64,000 nt of DNA from Hygrophila difformis (Eukaryota > Streptophyta > Magnoliopsida > Lamiales > Acanthaceae): contig JAOANR010000001.1 of assembly GCA_030278955.1 (NCBI GenBank), forward strand, positions 42,496,890 through 42,560,889, read 5' to 3'. Below the pieces are notes generated by a model. That model saw only the letters and a program-made list of their open reading frames with translations. It was not told the origin of the DNA and made no database searches. Within the stretch, counting starts at the first letter, position 1. Each line of letters begins with the position of its first letter. The position numbers were made by a program, and so were the translations under genes. Positions 1-64,000 of the stretch are shown piece after piece.

Positions 1-561
1 AATATTTATTTAATCAAAATATTTTTGTCCTTATATGTCATTTCACATGTATCCGTTGTTTGTTATATGTTAATATACCAAACACCAGCTATTTAAATCT
101 GCCGGTCAAATCTGGTATATATGCTATTTGAAATATGCTAGCTACCAAACAGACCCTATCTACTACAATTATTACAAGAATTTTTTGGTTTAGTTATTAA
201 AAACGAGTTCCGATAATGAATTCAATCTCTTTATGCATCATTAATAACGAGTTCCGATCATAAATTCAATATTTAAACATCCGACCGAATTTTTAGATTT
301 GACTATTGAATTCTTAAAATAAAATAGTATTGTGATTTAAGGCATTTCTCAATCTCTCGTGTTTCAAGTCAGGTTTGATTTTGTAAAAATGTTTTAGGGC
401 AGTATGTTGTTGCGTTTCGAAACTGGTTTGATTTCGTAAAAATGTTTTAGGGCGGTATCAAAATTGTTAGTGTTCCAAAATTGTTCAATTTTCTCGAAAT
501 GGTGCCTGCTGTTTATTATGATTATAATGATTTGGTTATGAATGGGAATGAGACTTATTTA
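1..561. other. AT-rich left flank without a gene
   Basis: I see no coding region here. The only structure is a short imperfect tandem duplication (372-404 and 426-459, sharing GTAAAAATGTTTTAGGGC) and a repeated phrase AACGAGTTCCGAT near 203 and 246. Confidence 0.6.
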
Positions 562-666
562 GGCCCTGTTTTCTTCGCCTGAAATAGGTGTTCTTATATT
601 AATTTTATAAGATTTGGTCTGGTTTGTTCTGATTTGATCTGGTCTGATTTGATATTTTTTAAATAC
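562..666. mobile_element. Truncated Tourist-like MITE end
   Basis: A second copy of the terminal sequence GGCCCTGTT follows TTA at 559-561 and leads into degenerate TCTGATTTGATCTGG repeats. It resembles the left end of the complete MITE beginning at 670. No matching right end is seen, so it is a fragment or an older copy interrupted by the next element. Confidence 0.4.
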
Positions 667-669
667 TTA

Positions 670-981
670 GGCCCCGTTCTCTAATACTTATTTTCAGGAC
701 TTATTATTTATTTTTCAAAAAATCAGATCAGACCACATCAGATAAAAAAACATTAAGACCAGACCAGATTAAATAAGACCAGACCAGACCAATTCAGATC
801 AGATCAGATCAGACAAGATCAAATTATTATAATAATATAGATAAGATAGATCAGATCAGACCAGATGTAATCAAATCAGACCAGAAACATTCAGACCAGA
901 CCAAACAAATTCAGATCAGATCAGACCAAATTTTATAAAATTAGATCAGATCAGCCAAATTCAGGCCTAGAGAATAGGGCC
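670..981. mobile_element. Tourist-like MITE with TTA target duplication
   Basis: The left end GGCCCCGTTCTCTA and the right end TAGAGAATAGGGCC are inverted copies. The element is flanked by TTA at 667-669 and 982-984, the 3-bp duplication typical of PIF/Harbinger elements. The inside is a run of degenerate AGATCAGACCAGATC repeats. It codes for nothing. Assignment to Tourist rests on the TTA duplication and size (312 bp), not on a search. Confidence 0.65.
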
Positions 982-1001
982 TTAAAATTATTGTTATTAT
1001 A

Positions 1002-1002
1002 A

Positions 1003-1058
<56 letters not shown>
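1002..1058. repeat. (AAT)n microsatellite
   Basis: About 18 perfect AAT/TAA triplets form an uninterrupted run, followed by degenerate AT-rich sequence. Confidence 0.95.
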
Positions 1059-1061
<3 letters not shown>

Positions 1062-1130
1062 TAATTATTAATAATAAAATTATTATATTATTAAATTAAC
1101 TGTAACAATTAATTTCATTACATCCATTTT

Positions 1131-1273
1131 GGAAAAAAGGATAAATAAGTCTTTTTTCTTTTCCAAAAATCTAAATCAGTCCTTTTTATATTTTATTACC
1201 AAATCAGTCCGCTACAAATGCTAATTATGTCCAAATTAATCCCTTCTTCACTAAATATGCTCTAATTGCCGAC
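1131..1273. mobile_element. Foldback/MULE-like element, left end (split by element A)
   Basis: These 143 bases are the reverse complement, with a few mismatches, of 59830-59972 on the far side of element A. The terminus GGAAAAAAGG is mirrored by CCTTTTTTCC ending at 59972. Flanks share CCATTTT (just before 1131, and 59972 onward), a possible imperfect 8-9-bp target duplication. Element A entered this arm at 1269-1273 (CCGAC); the arm resumes at 59025. Confidence 0.7.
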
Positions 1274-2888
1274 TGAAGCTTTGAGGTAAAACCCCGCTGC
1301 AATGCCCCCCGACAGCCTTTACACTATAATTCCTATAGGGCTGTTAAAAAGCTTGCCTAGTTTTTCCTACCGAAAGCGCACGGTATCAAGCTGCAATATT
1401 TATTTTTATTGTCGGGATCGTTCAAAAGAGAGTTACACGATAGAAGTGTTTTAATAGAATTATTAGCTTTAGAATCTGTCTCTATTCTTGATTTAAGAAT
1501 GTTGTAATGATGATTACTGAAGAATACTACTGAAATGTAAATGCTTAAAGCTGTAAATGTAGTAAAGAAAACAATTAAAATGATGTAGAACATTATGATC
1601 TTATTTACGTGTTTGAGATGTTACAGACCAAATCAAATGAAATAGGAATATGATGAGAATATCATACTTCATTGGCTAAAACATAATGGAAGTTCATTGA
1701 GATAGAAAAATCCTTTACACAACTTAATCAAATCTTCATGTCTTTAATCACTTCCCAAGACAGGTACTTATGATTCAGTGTCATGACATTCTAAGCTCTG
1801 AAATCATGGAATACTATCATCACAGAATGATCTGTCAGACTCTTTCTGTGATAAAAGCTTTTCAGAATCGTCACTTAATCTTTTTCTTTCAGACTCAGAT
1901 TAAGCCTTTGACAACTCGAGGTCACTTCTAAATCATACTATATTCATCTGAACTTGAAGTTGTTCTTTTTATTACCCTGATCAAACTGATCTTATGATCC
2001 TGTATTGGATGTCCTCTACAACAAATGAAAAAGCTAATATTTAAATCTATCATCCAATGTTTTCATAGGACTTGTTTCTTCAGAGTAATTCCTGCAAGTA
2101 TTCATAAGGAATAATAGTCTTGTAAGTATATCAAGATGAAATTGCTATTCAATTTCTTGACTTATCCAGACCACTCAGATTTGTATAAATGATTTAGCTC
2201 GAGAAATCTCTGTAAACAGTTCCAAATATCCGTGATTTGACTCAGGATTAGTAGACTGTAGGAGAAATATTTAATCTCCTACTCATAGCATATAGTGATA
2301 ACTATAATACCATGAACCCCGGAAATTAATCTTCCTGATACTCTACTAATTTTTAGGACAAAAGATGGTTTTTGAAACATCTTTCCCTTTTAAACGACAG
2401 GTACTAAATGCCCAACTGAAGAACAAGTTCGTTCTTTATCAGTCCTGAGTAAATAATGATTGAGAAAACCTATATCATCATCTCTCTCAGCGTACCAGTG
2501 TAAATAGTAATACGTATTGCACATATGAATTGTGAATTTGTAATCATGAAGTAAGATTACTCATCATATACTGGGAAATATCCCAAAATATTATATGTAT
2601 ATGTAGTATTATATGTATAAAGAGACGTTGAGGGTTCTGAATCCTCTTAATCAAAAGACAAGGATGCTTCCAAAATATACATTGGAAACTAGACAGAATT
2701 AGGAAATAACTTCCCCAAGAAAAAGGATTTGAGAAATAACTCTGCAAAATAAGTGTCCAAGATAGCTCGCAGTAACTATTTTGGGTTTCAAACTATGAAC
2801 ATTCCAATTTTCTGCACGCTATGTCTGTACAGCATGGAGGGAGCTAATATTCAAAGAATGTTCCCCAGATTTTGTTTATACAAAGAAC

Positions 2889-3142
2889 TGAATGCCTCGC
2901 GATAGTTTCTGTAAGAATGCGGCGAGGTACTCAATTCCTACTTATAGATAGGGGTTATATACGTATAAGAAGTAAAAGTAAATAATTGATACCCTGTAAA
3001 ATGGACATCAAATCTATTGTCATTATAGGTTGGTCCTCTCGCTTTGTTAGATTAACATCGCGTGAGTATTTGAATAGCCTTTTGTCACAATAGATCTATC
3101 TGGATATTTCCTCGCATCATCTTTTAGGATGAAGCGAGGGTT
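2889..3142. repeat. CG palindrome cluster, leader side of LTR A
   Basis: Short imperfect inverted repeats occur around CTCGC: CTCGCTTTGT with CATCGCGTGAG (3036-3066) and CCTCGCATCATC with GATGAAGCGAGG (3111-3141). They lie downstream of the LTR TATA box in the sense direction, so they should be transcribed and could form RNA hairpins. Confidence 0.65.
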
Positions 3143-4006
3143 TACCCTTATTCGAAGTAAATGATCAGAATTTATAACTGTCATAACTACCTTCTGGAAT
3201 TTCCGTTTAGAAAATTATGAACATAGAATCTTTTGCATCCAAATTCATGAACTCAAAGCTATTGATTCTTAAAGATTATCAAACGATGATTAACACTGCG
3301 TGGGTCTCTAGGAACCTTTTAGAGTTCTGAACATTAAACACTATGATTCTCGTCTGTAAACATAATATTGACAGAAAATCGAGTGAATTCATAATTCTGC
3401 CAGATCATACCTAACTCGGTTACAATATTCAAATTTCTTACGGAATTGGAACGAACAATTTACGAATTAAAAATGTGGAAGTGTTATGATCTTCGAAAAT
3501 CGAATTAAGGATATGATGCGAAATTCAGATTGAATAATGAAATTAAGGTTTATATTCTACTGAAACAGAATTACGAAATAGAAATAGAAACCAGAAAGAT
3601 AAGAAATTCACAATCTGATAACCGATCATTCTTCTTGTATCTCAAATAACAAAGAATTAAAAACGAATACACCTGGAAATCTGATTGCTATCAGAATAAT
3701 GCAAAGATGAGCGAACGAGTCGGAGTTTAGATGATGATCGTCATGATGGATGAACAAGCGATCCGAAAGCAACTCTCCTCCCAGGGTATCCTCAAGCTAA
3801 TATAACAGCTAATCTTAAAGGAATCTACTACGAAATCGAATTACAATTCTACGAAATCAAATTGCAAATCTGAAGAACATCAAAGTAAATTGCAGAGAAA
3901 ATTAAATCCTAACCTACCTACTAAATTCTAAAAAGTGGACTGGAGAGTAAAATCGAGCTATTCTCTTCAATCTCCCGTCTGCTGAGCTGATTCCCCCAAG
4001 GGTCTT

Positions 4007-4014
4007 ATTTATAG
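4007..4014 (-). promoter_or_regulatory. TATA box of LTR A (3' copy)
   Basis: The sense strand reads CATCTATAAATAAGACCC, a good plant TATA box. It lies directly downstream of the palindrome cluster 4047-4411. The same site is at 58421-58429 in the 5' LTR, where it would drive the element. Confidence 0.7.
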
Positions 4015-4046
4015 ATGGGTGTTGTAACTGCTTGAGCCTTGGATGA

Positions 4047-4411
4047 TAACCGCTCGCATTAGAATAACTCTCCTCTCGCTTTGTCCAGTTCCTTCAAAGC
4101 GAGAGTTCATAAACTTAATCATCTTTCTCAACAAGGCGAGGTCTTTTAATTTCTCCAGAGAATTTGCTTCTCGCCATGATGAATAAAGCTTTCTGTCTTG
4201 CATAAATTTTCTTTCCTCGCGATGTCAAACAATCATCGCGTGGACTTCAGCATCTGCACATTTTCCTTGAATCTTTTCCTGATTTCGGAAACAAGCCCTC
4301 GCACCATTCCTTTTCTTTCGTCGCTATGTCCTTTCCATTTCCTGCTGTTTTCCAGCTTAACTTCCTGATGCATGACAAAGCGTGGATCAGTTCAATAGAA
4401 ACACCGCGTGC
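4047..4411. promoter_or_regulatory. CG palindrome cluster upstream of LTR A TATA box
   Basis: The clearest copy is TCTCGCTTTG and CAAAGCGAGA separated by 11 nt (about 4072-4103). Others are CCTCGCGATG with CATCGCGTGG (4211-4243) and scattered half sites CTCGC, AAGGCGAG, ACAAAGCG. CpG is concentrated in these motifs while surrounding DNA is AT-rich. The same motif family reappears at 36661-36940 upstream of an F-box gene in this element. Confidence 0.65.
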
Positions 4412-4603
4412 GAGACTTACAAAGAAAACTCAGATTTTCAAGCCATTTTCAATGTATTTCCAACTTCTTTGCAATCTTAATTCTTCTTCCATCTTTTCTA
4501 ATCCTCTATGATTATTCATCAAAAATCAATGGAATTAAGAACAAAAGATCATCATTAAGACACTAAATTGGACGCAAATGACAGTTGCAAAAGGCTGTCA
4601 TCA

Positions 4604-4617
4604 CCATCCTCACATTT
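4604..4617 (-). promoter_or_regulatory. Polypurine-tract region of element A
   Basis: On the sense strand AAATGTGAGGATGG abuts the LTR start TGATGACAGCC. It is only moderately purine-rich, as at the same place in B and C. Position against the 3' LTR is the main evidence. Confidence 0.6.
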
Positions 4618-5644
4618 AGAAACACTTGTCCTCAAGTGGTAAGAAACTTGTAAAGTTTCAAAGAATAAGTCCAATTAGTGGCTTTTGAGATTAAGATGTT
4701 CATGTAAGACTCCACTGGATCACTACCTTCTCTTTTCCAACTATCCCAAACTCAACTCTTTCAACTGATTGATGCTTCATACCTGACTTCGAATTCACCA
4801 GATTTCATGGAAACATTAACAGAAGTGATTTGCATTTATGTGAATTATTGTTCTGCTCCTTAGTTAGCCAGATTTCTCTTCTCACGCTCAATCCTGTCCA
4901 ACTCATGTGCATATCTTGTATTCTGAAATGAAATACACACTTTTTTTTTTAAGGGGTGGCCTTCCGTGGCTTTCAATAGCTCGGTTTCACATTATTAGGA
5001 GGAGTCGCATGACCTGACATTGCAGATGAAACTTCAACTCCCCTGCCCTTGATTCTGCTTTTTTTTTTTAAGTTCTTCAACTTATAAATCAGAGGGGCAG
5101 CTGTGCCAGCTACTTATATCCACATTATTTTACCACGTCTGTTTCTAAAATTTCCCTTGCTCTCTTTTTCTCTTTCTTTTTTTTTTTTACTCAATATGCA
5201 CACTCATCTTCCAAGAGAGACTAGATTAGATCAATCCTCTTAACCTTGTGCAGTTATTGTTTATAGTATGCAAATCACTAAGGTTAATATCATCATAAAA
5301 CCTTCAAACTATTTATCCAGTAATGACATCAATCAATCTCAGAGCTTACAGCTAAGAACAGTTTTCAAGAGCGGCTCATGCTTGCAGTGAAAATCTATAA
5401 GGTAGATGTTTCCACAGGAACCACTTTTAAACTCATCTTCTATTCCTTTATCAGTTTATTAGCCTCCCTGAGTTTATTATTATTTTTTATGATCCTAGCT
5501 TGAAATTCAATACTATGATACAACTTCATATTAATTCTATCCTAAGTTTATATTGAAATAAATGGAAACAGGAAAGAGATAAAGAAAAAGAGACTGCAAT
5601 TAAAAAGAAGAAGAAGAAAGTTTCAGAAAAACTCCCCTGTGATC
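4618..5644 (-). other. 3' noncoding region of element A
   Basis: No gene is seen. The stretch contains a small stem-loop, CACTTG-TCCT-CAAGTG (4623-4638), at the position where B and C have GATCGTCCCCGAGC, and three T-rich runs (near 4940, 5060 and 5178) that would be A-rich in the sense RNA. Confidence 0.6.
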
Positions 5645-8600
5645 TCAGGATGGTCCTGCATCATTGTCTGGATCTTTAGGTGGTATGGATGGAGATTTCT
5701 TTAGATCCGAGACTAGGTTGGCAAGGATGTCTACCAATCTCGTACTATTATACTGCTCCTGCCTCCTCAGTTCCATATCCCTTTCTCGTTCCTGTCTTCT
5801 CTCTTCAAGTTCTTCTCTTCTCAGCCTTTCAAATCTTTCCATCTCTTCCCTTCTCATCCTTTCCTGTCTATCCCATTCTTCCTTCCTTATCTTCTCTTGC
5901 CTCTCCATCTCCTCTTTCCTGAGTTTCTCCTCAGTTTGAATCCTGACATGCTCAAGTTCAATCCTCTTCTGCTCCATTTCTCTTTGAACATGCTTGTCTT
6001 CTGACATAGTTTTCACTAGCATCTCCATGGACTGTGCAAAACTTTGGATTGAAGTACTCATATTCTGAGATTCATCCACAGATACTGTGTTCCTCATTGG
6101 TTGTCTCAAAGGTTGAGATGGTGCAGAAGTATTCTCAAACTCTTCATCTTCTGGAATAGGATTCAATGCAGGAGATGGAGTTACAGTCTTTGTCCTTTTT
6201 GTTGCGGTTCTTGACTGATATGATCTTGATTTTGAAGGAAGATTGACCCTTTTTGTCTTAGGAGATGGCACCTTTGATCCTGATCCTTCGGAAGTTTGTT
6301 CCTCTAAATCTGGCATTTGGTAAATCAACTCTCCCCTTAAAGTGTCTTCTGGTAATGGAATAGGAGGATCTATCTTTATGATCTCTGGTAAAAATGGTGT
6401 GATTGAAACTCCTTGTTTCTCACAAAGTCTTCTGATTAAATTCGGATAAGCCAATGCTGCATCTTCTCCAACTCTTGACTTAATAACATTGAGAACATGG
6501 TGTGCAGCACTGCATTTCCTTCCTGACCATAACAATGCAAATCCCTCGAAAGTTCCAGCTGAGGGACCTTGAAAATTTGTGGTAGGTCTGAGCTTTGAAT
6601 AGTAGAAATCAAGTGTAGGCAGGTACTCAGGCTTCAAATTCTTCAATGGAATCTTATTCTGCTCAGTTCCTCTGTGTGTTGAACAAAATCCCAGTGCCAT
6701 TTTTCTAGCATTAACAAGTTTATTTCCTTGAGTTTTCTTCCTCAATAGGACCTCGGATTTGACTTCTGGCTGTTCTAACAAAGGTGCTTGTATCAGATCA
6801 TTTAGAGTTTCTACAGTGACTTGCACTGTTTTCCCTCTAATCCATGTTGTTTCTGCCTCAACATCAAAGTTAGCATAGAACTCCCTGGTCAGTTCCACAT
6901 AACCACATTTGTTATTGTGTCTCATGAAAATGTCCCATTCATTGATCCTCCTCCAGTAGCTGATACACTTATGATCCAGCCACTTGGGATGAAATACTTT
7001 GTCCGGAACAATCATTTTGGACATCCCCAAGTAATTCTCCAATGCCTCCTTTCTTCCATTAAACTTAACCTTGATTTCTTCTTCTGTAAATTCAGTCCTC
7101 TTTTCAATGCTATCAGGGATTGACAACCTCACCTTTGGACTATTCTTTCCCCAATAACTCGAAGGTAGCAATTCTGGGACGTCTTTTCCGGGGGATGATC
7201 CTTCAGATGTATCTGACTCATTTCCCTCGGATTCTTGTGCTTCTTCTTGCTCATCCCTAGCATTCTCATTTTCTTGTTCTTCTGTTTGGCCTCCTTCTTG
7301 AGCAGGTTCCACGTTTTCTTCATGAACTTGTTCTGAGTTTTGCTCATGGTCAGGCTCTGGATGTTCTTCTTGAACTCTATCAGTGTCATCATGTTGTGAA
7401 TTGCCTATACCTGAATCATAAATCAATGACGTGCTGGTATCTACCTTCTCAGTAACTTCAAGGCTATGCTGATTTAAGATCTCTGTGGGATCTTCCTGTA
7501 CAGGTTCGTTCAGTAGAAGAGGAATAGCAGTAGATTCTGAATCTAGAAGTCCTTTGACTCCAAAATATTCTTCTACTCTCTTCTTCTGTTCTGCGGCCCA
7601 TTCAGGATCATTCATCCTTACAATTGCTCTCTGAACTACTTCATCCCTGACTTGAGGTGGAAGGAGCCATTGATTCATTTGATTTCCAGCATTCGTCTGT
7701 GTTCTGAGATATTGACTGACAGTGTCTTCCATAAAATATTTTCTCTGCTGAGCTTCTTGAGTTTCATTTCTCTGCACTTCTTCTTCATAAGCTTGAATTG
7801 CTAATGGAGATGGTTCCATTACTTGGTCAGAATTTATTTGTTGTTGGATTTCCTCTAATTCTGACTCAAGTTTAGTTGCATATTCACTTGCTTGTTCTGC
7901 TGAGGTGCGTGCATTCCCTCCTTCTCTAGCCAATTTTCTGAACTTTTTAATCAGTCCTTCCAGAGAGTAAGTCATGTTCCCGACTGTAGTTCCATACAAG
8001 TTCATATCTTCAAAAGTCTGTAAATCTTCCAGTGTCTGTTCCTGAAATATGTCTGCCACTGATTTCTCAATTTGATTCACAAATTCTTGCTCATCTGCAA
8101 CTTGTTCTGGTGGTACATCTTGTTCAGTTTCTTTTCCTGAAAATTCTTGTAAATCAATCTGACTTTGAATAAGATCCCTTTTAACCTGAGCTTGTTGATC
8201 TTCATCTTGCCCTTCTCTATCATCTTTTTCAGCAATCTGAACCAGTTGGAGATCAGTGCTCGGTCTAGTTGATCCTTGTTCATCAGGTTGATGTTCTTCA
8301 ATACATGCTCTCCAGCCCTCTGGGTCTATATCCCCCATTTCCAAATTAGTGTAAGGAGTGAGCTCCAACCTCTCTGTGTAGGGAACTATCCCTGGAGTTG
8401 GTTCGACTTTTTCTTCTTCAGAGCTGGTGTCAGGTACCACATACTTAGGCTTTCTAGCCTTCATCTTTATCCTGAACTTCTTAACTGGCTTTTCAGGTTC
8501 TTTTTCTTGTTGCTTTTCTTTCTCAGGAATGATTCCCAATTGTTCTACATTCTCAAGAGAAGACCCTTGCTGCTTAAATTCTTCAGGGTTGGTCTCCTTC

Positions 8601-8758
8601 TGCTCAGAAGGTAACTTTCCTCTCCTTTTGTAGGTAACAACTTCTTTCTTTTCTTGAGCTGATTGTAGAATCTCAACATCTTCATCCATCAAGTCTTTTG
8701 TCAAATCCAGAATTTCTTTGGTTGCTAGCTCATCTTCATTTTTCCTCTTCTTTGGAAT
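5645..8758 (-). pseudogene. Env-position gene of element A, C-terminal part after in-frame TGA
   Basis: An open frame of about 1037 codons continues in the same frame directly after the TGA at 8759-8761. The first ATG in this part is at 8689, so it could only be made alone by reinitiation. It opens with an NLS-like PKKRKNEDE, followed by a very acidic, Glu/Gln-rich stretch (residues about 60-540 counted from 8704). Residues about 560-790 form a compact domain containing ELTREFYANF and TWIRGKTVQVTVETLNDLI, which I recognise as the plant transposon-protein / ATHILA ORF-1 type domain. The tail (about 890-1000) is an Arg/Glu/Met-rich segment likely to form a long charged helix or coiled coil. I see no signal peptide or membrane segment. 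It lies in the env position of Athila elements, but nothing visible supports an envelope role; a nuclear or nucleic-acid-associated role fits composition better. Domain naming is from memory. Confidence 0.75.
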
Positions 8759-9920
8759 TCAGCTAGCTTTCTCAGACCTGCTTGTCTCCACCTTCCTCCC
8801 AGTCCTTTTCTTAGCTATTGGTACTTCATCTGAAGTGCTCGAACTGAGATTGTGTGACTTTCTCTTTTTGGTGGATACTTTCTTTTTACCTTTCTTGTCT
8901 TGAGTTCTCATGAGCTCCTCCCATTCACGATCTGCCTTTCGTTTGTTTGCATAATAGCAATCCATACTCTCTTGCAGAATCGGATGGATTTCAGCATTTT
9001 CCTCATTCTTTTCTCCCACAATAGTTGTAACCTCATCAACTACTCTCATCTTCTCAATTCTTTGCTCATCATCTGTACTGTCTTCGTCTGAATCGTGCTT
9101 CTTAACATAGAAATTCTTGCCCAATCCCTTCAGCATGATATTCATTCCCTTTCTATTCAGATATTTCTCATTCCATGCATCCCAATCATCAATAATTACC
9201 TGCTGAATTCTTCCTTGTGTTTGATCAGTGTAGGGTCTGTGCTCCTTGTATGCATTTTCCCTGCACATAGCATCATACCTGACATACTTCTCGATGAATT
9301 CTTTCTTCCTCTCCTGTACATATCCATGAACTTCCTGTTGGAGAGTTGGAGGTAATCTCTTCATGATCTTATTGGGTCTATCTGTAATGAGTAGATCTGC
9401 ATCTGCTGGTGTTATTGATGGGGCTGAAATTTTTCTGAAATTCGCTACAGGTTCCAGTCCTTCATTAACAACTGATTCTCTGAAAATATTCCTTACTATA
9501 TTTTGTGGTGTCTGTTTTGCATCTGATCTCTGCTTCCTGTTTTTGCCTGATCTCTCAGCTTCTCTCTTCTCTGCATCCTTAATCCATGCTTGCTGCTCTG
9601 GCATCAAATCAGCAAACTCCTCCAGAGGAAATTCCTCATCAGGTTTCCTTATCAACCCTGGTTTAAGAATCCTTTTCCTTAGATCTTCCCCTTTAGACCA
9701 TTTATTCATATACCTGATCCAGCTATTTCTAGCTTCCTGAATAATTCTAAGGACATCTTTCCATACCGCCTCACCTCGTTTAGCTTTCTTGAAATAAGGC
9801 TCGAGGTCATGCCTTAAATTGATCCGAGCATCAATAATCTTATCTAGGGCCAGATTTGTCAAGAAATTCTGTTCAACGGGTCCCTTCTTGTTCAGGAATG
9901 TTGGAGGCATGTATGCAGGG
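8759..9920 (-). pseudogene. Env-position gene of element A, middle part (3' side of element C)
   Basis: About 385 codons in frame with the N-terminal part at 29852-30373 when element C and one copy of CAGGG are subtracted. The sequence is basic and charged, rich in Arg, Lys and Glu, with no membrane segment. Its C-terminal end is Lys-rich and NLS-like (KKGKKKVSTKKRKSHNL, roughly 40-60 residues before the stop). The stop is TGA in AGC-TGA-ATT context, which could derive from CGA by one C-to-T change. I do not recognise the fold of this section. Insertion of C has inactivated the gene. The intact ancestor would have been near 1,600 aa. Confidence 0.7.
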
Positions 9921-12821
9921 TGAAACTTTTGACAATTTCCGTCCCACGAGCTTCTTCTAAAATATACCAGGTTAGATTTATTAAATGAAAAGCGTTATGA
10001 TTCACGGGAAAGGGTTTAGGGATACATCAAGATTATTAGTCTTTTTATTACTCAAGTATGGTGCGTTGGTTTCAAATGGCACTGTGGTCCTCTCTGTCAT
10101 GGAATGTTGACAAATCTCATGGCATAGCCGGGATAGGTTGACCTTCAGCCTGTCACACTGAGGATCCCCGGCAGATATGCCATGATACTTCTCATTAATT
10201 CTTGCCATAAGAGTTCCTGCCATGAAACTTTTTGACAGATTCCCACTACATGAGTATTTTCCGAAAAATCATGATCCTGGTTTAGGTTTTATTTAATGAA
10301 ACCAATTTATGATGGCGGTGTTGTGATTAGGGATATATTTATACGTAGCCATGTTTTTATTGCTCGTGTTTAAGAAACTGTGCCCCCGAAAGCGCACGGT
10401 GTCAAAAATTGCAGTAATTTATAGTAAGACCGGATCGTTCACTGGAGGATGTGCGATAGAAGCAGGTCCCACGTCGTTTTACTAGATTTTCCATTCGTAT
10501 TGCTCAATAGGTTTGAAAGATAATTAGTTCCTACTAACATGAATTTAAACTAGATCTCGAAAGCAGTTAAATTAATCTACAAAGCAAATAAATCTATTCT
10601 AGAGAGCGGATAAGAATTATTCTAGGAATGCAGTAAACATTATCTACGAAAGCAGGGAAAAGGTGCATTGTGCCAACCGTGAAGCTGAATCACAATGTAG
10701 ACAGAAGGGACAGGAAGAAAAGAATGAAAATTGGACAAGATTGAGATAAAGCAATATTAAACTTCCATTTTTATACACAGATCTTTGTTTGGGATAATTC
10801 TATCAGATAGCTAATTCTCATGCTCTCAATAAGGCTTTCCCTTTAACAGACAGGTACTTGCAATATGAGTTTTCATGTTCTTAAGACCGCAAATTCTAAG
10901 ATACCACAGATTCGTAACTGCCCTGGCCTGGGTGTGTTACTTCATCTGTGGTGGAAAAGCAACACCCGACACATCATTTATTGAAATGCCAAGTACCACT
11001 ATCATTCTCCCATGTCACACCCAAAGATTTGAATTCAGCCCTAAACTATCCCTTAACTGTCAATCCTAGTAGCAGTTACAAAACTCTCAATACAACCGAG
11101 TGACCTCTAATGAAAGCGGTTAAAAGAAAGCGGTAAAGAAAGCATTTAAACCTATCATTCGGAGGTTTTGAAAATCTGACCCTGGTAGTAAAAGACAGCT
11201 CCCCATCAGGATGAAGGAGTATGGATCAAGAATTCCCGGCTCTCAGTGAACCACTAGTGTGTTCACTTCCTTCCGGGTGATTATGAGACACAAACTAATG
11301 AAACGAACTAATAAATTAGTTCGTTCCGGATGCACTCACTCAGGACTCAAAAGTAGGCTTTGGCAGAAGAGGATAGCAGTTGAAAGAAAACTCAACCCTA
11401 TCTTGGAAAATAACTAAGGCCTGGATGATGTTCCTCTAAGATTATTTACTACACTGTATTTGAATCCAAGTGGACCCCATCTCGGTGTAGGACTTAATCT
11501 TACATTTCCATCAACCAGCAATTTTGGAAAATAATGGATTTGAAAATTATTCCCTGTCAGGTACTAGACTCTCAGTTAAAACACAGACCCTTTCAGTCTA
11601 GGCGAGACCTAATCGCTGAATCTGCTTCTAATTTCCCAAAATACAACCCTTGACAGAATATGAATTAGTCATAACTGAAGAATTTATCCCTTACTCAGAT
11701 CCGGATTTTATAAAGAGGTTTTTGTTGGAAATTTATAAAGCAATATCTGTTTAAGATCTAGACTTCTATTGTCCAAGGGAAGGATCCCAAAATAAGTACA
11801 GACCACAACAGTATATAATATTATCATGCATAAAGATATATGGAAGTGTAAAATTAATTGACCCAAAATATAAATGCGGGTCTAAACAGAAGGTGAAACA
11901 CAGAATGAAGTGGTCAAGGGACCAAAGTAATGGCAGAATAATCAGGTGGACTGTAAACATCTACTGTCCAATTTCCCAATCACTCGGATGGAGCGAATTT
12001 AGACAGCTTAGACCCTATAATGGTGGTGTCAACACCAGTTGGGCCTCCACTGTCTGTGAATTCGGATAAAAACCTACATGCTTCCCTTCTATAATGATCA
12101 TCAGTTGGCATTGACTGATGCCAACTGACTCCCAGTACGGATGGGGATTCAGGTTTGGAAATTAAGATAATAAAAATAAAACTGTATCTGGATGGGAGTC
12201 AGCCGAGCAGCTATTATAACCCCGGATGGGCGAACCGCCAAGGCTTCCACTGACAGCCATCCAGACCATGCAAAATAACAATTAGTAACTAATACCCAGA
12301 ATACGAGCTAGTTATCCATGAGGGAGTACCCGCCAACATTAGTCTGATGTATTCTTTACTAATGGTTCCACACAACACACAAAGACAAAATAAATAAGAA
12401 ACAAAAGAAGATCCCTTATATGAGAGACATTGGTTTCTCATGCAAGGTTGTGGATTGGGTCCACAATTGATGGTCTTAAATAATCCTTCCTACCATAATT
12501 AATTACAGTCCAGATTATCTGTTTAAGCCATCGAGATTTTGTTTATACAAGAATGTTTTAATGGCAATTGAACAAAGGTCCTTTAGTCATGATGATTATT
12601 GAAGTTTGATTATTGCTAATCTCAATCTTTAATCATTAATGAGTCAAGGGTTCAATCAGTTAAGTGATGCAAATGGAGAATCAAAATTTGGGCAGCATAA
12701 CACCCTATATTGCAATTCCAGAATGTTACATCCTAACCCGTGGGGCTATGATGTGAGTGTTGCAACATAAAATAGGGAGAGAATGAAGTTTGTTTGAGAT
12801 TAAATAGAGGGAGAGGAACCC

Positions 12822-13380
12822 TTGTCGCGATATCATAAATTTTGTCGCGGACCGAGATCCGCGACATGGACATCCCGACAAGTTTTTAGAATTTTTGGCA
12901 GCATAACGCCTCTTTGTCGCTATGCAAGATTTTGTCGCGGAACGTGGTTCCGCGACAAGGGTGACATCGCGACAAAGTGTTTTCAGAAAATTCCTAAAGC
13001 ATTTGAACCCTTGTCGCTATGCATGGAAATTTTGTCGCGGAACGTGGTTCCGCGACAAGGTGTTCCGCGACAAGGTGTTCAAAGATCAAGGAACATGGCA
13101 TAATTTTTCTGTCTCAGAATGGGATTTTGTCGCGGAACGTGGCTCCGCGACAAGATGATTCCGCGACAAAAAGCCATGAAGACAAAATGCAAGAGTTTGG
13201 CTCCTTTGTCGCTATGCATGGACAGTTTTGTCGCGGAACGTGGCTCCGCGACAAGGTATTCCGCGACAAAAGGGTTTTAAATTATGGAGACAAGTGTCTT
13301 GAAACACCTTGGTCGCGTAACAGCCATTTTGTCGCGGAACGTGGTTCCGCGCCAGAAGGCGGTTGGCGCCCAAGGTGGTT
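12822..13380. repeat. GTCGCGGAAC palindrome cluster, leader side of LTR C
   Basis: About six units are arranged roughly every 100 bp. A full unit is TTGTCGCGGAAC, a 3-4-nt spacer such as GTG, then GTTCCGCGACAA, often preceded by TTTGTCGCTATGCATGG and followed by a further half site TTCCGCGACAAA. Each can fold into a strong stem. In the sense direction the cluster lies 0.6-1.2 kb downstream of the TATA box, so it should be in the transcript leader. Confidence 0.85.
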
Positions 13381-14016
13381 CAGGACAAAAGTCAGAAAAA
13401 GCAGAAATGAACAGTGGCATGCAAACAGCGTGATCTCACCCTATTTCAGATCAAAAAGCTATTCTAAGCTAAAAATAAGCAAGAAACATTCAAAATAAAG
13501 AAGAACATGCTTAAACAAAAAAAAAATAACAAGGATGGGCAGAATATTAAAATAAAGCAGGAGTCCTAATCTAGGGTTTGATCACACATCCACACAACAT
13601 TATCCATAATATGCCAACAGTAAACATAAAAATAACAAAATGGGGGTCAAATGACCCCAAAATGAAAAAGAAAGCATAAATCCATGGGGTGTGAGACCCA
13701 TTTCATGATTTGGGACACAAATGATGAATGTTTTCCCATATTATTGAAGAGGTATTGTTAATACCCATGATTTGGGTATTACAAACCCTAAAACAAGAGT
13801 TTAGAAACCAAAACATAGTATAAAAATGGCTATCTAAGCAACTGTGAACAGTAAAAACACTAAACTAAGCTAAACTAAGAGCAAAAATTAAATAATACAT
13901 GAAAATAAACCTAAACTACTCTACCTAAGGAAAAACTCCTAAGCTTGCCTGCAAGAGCTCTACAACAATTTCAATCTCTACTGGCCAACCAACCCTTAGC
14001 TCATGGGAGACACCTC

Positions 14017-14025
14017 ATATTTATA
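14017..14025 (-). promoter_or_regulatory. LTR C core promoter (3' copy)
   Basis: The sense strand reads CTTCTATAAATATGAGG. Just upstream (14031-14075) lie a telo-box-like AACCCTAA (plus strand) and TGGGC/GCCCA site II motifs (AGCCCATGGGCC). Site II plus telo-box next to TATA is a known combination in plant promoters of growth-related genes. The active copy is at 29218-29226. Confidence 0.7.
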
Positions 14026-14119
14026 GAAGTGTAACCCTAAGCCCATGGGCCTTGATTCTAGCCCATTGTGTCTTAAGACATCACACACATCACAGCTTTG
14101 TCTCGGAGCATCAAGTTGG

Positions 14120-14340
14120 TCGCGGAACACACTGCATGTGGCAAGGCTTCTCGACTGGGTCTTGTGTCTCTATTTGTGCATCTTGGTCGCGGAACATGCC
14201 TTTGTCGCGGAGCATGCCATCGCGACAAAGGTCATCGCGCCAAGGGGCTTGGCTGGTCTCCTCTTCATTTGGGCCACTTGGTCGCGGAACATGTCTTTGT
14301 CGCGGAGCACTGCATCGCGCCAAGGGGCTTCCGCGACAAA
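14120..14340. promoter_or_regulatory. Palindrome cluster upstream of LTR C TATA box
   Basis: Half and full sites GGTCGCGGAAC, TTTGTCGCGGAGCATG, ATCGCGACAAAG, ATCGCGCCAAGG and TTCCGCGACAAAGG occur across about 220 bp. In the sense direction they end about 95 bp upstream of TATA. The sequence is the same motif family as the cluster upstream of the internal F-box TATA at 18244-18556. Confidence 0.75.
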
Positions 14341-14645
14341 GGTCTTCCTGGGCCTGCTGGATTGGGCCAGATGGGCCGAAAATATTCTTTTTGTGGGCTT
14401 TTCTATCTTTTTCCCATCTTTTTGTTTCCTTTTCTTTTTCTCATGTTTTTGGATTTTTCTAACATAAATATGTAATAAAATTACATATTTATGTCTTTTT
14501 CACACCAGCTTATTATTTTTACAATTATGCATAAATTAGTCCAATTCGACTGCTTTCTTACTTAATGTAAGACCGGAATGCGATCAAATGCCCGTTTAAG
14601 ACACGGAAATGGATTGAAAATAATGGTCATTTTTGGCCATTATCA

Positions 14646-14660
14646 ACATCCTCACATTTA
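14646..14660 (-). promoter_or_regulatory. Polypurine-tract region of element C
   Basis: The sense strand reads TAAATGTGAGGATGT directly before the LTR start TGATAATGG. The same string also closes the internal hairpins at 17021 and 18914. Confidence 0.65.
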
Positions 14661-16285
14661 ATACTGATCGTCCCCGAGCAGTCAGAGTCAATGTTCGTAA
14701 GAACACGGACTCTACATATTCAATTCATTTTCGTGGCTTCATAAATCACATCCTTTTTGGATTGGGATAAGACAATCAAAAATTACAAGTATTGAATTCC
14801 CTTGATTGCAGTGTTTAATGAAATGATACTTGCTCACTATATCGGGCCTACAAATCAAACATTATTATTAATCCTTCATGGATATCATGTTTGAAGAATG
14901 CAAGGATTAGGGATGAGAATTAGAGGATGACATGAATATGTGCAATAAGACAAAGCCTCACTTATAAGAGAATCGGAAAAATTCATTCACTCTCAATTGG
15001 GGTTTAATCATGAACGCTCAAGATCACATTTAATTAAATTATCCCATAAGCTTGCAATCAGACCAATTCGCCACCGGCTCATTTCTTCAAATCGAGATCA
15101 CGAGGTCTTATTTGAGGGTTATAACGGGGCGTACGGTTGTAACATTAGGTGGGAAAAGGGAATTATTGGGCGAAGAAGTGGCAAGAATTAATTCCATCAT
15201 AACTTGGCATTTTTATTTAAAATATATGATCATCAATATTTCTTTCTTTTTTTTTTTTTTTTTTTTTTTGCATGACATTAGACTATTGTCTAATTGCGTG
15301 TCATTTGCAATTTATTTGTGTTGAATGACATTCAACTTCTTTTCTCTTTTTTTTTTTTTTTTTGATCATAATTTTAATGCCCTTGATAGAATTCATCCTT
15401 GCACACTTGGGTTTGAATTTCTTGGTCTTTTTGTAAGGCTAGGAATAATATGAAGGGCTTCAAAGAAAAATTAGGCTTATAGGCTCAAATTGGTTAATCC
15501 TAAAGGGAAATATTTTTGGGTTTGGATTTCAAACGAAGGCCAAAAATTTGGGTTTTCTAGGTGCCTCGATCATATGCTCGATTTCGGGAATATGGCATGG
15601 TCTTGGATCGGTCCCAATTGCAAGTTCTAGTTTCTTTTAATCAAAATGATTCACACATCAAAGAAAATGAATGAGTAAAAGTGACTCATGGCTCAGATCT
15701 CACAAGGTTGGGTTGATTCATGTCATACAATATTCTCAAATTTAATCAAAGCTTAATTCTAACAATTTATTCAATCGAGATCTCTAACATGCAGATTTAT
15801 TACCCAATAAGCTGATCGCATCATTAAATTTTTATAGCTCAAAACCTCAGGAATTCATTTCATGCATGTCTTCAATTATATTATCCCAATTTGAAAGTCT
15901 GAAAATTTAATCATAAGCCTAAATTCAACCTGTGAATTTAGAGCAAGTTTATGCATATTTTTGCTGGTTATTTAATTGAAAGCAGTAAAGAGGCACTGCT
16001 GACATACTGAGTATGTCAACAGCATATTTTTGGTCTGACAGTCACTTATTCATCTCGGACTGTACAGACATCTTTTCAAAGGAAAGCAGTAAAGAATTGT
16101 TCAGTGGTCTCAAAAGATGAGTTCCAATTTAGGGAAAGCAAATAAATACAACCGAGGCAAGGGATTCTCGTGCAGTTAATACAAACCTGCACACACAAAA
16201 GGAGGAATCCCTTGCAGATTACTACTACTAAAATGGAAATGAAATAAAGCAGGGTAAAGTGGAACTAGGATTCTTCCTTCCTTCT
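14661..16285 (-). other. 3' noncoding region of element C
   Basis: No gene is seen. It begins with GATCGTCCCCGAGC (a small stem-loop region shared with B at 45275) and is alignable along most of its length with 45275-46680 of element B. Two long T runs (15250-15270 and 15343-15363) would be A-rich in sense RNA. Confidence 0.65.
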
Positions 16286-18079
16286 TCAGGGCATGTATCG
16301 GAGCCAGAGGACACAGCTGGAAAGCTCACAACGTAGGCACCAATCGCGGTTTCTCAGAGGTGCATGCCATCTTGGGCAGTAGACTCTGACTCCTTGGCCT
16401 GCCCACAGTTGTGGGTTGTCTGGGTTGTCTGTTATCCAAGCGAGGACGTTGGTGGAAGTGTACCGAAAAACTGATCGATCTGTCACCATCCTGTCGATCA
16501 TTCTGATCCCCTGCTCAACTTGGCTTTCATCAGTCTTACTCATAAGCATCAATCCGCGGGTGAAGATTGACGTCTTATGGTTGTCCTCAAGTCCCGGGCG
16601 TAGCAGTTCACAAGCGCGCTCCTCATTCCCCTCTGCAAATGCCCTGAGTGCTGGGATGAGCTGAAGATTGAAGTTTCCTGCCGCTGTGCATATTCGCAGG
16701 AATCTCTCCTTCTGCCGATGGATCCTTACTTGCCATCTCTTCACAGTGGAGGTGTTAACCTCGCATCGCTTGTACACGATAGTAAGGTTTCCAGCATCCC
16801 TGAGCTTCTTGCATACACGTTGCGCGGCAAACACCTCCCTGATTTCATCCTCTCCTATCCGGGAGAGAATCTCGCCAAGGAGTTCGAGCGGTAGGTCCAG
16901 CAGCTTGGTTCCCTCTGGAGCAGGGTCTGGAATGGGAGGATTACCCCTGAAAAGATAGGAAGTGATGAATCCAATTTTTATGTAATTTTCGGAAATTATT
17001 CAAGTTCAGAAACCAACATCCTCACATTTAGAGCTTTGCTCTAGATGTGAGATTATTAAATTCCTGACTTGAATTTTAATTTAAAGCACATGCAAATAAT
17101 ATTTGGTTTTAAATGGGCTAAAGAGCCCAAAATAAAATAGAATTGGCCATTGGGCCTAAAATCTTTTTAATGGGCCATAGGGCCCAAAAGTTTTCAGTTT
17201 TATTAAACAAGTCCGAGACACTTGTTGGAAGTGGAATGAGATGGATAGATGGAAATGGAATGCTCGAATATTGGAATGTGCAATGGAGACGTGGCGGAAC
17301 GGATCTGCTGTTTCTGGATAGCTTGGACTGTTTGGACAGTTAAAGCATCCAAAAATTTGCAAACACTGTTTTTAATTTTTAAAAATGGTTGACTTGTTTT
17401 ATTTAACAAAGATGGGATGTGAGTGGTCCCATTTTGGATTTTTGAAAAGGATAGCAGTTGGGTGACAAAAGTACTGCTATCTTACTCACACTAGTGTTCC
17501 ATTGGGAACAAAAGACTCAAGTCAAACATTAAACAAAAATTACTCTTTTTGTCTTTTTCTAAAAGGTTGCTTTTATTAAAAGTGGAAGCTTCCTATTGGG
17601 TGTTTGTACTATGTTTCCGTAAACAAACAAACATTTATTCCCATGAGATTTCTAACATGGGGACAAATGTGCCCAAAGAGATCTTACCTCTTTTATTACA
17701 CCAACTCAACACTGTGCACATCACATCAGGATCAATCAAACCAACAACATCAAGATATTCAAAACAATACCCAAATGTTCATCAGTTTGTTCTTCCCAGT
17801 TTTAAACCTTCAAAAACTTATCCATTACCAGTTTCAAAATGGGGTTTCAGGCGTTTTAAAATGATGCTCATACCCGAGAGCACTTTGAAAACTTCCAAAA
17901 ATCTAAAGTTAAATGCATATATACACCACATCACACCAAGAACACAACAAAATAAAAACAAAACAAACGGGTCCGAATGGGTGCTATGAACATGGCGAAA
18001 ACAGGGTTTACCCTCTCCTCCTTGGCTCGGGTCTAGACACGGGTCCAAGGTTTGGGAGGAGTCCATGAAATCGGTCCAT
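16286..18079 (-). CDS. F-box protein gene of element C (two exons)
   Basis: Exon 1 is 18079-18012 and exon 2 is 16946-16286, separated by a 1065-nt intron. Exon 1 opens at the first ATG after a CT-rich leader (about 18080-18215) and a TATA-like GTATTTATAC at 18236-18227. It supplies 22 codons plus 2 nt, ends at G|GTAAAC, and the acceptor is TATCTTTTCAG|G, which restores the frame exactly. Exon 2 alone has no ATG before the F-box, so an upstream exon is required. The product would be about 242 aa. It has an F-box near residues 40-80 (LLDLPLELLGEILSRIG), a helical middle with AGNFNLQLIPALRAFAEGN and ELLRPGLEDNHKTSIF, and a C-terminal GQGVRVYC...H...CLRC motif. F-box proteins bind SKP1 in SCF ubiquitin ligases and choose substrates; the target is unknown. 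Architecture resembles Arabidopsis At1g67623-like F-box proteins. Splice sites are read by eye only. Confidence 0.75.
17021..17051. repeat. Intercistronic hairpin, element C copy 2
   Basis: Arms CTCACATTTAGAG (17021-17033) and CTCTAGATGTGAG (17039-17051) enclose a 5-nt loop. One position is G.U-compatible on the plus strand and mismatched on the sense strand. It lies in the F-box intron, 74 nt upstream of the acceptor at 16946, and its sense 3' side continues GATGTTGG. Confidence 0.8.
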
Positions 18080-18226
18080 AGTTTCCCCTTGGAAATGGAG
18101 TGCAAGAGTGCGAAGAACACGTGGTGTTCGTTCGGATGAGAGAAAAATGGGGGAAAAGAAGATGAAGAAGTTGGAGGAAGTTGAAATGACAAGAGAAAGT
18201 GAAAAGAAACTGGAGGGGGTGGGGGG

Positions 18227-18236
18227 GTATAAATAC
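18227..18236 (-). promoter_or_regulatory. TATA-like box of the F-box gene in element C
   Basis: GTATAAATAC on the plus strand (GTATTTATAC in sense) is close to symmetric, so the strand is not certain. It sits 8 nt from the nearest palindrome on its upstream side and about 150 nt before the exon 1 ATG, with a CT-rich leader between. Confidence 0.5.
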
Positions 18237-18243
18237 TTGAACT

Positions 18244-18556
18244 TTTGTCGCGGAATCCGAGACTTTGTCGCGGAACAAGGTTCCGCGACAAGGCATAGCG
18301 ACATCAGAGAGGTCGCGGGGTTGAGGGTTGGTCGCGGAGTCATGCTCCGCGACAAGGCTACCGCGACAAAGCTCAGTATGGGGACAGGGTCAACGCAGAT
18401 CATGTCGCAGAGCAGGGCTTGGTCGCGGAGTCATGCTCCGCGACAAGGTGCATCGCGACAATCAACGGAGAAGGGTTAAGAAGGAAAAGGGAGTTTGTTG
18501 CGGAACAGGGTCTGGTCGCGATGTATGACATCGCGACAAAAGACCTTCCGCGATAG
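18244..18556. promoter_or_regulatory. Palindrome cluster upstream of the F-box gene in element C
   Basis: TTGTCGCGGAAC with GTTCCGCGACAAGG (18262-18292), GGTCGCGGAG with CTCCGCGACAAGG (18330-18355 and 18421-18448), and further GTCGCGATG / ATCGCGACAAA sites. This is the motif family of this element's own LTRs, placed directly upstream of the internal TATA-like box, as in the LTR. Confidence 0.8.
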
Positions 18557-18913
18557 AGAATTTTTTGAATTTTCAAATTTTCTTGGACTGGGCCCGAGTG
18601 TGATGTTGGGCCTGAATCCATTTTATTTGATTTGGGCTAAATAAATTCAGTCCAAGTAAATTCAAAATGCTGGGCTGAAAATTAAACAATCCACTTGCAA
18701 AAATTAGGTTGGGTTAGTTCCATTTATCTGTGAATTTTGTTTCGGGTGTTGAATTTTTTCAATTCCCGAAAGCGTTTTCTTAGACTTATGGAACTAATCC
18801 AACCAAGAACCTGGTTTTCCATGTTACTCTTATCTGCTCCTCTTTTTGGGGGTTCCGAACTTCTGCAAGATAGATGAATGAAATGCATTAGATTTTCTCC
18901 AAATATCAACATC
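18557..18913 (-). other. Post-pol exon-like segment of element C
   Basis: In the sense direction a 3' splice-like site ATCTTGCAG ends at 18863, 52 nt after the hairpin at 18914. It is followed by sequence alignable with the segment after 47177 in element B (CCAAAAAGA, then CAGGTTC..GGTTGG). The short frames in it are not convincing genes. TGGGCC/TGGGCT motifs occur at 18588-18675. Confidence 0.45.
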
Positions 18914-18944
18914 CTCACATTTAGAGTCTTAGTACTCTAAATGT
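18914..18944. repeat. Intercistronic hairpin, element C copy 1 (after pol)
   Basis: Arms ACATTTAGAGT (18917-18927) and ACTCTAAATGT (18934-18944) enclose a 6-nt loop. The sense 3' side reads GTGAGGATGTTGATA, as at the PPT/LTR junction. It lies about 110 nt after the pol stop codon. Confidence 0.8.
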
Positions 18945-19053
18945 TTAATTGATCTTTGGGTACTTGCTCGTCATGAAATAAGTACTGTAAATATATAATA
19001 TATATATATATATATATATAAACTAAAATTTTTGTGTTTTTAAATGCTGTTTC

Positions 19054-22000
19054 TTATTGAGTGTAAGCCGGGTCTGCCACTGCTTGGCTTTCTTTCTCCG
19101 GATCGAACTGTCCAAGGTACTCTTTTAATCGTTGTCCATTCACCACTATATTGCCCCTATCAGTTCGGATCCTAACAGCTCCATTTTTTAACACCTCTAG
19201 TACTTCATGTGGTCCTTCCCATCTAGATTTGAGCTTTCCAGGGAACAGCTTCAACCTAGTATTGAACAATAACACATGTTGACCAACATAAAAATACTTA
19301 GGTTTGATCCGGCGATCGTGCAACTTCTGGGTCCGCTCCTTGTAAATTCGAGAGCTTTCATAAGCTTGCGCTCGTATTTCCTCAATTTCATTGAGGTCCA
19401 ACTTACGTTTGCTCTGAGCAACTTTCGGATCGAAGTTAAGCGTTTTAACGGCCCAGTAAGCTTTATGCTCTAGCTCTACGGGTAAATGACAGGCTTTTCC
19501 GAAGACCAGCCTATATGGAGACATCCCGATGGGAGTCTTATATGCTGTGCGGTATGCCCATAGAGCATCATTGAGCTTACGTGCCCAATCCTTACGGGTT
19601 ATCCCGACAGTGGCTTCGAGTATGTGTTTGATTTCGCGATTGGATACTTCGACTTGACCACTAGTCTGAGGATGGTAAGGCGTGCCTATCTTATGGAGGA
19701 TCCCATTTTTACTCATTAAAGTTTCAAAACCTTTATTAATAAAGTGTGTTCCTCCATCAGATATCACCACCCTAGGTACGCCAAATCGACTGAAAATGTT
19801 GTTCTTGAGGAACTTGATTACTTGGCTACCATCATTGGTCGGTAATGCGACAGCCTCGACCCATTTGGATACGTAATCGACAGCTACCAAGATATAGTAG
19901 TTTCCACCAGATGGTGGAAACGGTCCCATGAAGTCAATGCCCCATACATCAAAGATCTCAAGTGTGAGAATCCCCTTTTGAGGCATCTCATCCCTCTTGG
20001 AGATGTTTCCTAATCTTTGGCATCTGTCACAGCCCTTAACAAATGTCCTGCAATCCTCATAGATGTGAGGCCAATAAAATCCACATTCTAGGACCTTGTG
20101 GGCCGTTCGAGCGGGACCATGGTGACCTCCATATTCTGATTCATGGCATTTTCTGACAATTTGATAGGCTTCATGCTCGGTCACACATCGCCTGATTATT
20201 AAATCAGGGCAGTGTTTGAAGAGATAAGGTTCTTCCCAGAAGTAACTTAATACATCTCGTTTGAACTTATTCCTCTGATGATAGTTCGAAAACTGTGGGG
20301 TTACTCCGCATGCCAAGAAGTTAGCGATGTCGGAAAACCATGGACAAGCTTGATTATGCAGATGCAACGCGAACAACTGTTCGTCCGGGAAATCTTCATT
20401 GACGGCTTTTTCCTTTTTATCATTATCTAATCGAGATAAGTGGTCAGCAGCACCATTATCTCGACCTCGCCTATCTTTTATTATGATGTCGAATTCTTGC
20501 AACAGAAGTACCCACCTGATTAATCGAGGTTTTGCATCTTGTTTGCTAAACAAGTATCTCAATGCTGTATGATCGGTGTATACTATGGTCTTCGTACCTA
20601 TCAGGTACTGTCTGAACTTGTCAAACGCGAAGACTACAGCATACATCTCTTTCTCCGTTGTGGTGTAGTTAACTTGGGCTTCATTCAGGGCGTGACTTGC
20701 GTAATGAATTACGCAGTGTCTCCCATCCTTATGTTGTCCAAGAACTGCGCCTACGGCGAGACCACTGGCATCGCACATTACCTCGAAAGGCAGTGACCAA
20801 TCGGGTGGTTGCACTATCGGTGCAGAAACCAACATCTTCTTGAGCGTGTCAAAGGCTTGGACACACGCTTCATTTATTAAGAAAGGATTTTCTTTACAAA
20901 GCAGATTAGTGAGCGGCTTGGCAATTTTAGAGAAATCCTTAATGAATCGCCGGTAAAAACCGGCATGCCCTAAGAAGCTCCTAACTGATTTGATCGAGTT
21001 AGGAAGAGGGAGATTGGAAATGATGGGAACTTTGGCTGGATCAACTTCAATGCCTGCACGAGAAATGCGATGACCTAACACTATGCCCTCAGTGACCATA
21101 AAATGGCACTTTTCCCAATTTAAAACCAAGTTAGTGTCCTCACACCTCTTTAAAATCTTAGCAAGATTGGTCAAACAATCTTCGAACGTATCTCCATACA
21201 CAGAGAAGTCATCCATGAAGACCTCAATGCATTTTTCGATAAATTCAGAGAAAATAGACATCATGCATCTTTGAAAAGTAGCAGGTGCATTGCACAAACC
21301 AAAAGGCATCCGTCGATAGGCAAAAGTGCCGTACGGGCAAGTAAAGGTGGTTTTCTCATGGTCTTCACTGGAAATAACAATCTGATTATAACCAGAATAA
21401 CCGTCCAAAAAGCAATAAAACTCTCTCCCTGCCAACCTCTCAAGCATCTGATCAATGAATGGCAATGGAAAATGGTCCTTTCGTGTGGCCTCATTCAGCT
21501 TCCGGTAATCGATACAAACTCTCCATCCGGTCACTGGTCTGGTTGCAACCTCTTCTCCTTGCTCATTCTTGGTTATGCACATCCCTCCTCGTTTGGGTAC
21601 GACCTGCACCGGGCTAACCCATTTGCTATCAGAGATAGGATAGATTATACCAGCATCTAAGAGCTTGATAACTTCTTTCCTTAACACTTCCTGCATAAGG
21701 GGGTTCAATCGCCTCTGAGGTTGACGGGAGGGTTTAAACTCTTCTTCCATTAGAATCCTGTGCATGCAAATAGAAGGGCTTATTCCTTTTATATCAGAAA
21801 TGGTCCAACCTATTGCATGTACATGTTTCTTAAGAACGACCACCAGAGCATTTTCTTGCTCTTGGGAGAGCTTAGCCGAAACAATCACGGGTAACTTTTT
21901 ATGTTCTGCGAGAAACGCGTACTTGAGATGATCGGGTAGTGTTTTAAGTTCAAGCTCTGGTGGACATTCAACGGAAGGGAGTAGTTTGCGAGAATTGGGT

Positions 22001-25000
22001 AGTGGGAGAACAGATTTACCTTCGGGATCCTGCATCAGTACAGGATCCTCTTCCTCCTCTTGGTTGGCGTCATCATGGAAGTCGATGCCGTCAAATTCCT
22101 CCAAATCCCCTGTTTCGGGATCGGCGAAGTGAACGGCTTTGCATCCTTTGTGCTCCACGCCAGCAGGCTTCAGTACCTGCTTTGATGGTTCATCCAGCAT
22201 CATTTCACAATCAAGTTCAGAGTCAAGCTCTTCCCTAACTATTACATTTTCAAATGAAAAACAAGAACTGTCATTCGGAAATTTCTGCAATTTCTCCATA
22301 TCAAAGATGATCTCCTCGCCATCGACCCTTAAGGTGACTTTTCCGGATTTAGCGTCAATCAGTGCACCACCAGTGGCTAGAAATGGGCGTCCAAGGATAA
22401 GCGGCATTTCAGAATCCTCTTCAATGTCGAGGATGATGAAGTCGACCGGGAAAAGAACCTGCCCGGTTTTGACTACAACATCCTTAAGGATTCCTACGGG
22501 CTGAGTGATCGATCTGTCTGCAAGTTGCAGTCTCATCTTGACCGGTTGAATTTCTCCAAGCTTAAGGCGAACAACCATAGCTAGTGGCATCACGTTGATG
22601 CTTGATCCTAGATCACAAAGCCCCATACTCACTTTGGCCTTTCCGAATTGTACTGGAAGTGTGCAACATCCGGGGTCTTCTTTCTTTTCAGGCATTCTCC
22701 TCTGAACGATGGCACTGCATGTGCTGTTGAGAATAATTACCTCTTCCTGCTCAACCTGCCTTTTTCCTGAAATCAATTCTTTCAAGAACTTAGCATAGAT
22801 GGGCATTTCGGAAATCATTTCTGTGAGAGGAATGGTTATCTCTACAGACTTTAATCGTTGCAGAAATTTCTTGAATTTAAGATCATGTTCTTTATTTTTA
22901 AGCCGCGCAGGATAAGGAATCCTGGGCATGTACTTATTATTAGCAATTTTTGGTGGTGAAGGGAAGGAAGTTGTACCTTCACCTGTACCCTTATCTGTTT
23001 CAGCCATTTCAGGCGCAGCTTCAGTCTGCAATTCGGCTGTCTCTTTTTCCACTTCGTTCCCATTATCAGCTTCCTTACCAGCATTGTCAACAATATCATC
23101 TTCTTCAAATTCCGCTCCAGTATCTGCTCCCTTTGGTCCAGCTAGTACTCTTCCGGATTTCAAGGTTATTGCCTTGCATTGCGGGTTCTTTTCCGCAGTA
23201 CTAGGCAATGTTCCTTTGTCCCTTTTCTGCATCTCGTTAGCCATCTGTGTAACTTGGGTCTCCACATTTCTGATGGAGGCCTGCAGTTGATTGTTGATCT
23301 CTTTCTGACTAGTGATGAAATCAGTCATCAGATTCTCAAGCCTTGAAGGAGGCTTTTGATTCTGATTCTGATTTTGATGCTGATTCTGATTCCACTGGCC
23401 TTGGTTTGGGACAAACTGAGGCTGGAAACTCTGATTGGGCTGAAAGTTCTGGAAATTCTGAGGCGGCCTTTGCTGGATCTGAGGTTGGAAACCTGGATTC
23501 TGAAAATGTTGGCCCCTGTTCTGATTGAATCCCTGATTCTGCTGAGGGTTGAACTGCTGTTGTGGCTTATTCAAGAGATGTGAATTCAGGGCGTTGTTGT
23601 TTGAGTAAGACAAATTCGGGTGTCTATTTGGAAAGGCTCCTGCATAGTTACAGCTCTCAGCTGTGACTTGCTCGCATGTGTCAGTTGCATGAGCACCTTG
23701 ACACAGTCCACAGATCACATCAGTTTGCTGTCCCTGCGCAGAACTTCCAACTCCTTGATTTACAGACAACGCTGCCACTTGCTCTTGAAGCCTTTCAATG
23801 TCTGACTTCTCTACTGTACCTACAGCACATAAACTACGAGGGGGAGTGAGATTACCATCATCAGTTAGAACAGAACGGTTTACACTCATGGCTTCAATCT
23901 TTGCCCAGGCTTGGTCCATCGGTATGTAGAGTAAATGTTGACCACCAGCAGCATCAAGCATGGATTTCCATGATGGGGTCAGACCACTGTAGAACTTTCT
24001 CAGTCTCTCCCAGTCATGGAAGCCATGTTGAGGACACTTTCTGAGTAGGTTGAAGAATCTTTCCTTTGCATCATACAAGGACTCGTCTGGTTTCATCTTG
24101 AATTCCGCAATTTTGGAGCGGCATTCATCCACCTTGGACTCCGGGAAGTATTTTGCTAGGAAGTTTCTGATCACATCTTCCCATGTAGACTTCTGATTTA
24201 CGGGCAGTGACTTGTACCATGTTCGTGCTCCGCTTGTCAGAGAGAAGGGGAATAGCCTTAGTCGAATAGTGTTTGCGGGTACATAACGATTCTTGATCGT
24301 GTCACACAATTCTAGGAAGGTTTGCAGGTGATCATGGGGATCTTCATGACTTGCTCCGGCAAACTGGTTGCTCTGGACTAGATTGATCAGGGCCGGTTTC
24401 AGTTCGAAATTCCTGGCCAAGAATGGAGCTTGTCCAGGAATGTTCAGATATGGCTCTAAAATCGGCTGCATGTAATCAGCAGCAGCTGCTGCTTGATGAT
24501 TGTTCTCAGGCCCGCCTTGGTACTGCTGTGGGTAGTAGTTCTGAGGCATGAAATAGTTCCTCGGATCATTGAAATCATTCGGATTCGGGGGATTCTGATG
24601 GGGGTTATGGTATTGCTGATTCTGTTGGTTTGGGAAATTTTGTTGATTTGGTTGGTTTTGGTTGTTTGGTGGGTTTTGGTTCGGGTTGGGAGGGGGTGCC
24701 TCGAAGTGCTGCTGCTCCATGTTTGGTGGATTCCCACCTCCTTGTATGATCTGGGGAGGGGGATCATCCAAATCATCATGATCAGCATCTTCGGGGTCTT
24801 CCTCAATGTTGTGAAGTGGGGGATTGGGTTGAATGATTGGTGGAATGTCAGGGTTTGCCATCTCGGAAATATCGCTGCTAGTGCTTGGCAAAAGTAGTGC
24901 CTGTCGTTCCCGTTCCCTTCTTCGTTTAGTCTCCGCCCTAAGACGTCGAGCTGTCTTTTCTATCTCTGAATTAAACGGGATCTCGGCTGGCGTCTGCTTC

Positions 25001-25011
25001 CTCCTTTGCAT
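19054..25011 (-). CDS. gag-pol: Gag-Pol polyprotein of element C (Athila type)
   Basis: One uninterrupted frame of 1985 aa from ATG at 25011. Gag: capsid-like region about residues 200-380 ([26 protein letters not shown]), then a zinc knuckle [13 protein letters not shown] near 432 with C-x2-C-x3-H-x4-C spacing, one residue shorter than the usual x4, as I know it from Athila Gag. A Gln/Asn-rich linker follows. Aspartic protease: [10 protein letters not shown] near 798, LILGRPFL downstream. Reverse transcriptase: about 1040-1330, with [11 protein letters not shown] and the catalytic FMDD near 1264. RNase H: from CDASG near 1412 through YTDH. Integrase: H-H-C-C zinc region near 1620-1660 (GGHHGPA, CDRCQ), catalytic D in GIDFMGPF near 1690, D in SDGGTHF near 1750, E in VSNREI near 1787. 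All catalytic residues I can check are present. The PBS is 144 nt upstream. No separate frames, so Gag to Pol ratio control is not evident. Confidence 0.95.
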
Positions 25012-25154
25012 AGAACAACGGCTTCAATAATGACAGTACCTGTACAATCCCCAGGTTAGAAGTGGTTCTGAATGTGAATATTTATAATTATATGTATAGG
25101 CTAATCTAGGAGCAATGAGGAATGTAATTCTCTAAATAAAACGGCGCTGCATCC

Positions 25155-25172
25155 TCCCCGGCAACGGCGCCA
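25155..25172 (-). promoter_or_regulatory. Primer-binding site of element C (tRNA-Asp)
   Basis: The plus strand reads TCCCCGGCAACGGCGCCA directly against the LTR TG at 25173. This equals the 3' end of plant tRNA-Asp(GUC) including CCA, so the sense RNA is complementary to it. tRNA-Asp priming is typical of Athila elements. Confidence 0.93.
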
Positions 25173-28022
25173 TGAAACTTTTGACAATTTCCGTCCCACG
25201 AGCTTCTTCTAAAATATACCAGGTTAGATTTATTAAATGAAAAGCGTTATGATTCACGGGAAAGGGTTTAGGGATACATCAAGATTATTAGTCTTTTTAT
25301 TACTCAAGTATGGTGCGTTGGTTTCAAATGGCACTGTGGTCCTCTCTGTCATGGAATGTTGACAAATCTCATGGCATAGCCGGGATAGGTTGACCTTCAG
25401 CCTGTCACACTGAGGATCCCCGGCAGATATGCCATGATACTTCTCATTAATTCTTGCCATAAGAGTTCCTGCCATGAAACTTTTTGACAGATTCCCACTA
25501 CATGAGTATTTTCCGAAAAATCATGATCCTGGTTTAGGTTTTATTTAATGAAACCAATTTATGATGGCGGTGTTGTGATTAGGGATATATTTATACGTAG
25601 CCATGTTTTTATTGCTCGTGTTTAAGAAACTGTGCCCCTGAAAGCGCACGGTGTCAAAAATTGCAGTAATTTATAGTAAGACCGGATCGTTCACTGGAGG
25701 ATGTGCGATAGAAGCAGGTCCCACGTCGTTTTACTAGATTTTCCATTCGTATTGCTCAATAGGTTTGAAAGATAATTAGTTCCTACTAACATGAATTTAA
25801 ACTAGATCTCGAAAGCAGTTAAATTAATCTACAAAGCAAATAAATCTATTCTAGAGAGCGGATAAGAATTATTCTAGGAATGCAGTAAACATTATCTACG
25901 AAAGCAGGGAAAAGGTGCATTGTGCCAACCGTGAAGCTGAATCACAATGTAGACAGAAGGGACAGGAAGAAAAGAATGAAAATTGGACAAGATTGAGATA
26001 AAGCAATATTAAACTTCCATTTTTATACACAGATCTTTGTTTGGGATAATTCTATCAGATAGCTAATTCTCATGCTCTCAATAAGGCTTTCCTTTTAACA
26101 GACAGGTACTTGCAATATGAGTTTACATGTTCTTAAGACCGCAAATTCTAAGATACCACAGATTCGTAACACCCGACACATCATTTATTGAAATGCCAAG
26201 TACCACTATCATTCTCCCATGTCACACCCAAAGATTTGAATTCAGCCCTAAACTATCCCTTAACTGTCAATCCTAGTAGCAGTTACACAACTCTCAATAC
26301 AACCGAGTGACCTCTAATGAAAGCGGTTAAAAGAAAGCGGTAAAGAAAGCATTTAAACCTATCACTCGGAGGTTTTGAAAATCTGACCCTGGTAGTAAAA
26401 GACAGCTCCCCATCAGGATGAAGGAGTATGGATCAAGAATTCCCGGCTCTCAGTGAACCACTAGTGTGTTCACTTCCTTCCGGGTGATTATGAGACACAA
26501 ACTAATGAAACGAACTAATAAATTAGTTCGTTCCGGATGCACTCACTCAGGACTCAAAAGTAGGCTTTGGCAGAAGAGGATAGCAGTTGAAAGAAAACTC
26601 AACCCTATCTTGGAAAATAACCAAGGCCTGGATGATGTTCCTCTAAGATTATTTACTACACTGTATTTGAATCCAAGTGGACCCCATCTCGGTGTAGGAC
26701 TTAATCTTACATTTCCATCAACCAGCAATTTTGGAAAATAATGGATTTGAAAATCATTCCCTGTCAGGTACTAGACTCTCAGTTAAAACACAGACCCTTT
26801 CAGTCTAGGCGAGACCTAATCGCTGAATCTGCTTCTAATTTCCCAAAATACAACCCTTGACAGAATATGAATTAGTCATAACTGAAGAATTTATCCCTTA
26901 CTCAGATCCGGATTTTATAAAGAGGTTTTTGTTGGAAATTTATAAAGCAATATCTGTTTAAGATCTAGACTTCTATTGTCCAAGGGACCCAAAATAAGTA
27001 CAGACCACAACAGTATATAATATTATCATGCATAAAGATATATGGAAGTGTAAAATTAATTGACCCAAAATATAAATGCGGGTCTAAACAGAAGGTGAAA
27101 CACAGAATGAAGTGGTCAAGGGACCAAAGTAATGGCAGAATAATCAGGTGGACTGTAAACATCTACTGTCCAATTTCCCAATCACTCGGATGGAGCGAAT
27201 TTAGACAGCTTAGACCCTATAATGGTGGTGTCAACACCAGTTGGGCCTCCACTGTCTGTGAATTCGGATAAAAACCTACATGCTTCCCTTCTATAATGAT
27301 CATCAGTTGGCATTGACTGATGCCAACTGACTCCCAGTACGGATGGGGATTCAGGTTTGGAAATTAAGATAATAAAAATAAAACTGTATCTGGATGGGAG
27401 TCAGCCGAGCAGCTATTATAACCCCGGATGGGCGAACCGCCAAGGCTTCCACTGACAGCTATCCAGACCATGCAAAATAACAATTAGTAACTAATACCCA
27501 GAATACGAGCTAGTTATCCATGAGGGAGTACCCGCCAACATTAGTCTGATGTATTCTTTACTAATGGTTCCACACAACACACAAAGACAAAATAAATAAG
27601 AAACAAAAAAAGATCCCTTATATGAGAGACATTGGTTTCTCATGCAAGGTTGTGGATTGGGTCCACAATTGATGGTCTTAAATAATCCTTCCTACCATAA
27701 TTAATTACAGTCCAGATTATCTGTTTAAGCCATCGAGATTTTGTTTATACAAGAATGTTTTAATGGCAATTGAACAAAGGTCCTTTAGTCATGATGATTA
27801 TTGAAGTTTGATTATTGCTAATCTCAATCTTTAATCATTAATGAGTCAAGGGTTCAATCAGTTAAGTGATGCAAATGGAGAATCAAAATTTGGGCAGCAT
27901 AACACCCTATATTGCAATTCCAGAATGTTACATCCTAACCCGTGGGGCTATGATGTGAGTGTTGCAACATAAAATAGGGAGAGAATGAAGTTTGTTTGAG
28001 ATTAAATAGAGGGAGAGGAACC

Positions 28023-28582
28023 CTTGTCGCGATATCATAAATTTTGTCGCGGACCGAGATCCGCGACATGGACATCCCGACAAGTTTTTAGAATTTTTGG
28101 CAGCATAACGCCTCTTTGTCGCTATGCAAGATTTTGTCGCGGAACGTGGTTCCGCGACAAGGGTGACATCGCGACAAAGTGTTTTCAGAAAATTCCTAAA
28201 GCATTTGAACCCTTGTCGCTATGCATGGAAATTTTGTCGCGGAACGTGGTTCCGCGACAAGGTGTTCCGCGACAAGGTGTTCAAAGATCAAGGAACATGG
28301 CATAATTTTTCTGTCTCAGAATGGGATTTTGTCGCGGAACGTGGCTCCGCGACAAGATGATTCCGCGACAAAAAGCCATGAAGACAAAATGCAAGAGTTT
28401 GGCTCCTTTGTCGCTATGCATGGACAGTTTTGTCGCGGAACGTGGCTCCGCGACAAGGTATTCCGCGACAAAAGGGTTTTAAATTATGGAGACAAGTGTC
28501 TTGAAACACCTTGGTCGCGTAACAGCCATTTTGTCGCGGAACGTGGTTCCGCGCCAGAAGGCGGTTGGCGACCAAGGTGGTT
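28023..28582. repeat. GTCGCGGAAC palindrome cluster, leader side of 5' LTR C
   Basis: The same six-unit array as 12822-13380, nearly identical. One visible change is GGCGACCAAGG here against GGCGCCCAAGG in the other LTR. Confidence 0.85.
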
Positions 28583-29217
28583 CAGGACAAAAGTCAGAAA
28601 AAGCAGAAATGAACAGTGGCATGCAAACAGCGTGATCTCACCCTATTTCAGATCAAAAAGCTATTCTAAGCTAAAAATAAGCAAGAAACATTCAAAATAA
28701 AGAAGAACATGCTTAAACAAAAAAAAATAACAAGGATGGGCAGAATATTAAAATAAAGCAGGAGTCCTAATCTAGGGTTTGATCACACATCCACACAACA
28801 TTATCCATAATATGCCAACAGTAAACATAAAAATAACAAAATGGGGGTCAAATGACCCCAAAATGAAAAAGAAAGCATAAATCCATGGGGTGTGAGACCC
28901 ATTTCATGATTTGGGACACAAATGATGAATGTTTTCCCATATTATTGAAGAGGTATTGTTAATACCCATGATTTGGGTATTACAAACCCTAAAACAAGAG
29001 TTTAGAAACCAAAACATAGTATAAAAATGGCTATCTAAGCAACTGTGAACAGTAAAAACACTAAACTAAGCTAAACTAAGAGCAAAAATTAAATAATACA
29101 TGAAAATAAACCTAAACTACTCTACCTAAGGAAAAACTCCTAAGCTTGCCTGCAAGAGCTCTACAACAATTTCAATCTCTACTGGCCAACCAACCCTTAG
29201 CTCATGGGAGACACCTC

Positions 29218-29226
29218 ATATTTATA
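29218..29226 (-). promoter_or_regulatory. Core promoter of element C (5' LTR)
   Basis: The sense TATAAATAT box has site II (AGCCCATGGGCC) and telo-box-like AACCCTAA just upstream (29232-29276). The leader to gag would be about 4.2 kb including the palindrome array, unless spliced. Confidence 0.75.
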
Positions 29227-29319
29227 GAAGTGTAACCCTAAGCCCATGGGCCTTGATTCTAGCCCATTGTGTCTTAAGACATCACACACATCACAGCTTT
29301 GTCTCGGAGCATCAAGTTG

Positions 29320-29541
29320 GTCGCGGAACACACTGCATGTGGCAAGGCTTCTCGACTGGGTCTTGTGTCTCTATTTGTGCATCTTGGTCGCGGAACATGC
29401 CTTTGTCGCGGAGCATGCCATCGCGACAAAGGTCATCGCGCCAAGGGGCTTGGCTGGTCTCCTCTTCATTTGGGCCACTTGGTCGCGGAACATGTCTTTG
29501 TCGCGGAGCACTGCATCGCGCCAAGGGGCTTCCGCGACAAA
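29320..29541. promoter_or_regulatory. Palindrome cluster upstream of the 5' LTR C TATA box
   Basis: The same sites as 14120-14340. They end about 95 bp upstream of the TATA box in the sense direction. Confidence 0.75.
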
Positions 29542-29846
29542 GGTCTTCCTGGGCCTGCTGGATTGGGCCAGATGGGCCGAAAATATTCTTTTTGTGAGCT
29601 TTTCTATCTTTTTCCCATCTTTTTGTTTCCTTTTCTTTTTCTCATGTTTTTGGATTTTTCTAACATAAATATGTAATAAAATTACATATTTATGTCTTTT
29701 TCACACCAGCTTATTATTTTTACAATTATGCATAAATTAGTCCAATTCGACTGCTTTCTTACTTAATGTAAGACCGGAATGCGATCAAATGCCCGTTTAA
29801 GACACGGAAATGGATTGAAAATAATGGTCATTTTTGGCCATTATCA

Positions 29847-30373
29847 CAGGGAGTGCCTGCTGAGCATCATAGACTCTAGCATTTCGAATTTCATTAAGTT
29901 TGCAGCAATATTTGGTGAGTCGCTTCACATATTTTGGTAGTGGTTGAGGATCAAAGTAATCTAACTCCAACCCTGTCTGATCTTTTGGATTGATAATTCT
30001 GTAGCACTCCTGATTCCACTCAGCCATGCACTTCCTTTCCCTTTCCAAAAGTCTTTCCAGTCTGATTTCATTAGGCAGATGCCTATCATTGATCAGAATT
30101 ATCATTTGATCATCCCAAAATCTATTCATCTTATTCCAGAATGCTTCTTCTAAATCAATCCTCAATGATTCATTTTCCTTATCTGGTATATGTTGAAGCA
30201 TAAATGGATTGATATAAAAGTCTGGAGGTGAAATTTGCATTGCTGTCCATCCACCACTTCTCCGAATAGTTTCTACCATGTTAACCGTTCTCGTCTTTAC
30301 CAAAAATGATTTCTCTTTCTTATCCGATTCTATATTTCGAGCTTGAAGTTCTTCATAGGTCATCTTATGAATC
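29847..30373 (-). pseudogene. Env-position gene of element A, N-terminal part (5' side of element C)
   Basis: Acceptor-like TTTCTTAAG|G puts the exon start at 30373; the first ATG is at 30363 in the same frame. About 170 codons remain before element C interrupts. The protein begins MTYEELQARNIE, is Arg/Lys/Glu rich, and has no signal peptide or membrane helix. Two intercistronic hairpins lie 41 and 140 nt upstream of the acceptor. The acceptor phase (one base completing a codon) matches the F-box acceptors upstream in element A, so splicing from an upstream leader exon is possible. The last residues before 29847 run into the LTR of C and are not native. Confidence 0.7.
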
Positions 30374-30413
30374 CTTAAGAAATAAGAACAACTGGTAAAT
30401 TAGTGTCACCATA

Positions 30414-30442
30414 CTCACATTTAGAGCTTGACTCTAAATGTG
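30414..30442. repeat. Intercistronic hairpin, element A copy 2
   Basis: Arms CTCACATTTAGAG and CTCTAAATGTG (last pairs interrupted by TGCAG) lie 41 nt upstream of the env-position acceptor. The sense 3' side is GAGTATGGTGAC, like the PPT/LTR junction of element A (GAGGATGGTGAT). Confidence 0.75.
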
Positions 30443-30512
30443 CAGATGATAAAAAAAACATAATACCAGATTTCCTTTTTATATTCATCATTCTATTCAT
30501 GATATCACCATA

Positions 30513-30541
30513 CTCACATTTAGAGATTTGCTCTAAATGTG
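30513..30541. repeat. Intercistronic hairpin, element A copy 1
   Basis: Arms CTCACATTTAGAG (30513-30525) and CTCTAAATGTGA (30531-30541 onward) enclose a 5-nt loop. The sense 3' side is GAGTATGGTGAT. It is in tandem with the copy at 30414, with 70 nt between. Confidence 0.8.
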
Positions 30542-30694
30542 AAGATTTCAATGCTAACTGAGTCTAATTTAATCAGAAAATAGCAGGAAATTCGAATTCA
30601 AAACATCATTAATCAAAAGCAAAACATATAATCCATCAGATTCAAAATATGGAACTACAAAGCATAGTGTTTCTTATGACATTCAACCTATCAA

Positions 30695-31442
30695 TTACAA
30701 ATGAGGAGGTGTCTCTGCCTCAATTCCAAATCTGAGAAACAGATTACAATGCTCAGAGACTAAGCACCTCATACAGTAAATTGACACGACTCCATAGGTA
30801 TTCCTTGAAGGACCATGATTGTTATCATAATAGCTCCTAAGGTCACAAAGTCTCTTCTTGGGTTGTCCTTGAAAGGGTGAGATAAATTCCTCATAACTCG
30901 ATAACCACCCTCTGACTTGAAGTCGAAGATCCTTGAGTCTTCGTCTATTCTTGCACAGAGGAGCGAAGAGCCAAATTCCCTTCTCTTGCTCTTCCCTTTC
31001 ATCCTTACTTAAGAGCATAAGAGCTTTTACATAGATGGATGGGGGGTGATTATCAGTAATTGCAGGTTTTAAGAGTTCAAATGCTGCTTGTTCATTCTTG
31101 TCTTTAACGAACAAACACAATGCCTCATGTAACTGGTACATCCAATTTCCTGCATTTTTGCAGGTTTCAAGGAAAACGCTTTGTGTCTCTTCAAAAGTTC
31201 CCCATCCCCATGCTGTAAAGTCTTCAAGAGAAGCCTTTTTCAAGACCAAAGGATGATGAGTAGCTTTTTCGAGCTCTTTGCAGACTAGTTTACAATTAAA
31301 GACAGTCTCAAGGTGGTCAAATGCCAATCTTGATAAAATGTTTCCAAGAATCTCATAAGGAAGATCTGTGATCTGAGTTTCCCCCGATCCAGATTTCTTT
31401 ATTGAAGTCCTTGGTTGCTTTGATGAAGTTCCAATTTCATAG
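30695..31442 (-). CDS. F-box unit 5 of element A (3' exon only)
   Basis: The exon starts after acceptor TTATTCAG at 31442 and runs to the stop at 30695, giving 248 aa plus whatever first exon is used. I find no ATG-plus-donor exon between units 4 and 5; the only in-frame ATG before the F-box is in intron-like sequence. F-box: TQITDLPYEILGNILSRLAFDHLETVFNCKLVCKEL. The middle carries AGNWMYQLHEALCLFVKDKN, ELLKPAITDNHPPSIYVKALMLLS. The C-terminus has GQPKKRLC, a His, and YCMRC. Likely an SCF substrate receptor of the At1g67623-like type; substrate unknown. The acceptor phase fits the short first exons at 35295 or 33462. It may be an alternative last exon, or a unit that lost its first exon. Confidence 0.7.
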
Positions 31443-31602
31443 CTGAATAAGGTTAAAAACAAAAATAGAATTAAAAGCTAGAGAATGCAATTCATTAATG
31501 GAAAAGGGATGTACAGTTTTGAATCATCCACATAATTCTCTGTCCCAAGACAAAAACACAAAAGATACAAGCAAAGAAACTATCAATCACTTGATTTCTA
31601 GA

Positions 31603-32356
31603 TTATTCTAATTCTAGTAGTTCTTCTTCATTCTGATCTTCTTCTCCATTGTTCCATTGCTCCCATTCAAATAATATGCCTAGTTCGCCACTTGCTCTTC
31701 TGTATTGCTTGACATAATCAAACAGTTCACAGGGAATACACTCCATCCTTTCATTAAAAGGTAATTGCTGTCGCTCTTGGATAGAGTGATTCTTACAAAA
31801 ACTCCTTTCCTCTTGATCAAGGAATGGGTTTGGGAACTTTTCACCATAAAGGAGCCAGTGGAGAACACTCATTTTTAAGAATAGAAGTTCAAAAGGATCT
31901 TGAGTCACAGATTTGATCAATTGAATTCCTTCCTCATCCAGCTGCGGATCTTGTTTGGAAAGCAGTAGAAAGGATCTTATGAAAGTGGTTGGTTTGTGTT
32001 TATCATCTAATCCGGGCTTAAGAATTTCATAAGCTTTTTCCTCATTTTTATCCTCGACAAAGGCTATCAATGCAGGCACAATATTAAACATATAATTGCC
32101 TGCATCCTGACATCTTTTAATGAATCTGACTTGGTTACTTGGGTAAGCATCTCCTCTCCAAATAGCACAAGTTTCCAAATTAGCTCTCTTTAGAGCTAAC
32201 GATGATCTGCTTGCTGAGAGGAATTGCTTAGAAGTTTCGGACGCTCTAAAAAGTGCCTTTATGCTTTCCATTCCTAGTCTTGACAGAATGTCTCCCAGTA
32301 ACTCAATTGGTAAATCAAGTATTTGAGTTTCCAAGAGTTGAGGGTTTTCGACATTT
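31603..32356 (-). CDS. F-box unit 4 of element A (3' exon only)
   Basis: A strong acceptor CTTTTCTTTTCAG ends at 32357; 250 aa follow to the stop at 31603. An internal ATG (32334) directly precedes the F-box, so translation from an unspliced RNA is also possible. F-box: TQILDLPIELLGDILSRLGMESIKALFRASETSKQF. The middle has AGNYMFNIVPALIAFVEDKNEEKAYEILKPGLDDKHKPT. The C-terminus has DQEERSFCKNH and MECIPCELFDYV, then an acidic tail. Closest within the window to unit 2 by shared stretches. No private promoter or first exon is visible in the 194 bp separating it from unit 3. Confidence 0.72.
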
Positions 32357-32550
32357 CTGAAAAGAAAAGGAGAAAAAAAAACACAGAATTAAGAGTTAAA
32401 CTCAACATTTATGCAGTAATGAGATTAGATTTTATTATCAAATTTAGGCTGCATTACATTGTACAAAAGATCTGATCTAGTGACAGTTTCAAAGTCAAAA
32501 ATTAGAAGACATGTCACATGCATCAATCTCTTTCTCCCTTGTCCAAAAGC

Positions 32551-33462
32551 TTATTCATTAATGCTATAATTGTCATAGTTCTCCCCTGCTGCCATCCTAA
32601 AATCAGCTATGGCTCTTTTCGTGTCACAGCAGAGATAGCAGACCTGATCGGCTGTATAGTATGATGGCCTATGGAAGGTTTCCTGATCATGAACTTCTAT
32701 AACACAGAATTCCCTATTTTTCTGCCCTAAAAATGGATTCGGGACATATTCCCATTCTGAAATTAGGGTGAGAAGATTATATCTAAACTCATAACTGTTT
32801 AATCTATCACTTAAGATTGGATTAATTAAGCGAAGTCCAGCATCTATCTCTTCTCTAGAACTTTTACTTAAACAGCATAAAGCTTTAAAATATTGAGAAA
32901 TCTTGAAGTTATCTTCTATTCCTTCATCCAGGATCTGAAATGCCTTGAATCCTTTCCCTTGTGTAAACAGTTCCAAAGCCTTGGGTAAGTTCAGAATATG
33001 ATTCTTAGCCTCTCTACAGGCATGTAGAAACTTGATTTTACCAGTGGATTCATTAGAGATTCTTTTAAAGGCCGGATCCTCTACATTAAATCTCCGGAGA
33101 ACAATAGGATATTCTGAGACTATTGTAAATGTTGAACAGATTTGTTTGCACTTGAGCAGATCTTCAAAGCTGCTCTGCCCTACTCGTGACAGAATCTCCC
33201 CAAGGACATCCAATGGAAGATCAGTCAGGTGTAAAGCAGAGGACTCAGAAGGCTGCTCCTCACTGTTATTTAATCGAATTTTAAAGAAGAAAGATCAGTT
33301 GAAATTATACTCCAAGTTTCAATTAGGGAAAAACGAGAGTGGATGAAAAACTTTAACCCTTGTATGAGTAAAAACATTATAATGCAGAATGTAACAACTT
33401 GAAACATCAGGAAGAAATGCGATGAAAAATGAACGGAGAGCTTACGGGTTGTTGCTCGCCAT
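32551..33462 (-). CDS. F-box unit 3 of element A (two exons)
   Basis: Exon 1 is 33462-33446 (17 nt, ATG to CC|GTAAGC). Exon 2 starts after TTAAATAACAG at 33262 and ends at 32551. The join is in frame and predicts 242 aa. F-box near residues 18-58 (LHLTDLPLDVLGEILSRVG, CKQICSTF). The middle has AKNHILNLPKALELFTQGKG, ILDEGIEDNFKISQYFKALCCLS; the C-terminus GQKNREFC, His, CYLCC. It has a private promoter (TATATAA near 33606-33615 with a site II TGGGCT beside it) and a leader of about 150 nt. It is the last unit with its own first exon, so units 4, 5 and the env-position gene could be alternative 3' exons of this transcript. SCF role is family knowledge; substrate unknown. Confidence 0.78.
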
Positions 33463-33605
33463 TAGGATTGTTCCTGAAGCTGAGTGTTTCTGAAGAAGGG
33501 TTTCGCAATAGAGGAAGAAGAAGAACTTAGAAATGGCGGTTTCTTCTCGAGAGAGAATATGAAAAGGTATGAAAATGATTTGAAAAGATAAGGAGGTTAT
33601 AGGTC

Positions 33606-33615
33606 TTATATAAAA
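33606..33615 (-). promoter_or_regulatory. TATA box of F-box unit 3
   Basis: The sense strand reads GTTTTATATAAGACC, with AATGGGCTGGCC (site II) about 10 bp upstream. A single half site AAAGCGAGG of the element A palindrome family lies further upstream near 33780. Confidence 0.65.
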
Positions 33616-34203
33616 CAATGGGCTGGCCTAGTTAAAGAATAAAGAGTAGGGTACTCAAGTATTTAGAGTGTACTCACTCATTCTAGACCTGCCACATCAG
33701 TGAGTCTGGTTATTGATTTAAAAATTGAGTTAATGGACTCAAACAACATAAATTGGATAAAATTAGATCGGTTGAAAACAAAGCGAGGGGTAATCATTGA
33801 AAAGGATTAAGACTTCTAAATTGTATATTAAGTCTGGTTAAATCTTCTTCACCAAATTCATCTTAATGCATAACAAAAATCTACCCTTAACTTATTTATT
33901 TAAAGATTACCAATTCTTCCATCTCATTTCCTGATTTTACTTCCTCTTTTAATCTGAAGAATATTCAGTGGAGTGTTTGATCTAAGTTTCCTCTGATCCA
34001 AACTCCCTTAATAACATTCTCAGTTTTAAGAGAAACTTCCAGTTTCATCTTTAATTCATGTTTGAATTGAGTAAAGAAACTGATCATACAAAATAGAAAG
34101 TAGGAGAATTGTAATACATGAAGTCCAAATGATCCAAAATACATCAGAATATCCAGGAATTACAAACATATATAATACTATAGAATTTTCTAGCTCTAAC
34201 TGC
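33616..34203 (-). other. Spacer between F-box units 2 and 3
   Basis: AT-rich, no gene seen. It includes the 3' untranslated region of unit 2 and the upstream region of unit 3. Confidence 0.6.
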
Positions 34204-35295
34204 TCAGGGGTCAATTTCCTCATCATCGGAGTCGGTCCACATAAACTCATCAGGAAACACTTCACCACAATACAGTCTAAACTGCCTCACCATGTCAAAG
34301 AATTGACAAGGGATACAGTCCATCCTGATGTGTGGTGGTAGTAAGACTCGAACCTGCAAAGTATGATCCTTACAGTAGCTCATCTCTGGTTGCCCTTGAA
34401 AAGGATTTGGGATTTTAGGAATATGGGTGAACCAATGAAAAAGATAGATTTTGATGAAAACCACTTCTAAAACATTAGAAGCTACTGTTTGGACCAACTC
34501 TAATCCTTCTTCAATCCACTTATCCTCTTGTTTTGTTAATAGGAGCATCGTTCTGAGCAGAATAGTAGGTTCATGCCCATCATCTAGTCCTGGCTTGAGG
34601 ATTTCATATACCTTCTTCTCATCTCTTTCCTCCACAAATGCCTTTAATGCAGGTTCAATGTTGAACATGAAGTTCCCTGCATTTTGACACTCTCGAATGA
34701 ATCTTTTCTGGTTGTCCGGATAAACGTCTTCTCTCCATCTCATACACGATTCCAAGTCCACTCTCTTGTATACAAGATGAGTTTTGCTTGCTTGGTAAAA
34801 TGATGGAGAGACTTCTGCTATCCTGAAGAGCTCTCTAACATTGTCTTTTCCAATTCTTGATAGAATATCCCCCAACAACTCAGTGGGTAAATGGGATATT
34901 TGAGTTGCGGTGCGCTGTGGATTCCTAGCATTTCTGTTTCCAGAAAATAATATGATAAGAATACAGGGGAATACTTTTATGATGGAACCAAAATTTTCGA
35001 AATGGAGGTTTCATTCCTAATATGAAGCTCCAAAGTCTTATATGGATAATGCATCGGTTACAAACTAAAGATTTCAGAAAAGACTCTCTGGATTAATGAG
35101 TGTAAAGAAACGGCTCTTAGTTATGAGGAATCTTAAATGATTAATGTTTCCGTTTTCTACAGCCATTCCCTGAAAAATATAGAATCATGAACCCTAGGTC
35201 TAGAAATGCAATCCGACAACAAACTTTGCAAAATAGAACTAAAAATAAAAGAAAGAAAGGATGAACGAGATTGCTTACGGATTGTTCTCGGCCAT
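34204..35295 (-). CDS. F-box unit 2 of element A (two exons)
   Basis: Exon 1 is 35295-35279 (17 nt, ATG to CC|GTAAGC), and exon 2 starts after GGAAACAG at 34933 and ends at 34204. The 345-nt intron has plant-like AT content. Joined product 248 aa. F-box: TQISHLPTELLGDILSRIGKDNVRELFRIAEVSPSF. The middle has AGNFMFNIEPALKAFVEERDEKKVYEILKPGLDDGHEPT; the C-terminus GQPEMSYCKDH, MDCIPCQFFDMV, then acidic SDDEE. The exon 1 peptide differs from unit 3 by two residues. Expected to act as an SCF substrate receptor in nucleus or cytosol; no localisation signal is evident. Confidence 0.8.
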
Positions 35296-35452
35296 TTTCT
35301 TCGTCGATAGGTTTTTCGAATGATCTTGCTTATGAGAATGGTTGAGAATGATAAAAATGGTGTATGGCGATTTCTTCTTGAATAAGAGAAGGAAATCTGA
35401 TGAAAATTTTTGAAATGACAACTGAGAGGAATGACTGCAAGGACAGAGACGC

Positions 35453-35463
35453 CTATTTTTATC
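35453..35463 (-). promoter_or_regulatory. Possible TATA box of F-box unit 2
   Basis: The sense strand reads TTAGATAAAAATAGGC, a weak TATA-like site 160 bp before the ATG at 35295. One half site GAAGCGAGG lies near 35620. Confidence 0.4.
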
Positions 35464-35692
35464 TAAGGACTGCAGGGGTCTAGATAGTAAATCTTGTCTC
35501 TGCAGGGAGTAATGATTAAGCCTAAAATAACCCTATTTTGAAAATTTTATTTAAAAAGACAGATAAAAATCTAATGTAAAGGATAAGATCAATCAAGTTG
35601 TTTCCTTTTAATAAAAATGAAGCGAGGAGTATATATATAGCAACACCAAAGGGCTTAGAATTTAGATACAAATTAAGAGATTACATAATCGA

Positions 35693-36433
35693 TCAATTTG
35701 AATCTGAATCAGTTTCTAATTCTGACTCAGATTCAATTACATGCTCATTAAAATTTTCTCTTAATCTCCTAATTAAACTAGTAACCTCACAACACAAACA
35801 ATCAATGTTTGTGCCACCATAGTTAAAGTGTGGAGGTTCCCTAACTAAGTCCCTACTATGTGGCGCTAAATAGTCACAGTACTCGCGATGTCCTTGTCCC
35901 CTAAAGGGATTAGGCTCTTCTTCGCTTTCATTGAATAACTTGCTGATCTTCGCCTCAATCTTGCGAATATGATCTTCATCTTTAAGGATTGATCCGAGAA
36001 GATACAATCCCTCATCAATTTCCTCAAGGCTCTCCGAACTCAAAAGAATGAAGGCCTTGATAAAGATTGAGGGGTGATGGTTATCATCGATTCCAGGCTT
36101 AAGGACTTCAAAAGCGGCTTCCTTGAGCCCTGTATTGCAGAATCTCGAGAGTGCAGGTTCTAATTTCAGCATGAAATTTCCCGCCTCTCTGCATCTTCGA
36201 AGTATTTGGACATAATGAGAGTCAAGTGTCCTCTCTGCAGTCATCCGCCTCTCCACATTTGCCCTCCTCATTACTACAGGCGCCATACTTGCTCTGGCGA
36301 ACTTTTTGCAAGTTGGGGCTAACCTGGCTACATCCTTCATTTCTTCTCTTCCCAACCTTGAGAGAATATCTCCCAAGATTTCATCAGGAATGTCTAGAAT
36401 GGATGTTCTAGCATTTGGAGCTGCTGCGGCCAT
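35693..36433 (-). CDS. F-box unit 1 of element A (intronless)
   Basis: A 246-aa frame from ATG 36433. It needs no intron: MAAAAP is followed at once by NARTS, the exact place where units 2 and 3 carry their intron (P, then NAR in unit 2). F-box: SILDIPDEILGDILSRLGRE, LAPTCKKFARAS at residues about 11-52. The middle has AGNFMLKLEPALSRF, VLKPGIDDNHHPSIFIKAFILLS; the C-terminus GQGHREYC, His, DCLCCE; and an acidic Glu/Ser/Asp tail. A TATA box is 82 bp upstream and a palindrome cluster lies beyond it. It is the first F-box unit after pol. Intron loss through reverse transcription of a spliced RNA is a reasonable explanation. Confidence 0.85.
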   Translation of the reverse strand: MAAAAPNARTSILDIPDEILGDILSRLGREEMKDVARLAPTCKKFARASMAPVVMRRANVERRMTAERTLDSHYVQILRRCREAGNFMLKLEPALSRFCNTGLKEAAFEVLKPGIDDNHHPSIFIKAFILLSSESLEEIDEGLYLLGSILKDEDHIRKIEAKISKLFNESEEEPNPFRGQGHREYCDYLAPHSRDLVREPPHFNYGGTNIDCLCCEVTSLIRRLRENFNEHVIESESELETDSDSN

Positions 36434-36514
36434 TCTGACTTTTGATAATGGTTTTAGGATAATTTCTTAGGGTGGAAAATGTTTGAGATGAAAGAAGAGG
36501 AGGATTCGACTAGA

Positions 36515-36521
36515 TTTTATA
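36515..36521 (-). promoter_or_regulatory. TATA box of F-box unit 1
   Basis: The sense strand reads CTGCTATAAAATCTAG, 82 bp before the ATG at 36433. Confidence 0.7.
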
Positions 36522-36660
36522 GCAGAAAAACTAAATTCTGCCATAATTACTGGCGGTTGAAACGACGTGTGATGGTTGGTGTAAGAGAAGAAGAAGAGTC
36601 TGAAAAGGGTATTTTGGTCTTTGAGAAGTTTGAAAATCTATCCGTTCAAAATTCCCAGAC

Positions 36661-36940
36661 TCTCGCTCTGTCGATTGTCATTGCGTGGCTATAAAAATCC
36701 TTTCTCGCTTTGTTAATTACAACGCGAGAAAACATTATTGTACAATTCCCAGAGTAAAATAGTCTCGCTTTGTTTTTCGACAAAGCGTAGACATCAAACT
36801 CTTATTCCTTAACAAATTATCATTTTGAACAGAATAAAAATTTGAACTGATCACCTCGCATCATAACTTTTACAAAGCGTGAGCAAGAGTAATTCATTTT
36901 TTAACTCACGCTTTGACAAAATTACAGGAGCGTGGCCTCA
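36661..36940. promoter_or_regulatory. CG palindrome cluster upstream of F-box unit 1
   Basis: TTCTCGC with GCGAGAA (36702-36729), GTCTCGCTTTG with CAAAGCGTAGAC (36762-36791), CCTCGCATCA and ACAAAGCGTGAG, CTCACGCTTTG. These are the same CTCGCTTTG motifs found in the LTRs of element A, here between the integrase stop and the F-box TATA box, upstream of the latter. Confidence 0.7.
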
Positions 36941-37168
36941 GGATCCATTCATACTTCATTTTTCAAACACTTAATACTCAAAAACCTGTTTGAAGATTCT
37001 TGTCTCATCCTCCTCCATTCCATCACAGCTTCATTTCTCGAATTCCTGAAAATAAAGAATAAAAGAATTAGAGATGAAAAATGAATCTAAAGAAAAGGGA
37101 AATACTACTCAGTTAACCTGGGTAGTATCCACCCCCCTATTTTTTTTTTTTTTAAAGAAAACAGAAAA

Positions 37169-38374
37169 CTAAGGATTATCCAAATATTCAGTTTGGATAT
37201 TTAGATCTTGTTGGCCAATATATTCCTTTAGCCTGTGTCCATTTACAGTCTTTTTTCCTTCATTGAGCATAATTGTAACTGATCCATTGTCATGAACAGC
37301 TACAACAGGAAATGGTCCTGTCCACCTTGATCTGAGCTTACCTGGAAATAATTTCAAACGAGAATTATAAAGCAAAACCAATTGACCAACAGAAAATTCC
37401 TTATGTTTAATTTTTGAATCATGAATTTTCTTAGTTCGATCTTTATAAATCTTGCTGCTTTCATATGCTTCCAGTTTAGACAGATCAAACTTCCTCTTAT
37501 CTTGTCCTGACTGAAAATCCATGTTGAGCATTTTAATGGCCCAATATGCTCTATGTTCTAGCTCAACTGGGAGATGACATGCTTTTCCAAAAACTAATCT
37601 GTAGGGAGACATTCCTATAGGAGTTTTAAAAGCAGTTCTGTAAGCCCATAAAGCATCATCTAACTTCTTTGACCAGTCTTTTCTTGTAATGTTCACAGAA
37701 GCTTGTAGAATGTGCTTAATTTCCTTATTAGATACCTCCACCTGTCCACTTGTCTGAGGATGATATGGTGATCCAACTTTATGATGAACACCATACTGCT
37801 TCAGTAATTTCTCAAAGAGTTTATTCACAAAGTGAGATCCTCCATCAGATATAATGGCACGAGGGGCTCCAAACCTGGTAAAAATATTCTTCTGTAGAAA
37901 TTTAGTAACTTGTTTAGCTTCATTATTGGGTAAAGCTACTGCTTCTACCCATTTTGAAACATAATCAATGGCTACTAGAATATAATGATTACCAAAAGAT
38001 GGGGGGAATGGTCCCATAAAATCAATTCCCCAAACATCAAATATCTCTACTTCTAAAATCCCTTTTTGAGGCATTTCTTCTCTCATTGAAATGTTTCCCA
38101 ATCTTTGACATCTGTCACACATCTTTATAAGTTTCTGGGAATCCAAAAAGATAGTTGGCCAGTAAAACCCACAGTCTAGAACTTTTCTAGCAGTCCTAGC
38201 AGGACCATGATGGCCTCCTAAAGGGTTCTCATGACACTTTCTAACAATTTGGAAACTTTCTTTTTCATGAACACAGCGCCTAATAACCTGGTCTGAACAA
38301 AACTTGAATAAAAAGGGGTCATCCCAATAGTATTTCTGAATTTCTCTGAAAAACCTTGACTTCTGATGAGAGTC
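37169..38374 (-). pseudogene. Pol 3' part of element A: integrase
   Basis: About 400 codons ending at a TAA at 37169. It carries the H-H-C-C zinc region (GGHHGPA, MCDRCQ), the catalytic D of GIDFMGPF, D of SDGGSHF and E of VSNKEI, and a C-terminal chromatin/DNA-binding region ([24 protein letters not shown]). It aligns throughout with the integrase of element C but lacks a few residues before AYESS. Its upstream continuation is at 53926-55550, beyond element B. The true frame enters at 38374; residues before that come from the LTR of B. Confidence 0.9.
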
Positions 38375-41130
38375 TGAAACTTTTGACAAATTTCACTAAC
38401 ACGAGTATTTTTCAATAAAATATAACAGGTTTGAATTTATTAAATGAAAAGAGTTATGATTCGCGGGAAAGGGGTTTAAAGATATATTAAGAGTGTTACT
38501 CTTTTTTACTCAGGTGGGGTGCTTTAATTTCAAATGGCGCTGCAGTCCTCTCATGTCATGAAACTTTTGACAAGTCTCATGGTACAACCGGGATAGATTG
38601 ACCTTCAGCCTGTCACACTGAGGATCCCCGGCATATGTGCCATGATACTTCTCATGATTTCATGTCATGAGATTATCTACCATGAAACTTTCGGCAGATT
38701 CCCACTACATAAGTATTTTCTGAAAAATCACATTTTTTATTTACTCGTGTTAAGAAACTGTGCCCCCGAAAGCGCACGGAGTCAAAAATTGCAGTATTTA
38801 TAGTAAGTACCGGATCGTTCACTGGAGGATGTGCGATGGAAGCAGGGCCCATGCCGTTTACTAAGATTTTCCACTCGGTTACTCGATTGAAGTTTGTGTT
38901 TGACTATCAACTACTTGACATAATTTAAACTAAGCTATGAAAGCAATCAAAATAAAGCAGATAAAGTTATTCTAGAAAGCGAATTAAATTTAATCTAAGA
39001 AAGCAATAAAATTGTTCTAAGAAAGCGGTTAAAATTATACTAACCCATCTATCATTAATCTAGGAAAGCAGATTTAAAGTGTGACAGAAGGGACAGGAAG
39101 AAAAGAATAAAGATTGGACAAGATTCAGATGAAACACAATTAAACTTCAATTTTAATACGCAGATCTTAGTTTGGGATAATCCTTTCAGTTAGCTAATTC
39201 TCATGCTCTCTATACCATGTTCCCTTTAACAGACAGGTACTTACAGTAAGAGTTTACATGCTCTTAAGAAAATAAATTCTAAGATACCACAGACGCATAA
39301 CCACCCTTGCAATGCATTGCTAAGGTATGTTAATTATATGTGGTGGACAAGCAACACCTGACAAATCATTTATTGAAGTGTCAAGTACCGTTATCATTCC
39401 CCCATGTCACGCCCAAAGATTCTAATTAATCCCTGAACTATCCATTAACTCTCAGTCCTAGTAGCAGTTACACAACTCTCAATACAACCGAGTGACCTCT
39501 AAAGAAAGCAGTTAAAAGAAAGCAGTAAAGAAAGCATTTAAAATCCTATCACTCGGAGGTTTCTGAAAGTTTGACCCTGGTAGTAAAAGAAAGCCCCCAG
39601 TCAGAATGACTGGGTGTGGATCAAGAATTCCCTAATCTCAGTGAACCGCTCGCAGTGTTCACTTCCCTTTGGGTGGTTATGAGATACAAACTAATGAAAC
39701 GAACTAATAAATTAGTTCGTTCCGGATGCACTCACTCAGGACTCAAAAATAGGCTTTGGCAGAAGAGGATAGCAGTTGAAAGAATACTCAACCCTACCTT
39801 AGAAAATAACCAAGGCCTGAATGTTGTTCCTCTAGTATTATCTGTCACACCTTATCGGAATCCAAGTGGAATCTGACCCAGTGCAATATTTAATACAAGA
39901 TTTCCAACAAACAGCAATTTTGGAAAATAATAAATCTGAAAATCATTCCCTATCAGGTACTAGACTCTCAATAAGAACACAGACCCTTTCAGTCTAGGTG
40001 AGACCTAATCGCTGACTCTGCTTCTAATTTCCCAAAATCAACCCCCAGTCGGATATGAATTAGTCATAACTGTCGAATTTATCCCTTACTCAGATCCGGA
40101 TTTGTAAATGAATTTTTGTTGGAAATTTAATATGAGGCATCTGATTAAGATCAAGACTCATGTGTCCAAGGGAAGGATCCCAAAATAATATTGACCACAA
40201 TATCTACATAATAATATCATGCATAAATTTATAGAGAAGTGTAAAATTAAATAACCCAAAATATAAGGTGGGTTTAGACAGAAGTTGACACACAGAGATG
40301 AAATAGCCGGGGATGAGAAGAATTTATTTGGCTAAAGAGATGGCAAAATGATTGGGTGGACTGCAAACATCTGCTGTCCAATTTCCCTCTCATTTGGATG
40401 GAATGATTTTTAGACAGTGAATGCCTCAAATGACAGTTGCCGCCGTCATCTCAGACTCCACTATCTGTGAATTTGGATAAAAACCCACATGTTCTATTAC
40501 TGCAATAATTATTAGATGGCATTGGCATATATCATCTATCATTACTACAGATCCAGATTCGGGTTTGAAATTAAGATAAAGAAAATAAAACTGTATCCGG
40601 ATAGGAGTCAGCTGAGCAGCTATTATAATCCCGGATGGACGAACCGCCAAGGCTTCCGCCGACCACTATTCGGATCATGCAAAATAACATCTAATAAGTA
40701 ATATACAGACCACGAGCTAGTTATCCGTGTGGGAATACCCGCCAACATTAATCTGATATATTCCTTATTAGTTGTTTCACACATCACGGAAAAGACAAAA
40801 TAAATAAAAGAAAAATATTTTTGGGTCATCTTGCATGAGAGACATTGGTTTCTCATGCAAGGGTATGGAATTAAATCCATAATTACTCTTTATGGCTAAA
40901 TAATCACTCATTCCATAATTAATTAATTAATCACAGTCCGGGTTATATACTTAGATCATTAGAGTTTAATCATTTGTAGAAGAATCTTTTAATGGGAAAT
41001 TGAACAAAGTTCTTTATATCAAATTAATCATGGGTTGAGATCATTGGATTTCAACCTCAAAATATTAATATAAAGGTTCAATTAATTAATGGAGTGAGAT
41101 GATGAATAAAAATTTGGCAAAAAGGTGCCA

Positions 41131-41692
41131 CTTTGTCGCGATGCAGAGTTTGTGTCGCGGAGCGTGGCTCCGCGACAAAGGTTTCGCGACAAAGGGGTTG
41201 GAAATAAGAGGAATGGATATTTTGAAAATTAGAGTTTGTTTTGTCGCTAAGCAAAAATTTTGTCGCGGAACATGGTTCCGCGACAAGGGGGTATAGCGAC
41301 AAAGGGGTTGAAAATTGGTAAGGACATAATTCCTGGTCGCGGAACAAGAATTTTTGTCGCGGAACGTGGTTCCGCGACAAAGGTTCCGCGACAGAGTCCT
41401 CCCAGAATAAAATTACAAGTATTTGGGTCCTTGGTCGCTAATCAAGGATTTTGTCGCGGAACGTGGTTCCGCGACAAGAGTTGCATCGCGACCAAGCGGT
41501 TTCAAAATTAATGGCAAGGCATAATTTTCTGTCTCGGAATAAAATTTTGTCGCGGAACGTGGTTCCGCGACAAGGGTATTCCGCGACAAAAGCCATGCAG
41601 ACAAAATGCAAGAATTTGGTCCTTTGTCGCTAAACATGGGTTTTGTCGCGGAACGTGGTTCCGCGACAAGACTGCATCGCGACAAAGGGTTT
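41131..41692. repeat. GTCGCGGAAC palindrome cluster, leader side of 3' LTR B
   Basis: Five full palindromes of type TTGTCGCGGAACGTGG with TTCCGCGACAA, plus half sites TTTGTCGCTAA, ATCGCGACAAAGG. They lie 0.7-1.3 kb downstream of the TATA box in sense, as in C. The same array is at 50857-51418. Confidence 0.85.
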
Positions 41693-42392
41693 TAAAGTTT
41701 TATAAAATTTTTGGCAGCATAACGCCTAATATTGCATTACATGGGTGTGCGTTGTGATCCGTGGGATCACAACGGGAAAATTACATTGCAACCCGTGGGG
41801 TTACAATGTGATGCAATACAATATAGGAGATGCAATTTTTAAAATAAAAATGCACAAACACTTTAATACTATCCCTTTCTAGATCTAATGTACTAAAAAT
41901 AAAAAAAGAAAATAAAACAGAATAGAAAAATCAACTACCTAAAAACTAAACAGAACAAAAGAAAAGAGCAAAAAATAAAAAGAAAAATAAAGACTAATCC
42001 TAAAACAACTATGCTAACAAAATAAAACCAAAAGTCAAACCTACACTAAATCTATCAAGGGATAGATACAAAGTGTTTATACATTTTATTAAATAAGAAA
42101 AGCAATAAAACCTAACTACAATACCAAAACATGGTTCAAAATACACCCATTAATTAAGTGTTTGAAACCCACAAACTACAAAATATAAAATTGGAAAAAT
42201 AAAAGTGAACACTAGCTACACTAATTTATTACAAAGCATAAATTAAAACTAAGTTAAGATCTACATCTACATTGCATAAAAATAAACTAAACTACCTACT
42301 CTAACATGTTTTTGGAGAGCACAGTGGTGCCTCCAAGAACAGTGAAAATAAACTATAGTGTAGCTAGGTTACTGTTCAAGGGGGTGGGAGGA

Positions 42393-42402
42393 TATATTTA
42401 TA
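42393..42402 (-). promoter_or_regulatory. LTR B core promoter (3' copy)
   Basis: The sense strand reads CTCTATAAATATATCC, with two GGCCTA/TGGGCC motifs and AGCCCTAGGCCC immediately upstream (42416-42437). Confidence 0.7.
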
Positions 42403-42556
42403 GAGAGTAGAATTAGCCCTAGGCCCATTAGGCCCATTGTGTCGCTAAACAATTATGCCTTGTCGCGGAACAAATTCTGCTCCAAGACACACTTTTTAGC
42501 TCCAGGATGGCGCCCAGGAGGGGCCGGGAGTTGAAGTCCCAGGAGGAAAAGACAAA

Positions 42557-43608
42557 GGCTGCGGTTATATGAACACACTTTTGGTTAGGGGCACACATAT
42601 ATGTAAAATATCATATATACCCTTAATTAAAAAATAGGGATTGGGGCACTCTAAGGATTATGAAGGATTATGGGCACACAATAAAAAATAGGATTGGGGC
42701 ACTCACTTTAAGGATTTGGGGCACACAAATTTACAAATTCTTTATTCTTCCCTCTCTCTCTTCCTTTTCTTCCTCGTTGAAACAGAACAAATCAACAAAA
42801 TCCAAAACCCTACTTTTGTTAAGCATTTTTATATTCATAGACTCCATGGATATAAACGAGCAAGACGAGAAGCAATACCGAGATGAAGATATAGTGGAAG
42901 AACATATCCGGGAAGAACAGTACCAACTCATAGAACCCGTATATTTTTTACATTCAAATAAATATCGCAGATGTGTGCGCGTCGAGTTTTTTTTGTTTTG
43001 GAGGAAGGAACGAACGGCCAATGCCATCCGACCCCTTTCCAACAAAAACGGCCATTCTTGGCCGGGCTCTTTTTATTGTGGACGGCCAGCATTGGCCGTT
43101 GGTGTGAAGAGATAGCCGGCCGGTGCTGGCCGATCCGCTCAAAGAGGAACGGCCAGTAATGGCCGTTCTTAACTTTTTTTTTTTTTTTTTTTACTTGTTT
43201 CTGAAAGGATACGTACTGCACACTAGAACCGATCATGCTGAGGAGTGTGAATGAGCAGGCTAGAATACTCCTTATGATCCAGTAAACAGCAGTGGGGATG
43301 TGGGCCGCCATTGCAGCAGTGGTTTCGGGCTAGAATACTTCTTCTCTTCTCTTCGGTCATTTTGTTTTTGTTCACAGATTTCTTTACAAATTTTGTGTGC
43401 CTCCGATGGGTGTGTGTTAAAAACAATTTTGTGTGCCTCCGATGGGTGTGTTAAAAACAAAGACCCGGACTAAAATAATGAAGATCCGGACTCTAAATTC
43501 TATTATAAGGGTTGAAAGGGTAGAATAGGTAAATTTTTTTGTGTGTGCCCTAATCTAACCCTTTTTTGTGTGTTTGTGTAAAAAATATGAGTGCACATAA
43601 CGGGAGCC
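42557..43608 (+). mobile_element. Mutator-like element inside the LTR of B
   Basis: This 1052-bp sequence is absent from the other LTR of B. It is flanked by 9-bp duplication AAAGACAAA (42548-42556 and 43609-43617), the size typical of Mutator-like transposons. Ends are imperfect inverted repeats: GGCTGCGGTTATATG and, from the right, GGCTCCCGTTATGTG. It contains a UTR-like pyrimidine stretch, a possible captured coding start (42846), several near-palindromes around GGCC (43010-43165) and a tandem TTTTGTGTGCCTCCGATGG pair (43396 and 43429). No transposase. Confidence 0.85.
42846..43115 (+). pseudogene. Possible captured gene fragment in the Mutator-like element
   Basis: A frame starting MDINEQDEKQYRDEDIVEEH follows a CT-rich leader resembling a plant 5' UTR (42737-42840). 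About 50 residues look protein-like and acidic; after about 43000 the frame runs into the GGCC palindromes. I do not recognise the protein. A Pack-MULE style capture is plausible but unproven. Confidence 0.35.
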
Positions 43609-43731
43609 AAAGACAAATTGTTTCCACCTGCGGGACTTGAGGTCCTGGGAGCTTGGATTGATTTTGGCATGTGGGAATTTGAATTGGAGAGTGGTCACGT
43701 GAGCTGTCCCTTTGCTTTAATTTCCTCTGTC

Positions 43732-43882
43732 TGTCGCGGTGGCAATGCATTTGTCGCGGAACAATGTTCCGCGACAAATTTTATATCTTGCTACTCCTCT
43801 CACAGTCTCGGAATAATTTTTTGGGCGCGGAGCATTTTTTCTGGGCGCGGAGCATTTGTCGCGGTGTACTACTCCGCGACAA
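43732..43882. promoter_or_regulatory. Palindrome cluster upstream of LTR B TATA (3' copy)
   Basis: TTTGTCGCGGAACAATG with TTCCGCGACAAA (43750-43778), GGGCGCGGAGCATTT twice, and TTTGTCGCGG with CTCCGCGACAAAG (43856-43883). A further TTGTCGCGGAAC lies at 42460-42472 near the TATA box; the Mutator-like insertion separates the two. Confidence 0.75.
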
Positions 43883-44189
43883 AGTTTAATTTTCTCTTCC
43901 ATTGTCTGTCTCGATCCCATCTTTCTTGTTTTCTTCATTTTTCCTTCTTCTCTTTCCTCTCTCCCCATTTCATTTCCAGTTTTCAAAAATCTCTTTCCTT
44001 CTTCTTCAATCAATTTTCTTTCTTCTTCTTCTCAGTTTTCTTTTTCTTCGTTGTTCATCTTCCCAGTCTTCTTCTTCATTTTTCAACCTCCATTTTCGTT
44101 CTCTCTTACTGCTTCTTCTTCTTGCTTCCTCGATTTTTTTCTCAGTTTTCTTCTATTTTTCTATTTTCTGCTTTCTGTGAAGGAGGATG

Positions 44190-44640
44190 AGGAGACTGAG
44201 GTGGAGACGATTGAGGAGGCGTCGGGGATGAAGCAACGGCGGCTGCGGCGGCTGGAAGCGAGCGGTGGTAGTGGTGCAACGGCGGGCGCTGTCGGAGCGG
44301 CGGCAATGGAGGGGGGCTGTCGGAGCTCGGATTCTGGAAAAGGGCGGAAGTGGTGGCGCTGTTGTTGGAGCTTGGAGTGTGGTCGGCTGTGGTTGAGGAT
44401 GAATCGGTTGTTTGGAGGCGGTGGAATGGAGGGGACTCGGGATGGCTTGGTGGTGGTGGAAGTGGACAGTGGTTGTGGCTTGGGATTTGGGGGAGATGGA
44501 CGATGGAGGGAGATGATCGGAGGGATGGCCGGAGTGGGGATGTGTGGTGGTGGCGAGTGGAGGATGCTGGTCGGAGACGGCCGCCGGCCGGCGGTGGCGG
44601 CGCCGGCGGCGGGGGATGGTGTTAGGGTTAGGGTTAGGTT
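44190..44640. other. GC-rich block with telomere-like repeats in LTR B
   Basis: A sharply GC-rich, purine-skewed block (many CGGCGG and GGTGGT) follows a long CT-rich tract (43890-44170). It ends in GTTAGGGTTAGGGTTAGG. On the plus strand it resembles a CT-rich 5' UTR and a coding start, antisense to the element. The copy at 52855-53290 has a one-base length change that shifts the frame near its end, so it is probably not coding now. Confidence 0.5.
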
Positions 44641-45259
44641 TAATTTAGGGTTGGGCCAAGGGTGGTATTGGATTGGGCTTTGGTGTATTGGGCTAGGTAA
44701 ATTGGATTAATTGTATAATGGGCTATGGGTTTGATTGGGCTTGAATAATGGGTGGAGTTGAAGACTTGCTGGACTGGATTAATTTGGACTGGACCAATTA
44801 ATTAATTCTCCTGCAATTTTAATTACAATGGATTAGTGGACCAATTAATACTTAATTATAGCAGAAAACATAAATAAAATTAAGTAAACATAAAAACTAA
44901 AAATATATACAGCAAAATATAAAATATAAAAATATAATAATTAAGGATATTTGCTCCACTTGATATTTTGTTTGTGTTCCGTTTAATGGATCCATGTTCC
45001 ACCGAACAGATACTACCAAACCATAATTATCAAATGTGGGATTTTTCATATTTTATCATGTTTTGGATTTTTTTAATATAAATATAATGAAAATAACAAT
45101 ATTTTTGTGTTTTTCAATACCAGCTTATTATTTATACAAACTTGCATAAATCTGTCAAATTCAACTGCTTTCTTATTAAAATAAGACCGGAATGCGATCA
45201 AATGTCCATATTAGACACGGAAATAGATTGAAAATAATGGTCAATTTTGGCCATTATCA

Positions 45260-45274
45260 ACATCCTCACATTTA
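45260..45274 (-). promoter_or_regulatory. Polypurine-tract region of element B
   Basis: The sense strand reads AAATGTGAGGATGT directly before the LTR start TGATAATGG, identical to element C. Confidence 0.65.
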
Positions 45275-46713
45275 ATACTGATCGTCCCCGAGCAGTCAGA
45301 GTCAATGTTCCTAAGAACACGGACTCTACATATTCAATCTATTTTCGTGGCTTCAAAAATATCATTCTTTTTAGATTGGGATAAGACAATCGAAAACTAC
45401 AGGTATTAAATTCTCTTGATTGCAGTGTTTAATAAAATGATATTTCTCACTTTATCAGGCCTACAAATCAGTCATTATTGATAATTCTTCATGAATATCA
45501 TGTTTAGAAAAATTCATTGATTTAATTCTAGAATTAAAGTATGACATGAACATAATTAAAAGCAGAGCCTCACATATAGTAGAAACGGAAATTTCACTCA
45601 CTCTCAAAAAGGGGTTTTATCAATGAGCACTCATAATCAAATTTAATTAAATTATTCCATATGCTTGCAATTGGACCAACTCGCCACCGGCTCATCTCTT
45701 CAAATCGAGATCCCGAGGTCTTATTCAAGGGTTGTAATGGGGCATACGGTTGTAACATTCGGTAGGAAAGTGAATTATTGGGCTAATAAGTGGCAAGAAT
45801 TTATTCTATCATAACTTGGCATAATTTTATTTAAAATTTATGATCATCAACATTTTTCTTTTTCTTTTGCTTTTCTTTTCATATTGCATGACATTAGACT
45901 ATGTCTAATTTGCTTTGTCATTTGCAGTTTATTTGTGTTGAATGGAACTCAACATTTTTTTTTCTTCTTTTTCTCTTTCTCTTTTTTTTTGAATCGGTTT
46001 ATTGAATACCGATTTATAATTTTTGTGATGATCATAAATTTAATGTCTTGATAAAATTCATTCTTACACACTTGGGTTTAAATTTTTTGGTCTTTTTAGA
46101 AGGCTAGTAATAATATAGAGGGCTTCAAAGAAAAATTAGGCTTAAAGGCTCAAAATGGTTGATCCTAAAGGAAAAATATTTTTGGGTTTGGAATTCAAAC
46201 GAAGGCCAAAATTTTGGTTTTCTAGGTGCCTCGATCATATTCTCGATTTTTGGAATATGACATGATCTTGAATCGGTCCCAATCGCAAGTTCTAGTTTCC
46301 TTTAATCAAAATGATTTTCACAAATCAAAGAAAAGAATGAGTAAAAATGACTCATGGCTCAAATCTCACATGGAATGGTTCATTCATGTCATACAATATT
46401 CTTAAATATAATCTTTGAAAAGTTCTTACAATCCATTCAATTAAATTCTCAACATGAAAATTCATTACCCAACAAGATGATGATATCATTAGATTTTTAT
46501 AGCTCAAAACCTCAAAAATTCATATCATGCATGTCTTCAATTATATTATCCCAATTTAAAAGTTTGAAAATTTAATCATAAACCAAAATCAAATATGTGA
46601 ATTCTTAGACAGAGTTATGCATGCTTTGCACTGGGTTTAAATATAAAACAATGAAAATAAGCAAAAAGAAAATTAACACACTCTTTTTTTTTTTTAAGTG
46701 AAGAATCAACATC
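45275..46713 (-). other. 3' noncoding region of element B
   Basis: No gene. It aligns along most of its length with 14661-16000 of element C, including GATCGTCCCCGAGCAGTCAG at its start. Confidence 0.65.
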
Positions 46714-46744
46714 CTCACATTTTGAGCCTTGCTCGAAATGTGAG
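46714..46744. repeat. Intercistronic hairpin, element B copy 3
   Basis: Arms CTCACATTTTGAG and CTCGAAATGTGAG enclose a 5-nt loop; one pair is G.U on the plus strand. The sense side continues GATGTTGATTC. No clear acceptor follows within 80 nt. Confidence 0.8.
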
Positions 46745-47230
46745 TAAATCAATTCCTACTTAAACGAATTATCCAAATCAAAATAAAATAAAAGAAGAGG
46801 GAGGGAGGGAGAAAATATTAACATAAAAGATAGAAAAATAATTCCGATAGCCTATTTCGTCAAACCAATTAAGTGTTCGACGATTTTAGCTATGTGTGAT
46901 CGTTTGGTTCATCGAACAAGGCGATTGTTCGATGCCCAATACTTAGAAAAATTCTGATTTTCATCAAAATTGTTCAATCACATTTTTGGATTTTATAAAA
47001 TTTAATCTACCATATTTACTTGCATAAATTAGGTCGGATTAATTCTGTTCTTATAAAAGTTATTCCGGATTTTAAATTGCTTTAAATTCCGAGAATACTT
47101 TCAATTAATCGCAGAATCGACCCAACCGGGAACCTGTTTTGGAGCTTTAATTTTCTTTTTGGTGGTCCCACAAATTCCTGCAAGGCAAATACAGAAGAAG
47201 TTATCGGGTTTTCTCAAAAATATCAACATC
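46745..47230 (-). other. Exon-like module of element B
   Basis: In sense, acceptor-like TTTGCCTTGCAG precedes 47177, 54 nt after the hairpin at 47231. The sequence after it matches the post-pol segment of C. No convincing frame. Confidence 0.4.
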
Positions 47231-47264
47231 CTCACATTTAGAGTCTTAGTACTCTAAATGTGAG
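47231..47264. repeat. Intercistronic hairpin, element B copy 2
   Basis: Perfect 14-bp arms CTCACATTTAGAGT and ACTCTAAATGTGAG enclose a 6-nt loop; the best-preserved copy in the window. The sense side continues GATGTTGATATTT. Confidence 0.9.
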
Positions 47265-47941
47265 TTAATTGATTAATACCCAATTTATTTAATAATATTC
47301 ACAAGAGATATAAATATAAATATATATATATATACATATAATTTTGACTTGCAGAAATTTAGGTTGGATTAATTCCGTGCTTGCGAAAATTATTCCGGAT
47401 TTTAAATTTCTTTGAATTCCGGATATAATCTTCGGTCAATTACAGAACTATCCAACCGGGAACCTCTTTAGATGCTCAGTCGGGACAGGGGCGACGGAAA
47501 GTGAGATGATGGCCATGGCTTGTCCGGTGGTGGTGAGCACTTGGTAGTCCGAAGATCTGCTGCTCCATTTGTTGTTTCACCAGTGATGAGGGTTTCCTCA
47601 GCGCAGTGGTGGTGTTGAGGTGGATGAGCGATGGAGCAGCGGTTGAGCTTCGTGGTCCGGATGTGGTGGAGATGACAAACACGTGAGTCTCACGTGTTGT
47701 GCAATTTACAATTGCAAATTAGTGTAGCTCCACTGCTACACTTCTCCATTTTTCTTTGATTTTTTCGTTTAATTAACCTCGATTTTACAATTGGAGAGGT
47801 GTAAAATTAAACGAAAGATCAAAGTAGTGTAGCCCCAATGCTACACTTCCACATTTAACTCCTTACACCATTTTCGATGGCTCCATGATTCCTGCAAGAC
47901 AAAATACCCAATTGGTCAGGTTTTCCCCTCAAATCAACATC
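47265..47941 (-). other. Second exon-like module of element B
   Basis: In sense, acceptor-like TTTTGTCTTGCAG precedes 47891, 51 nt after the hairpin at 47942. It contains an imperfect inverted repeat around TAGTGTAGC / GCTACACT (near 47723 and 47827) and a 68-codon frame (47476-47682) that I do not regard as a supported gene. Confidence 0.4.
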
Positions 47942-47972
47942 CTCACATTTAGAGTCTCAGTACTCTAAATGT
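47942..47972. repeat. Intercistronic hairpin, element B copy 1
   Basis: Arms ACATTTAGAGT (47945-47955) and ACTCTAAATGT (47962-47972). Only about 110 nt separate it from the PBS, so gag-pol has been deleted between PBS and this post-pol module. Confidence 0.8.
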
Positions 47973-48082
47973 TTAATTGATTTGAGGGTACTTCTCTGTT
48001 CTGAAATAAATACACTAAACTAACACTAAACTAACTATGAGTAATCAGGAGTGTAGTTCTCTTAATAAACGACGCTGCATCC

Positions 48083-48100
48083 TCCCCGGCAACGGCGCCA
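48083..48100 (-). promoter_or_regulatory. Primer-binding site of element B (tRNA-Asp)
   Basis: TCCCCGGCAACGGCGCCA directly adjoins the LTR TG at 48101, identical to A and C. Confidence 0.93.
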
Positions 48101-50856
48101 TGAAACTTTTGACAAATTTCACTAACACGAGTATTTTTCAATAAAATATAACAGGTTTGAATTTATTAAATGAAAAGAGTTATGATTCGCGGGAAAGGGG
48201 TTTAAAGATATATTAAGAGTGTTACTCTTTTTTACTCAGGTTGGGTGCTTTAATTTCAAATGGCGCTGCAGTCCTCTCATGTCATGAAACTTTTGATAAG
48301 TCTCATGGTACAACCGGGATAGATTGACCTTCAGCCTGTCACACTGAGGATCCCCGGCATATGTGCCATGATACTTCTCATGATTTCATGTCATGAGATT
48401 ATCTACCATGAAACTTTCGGCAGATTCCCACTACATAAGTATTTTCTGAAAAATCACATTTTTTATTTACTCGTGTTAAGAAACTGTGCCCCCGAAAGCG
48501 CACGGAGTCAAAAATTGCAGTATTTATAGTAAGTACCGGATCGTTCACTGGAGGATGTGCGATGGAAGCAGGGCCCACGCCGTTTACTAAGATTTTCCAC
48601 TCGGTTACTCGATTGAAGTTTGTGTTTGACTATCAACTACTTGACATAATTTAAACTAAGCTCTGAAAGCAATCAAAATAAAGCAGATAAAGTTATTCTA
48701 GAAAGCGAATTAAATTTAATCTAAGAAAGCAATAAAATTGTTCTAAGAAAGCGGTTAAAATTATACTAACCCATCTATCATTAATCTAGGAAAGCAGATT
48801 TAAAGTGTGACAGAAGGGACAGGAAGAAAAGAATAAAGATTGGACAAGATTCAGATGAAACACAATTAAACTTCCATTTTAATACGCAGATCTTAGTTTG
48901 GGATAATCCTTTCAGTTAGCTAATTCTCATGCTCTCTATACCATGTTCCCTTTAACAGACAGGTACTTACAGTAAGAGTTTACATGCTCTTAAGAAAATA
49001 AATTCTAAGATACCACAGACGCATAACCACCCTTGCAATGCATTGCTAAGGTATGTTAATTATATGTGGTGGACAAGCAACACCTGACAAATCATTTATT
49101 GAAGTGTCAAGTACCGTTATCATTCCCCCATGTCACGCCCAAAGATTCTAATTAATCCCTGAACTATCCCTTAACTCTCAGTCCTAGTAGCAGTTACACA
49201 ACTCTCAATACAACCGAGTGACCTCTAAAGAAAGCAGTTAAAAGAAAGCAGTAAAGAAAGCATTTAAAATCCTATCACTCGGAGGTTTCTGAAAGTTTGA
49301 CCCTGGTAGTAAAAGAAAGCCCCCAGTCAGAATGACTGGGTGTGGATCAAGAATTCCCTAATCTCAGTGAACCGCTCGCAGTGTTCACTTCCCTTTGGGT
49401 GGTTATGAGATACAAACTAATGAAACGAACTAATAAATTAGTTCGTTCCGGATGCACTCACTCAGGACTCAAAAATAGGCTTTGGCAGAAGAGGATAGCA
49501 GTTGAAAGAATACTCAACCCTACCTTAGAAAATAACCAAGGCCTGAATGTTGTTCCTCTAGTATTATCTGTCACACCTTATCGGAATCCAAGTGGAATCT
49601 GACCCAGTGCAATATTTAATACAAGATTTCCAACAAACAGCAATTTTGGAAAATAATAAATCTGAAAATCATTCCCTATCAGGTACTAGACTCTCAATAA
49701 GAACACAGACCCTTTCAGTCTAGGTGAGACCTAATCGCTGACTCTGCTTCTAATTTCCCAAAATCAACCCCCAGTCGGATATGAATTAGTCATAACTGTC
49801 GAATTTATCCCTTACTCAGATCCGGATTTGTAAATGAATTTTTGTTGGAAATTTAATATGAGGCATCTGATTAAGATCAAGACTCATGTGTCCAAGGGAA
49901 GGATCCCAAAATAATATTGACCACAATATCTACATAATAATATCATGCATAAATTTATAGAGAAGTGTAAAATTAAATAACCCAAAATATAAGGTGGGTT
50001 TAGACAGAAGTTGACACACAGAGATGAAATAGCCGGGGATGAGAAGAATTTATTTGGCTAAAGAGATGGCAAAATGATTGGGTGGACTGCAAACATCTGC
50101 TGTCCAATTTCCCTCTCATTTGGATGGAATGATTTTTAGACAGTGAATGCCTCAAATGACAGTTGCCGCCGTCATCTCAGACTCCACTATCTGTGAATTT
50201 GGATAAAAACCCACATGTTCTATTACTGCAATAATTATTAGATGGCATTGGCATATATCATCTATCATTACTACAGATCCAGATTCGGGTTTGTAATTAA
50301 GATAAAGAAAATAAAACTGTATCCGGATAGGAGTCAGCTGAGCAGCTATTATAATCCCGGATGGACGAACCGCCAAGGCTTCCGCCGACCACTATTCGGA
50401 TCATGCAAAATAACATCTAATAAGTAATATACAGACCACGAGCTAGTTATCCGTGTGGGAATACCCGCCAACATTAATCTGATATATTCCTTATTAGCTG
50501 TTTCACACATCACGGAAAAGACAAAATAAATAAAAGAAAAATATTTTTGGGTCATCTTGCATGAGAGACATTGGTTTCTCATGCAAGGGTATGGAATTAA
50601 ATCCATAATTACTCTTTATGGCTAAATAATCACTCATTCCATAATTAATTAATTAATCACAGTCCGGGTTATATACTTAGATCATTAGAGTTTAATCATT
50701 TGTAGAAGAATCTTTTAATGGGAAATTGAACAAAGTTCTTTATATCAAATTAATCATGGGTTGAGATCATTGGATTTCAACCTCAAAATATTAATATAAA
50801 GGTTCAATTAATTAATGGAGTGAGATGAAGAATAAAAATTTGGCAAAAAGGTGCCA

Positions 50857-51418
50857 CTTTGTCGCGATGCAGAGTTTGTGTCGCGGAGCGTGGCTCCGCG
50901 ACAAAGGTTTCGCGACAAAGGGGTGGGAAATAAGAGGAATGGATATTTTGAAAATTAGGGTTTGTTTTGTCGCTAAGCAAAAATTTTGTCGCGGAACATG
51001 GTTCCGCGACAAGGGGGTATAGCGACAAAGGGGTTGAAAATTGGTAAGGACATAATTCCTGGTCGCGGAACAAGAATTTTTGTCGCGGAACGTGGTTCCG
51101 CGGCAAAGGTTCCGCGACAGAGTCCTCCCAGAATAAAATTACAAGTATTTGGGTCCTTGGTCGCTAATCAAGGATTTTGTCGCGGAACGTGGTTCCGCGA
51201 CAAGAGTTGCATCGCGACCAAGCGGTTTCAAAATTAATGGCAAGGCATAATTTTCTGTCTCGGAATAAAATTTTGTCGCGGAACGTGGTTCCGCGACAAG
51301 GGTATTCCGCGACAAAAGCCATGCAGACAAAATGCAAGAATTTGGTCCTTTGTCGCTAAACATGGGTTTTGTCGCGGAACGTGGTTCCGCGACAAGACTG
51401 CATCGCGACAAAGGGTTT
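50857..51418. repeat. GTCGCGGAAC palindrome cluster, leader side of 5' LTR B
   Basis: The same array as 41131-41692. One copy has a CGCGAC to CGCGGC change (near 51101). Confidence 0.85.
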
Positions 51419-52118
51419 TAAAGTTTTATAAAATTTTTGGCAGCATAACGCCTAATATTGCATTACATGGGTGTGCGTTGTGATCCGTGGGATCACAACG
51501 GGAAAATTACATTGCAACCCGTGGGGTTACAATGTGATGCAATACAATATAGGAGATGCAATTTTTAAAATAAAAATGCACAAATACTTTAATACTATCC
51601 CTTTCTAGATCTAATGTACTAAAAATAAAAAAAGAAAATAAAACAGAATAGAAAAATCAACTACCTAAAAACTAAACAGAACAAAAGAAAAGAGCAAAAA
51701 ATAAAAAGAAAAATAAAGACTAATCCTAAAACAACTATGCTAACAAAATAAAACCAAAAGTCAAACCTACACTAAATCTATCAAGGGATAGATACAAAGT
51801 GTTTATACATTTTATTAAATAAGAAAAGCAATAAAACCTAACTACAATACCAAAACATGGTTCAAAATACACCCATTAATTAAGTGTTTGAAACCCACAA
51901 ACTACAAAATATAAAACTGGAAAAATAAAAGTGAACACTAGCTACACTAATTTATTACAAAGCATAAATTAAAACTAAGTTAAGATCTACATCTACATTG
52001 CATAAAAATAAACTAAACTACCTACTCTAACATGTTTTTGGAGAGCACAGTGGTGCCTCCAAGAACAGTGAAAATAAACTATAGTGTAGCTAGGTTACTG
52101 TTCAAGGGGGTGGGAGGA

Positions 52119-52128
52119 TATATTTATA
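52119..52128 (-). promoter_or_regulatory. Core promoter of element B (5' LTR)
   Basis: Sense TATAAATATATCC; GGCCTAATGGGCC-type site II motifs directly upstream at about 52142-52164. Confidence 0.72.
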
Positions 52129-52394
52129 AAGAGTAGAATTAGCCCTAGGCCCATTAGGCCCATTGTGTCGCTAAACAATTATGCCTTGTCGCGGAACAAA
52201 TTCTGCTCCAAGACACACTTTTTAGCTCCAGGATGGCGCCCAGGAGGGGCCGGGAGTTGAAGTCCCAGGAGGAAAAGACAAATTGTTTCCACCTGCGGGA
52301 CTTGAGGTCCTGGGAGCTTGGATTGATTTTGGCATGTGGGAATTTGAATTGGAGAGTGGTCACGTGAGCTGTCCCTTTGCTTTAATTTCCTCTG

Positions 52395-52547
52395 TCTGTC
52401 GCGGTCGCGATGCATTTGTCGCGGAACAATGTTCCGCGACAAATTTTATATCTTGCTACTCCTCTCACAGTCTCGGAATAATTTTTTGGGCGCGGAGCAT
52501 TTTTTCTGGGCGCGGAGCATTTGTCGCGGTGTACTACTCCGCGACAA
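52395..52547. promoter_or_regulatory. Palindrome cluster upstream of the 5' LTR B TATA box
   Basis: GTCGCGGTCGCGATGC, TTTGTCGCGGAACAATG with TTCCGCGACAAA, GGGCGCGGAGC twice and TTTGTCGCGG with CTCCGCGACAAAG. The 43732 copy has lost one CpG pair (GGTGGCAATG against GGTCGCGATG). Confidence 0.75.
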
Positions 52548-53925
52548 AGTTTAATTTTCTCTTCCATTGTCTGTCTCGATCCCATCTTTCTTGTTTTCTT
52601 CATTTTTCCTTCTTCTCTTTCCTCTCTCCCCATTTCATTTCCAGTTTTCAAAAATCTCTTTCCTTCTTCTTCAATCAATTTTCTTTCTTCTTCTTCTCAG
52701 TTTTCTTTTTCTTCATTGTTCATCTTCCCAGTCTTCTTCTTCATTTTTCAACCTCCATTTTCGTTCTCTCTTACTGCTTCTTCTTCTTGCTTCCTCGATT
52801 TTTTTCTCAGTTTTCTTCTATTTTTCTATTTTCTGCTTTCTGTGAAGGAGGATGAGGAGACTGAGGTGGAGACGATTGAGGAGGCGTCGGGGATGAAGCA
52901 GCGGCGGCTACGGCGGCTGGAAGCGAGCGGTGGTGGTGGTGCAACGGCGGGCGCTGTCGGAGCGGCGGCAATGGAGGGGGGCTGTCGGAGCTCGGATTCT
53001 GGAAAAGGGCGGAAGTGGTGGCGCTGTTGTTGGAGCTTGGAGTGTGGTCGGCTGTGGTTGAGGATGAATCGGTTGTTTGGAGGCGGTGGAATGGAGGGGA
53101 CTCGGGATGGCTTGGTGGTGGTGGAAGTGGACAGTGGTTGTGGCTTGGGATTTGGGGGAGATGGACGATGGAGGGAGATGATCGGAGGGATGGCCGGAGT
53201 GGGGGATGTGTGGTGGTGGCGAGTGGAGGATGCTGGTCGGAGACGGCCGCCGGCCGGCGGTGGCGGCGCCGGCGGCGGGGGATGGTGTTAGGGTTAGGGT
53301 TAGGTTTAATTTAGGGTTGGGCCAAGGGTGGTATTGGATTGGGCTTTGGTGTATTGGGCTAGGTAAATTGGATTAATTGTATAATGGGCTATGGGTTTGA
53401 TTGGGCTTGAATAATGGGTGGAGTTGGAGACTTGCTGGACTGGATTAATTTGGACTGGACCAATTAATTAATTCTCCTGCAATTTTAATTACAATGGATT
53501 AGTGGACCAATTAATACTTAATTATAGCAGAAAACATAAATAAAATTAAGTAAACATAAAAACTAAAAATATATACAGCAAAATATAAAATATAAAAATA
53601 TAATAATTAAGGATATTTGCTCCACTTGATATTTTGTTTGTATTCCGTTTAATGGATCCATGTTCCACCGAACAGATACTACCAAACCATAATTATCAAA
53701 TGTGGGATTTTTCATATTTTATCATGTTTTGGATTTTTTTAATATAAATATAATGAAAATAACATTATTTTTGTGTTTTTCAATACCAGCTTATTATTTA
53801 TACAAACTTGCATAAATCTGTCAAATTCAACTGCTTTCTTATTAAAATAAGACCGGAATGCGATCAAATGTCCATATTAGACACGGAAATAGATTGAAAA
53901 TAATGGTCAATTTTGGCCATTATCA

Positions 53926-55550
53926 GAGTCCTTAAACTTTGGGACAATCTTGCAAGCTAGATAATTAGCAAAATCTGAAAACCAAGGACAATCAAATTGA
54001 TGCAACTGCAAAGCATACAATTGTTCATCTGGAAATTTATCATTTACAACTTCCTCCTTCTCTGTTTTCTCCTCCAATCTAGAAAGGTGGTCTGCTACTC
54101 CATTATCTTTTCCTTTTCTATCCTTGATAATAATGTCAAATTCTTGTAGAAGTAAAACCCATCTTATCAGCCTCGGTTTGGCTTCTTGCTTTGAGAAAAG
54201 ATATCGTAATGCAGAATGATCTGTGTAAACTATAGTTTGGGCTCCAATAAGATATTGTCTGAACTTATCAAAGGCAAAAACTACAGCATACATTTCCTTT
54301 TCTGTAGTAGTGTAGTTTATCTGGGCATCATTAAGAGTATGGCTAGCATAATAGATAACATGATGTTTGCCTTCTTTGTGTTGCCCCAAAACTGCTCCTA
54401 CTGCATTCTCACTTCCATCGCACATAAGCTCAAAAGGTAGACTCCAATCAGGAGACTGAACTATAGGTGCAGTGATTAATTTCTCCTTCAAAGTCTTAAA
54501 AGCTGTTAAGCAATCTTCATCAAAGCTAAATGTCACATCCTTATGAAGAAGATTACACAAAGGTCTTGCTATCTTAGAAAAGTCCTTAATAAACCTTCTA
54601 TAAAAACCAGCATGACCAAGAAAACTCCTTACTGCCTTAATTGTTTTAGGTGGTGGTAAATTTGCTATTACAGAAACCTTAGCCTTATCTACTTCTATTC
54701 CTGCTTTAGATACTTTGTGTCCTAGGACAATTCCTTCCTGAACCATGAAATGACACTTTTCCCAGTTAAGAACTAAGTTAGTGTCCTCACATCTCTGCAA
54801 AATTTTTGACAAATTTTTTAAAGAATCTCCAAAGTCAGTTCCATGAACAGTAAAATACTTCCTAGAGATCTTGTCTACCCATTCGTCAACCTTGCTTTCA
54901 GGAAAATACTTGAGTAGGAAATTCCTGACTAATTCTGGCCATGTAGCCTTCTGTTGAGCATTTAATGAATCATACCATTCTTTAGCTGAGCCATCCAAAG
55001 AGAATGGAAACATAGCCAACTGAATGGTTTCCCTTGAAGCTCTTCCTTTCTTCACTGTCTTACTTAGTTCAACAAACTTCTTGAGATGTAAATGTGGATC
55101 TTCAGCACTCATTCCATAAAAAGCTCTAGAAGATGCTAGGTTCAATATACCAGGTGGTATATCAACCTCCTCATCCGTCCCAGCCAAATATTGATCGACA
55201 TTAGGTTGCCATGGTTGATATTGCTCTTCTTGAGGGTTTGGAACAGGATTAGCAAAATTTGGTGGAAAATAGTGTTGATGAATAAATTGTGGTGCAGCAG
55301 CTCTTTGTGGTGCTTGAAAAAGTCCTCGAAGTGGAATATTTTGCTGATTATCTGGTTGTCCATTTGGTAAGTTTCCAGGTCCGTCATTCTGTCCATTGTT
55401 AGCCATCCTAGTTATGGTTGAAAGATTTCCTTCTGCAAGATCTCTCTGTCTCCTTCTTGCACTTGCTCTGATCAGCCTTGCTGTTCTCTCAAGTTCACAA
55501 TTAAAAGGAAGCAAAGGCGGTCTTGAAGATCGAGTTATTCTCTCGCTCAT
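53926..55550 (-). pseudogene. gag-pol: Gag/RT/RNase H remnant of element A (in-frame deletion)
   Basis: Starts at ATG 55550. Residues about 1-230 are Athila-type Gag ([43 protein letters not shown]). Just after this, near 54850, the frame jumps to the end of the RT ([19 protein letters not shown]). The rest of Gag including the zinc knuckle, the protease, and the RT fingers and palm with FMDD are missing. The thumb, connection and RNase H ([26 protein letters not shown]) remain, until element B cuts the frame at 53926. AAAATACTT occurs on both sides of the junction area. The reading frame is open across the join. The product would not be an active polymerase. Confidence 0.85.
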
Positions 55551-55671
55551 AAACTGTTGAGGCTTCTCTGTGAACAAAATGAAAGAATTTATGAATTTAT
55601 TATAATGTAAAGTAAATAATTACAATTAAACCAAGAGTATCTACAGTTCTAAAATTCATAACGCTACACCC

Positions 55672-55689
55672 TCCCCGGCAACGGCGCCA
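55672..55689 (-). promoter_or_regulatory. Primer-binding site of element A (tRNA-Asp)
   Basis: TCCCCGGCAACGGCGCCA adjoins the LTR TG at 55690. Gag ATG follows about 120 nt downstream in sense. Confidence 0.93.
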
Positions 55690-58420
55690 TGAAGCTTTGA
55701 GGTAAAACCACACTGCAATGCCCCCCGACAGCCTTTACACTATAATTCCTATAGGGCTGTTAAAAAGCTTGCCTAGTTTTTCCTATCGAAAGCGCACGGT
55801 ATCAAGCTGCAATATTTATTTTTATTGTCGGGATCGTTCAAAAGAGAGTTACACGATAGAAGTGTTTTAATAGAATTATTAGCTTTAGAATCTGTCTCTA
55901 TTCTTAATTTAAGAATGTTGTAATGATGATTACTGAAGAATACTACTGAAATGTAAATGCTTAAAGCTGTAAATGTAGTAAAGAAAACAATTAAAATGAT
56001 GTAGAACATTATGATCTTATTTACGTGTTTGAGATGTTACAGACCAAATCAAATGAAATAGGAATATGATGAGAATATCATACTTCATTGGCTAAAACAT
56101 AATGGAAGTTCATTGAGATAGAAAAATCCTTTACACAACTTAATCAAATCTTCATGTCTTTAATCACTTCCCAAGACAGGTACTTATGATTCAGTGTCAT
56201 GACATTCTAAGCTCTGAAATCATGGAATACTATCATCACAGAATGATCTGTCAGACTCTTTCTGTGATAAAAGCTTTTCAGAATCGTCACTTAATCTTTT
56301 TCTTTCAGACTCAGATTAAGCCTTTGACAACTCGAGGTCACTTCTAAATCATACTATATTCATCTGAACTTGAAGTTGTTCTTTTTATTACCCTGATCAA
56401 ACTGATCTTATGATCCTGTATTGGATGTCCTCTACAACAAATGAAAAAGCTAATATTTAAATCTATCATCCAATGTTTTCATAGGACTTGTTTCTTCAGA
56501 GTAATTCCTGCAAGTATTCATAAGGAATAATAGTCTTGTAAGTATATCAAGATGAAATTGCTATTCAATTTCTTGACTTATCCAGACCACTCAGATTTGT
56601 ATAAATGATTTAGCTCGAGAAATATCTGTAAACAGTTCCAAATATCCGTGATTTGACTCAGGATTAGTAGACTGTAGGAGAAATATTTAATCTCCTACTC
56701 ATAGCATATAGTGATAACTATAATACCATGAACCCCGGAAATTAATCTTCCTGATACTCTACTAATTTTTAGGACAAAAGATGGTTTTTGAAACATCTTT
56801 CCCTTTTAAACGACAGGTACTAAATGCCCAACTGAAGAACAAGTTCGTTCTTTATCAGTCCTGAGCAAATAATGATTGAGAAAACCTATATCATCATCTC
56901 TCTCAGCGTACCAGTGTAAATAGTAATACGTATTGCACATATGAATTGTGAATTTGTAATCATGAAGTAAGATTACTCATCATATACTGGGAAATATCCC
57001 AAAATATTATATGTATATGTAGTATTATATGTATAAAGAGACGTTGAGGGTTCTGAATCCTCTTAATCAAAAGATAAGGATGCTTCCAAAATATACATTG
57101 GAAACTAGACAGAATTAGGAAATAACTTCCCCAAGAAAAAGGATTTGAGAAATAACTCTGCAAAATAAGTGTCCAAGATAGCTCGCAGTAACTATTTTGG
57201 GTTTCAAACTATGAACATTCCAATTTTCTGCACGCTATGTCTGTACAGCATGGAGGGAGCTAATATTCAAAGAATGTTCCCCAGATTTTGTTTATACAAA
57301 GAACTGAATGCCTCGCGATAGTTTCTGTAAGAATGCGGCGATGTACTCAATTCCTACTTATAGATAGGGGTTATATACGTATAAGAAGTAAAAGTAAATA
57401 ATTGATACCCTGTAAAATGGACATCAAATCTATTGTCATTATAGGTTGGTCCTCTCGCTTTGTCAGATTAACATCGCGTGAGTATTTGAATAGCCTTTTG
57501 TCACAATAGATCTATCTGGATATTTCCTCGCATCATCTTTTAGGATGAAGCGAGGGTTTACCCTTATTCGAAGTAAATGATCAGAATTTATAACTGTCAT
57601 AACTACCTTCTGGAATTTCCGTTTAGAAAATTATGAACATAGAATCTTTTGCATCCAAATTCATGAACTCAAAGCTATTGATTCTTAAAGATTATCAAAC
57701 GATGATTAACACTGCGTGGGTCTCTAGGAACCTTTCAGAGTTCTGAACATTAAACACTATGATTCTCGTCTGTAAACATAATATTGACAGAAAATCGAGT
57801 GAATTCATAATTCTGCCAGATCATACCTAACTCGGTTACAATATTCAAATTTCTTACGGAATTGGAACGAACAATTTACGAATTAAAAATGTGGAAGTGT
57901 TATGATCTTCGAAAATCGAATTAAGGATATGATGCGAAATTCAGATTGAATAATGAAATTAAGGTTTATATTCTACTGAAACAGAATTACGAAATAGAAA
58001 TAGAAACCAGAAAGATAAGAAATTCACAATCTGATAACCGATCATTCTTCTTGTATCTCAAATAACAAAGAATTAAAAACGAATACACCTGGAAATCTGA
58101 TTGCTATCAGAATAATGCAAAGATGAGCGAACGAGTCGGAGTTTAGATGATGATCGTCATGATGGATGAACAAGCGATCCGAAAGCAACTCTCCTCCCAG
58201 GGTATCCTCAAGCTAATCTAACAGCTAATCTTAAAGGAATCTACTACGAAATCGAATTACAATTCTACGAAATCAAATTACAAATCTGAAGAACATCAAA
58301 GTAAATTGCAGAGAAAATTAAATCCTAACCTACCTACTAAATTCTAAAAAGTGGACTGGAGAGTAAAATCGAGCTATTCTCTTCAATCTCCCGCCTGCTG
58401 AGCTGATTCCCCCAAGGGTC

Positions 58421-58429
58421 TTATTTATA
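58421..58429 (-). promoter_or_regulatory. Core promoter of element A (5' LTR)
   Basis: Sense CATCTATAAATAAGACCC, followed in sense by a GGGGGAATCAGC leader. Palindrome cluster 58463-58827 is directly upstream. Confidence 0.72.
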
Positions 58430-58462
58430 GATGGGTGTTGTAACTGCTTGAGCCTTGGATGA

Positions 58463-58827
58463 TAACCGCTCGCATTAGAATAACTCTCCTCTCGCTTTGT
58501 CCAGTTCCTTCAAAGCGAGAGTTCAGAAACTTAATCATCTTTCTCAACAAGGCGAGGTCTTTTAATTTCTCCAGAGAATTTGCTTCTCGCCATGATGAAT
58601 AAAGCTTTCTGTCTTGCATAAATTTTCTTTCCTCGCGATGTCAAACAATCATCGCGTGGACTTCAGCATCTGCACATTTTCCTTGAATCTTTTCCTGATT
58701 TCGGAAACAAGCCCTCGCACCATTCCTTTTCTTTCGTCGCTATGTCCTTTCCATTTCCTGCTGTTTTCCAGCTTAACTTCCTGATGCATGACAAAGCGTG
58801 GATCAGTTCAATAGAAACACCGCGTGC
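58463..58827. promoter_or_regulatory. CG palindrome cluster upstream of the 5' LTR A TATA box
   Basis: The same motifs as 4047-4411, including TCTCGCTTTG with CAAAGCGAGA and CCTCGCGATG with CATCGCGTGG. Confidence 0.65.
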
Positions 58828-59019
58828 GAGACTTACAAAGAAAACTCAGATTTTCAAGCCATTTTCAATGTATTTCCAACTTCTTTGCAATCTTAATTCT
58901 TCTTCCATCTTTTCTAATCCTCTATGATTATTCATCAAAAATCAATAGAATTAAGAACAAAAGATCATCATTAAGACACTAAATTGGACGCAAATGACAG
59001 TTGCAAAAGGCTGTCATCA

Positions 59020-59972
59020 CCGACGTGACAAGGGTTTAAATTTAAACCTAACACGTGGACATAATATTAATCCATTTTCTTTTATCTTTTTTAAATTCAG
59101 TCCTAAACTTTTGTTTTCTTCCATTTAGTCATCTACCCAATTCAATCATTTTTGTATTAATTGGTCTCCAACCTTTCAAATTATTTATTTCAGGCCCATA
59201 ACCTTAAAATTTTTTTATTATTACAAATCCATTTATCAAATAAAATTCCAACATACTTCCGTAAATAAAATTAAACACCAAACCTCATACATTGGGTTTG
59301 ACTGCCTTGTTACCGGATCTTCCGTAAAATTTCTGCATCCATAGTCTTCCAAAAAGTAAAATTAAATCATTTACACAAAAATTAAAATTAAATCATTTAC
59401 TCAAACTTTGCTACGTTCTAAGGTAGGAAACAACGTATGATTGTACTAATTGTTGCTGAAGGAAACCAGAACCAATGAACCATCGGTTATGTTCGGGTGG
59501 TTAGAGAGAGTCCGTAAAATTCCGGAACTTGGAAGACCCGGTAACAAGCAGTCAAACCCAATGTATAAGGCTGGGTCTTTAATTTTATTTACGGAAGTAT
59601 GTTGGACATTTATTTGATAAATGGATTAGCAATAATAAAAAAAAAATTAAGGTTCTGGGCCTGAAATAAATAATTTGAAAGGTTGGAGGCCAATTAATAT
59701 AAAAATGACTTATTTTGGTAGATGACTACATGGAACAAAACAAAAGTTTAGGACTGAATTGACAAAAGATAAAAGAAAATGGATTAATGTTATGTCCACG
59801 TGTTAGGTTTAAATTTAAACCACTGCCACGTCGGCAATTAGAGCATAATTAGTGAAGAAGGGACTGATTTGGACATAATTAGCATTTGTAGCGGACTGAT
59901 TTGATAATAAAATAGAAAAAGGACTGATTTGGATTTTTGGAAAAGAAAAAGGACCTACTTGGCCTTTTTTCC
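59020..59972. mobile_element. Foldback/MULE-like element, right part
   Basis: Left arm resumes at 59025 and runs to about 59335. A loop of about 170 bp (59336-59504) follows, then the right arm 59505-59972. The arms share long stretches such as AAATTTAAACCTAACACG and CATTGGGTTTGACTGC. Without element A the whole is about 1.1 kb with arms of about 460 bp. No transposase. Confidence 0.75.
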
Positions 59973-60472
59973 CATTTTTAAAGTATATCTCAATTATTTT
60001 TTAAATATTTTTTTGTTAAAATACTTATTTGTAATACATAATGTCAATGTTCTTCGTTATTAAATTTAATTCACACGTGTTAACCATCACAAACGGGAAG
60101 TTTATGACTCAATTTTTTGAGAAACTTTCTTTTTTAAAATAAAAAAATATAAAATGATACATTACTGTAAATATACAAAGTATTCAAGATTGACAAATTA
60201 CTATAAAATATATATTTTCAAAATTCCAACATTTTATATTTTTACATTTTTAAAATAAATATCATGTTATCATAAATAGTAATTTATATATTATTTATTA
60301 AAATATTTTATTGATCCGCACATATCAATTTAAAATAAAATATAATATTGGAAGTATTTATATCATTAAAATATATTAAGAGCATGATTAGTATATTTAA
60401 ATAATATATAAATTCCTATTTTTATTTTTATTTTTAAAAATATTATGTGTGATTATATAATTTTATTATAAT
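59973..60472. other. AT-rich spacer
   Basis: Very AT-rich; no gene or clear repeat recognised. Confidence 0.6.
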
Positions 60473-60585
60473 GATTTGATCTGGTCTAATCTAAAGTGAT
60501 CTTGTCTGATCTTAATTGGTTAGGTCTGATCTTATTTAATCTGGTCTGATTTTAATAAAAATAAATAATAAATCCTAAAAATAAT
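60473..60585. mobile_element. Fragment of the Tourist-like MITE
   Basis: GATCTGGTCTAATC repeats end in AAATAATAAATCCTAAAAATAA, the reverse complement (with changes) of the left interior of the MITE at 670-720. The terminal GGCCC is missing. Confidence 0.5.
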
Positions 60586-61230
60586 TAGAGGTGTCAAGAC
60601 GGTGAGGGCGGGCTCAAATTACCTCAGCCCAGCCTAACCCACCGGCGGAACGTGGACTAGCCCACGGTTTTTATTTAATTAATAAATTTAAATTTTTTAA
60701 TTATTAATTATGTAAGATCATTATTTATCGGAAATTAAATATATTATTTAATTTTAAAATAAAAAATATTTTAAAAAACATATATAAAAAGACTTAGTTT
60801 AATTTCGTAAAGTATTTTTTTAAAAAAAAACATGAAAGTAGTGTAAAAAATAATGGTAAGTAGCGGGCGTGATATATAATAAACATTAAAATTATTTTAA
60901 TTTAATTTAATTGATATTAAGTTTATTTTATATTTTTAATAATATTTTACAAAAAAATATATAATTATTAAATTATATAATACTACATTATTATTATTAT
61001 ATGATTTAAAATAATATTCAATAAACAAACATCTTAATTTAGATATTAATAACAAAACTAAAAACTTCTCTTAGCCAACAGGCTGGCCCATCCCGTCACG
61101 AGCCAGCCCAAGCAACGGCGGGCTAAGCAGACTGAGCTCATTTAGGTTTGCTTTTGAATGTGCTTTTTCTTTTTGAGACACAGAGGCTGGCTGGCACAAT
61201 GAGCCAAGCCCATTTTGACAATTTTAGAAA
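60586..61230. mobile_element. Possible non-autonomous hAT-like element
   Basis: The left end TAGAGGTGTCAAGACGG and the right end CCCATTTTGACAATTTTAG are roughly inverted, and G/C-rich GGCGGGCT and AGCCCA phrases lie near both ends. This resembles common plant hAT-derived elements, but I could not define a target duplication. Confidence 0.3.
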
Positions 61231-61756
61231 TAAGTCCTACACATCGTATAATACAGTGATCCTAGAATTTTGTCAACGAAATGTATAACATAAAAATAGA
61301 GTTATTTTTTCCACACAACTAGCACACCCGCCCTCGCAATGCGCGGGAAGTAAATTTATATTTTTCAAGAAAAATAGCGTAATAATTTAAAAATTCAAAT
61401 ATTCTATTTTCTAAACTTAATTTGGTCATATCCATTTCCGACCACATATTATTAAGAAAAAAATTGAGAAAAACGATGATAAAAAAAGAGCCTGTACCAT
61501 AAAATGTAAAGTAAAATTTTCTGGTAGTGAATATGGTGTTGTAGACTGCACATGCAGAATGGTTGTAGGAGCTTTTATGTGATGCGCGCGATGATTTATG
61601 CGATGTTTAGATAATGGGTTATGGATTGCACAATTATGTCATGATTAAGTAATGGCAAAACAATAATGCTCTCGAACATTACAAAAATTATAGTTCCCAT
61701 TACGCCTGCACATGCAGGCAGAATATTGTCCGCACGCTAACTATATTGAAATATAC
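61231..61756. other. Spacer with one GC hairpin
   Basis: No gene. CCCGCCCTCGCAATGCGCGGG at 61329-61350 is a short imperfect palindrome of a type seen at ends of several plant repeats. Confidence 0.4.
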
Positions 61757-63307
61757 TGTAATACCCGAGAAATCGCCATCGAAAATTTAAATCCAAAAAT
61801 AAAGAATTGGATTTAATTATTAAAACCGAAATAATTCCGAGAGAGCGGAATTAATTATTTATCGGAAGATAGCAACTCGAAACGAGTTTATCAAATTGTC
61901 CCAACGATCACGGATAATTCCCACATTATGATTTTTATTTTTTTTGAAGATAAGAAATCTTAATATTAAAAAAAAAAAAAAAATGTTACTGTAGCACGTG
62001 GCTACTGTAGCACTACTGTAGCAGCCGTACTATTGTCGGATCTTGCCCCTTTTATGGCCAAAATTCATCCCCCAACACCCCATTATCAGCCATTATCATC
62101 CCTTCCTCATCCCAAACTCTTCCAAAAACCAAATCCACCAAGTTCTTACCTTCCGACGACCTTCCGGTGACTTTCCGGCAACTTTCCGGCAACCAAATCC
62201 GACCAAGGAAGTGTGTAGATCAAGGATTCGTAGGCTTTGGATTGTTGGTATGATGTAAATCAAGTTTCCTTATTGTTTTAAGTTCATAATCAACATTCTA
62301 ACTTACGGATGTTTACTTCCAAACACGTTCGTAGCCAAAGGAGAAGAAGAACGTGTTGCGTAGCTCCGTTCGTGATGATTTTTGACGAATCGATCGACCC
62401 TAGGATGTTCAAGAACTCACTTACTGTAAGTCAATACCTTCCATATCAATATGGGGGGTTTAAAGGCATCCGAAACATTGGATCTAAAACGAAACGTTAA
62501 AATCGAACCTAAAAACCCCAATCTACGTATTTTCTGAAATCCGACCAAAACTCTTACTTCGAGTGTTCAAACCTAAAAACTCAAAACTAAGATTTTGATC
62601 CTAAGATCTTAAGTATATTGTGTAAATATTTCAGAGATTTTCATCGAGTTTTGATACCCCAAATCGTGTCGGACATATTCTGCGTTTTTAAGAATTTTCA
62701 AAGGTTGACAGTTTTCATGACCGAACTTGAGGAGCATATTTCTATCATTTCTAGACCAAACTAATCTTTGTGATCTAAATAAAAGTTGTTTATAATCATG
62801 TCTAGTATGAGCATGTAAAATTTCAGAATTTTTGGAGTCCATTTGATATGTTAAAAAGTCGAATCTTTGAAAGGTATCAAACCTGAATCCTGGCAGCATA
62901 CTATTTGTGTAGAAAACTTGATTTTTGACATGCTTCCCATCGTTTTTCCGAAAAATTCAAAATATGAAAGTTGTTCATTGGGATGTTTTTGAGATACTGT
63001 GAAAATTTCAGATCAATCGCCTAAGAAATGGATTTTTAAACTGAAAAGGCGTAAACTGTGACATCGATCGGTTTTAAACTTGTGAGATTTTGAAATTTCT
63101 AAACAAACGATCGAAATCTTGTTATATGATAAAGCTATATTTTTGAAAATCCCGTTACACTAAAGTTGAAACGATATTGGTTACATTGGTTACATAAAAT
63201 TAGGGGGTGAGTGCTCTGCAGGGTGCCCTCCTAATTATTCATTTCGTGCCTTTATGGACGATGGTTACTCCGCGCGAAAGATTGCCAAAATGGCATCTTA
63301 TTTTTGG

Positions 63308-63485
63308 GCCTATCCTCTCGGGTGTATCCGTATGGGTTACTCGAGGCTCGACGGAGTGGTACTGGATATGGCGGATTTGGCTACAAGAGCCAACGGGCCT
63401 ACCCTCTCGGGTGTATCCGTATGGGTTACTCGAGGCTCGACGGAGTGGTACTGGGTATGGCGGATAGGCTGCGGCCGCCGGGCTA
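63308..63485. repeat. 89-bp tandem repeat
   Basis: Two near-identical 89-bp units, each containing CTCTCGGGTGTATCCGTATG, start at 63308 and 63397. Confidence 0.85.
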
Positions 63486-63600
63486 CAGGCTAAATGAGAT
63501 ATGATACTTATGAAATTGGCTGAGGCCGCCGGATCACCGGCTAAATGATACTTTTGAAATTGGCTGCGGCCGCTGGATCACCGGCTAAATGATATATTGT
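63466..63600. repeat. Short tandem repeat (GGCCGCCGG units)
   Basis: Three degenerate units of about 45-60 bp with GGCTGMGGCCGCYGG and ACCGGCTAAATGATA. Confidence 0.7.
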
Positions 63601-64000
63601 TGAGATGGTGGCGTAACGGGGAAAAATTTAAAAAGCTCAAATTTTTATTTATTTACTTATGGCACTATTCGTGTTTTTTTAAATCATGTCTTAAATAATT
63701 GCCCATGCTTAAATTTTTAATTATGAAATTAAATGTGTCTTTAAAGCATGCAACTAAATTCTTATTTTTAAATTGGTAAATAAAGTGTTTTGTATGCATG
63801 ACAAAGAGTTTAATCTTAATTATTAAAATCTAACCCCTTTATTGCTATGCTAGGATTGACTTACTCAGTATTTTATAATACTGATAAAAACCGTTCTTTT
63901 TTTTCTATTACAGAGTACGGAGCATGATCATACATTGGGGGATCATTTTGGACATTTAAATTATTTATTATGACTTGCATGAACGGGCCTGTTTAACCCG

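Follow-up and report, generated by a model that had tools for sequence, protein, structure and literature searches.

Two Athila-type LTR retrotransposons of Hygrophila difformis, here called A and C, carry open reading frames of an F-box/TPR_27 type downstream of pol and in the sense orientation. In plants, F-box proteins select other proteins for degradation. We give about even chances to the reading that these are accessory genes, kept by the elements and acting as receptors of SCF ubiquitin ligases. On balance the evidence points to genes that the elements keep more than to cargo picked up by accident, though the selection we detect on the proteins may have acted before capture. All positions refer to the window, the whole stretch of 64,000 nt that was analysed (contig JAOANR010000001.1, 42,496,890-42,560,889).

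Results

Three Athila-like LTR elements are nested in the window, B and C inside A, with the genes of all three on the - strand (Table 1). Each has TG..CA termini, near-identical LTRs and a perfect 5-bp target duplication, and the primer-site-like TGGCGCCGTTGCCGGGGA, which we take to be tied to tRNA-Asp and Athila, adjoins the 5' LTR identically in A, B and C. By the structural hallmarks of the Athila lineage (TG..CA, 5-bp target duplication, gag-pol with integrase after RNase H) C is complete, A is internally deleted, and B is without pol, its internal region being short (45260-48100). The fused gag-pol frame of A matches a gag profile in part (2-54 of 97) and RT_RNaseH, with no RVT_1 found there by Pfam; Pfam likewise returned no match at E<=1 for the second part of ORF X (8759-9910). 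The LTRs of A differ at 15 of 3330 positions (99.55% identity) and those of C at 11 of 4674 aligned positions (99.76%), and the integrases of the two elements are 70% identical.

The initial annotation had placed the F-box genes inside their elements because both have perfect target duplications, and had allowed that the boundaries might be an assembly join. The first point is borne out. The duplications are perfect (CCGAC for A, CAGGG for C); once A is excised, its flanks form one continuous arm of a foldback element, and this matches the other arm at 91.2% over 443 columns spanning the junction; and a single reading frame is open through the B site and likewise through the C site. For these reasons an assembly join is very unlikely.

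Table 1. Positions of the elements, their genes and the F-box units in the window
Feature	Position	Strand	Remarks
Element A	1274..59019	-	LTRs 1274-4603 and 55690-59019
A target duplication CCGAC	1269-1273 and 59020-59024		perfect, with empty site
A gag fused to later pol	53907..55577	-	joined in frame across an internal deletion; A's share ends at 53931
A integrase, 3' end of pol	37169..38374	-	PF00665, PF17921; stop at 37169
A env-position ORF X, first part	29852..30363	-	split by element C; continues in 8759-9920
A env-position ORF X, second part	8759..9920	-	frame open across C site
A env-position ORF Y	5645..8704	-	1019 aa; PF20167 Transposase_32
Unit A5	35693..36433	-	has its own ATG; TATA-like site at 36521, 88 bases upstream
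Unit A4, exon 2	34204..34933	-	
Unit A3, exon 2	32551..33262	-	under Pfam cut-offs
Unit A2, exon with acceptor	31603..32356	-	preceding gap without leader
Unit A1, exon with acceptor	30695..31442	-	preceding gap without leader
A4 candidate leader exon	35279..35295	-	predicted; MAENN, donor GTAAGC
A3 candidate leader exon	33446..33462	-	predicted; MASNN, followed by donor GTAAGC; TATA-like site at 33613, about 151 bases before the ATG
Five CGCTTTG/CAAAGCG half-palindromes	36706..36915	.	upstream of A5; common to A LTR
Element B	38375..53925	-	sits in A pol; target duplication GAGTC; no F-box
B LTRs	38375-45259 and 48101-53925	-	insert 42557-43602 within the first
Element C	9921..29846	-	sits in A env-position ORF; LTRs 9921-14645 and 25173-29846
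C target duplication CAGGG	9916-9920 and 29847-29851		perfect
C gag-pol	19054..25011	-	single open frame, 1985 aa: gag, RVT_1, RNase H, integrase
Unit C1, exon 2	16286..16946	-	220 aa in 16286-16948, between gag-pol stop (19054) and 3' LTR (ends 14645)
C1 candidate leader exon	18012..18079	-	predicted; 22 codons; TATA-like site at 18235, 156 bases upstream of ATG
Nine GTCGCGG/CCGCGAC half-palindromes	18247..18444	.	upstream of C1; common to C and B LTRs

The five F-box units that had been annotated between the integrase and the env-position gene of A do lie there, on the - strand within 30695-36433, and the single unit placed between pol and the 3' LTR of C lies at 16286-16948. As trimmed, the exons of the five A units encode 237-251 aa. 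Pfam models PF00646, PF12937 and PF23310 (TPR_27) are matched by all six units at E<=1. The curated F-box cut-off is passed in five, by A1, A2, A5 and C1 via PF00646 and by A4 via PF12937 (24.9 against 24.3), A3 lying under both (17.1 against 20.5 and 18.0 against 24.3); the TPR_27 cut-off of 27 is passed by A1, A2 and C1. Since all six match both F-box and TPR_27 models, some below cut-off, they are on profile evidence members of a little-studied plant F-box/TPR family. Plant F-box/TPR_27 proteins with PF23310 are presumably those of the At2g35280/At1g67623 type, in which an F-box is followed by TPR_27 in a protein of similar length to the units here.

Blastp matches every one of the 15 unit pairs, at 24.7-52.7% identity and with best E values per pair between 1e-91 and 1e-23. 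C1 is as far from each A unit as most A units are from one another, or farther, so two captures are possible. Of the architecture first described as common to the six, the F-box and what looks like a helical middle of TPR type stand; the C-terminal Cys/His motif reduces to two invariant Cys, with no invariant His. All six frames are open, and when their nucleotides were shuffled 5000 times each, none of the five A units ever stayed open and C1 did so twice.

Matches to SKP1-bound F-box chains in structure searches were no more than weak, and a search of the PDB by sequence gave four matches up to E 10, the best at 0.16 and none credible. Against the protein database, unit A2 drew 318 candidates, none at E<=0.001, and the six-unit alignment 2778, none at E<=0.01. 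In viral_contigs there were 32 pattern matches to the F-box alignment, 19 to the A integrase and 10 to the A and C integrase alignment, and in genome_contigs 25 to the F-box alignment, with none confirmed in either collection. As these sequence collections probably hold few plants, the lack of relatives there says little. PADLOC gave no match for A5. Within the window, tblastn revealed no credible further F-box copy (other matches were short, with E of at least 0.02), and the repeat search revealed no long inverted repeats flanking the F-box blocks.

Only A5 has an ATG before its F-box, and the other five reading frames would need a leader exon. All six units have CAG directly before the F-box and in one phase, a single base short of the codon boundary. 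That of A5 falls right at the ATG and has no tract rich in pyrimidines; the acceptor tract of A3 is weak (0.39 pyrimidine). Candidate leaders before A4, A3 and C1 have a phase that fits the F-box acceptor, and the predicted junctions run from 35279 to 34933 (A4), 33446 to 33262 (A3) and 18012 to 16946 (C1). Further short reading frames of fitting phase, with weaker donors, lie in these spacers: another in C, another before A3 and three before A5. No leader candidate was found in the gaps before A2 (about 190 bases) and A1 (about 160 bases), and the predicted layout suggests that the leader of A2 and A1, if these are used, would lie further upstream; with the A3 leader the junctions would run from 33446 to 32356 or 31442. 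The shared CAG phase, together with the candidate leaders, speaks against intronless retrocopies.

Ahead of its F-box block each element has short palindromes that also occur in its own LTR and almost nowhere else in the window; support for this is strong in C and fair in A. GTCGCGG/CCGCGAC occurs 20 times in the C LTR, 20 times in the B LTR and nine times in the spacer between pol and F-box of C, and is missing from the other 11 of 14 regions. CGCTTTG/CAAAGCG occurs four times in the A LTR, five times in the 735-base spacer before A5 and twice in the F-box array of A (once in the spacer between A4 and A3 and once in A1), and is again missing from the other 11 of 14 regions. First-order chains (100 shuffles each) give expected counts of at most about 0.5 per region; the motifs were chosen by eye, and in the case of A it is the count in the LTR that is independent of this choice. 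By blastn the C spacer matches the C and B LTRs over stretches of 18-67 bases at 74-100%, and the A spacer has no match to the A LTR at E<=0.01. Shared 9-mers of the C spacer are in excess with the C LTR and the B LTR (each count reached in 0 of 100 shuffles) and, to a smaller degree, with the right flank (reached in 2 of 100); with the A LTR they are not (28 of 100). Those of the A5 spacer are in excess with the A LTR (1 of 100) and also with the B LTR (0 of 100), but neither the C LTR nor the flank shows such a likeness to it. For the spacers ahead of A4 and A3, 91 and 21 of 100 shuffles reach the number of 9-mers shared with the A LTR, which is no excess, and repeat support in A is limited to the front of the array. 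Because the F-box genes lie behind control-like repeats that resemble the element's own, the element may use them, and they would then not be accidental cargo.

Element B matches C on either side of the F-box exon, in a hairpin block (46690-46764 against 16996-17073) and over 45051-46622 against 14436-15956. The stretch between the matched blocks, which in C includes the F-box, measures about 1,040 bases there and about 68 in B. As B matches C on both sides but lacks the F-box, either the line of C acquired the gene or that of B lost it.

For A2 against A4, a GY94 fit gave an omega of 0.137 (40 bootstraps, 0.04-0.21), 42.5 log units better than an omega of 1, and with another alignment an omega of 0.154, 39.3 log units better. 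This fit was used because NG86 gave no value for A2-A4 and YN00 none for the 15 pairs; NG86 gave dN/dS of 0.30-0.53 at dS of 1.6-3.0 for five of the 15 pairs, and no dS for the other ten, A2-A4 among them. Four further pairs under GY94 had omega of 0-0.086 at 7.5 or more changes per codon, which is saturated, and these values were not used; the fit to the integrases of A and C was saturated as well. Judged from these codon comparisons, the proteins have been under selection since A2 and A4 split, which does not imply action inside the element; as the two differ by about 2.9 synonymous changes per site, that selection may be older than the capture.

The CpG level of the F-box DNA leans towards the element that holds it. 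In C the observed/expected ratio is 0.63 for both C1 and gag-pol; in A it is 0.39 for the F-box array, 0.24 for gag-RT, 0.10 for the integrase, 0.29 for the ORF X part, 0.18 for ORF Y and 0.78 for the LTR; in the flanks it is 0.75 and 1.21. GC3, which is higher in every F-box unit than in its own element's pol, in A and C alike, points the opposite way.

Discussion

We suggest that the F-box genes were taken up from host DNA, intron included, and came to lie behind control repeats like the element's own LTR. Expression would be driven from these LTR-type repeats, with the F-box exons spliced from a short leader exon, and A2 and A1 would perhaps be joined to the A3 leader as alternative 3' splice sites. 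The F-box would join the proteins to host SKP1/cullin-1, and the TPR/Cys part would hold a host protein for degradation, to the benefit of the element. Degradation of a host protein in the SCF manner would be the likeliest action; that the target is a silencing factor is a fair but unsupported guess, made by analogy with polerovirus P0. We think it unlikely that the whole set forms a counter-defence kit, in which an LTR-like internal control region and a leader spliced to alternative F-box acceptors, in the style of retroviral accessory genes, would serve several receptors through which the proteasome destroys host restriction or silencing factors.

On the side of accessory genes are the presence of an F-box in sense after pol in both A and C, whose integrases are 70% identical, the six open frames of one family in one CAG phase, the low omega of A2-A4, the LTR palindromes and the CpG level. 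On the other side are B without the gene, the internally deleted gag-pol of A, the saturation of nearly all other pairs, GC3, the spacers before A4 and A3 without A LTR 9-mer excess, the B-LTR likeness of the A5 spacer and the flank excess of the C spacer.

A lesser but serious possibility is that the genes are passengers: chance capture would have brought part of a tandem F-box array of the host into A and a single host F-box gene into C, and these would have travelled along for no more than a few rounds, with a low dN/dS left from their past as host genes. In favour of this, the layout is gene-like, with predicted leaders, introns and TATA-like sites, the A units diverged anciently, B is without the gene, and the insertions are so recent, by their LTR identities, that there was no time for decay; gene capture by plant LTR elements is, moreover, well known (main text of PMC3726574). 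Chance capture must, however, have struck two elements independently in the same post-pol zone and in the same sense, and it leaves aside the LTR-type repeats ahead of the block in each element, the acceptors of A2 and A1 that have no leader, and the CpG level that leans towards each element.

Very improbably, the genes are kept as accessory genes with no ubiquitin action, SKP1 being bound for stability or assembly, or the protein serving as a decoy or structural helper. Not every F-box protein forms a ligase, and A3 lies below both F-box cut-offs. For one polerovirus P0, PMC6593998 reports that SKP1 binding stabilises P0 and describes its role in AGO1 loss as having been unclear. An F-box joined to a protein-binding repeat is, however, the usual layout of a receptor. 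That the genes entered A and C after the elements had inserted, or that the observed order is an assembly error, is scarcely credible: A and C are each known here from a single copy, but the target duplications are perfect, the empty site of A is rejoined, frames are open across the B and C sites, no long inverted repeats bound the F-box blocks, and the zone is the same in both elements.

For the preferred reading, that of kept SCF receptors, the biochemistry of the F-box is predictable, so that if the genes are kept by selection their bound proteins would offer a direct handle on the role of an extra gene. Retroviral accessory proteins redirect host ubiquitin ligases, and the elements described here, if the reading is true, would provide a plant parallel; it would also bear on the spread of plant F-box families. 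New here are the shared CAG phase with its candidate leaders, the palindromes of the elements' own LTRs, the relative B without the gene, and the dN/dS of about 0.14 between A2 and A4.

The initial annotation had proposed a new cargo class for plant LTR elements. No paper on F-box genes inside Athila was found in the literature searched, which is consistent with the proposal; such cargo may nevertheless have been tabulated before, as the supplement of PMC6317226, where its domain table lies, lists the domains of extra-ORF proteins. Extra sense ORFs between pol and the 3' LTR are described in Athila, Bagy-2, SIRE, Grande, Retand and Ogre, with roles that remained unclear in 2020 (section 3 of the review PMC7264820, where F-box cargo is not mentioned). 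In the main text of PMC6317226, the extra ORFs of gypsy elements form 314 groups and known domains occur in 21.4% of extra-ORF proteins; the word F-box is absent from this text and from the main texts of PMC3726574 and PMC13317346.

A and C resemble other LTR elements with extra ORFs in their sense ORFs after pol, their length and their large LTRs. They differ in bearing an F-box, which is not among the domains named in the text portions of PMC7264820 and PMC6317226 drawn on here (env-like, plant mobile domain, Transposase_28, Athila ORF-1 and SMC). With the gene-capturing LTR elements of plants they share host-type genes inside the element (main texts of PMC3726574 and PMC13317346), one case in Thlaspi being an LTR-gene of an F-box family (PMC8764390). 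Unlike those cases, A and C combine predicted introns, five genes in one element, a second element with such a gene, and LTR-type repeats ahead. Proteins of the At2g35280/At1g67623 type are host genes, hardly described, with a single paper naming either gene in the literature searched, whereas the units here lie inside retrotransposons. Polerovirus P0 also brings an F-box-like motif into a protein of a plant parasite (PMC6593998, in part); it is viral, the likeness is one of motif only, and a link to AGO1 and silencing would here be an analogy. The VANC proteins of VANDAL transposons, as characterised in portions of PMC10398659, PMC5735166 and PMC13317346, are a transposon's own means against host silencing and are tied to short motifs of the element; this likeness is a functional analogy only, VANC being the protein of a DNA transposon, without an F-box.

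Hairpin copies and 3' LTR junctions

A hairpin (CACATTTAGAG..CTCTAAATGTGAGGATG) with stems of 11-13 bp occurs in seven copies in the internal spacers of the nested Athila-like elements A, B and C; folding of five of the seven gave z = -3.2 to -6.8. The sequence adjoining the 3' LTR of each element is also the 3' arm of this hairpin. We suggest that the hairpin copies may be duplicated 3'-end (PPT/LTR) junctions, marking the points at which extra-gene blocks were added.

Repeat features of elements A, B and C (window coordinates)
Feature	A	B	C
Hairpin copies	30502-30546, 30403-30447	47931-47978, 47220-47264, 46703-46744	18903-18950, 17010-17054
3' LTR-adjoining match to hairpin 3' arm	4600-4620	45255-45274	14641-14660
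GTCGCGG palindrome arrays in LTRs		41131-41699, 50857-51425	12816-13354, 28018-28556

LTRs, coding region and insertion site

The LTRs of both B and C contain GTCGCGG palindrome arrays, with a unit size of about 96/192 bases in B, whose left LTR also carries a 1,046-base insert (42557-43602) absent from the right. In element A, gag is continuous in frame with RNase H as a single open frame of 556 aa (53907-55577), because of a large internal deletion. The genes that belong to A itself show strong CpG depletion (observed/expected 0.10-0.29; 5645-9910, 37169-38374 and 53931-55689), but the LTR of A does not (0.78), an unusual division within one element. The insertion site of element A lies within an arm of a foldback element (parts at 1131-1273 and 59025-59972), whose arms, of about 440 bases each, are 91% alike.
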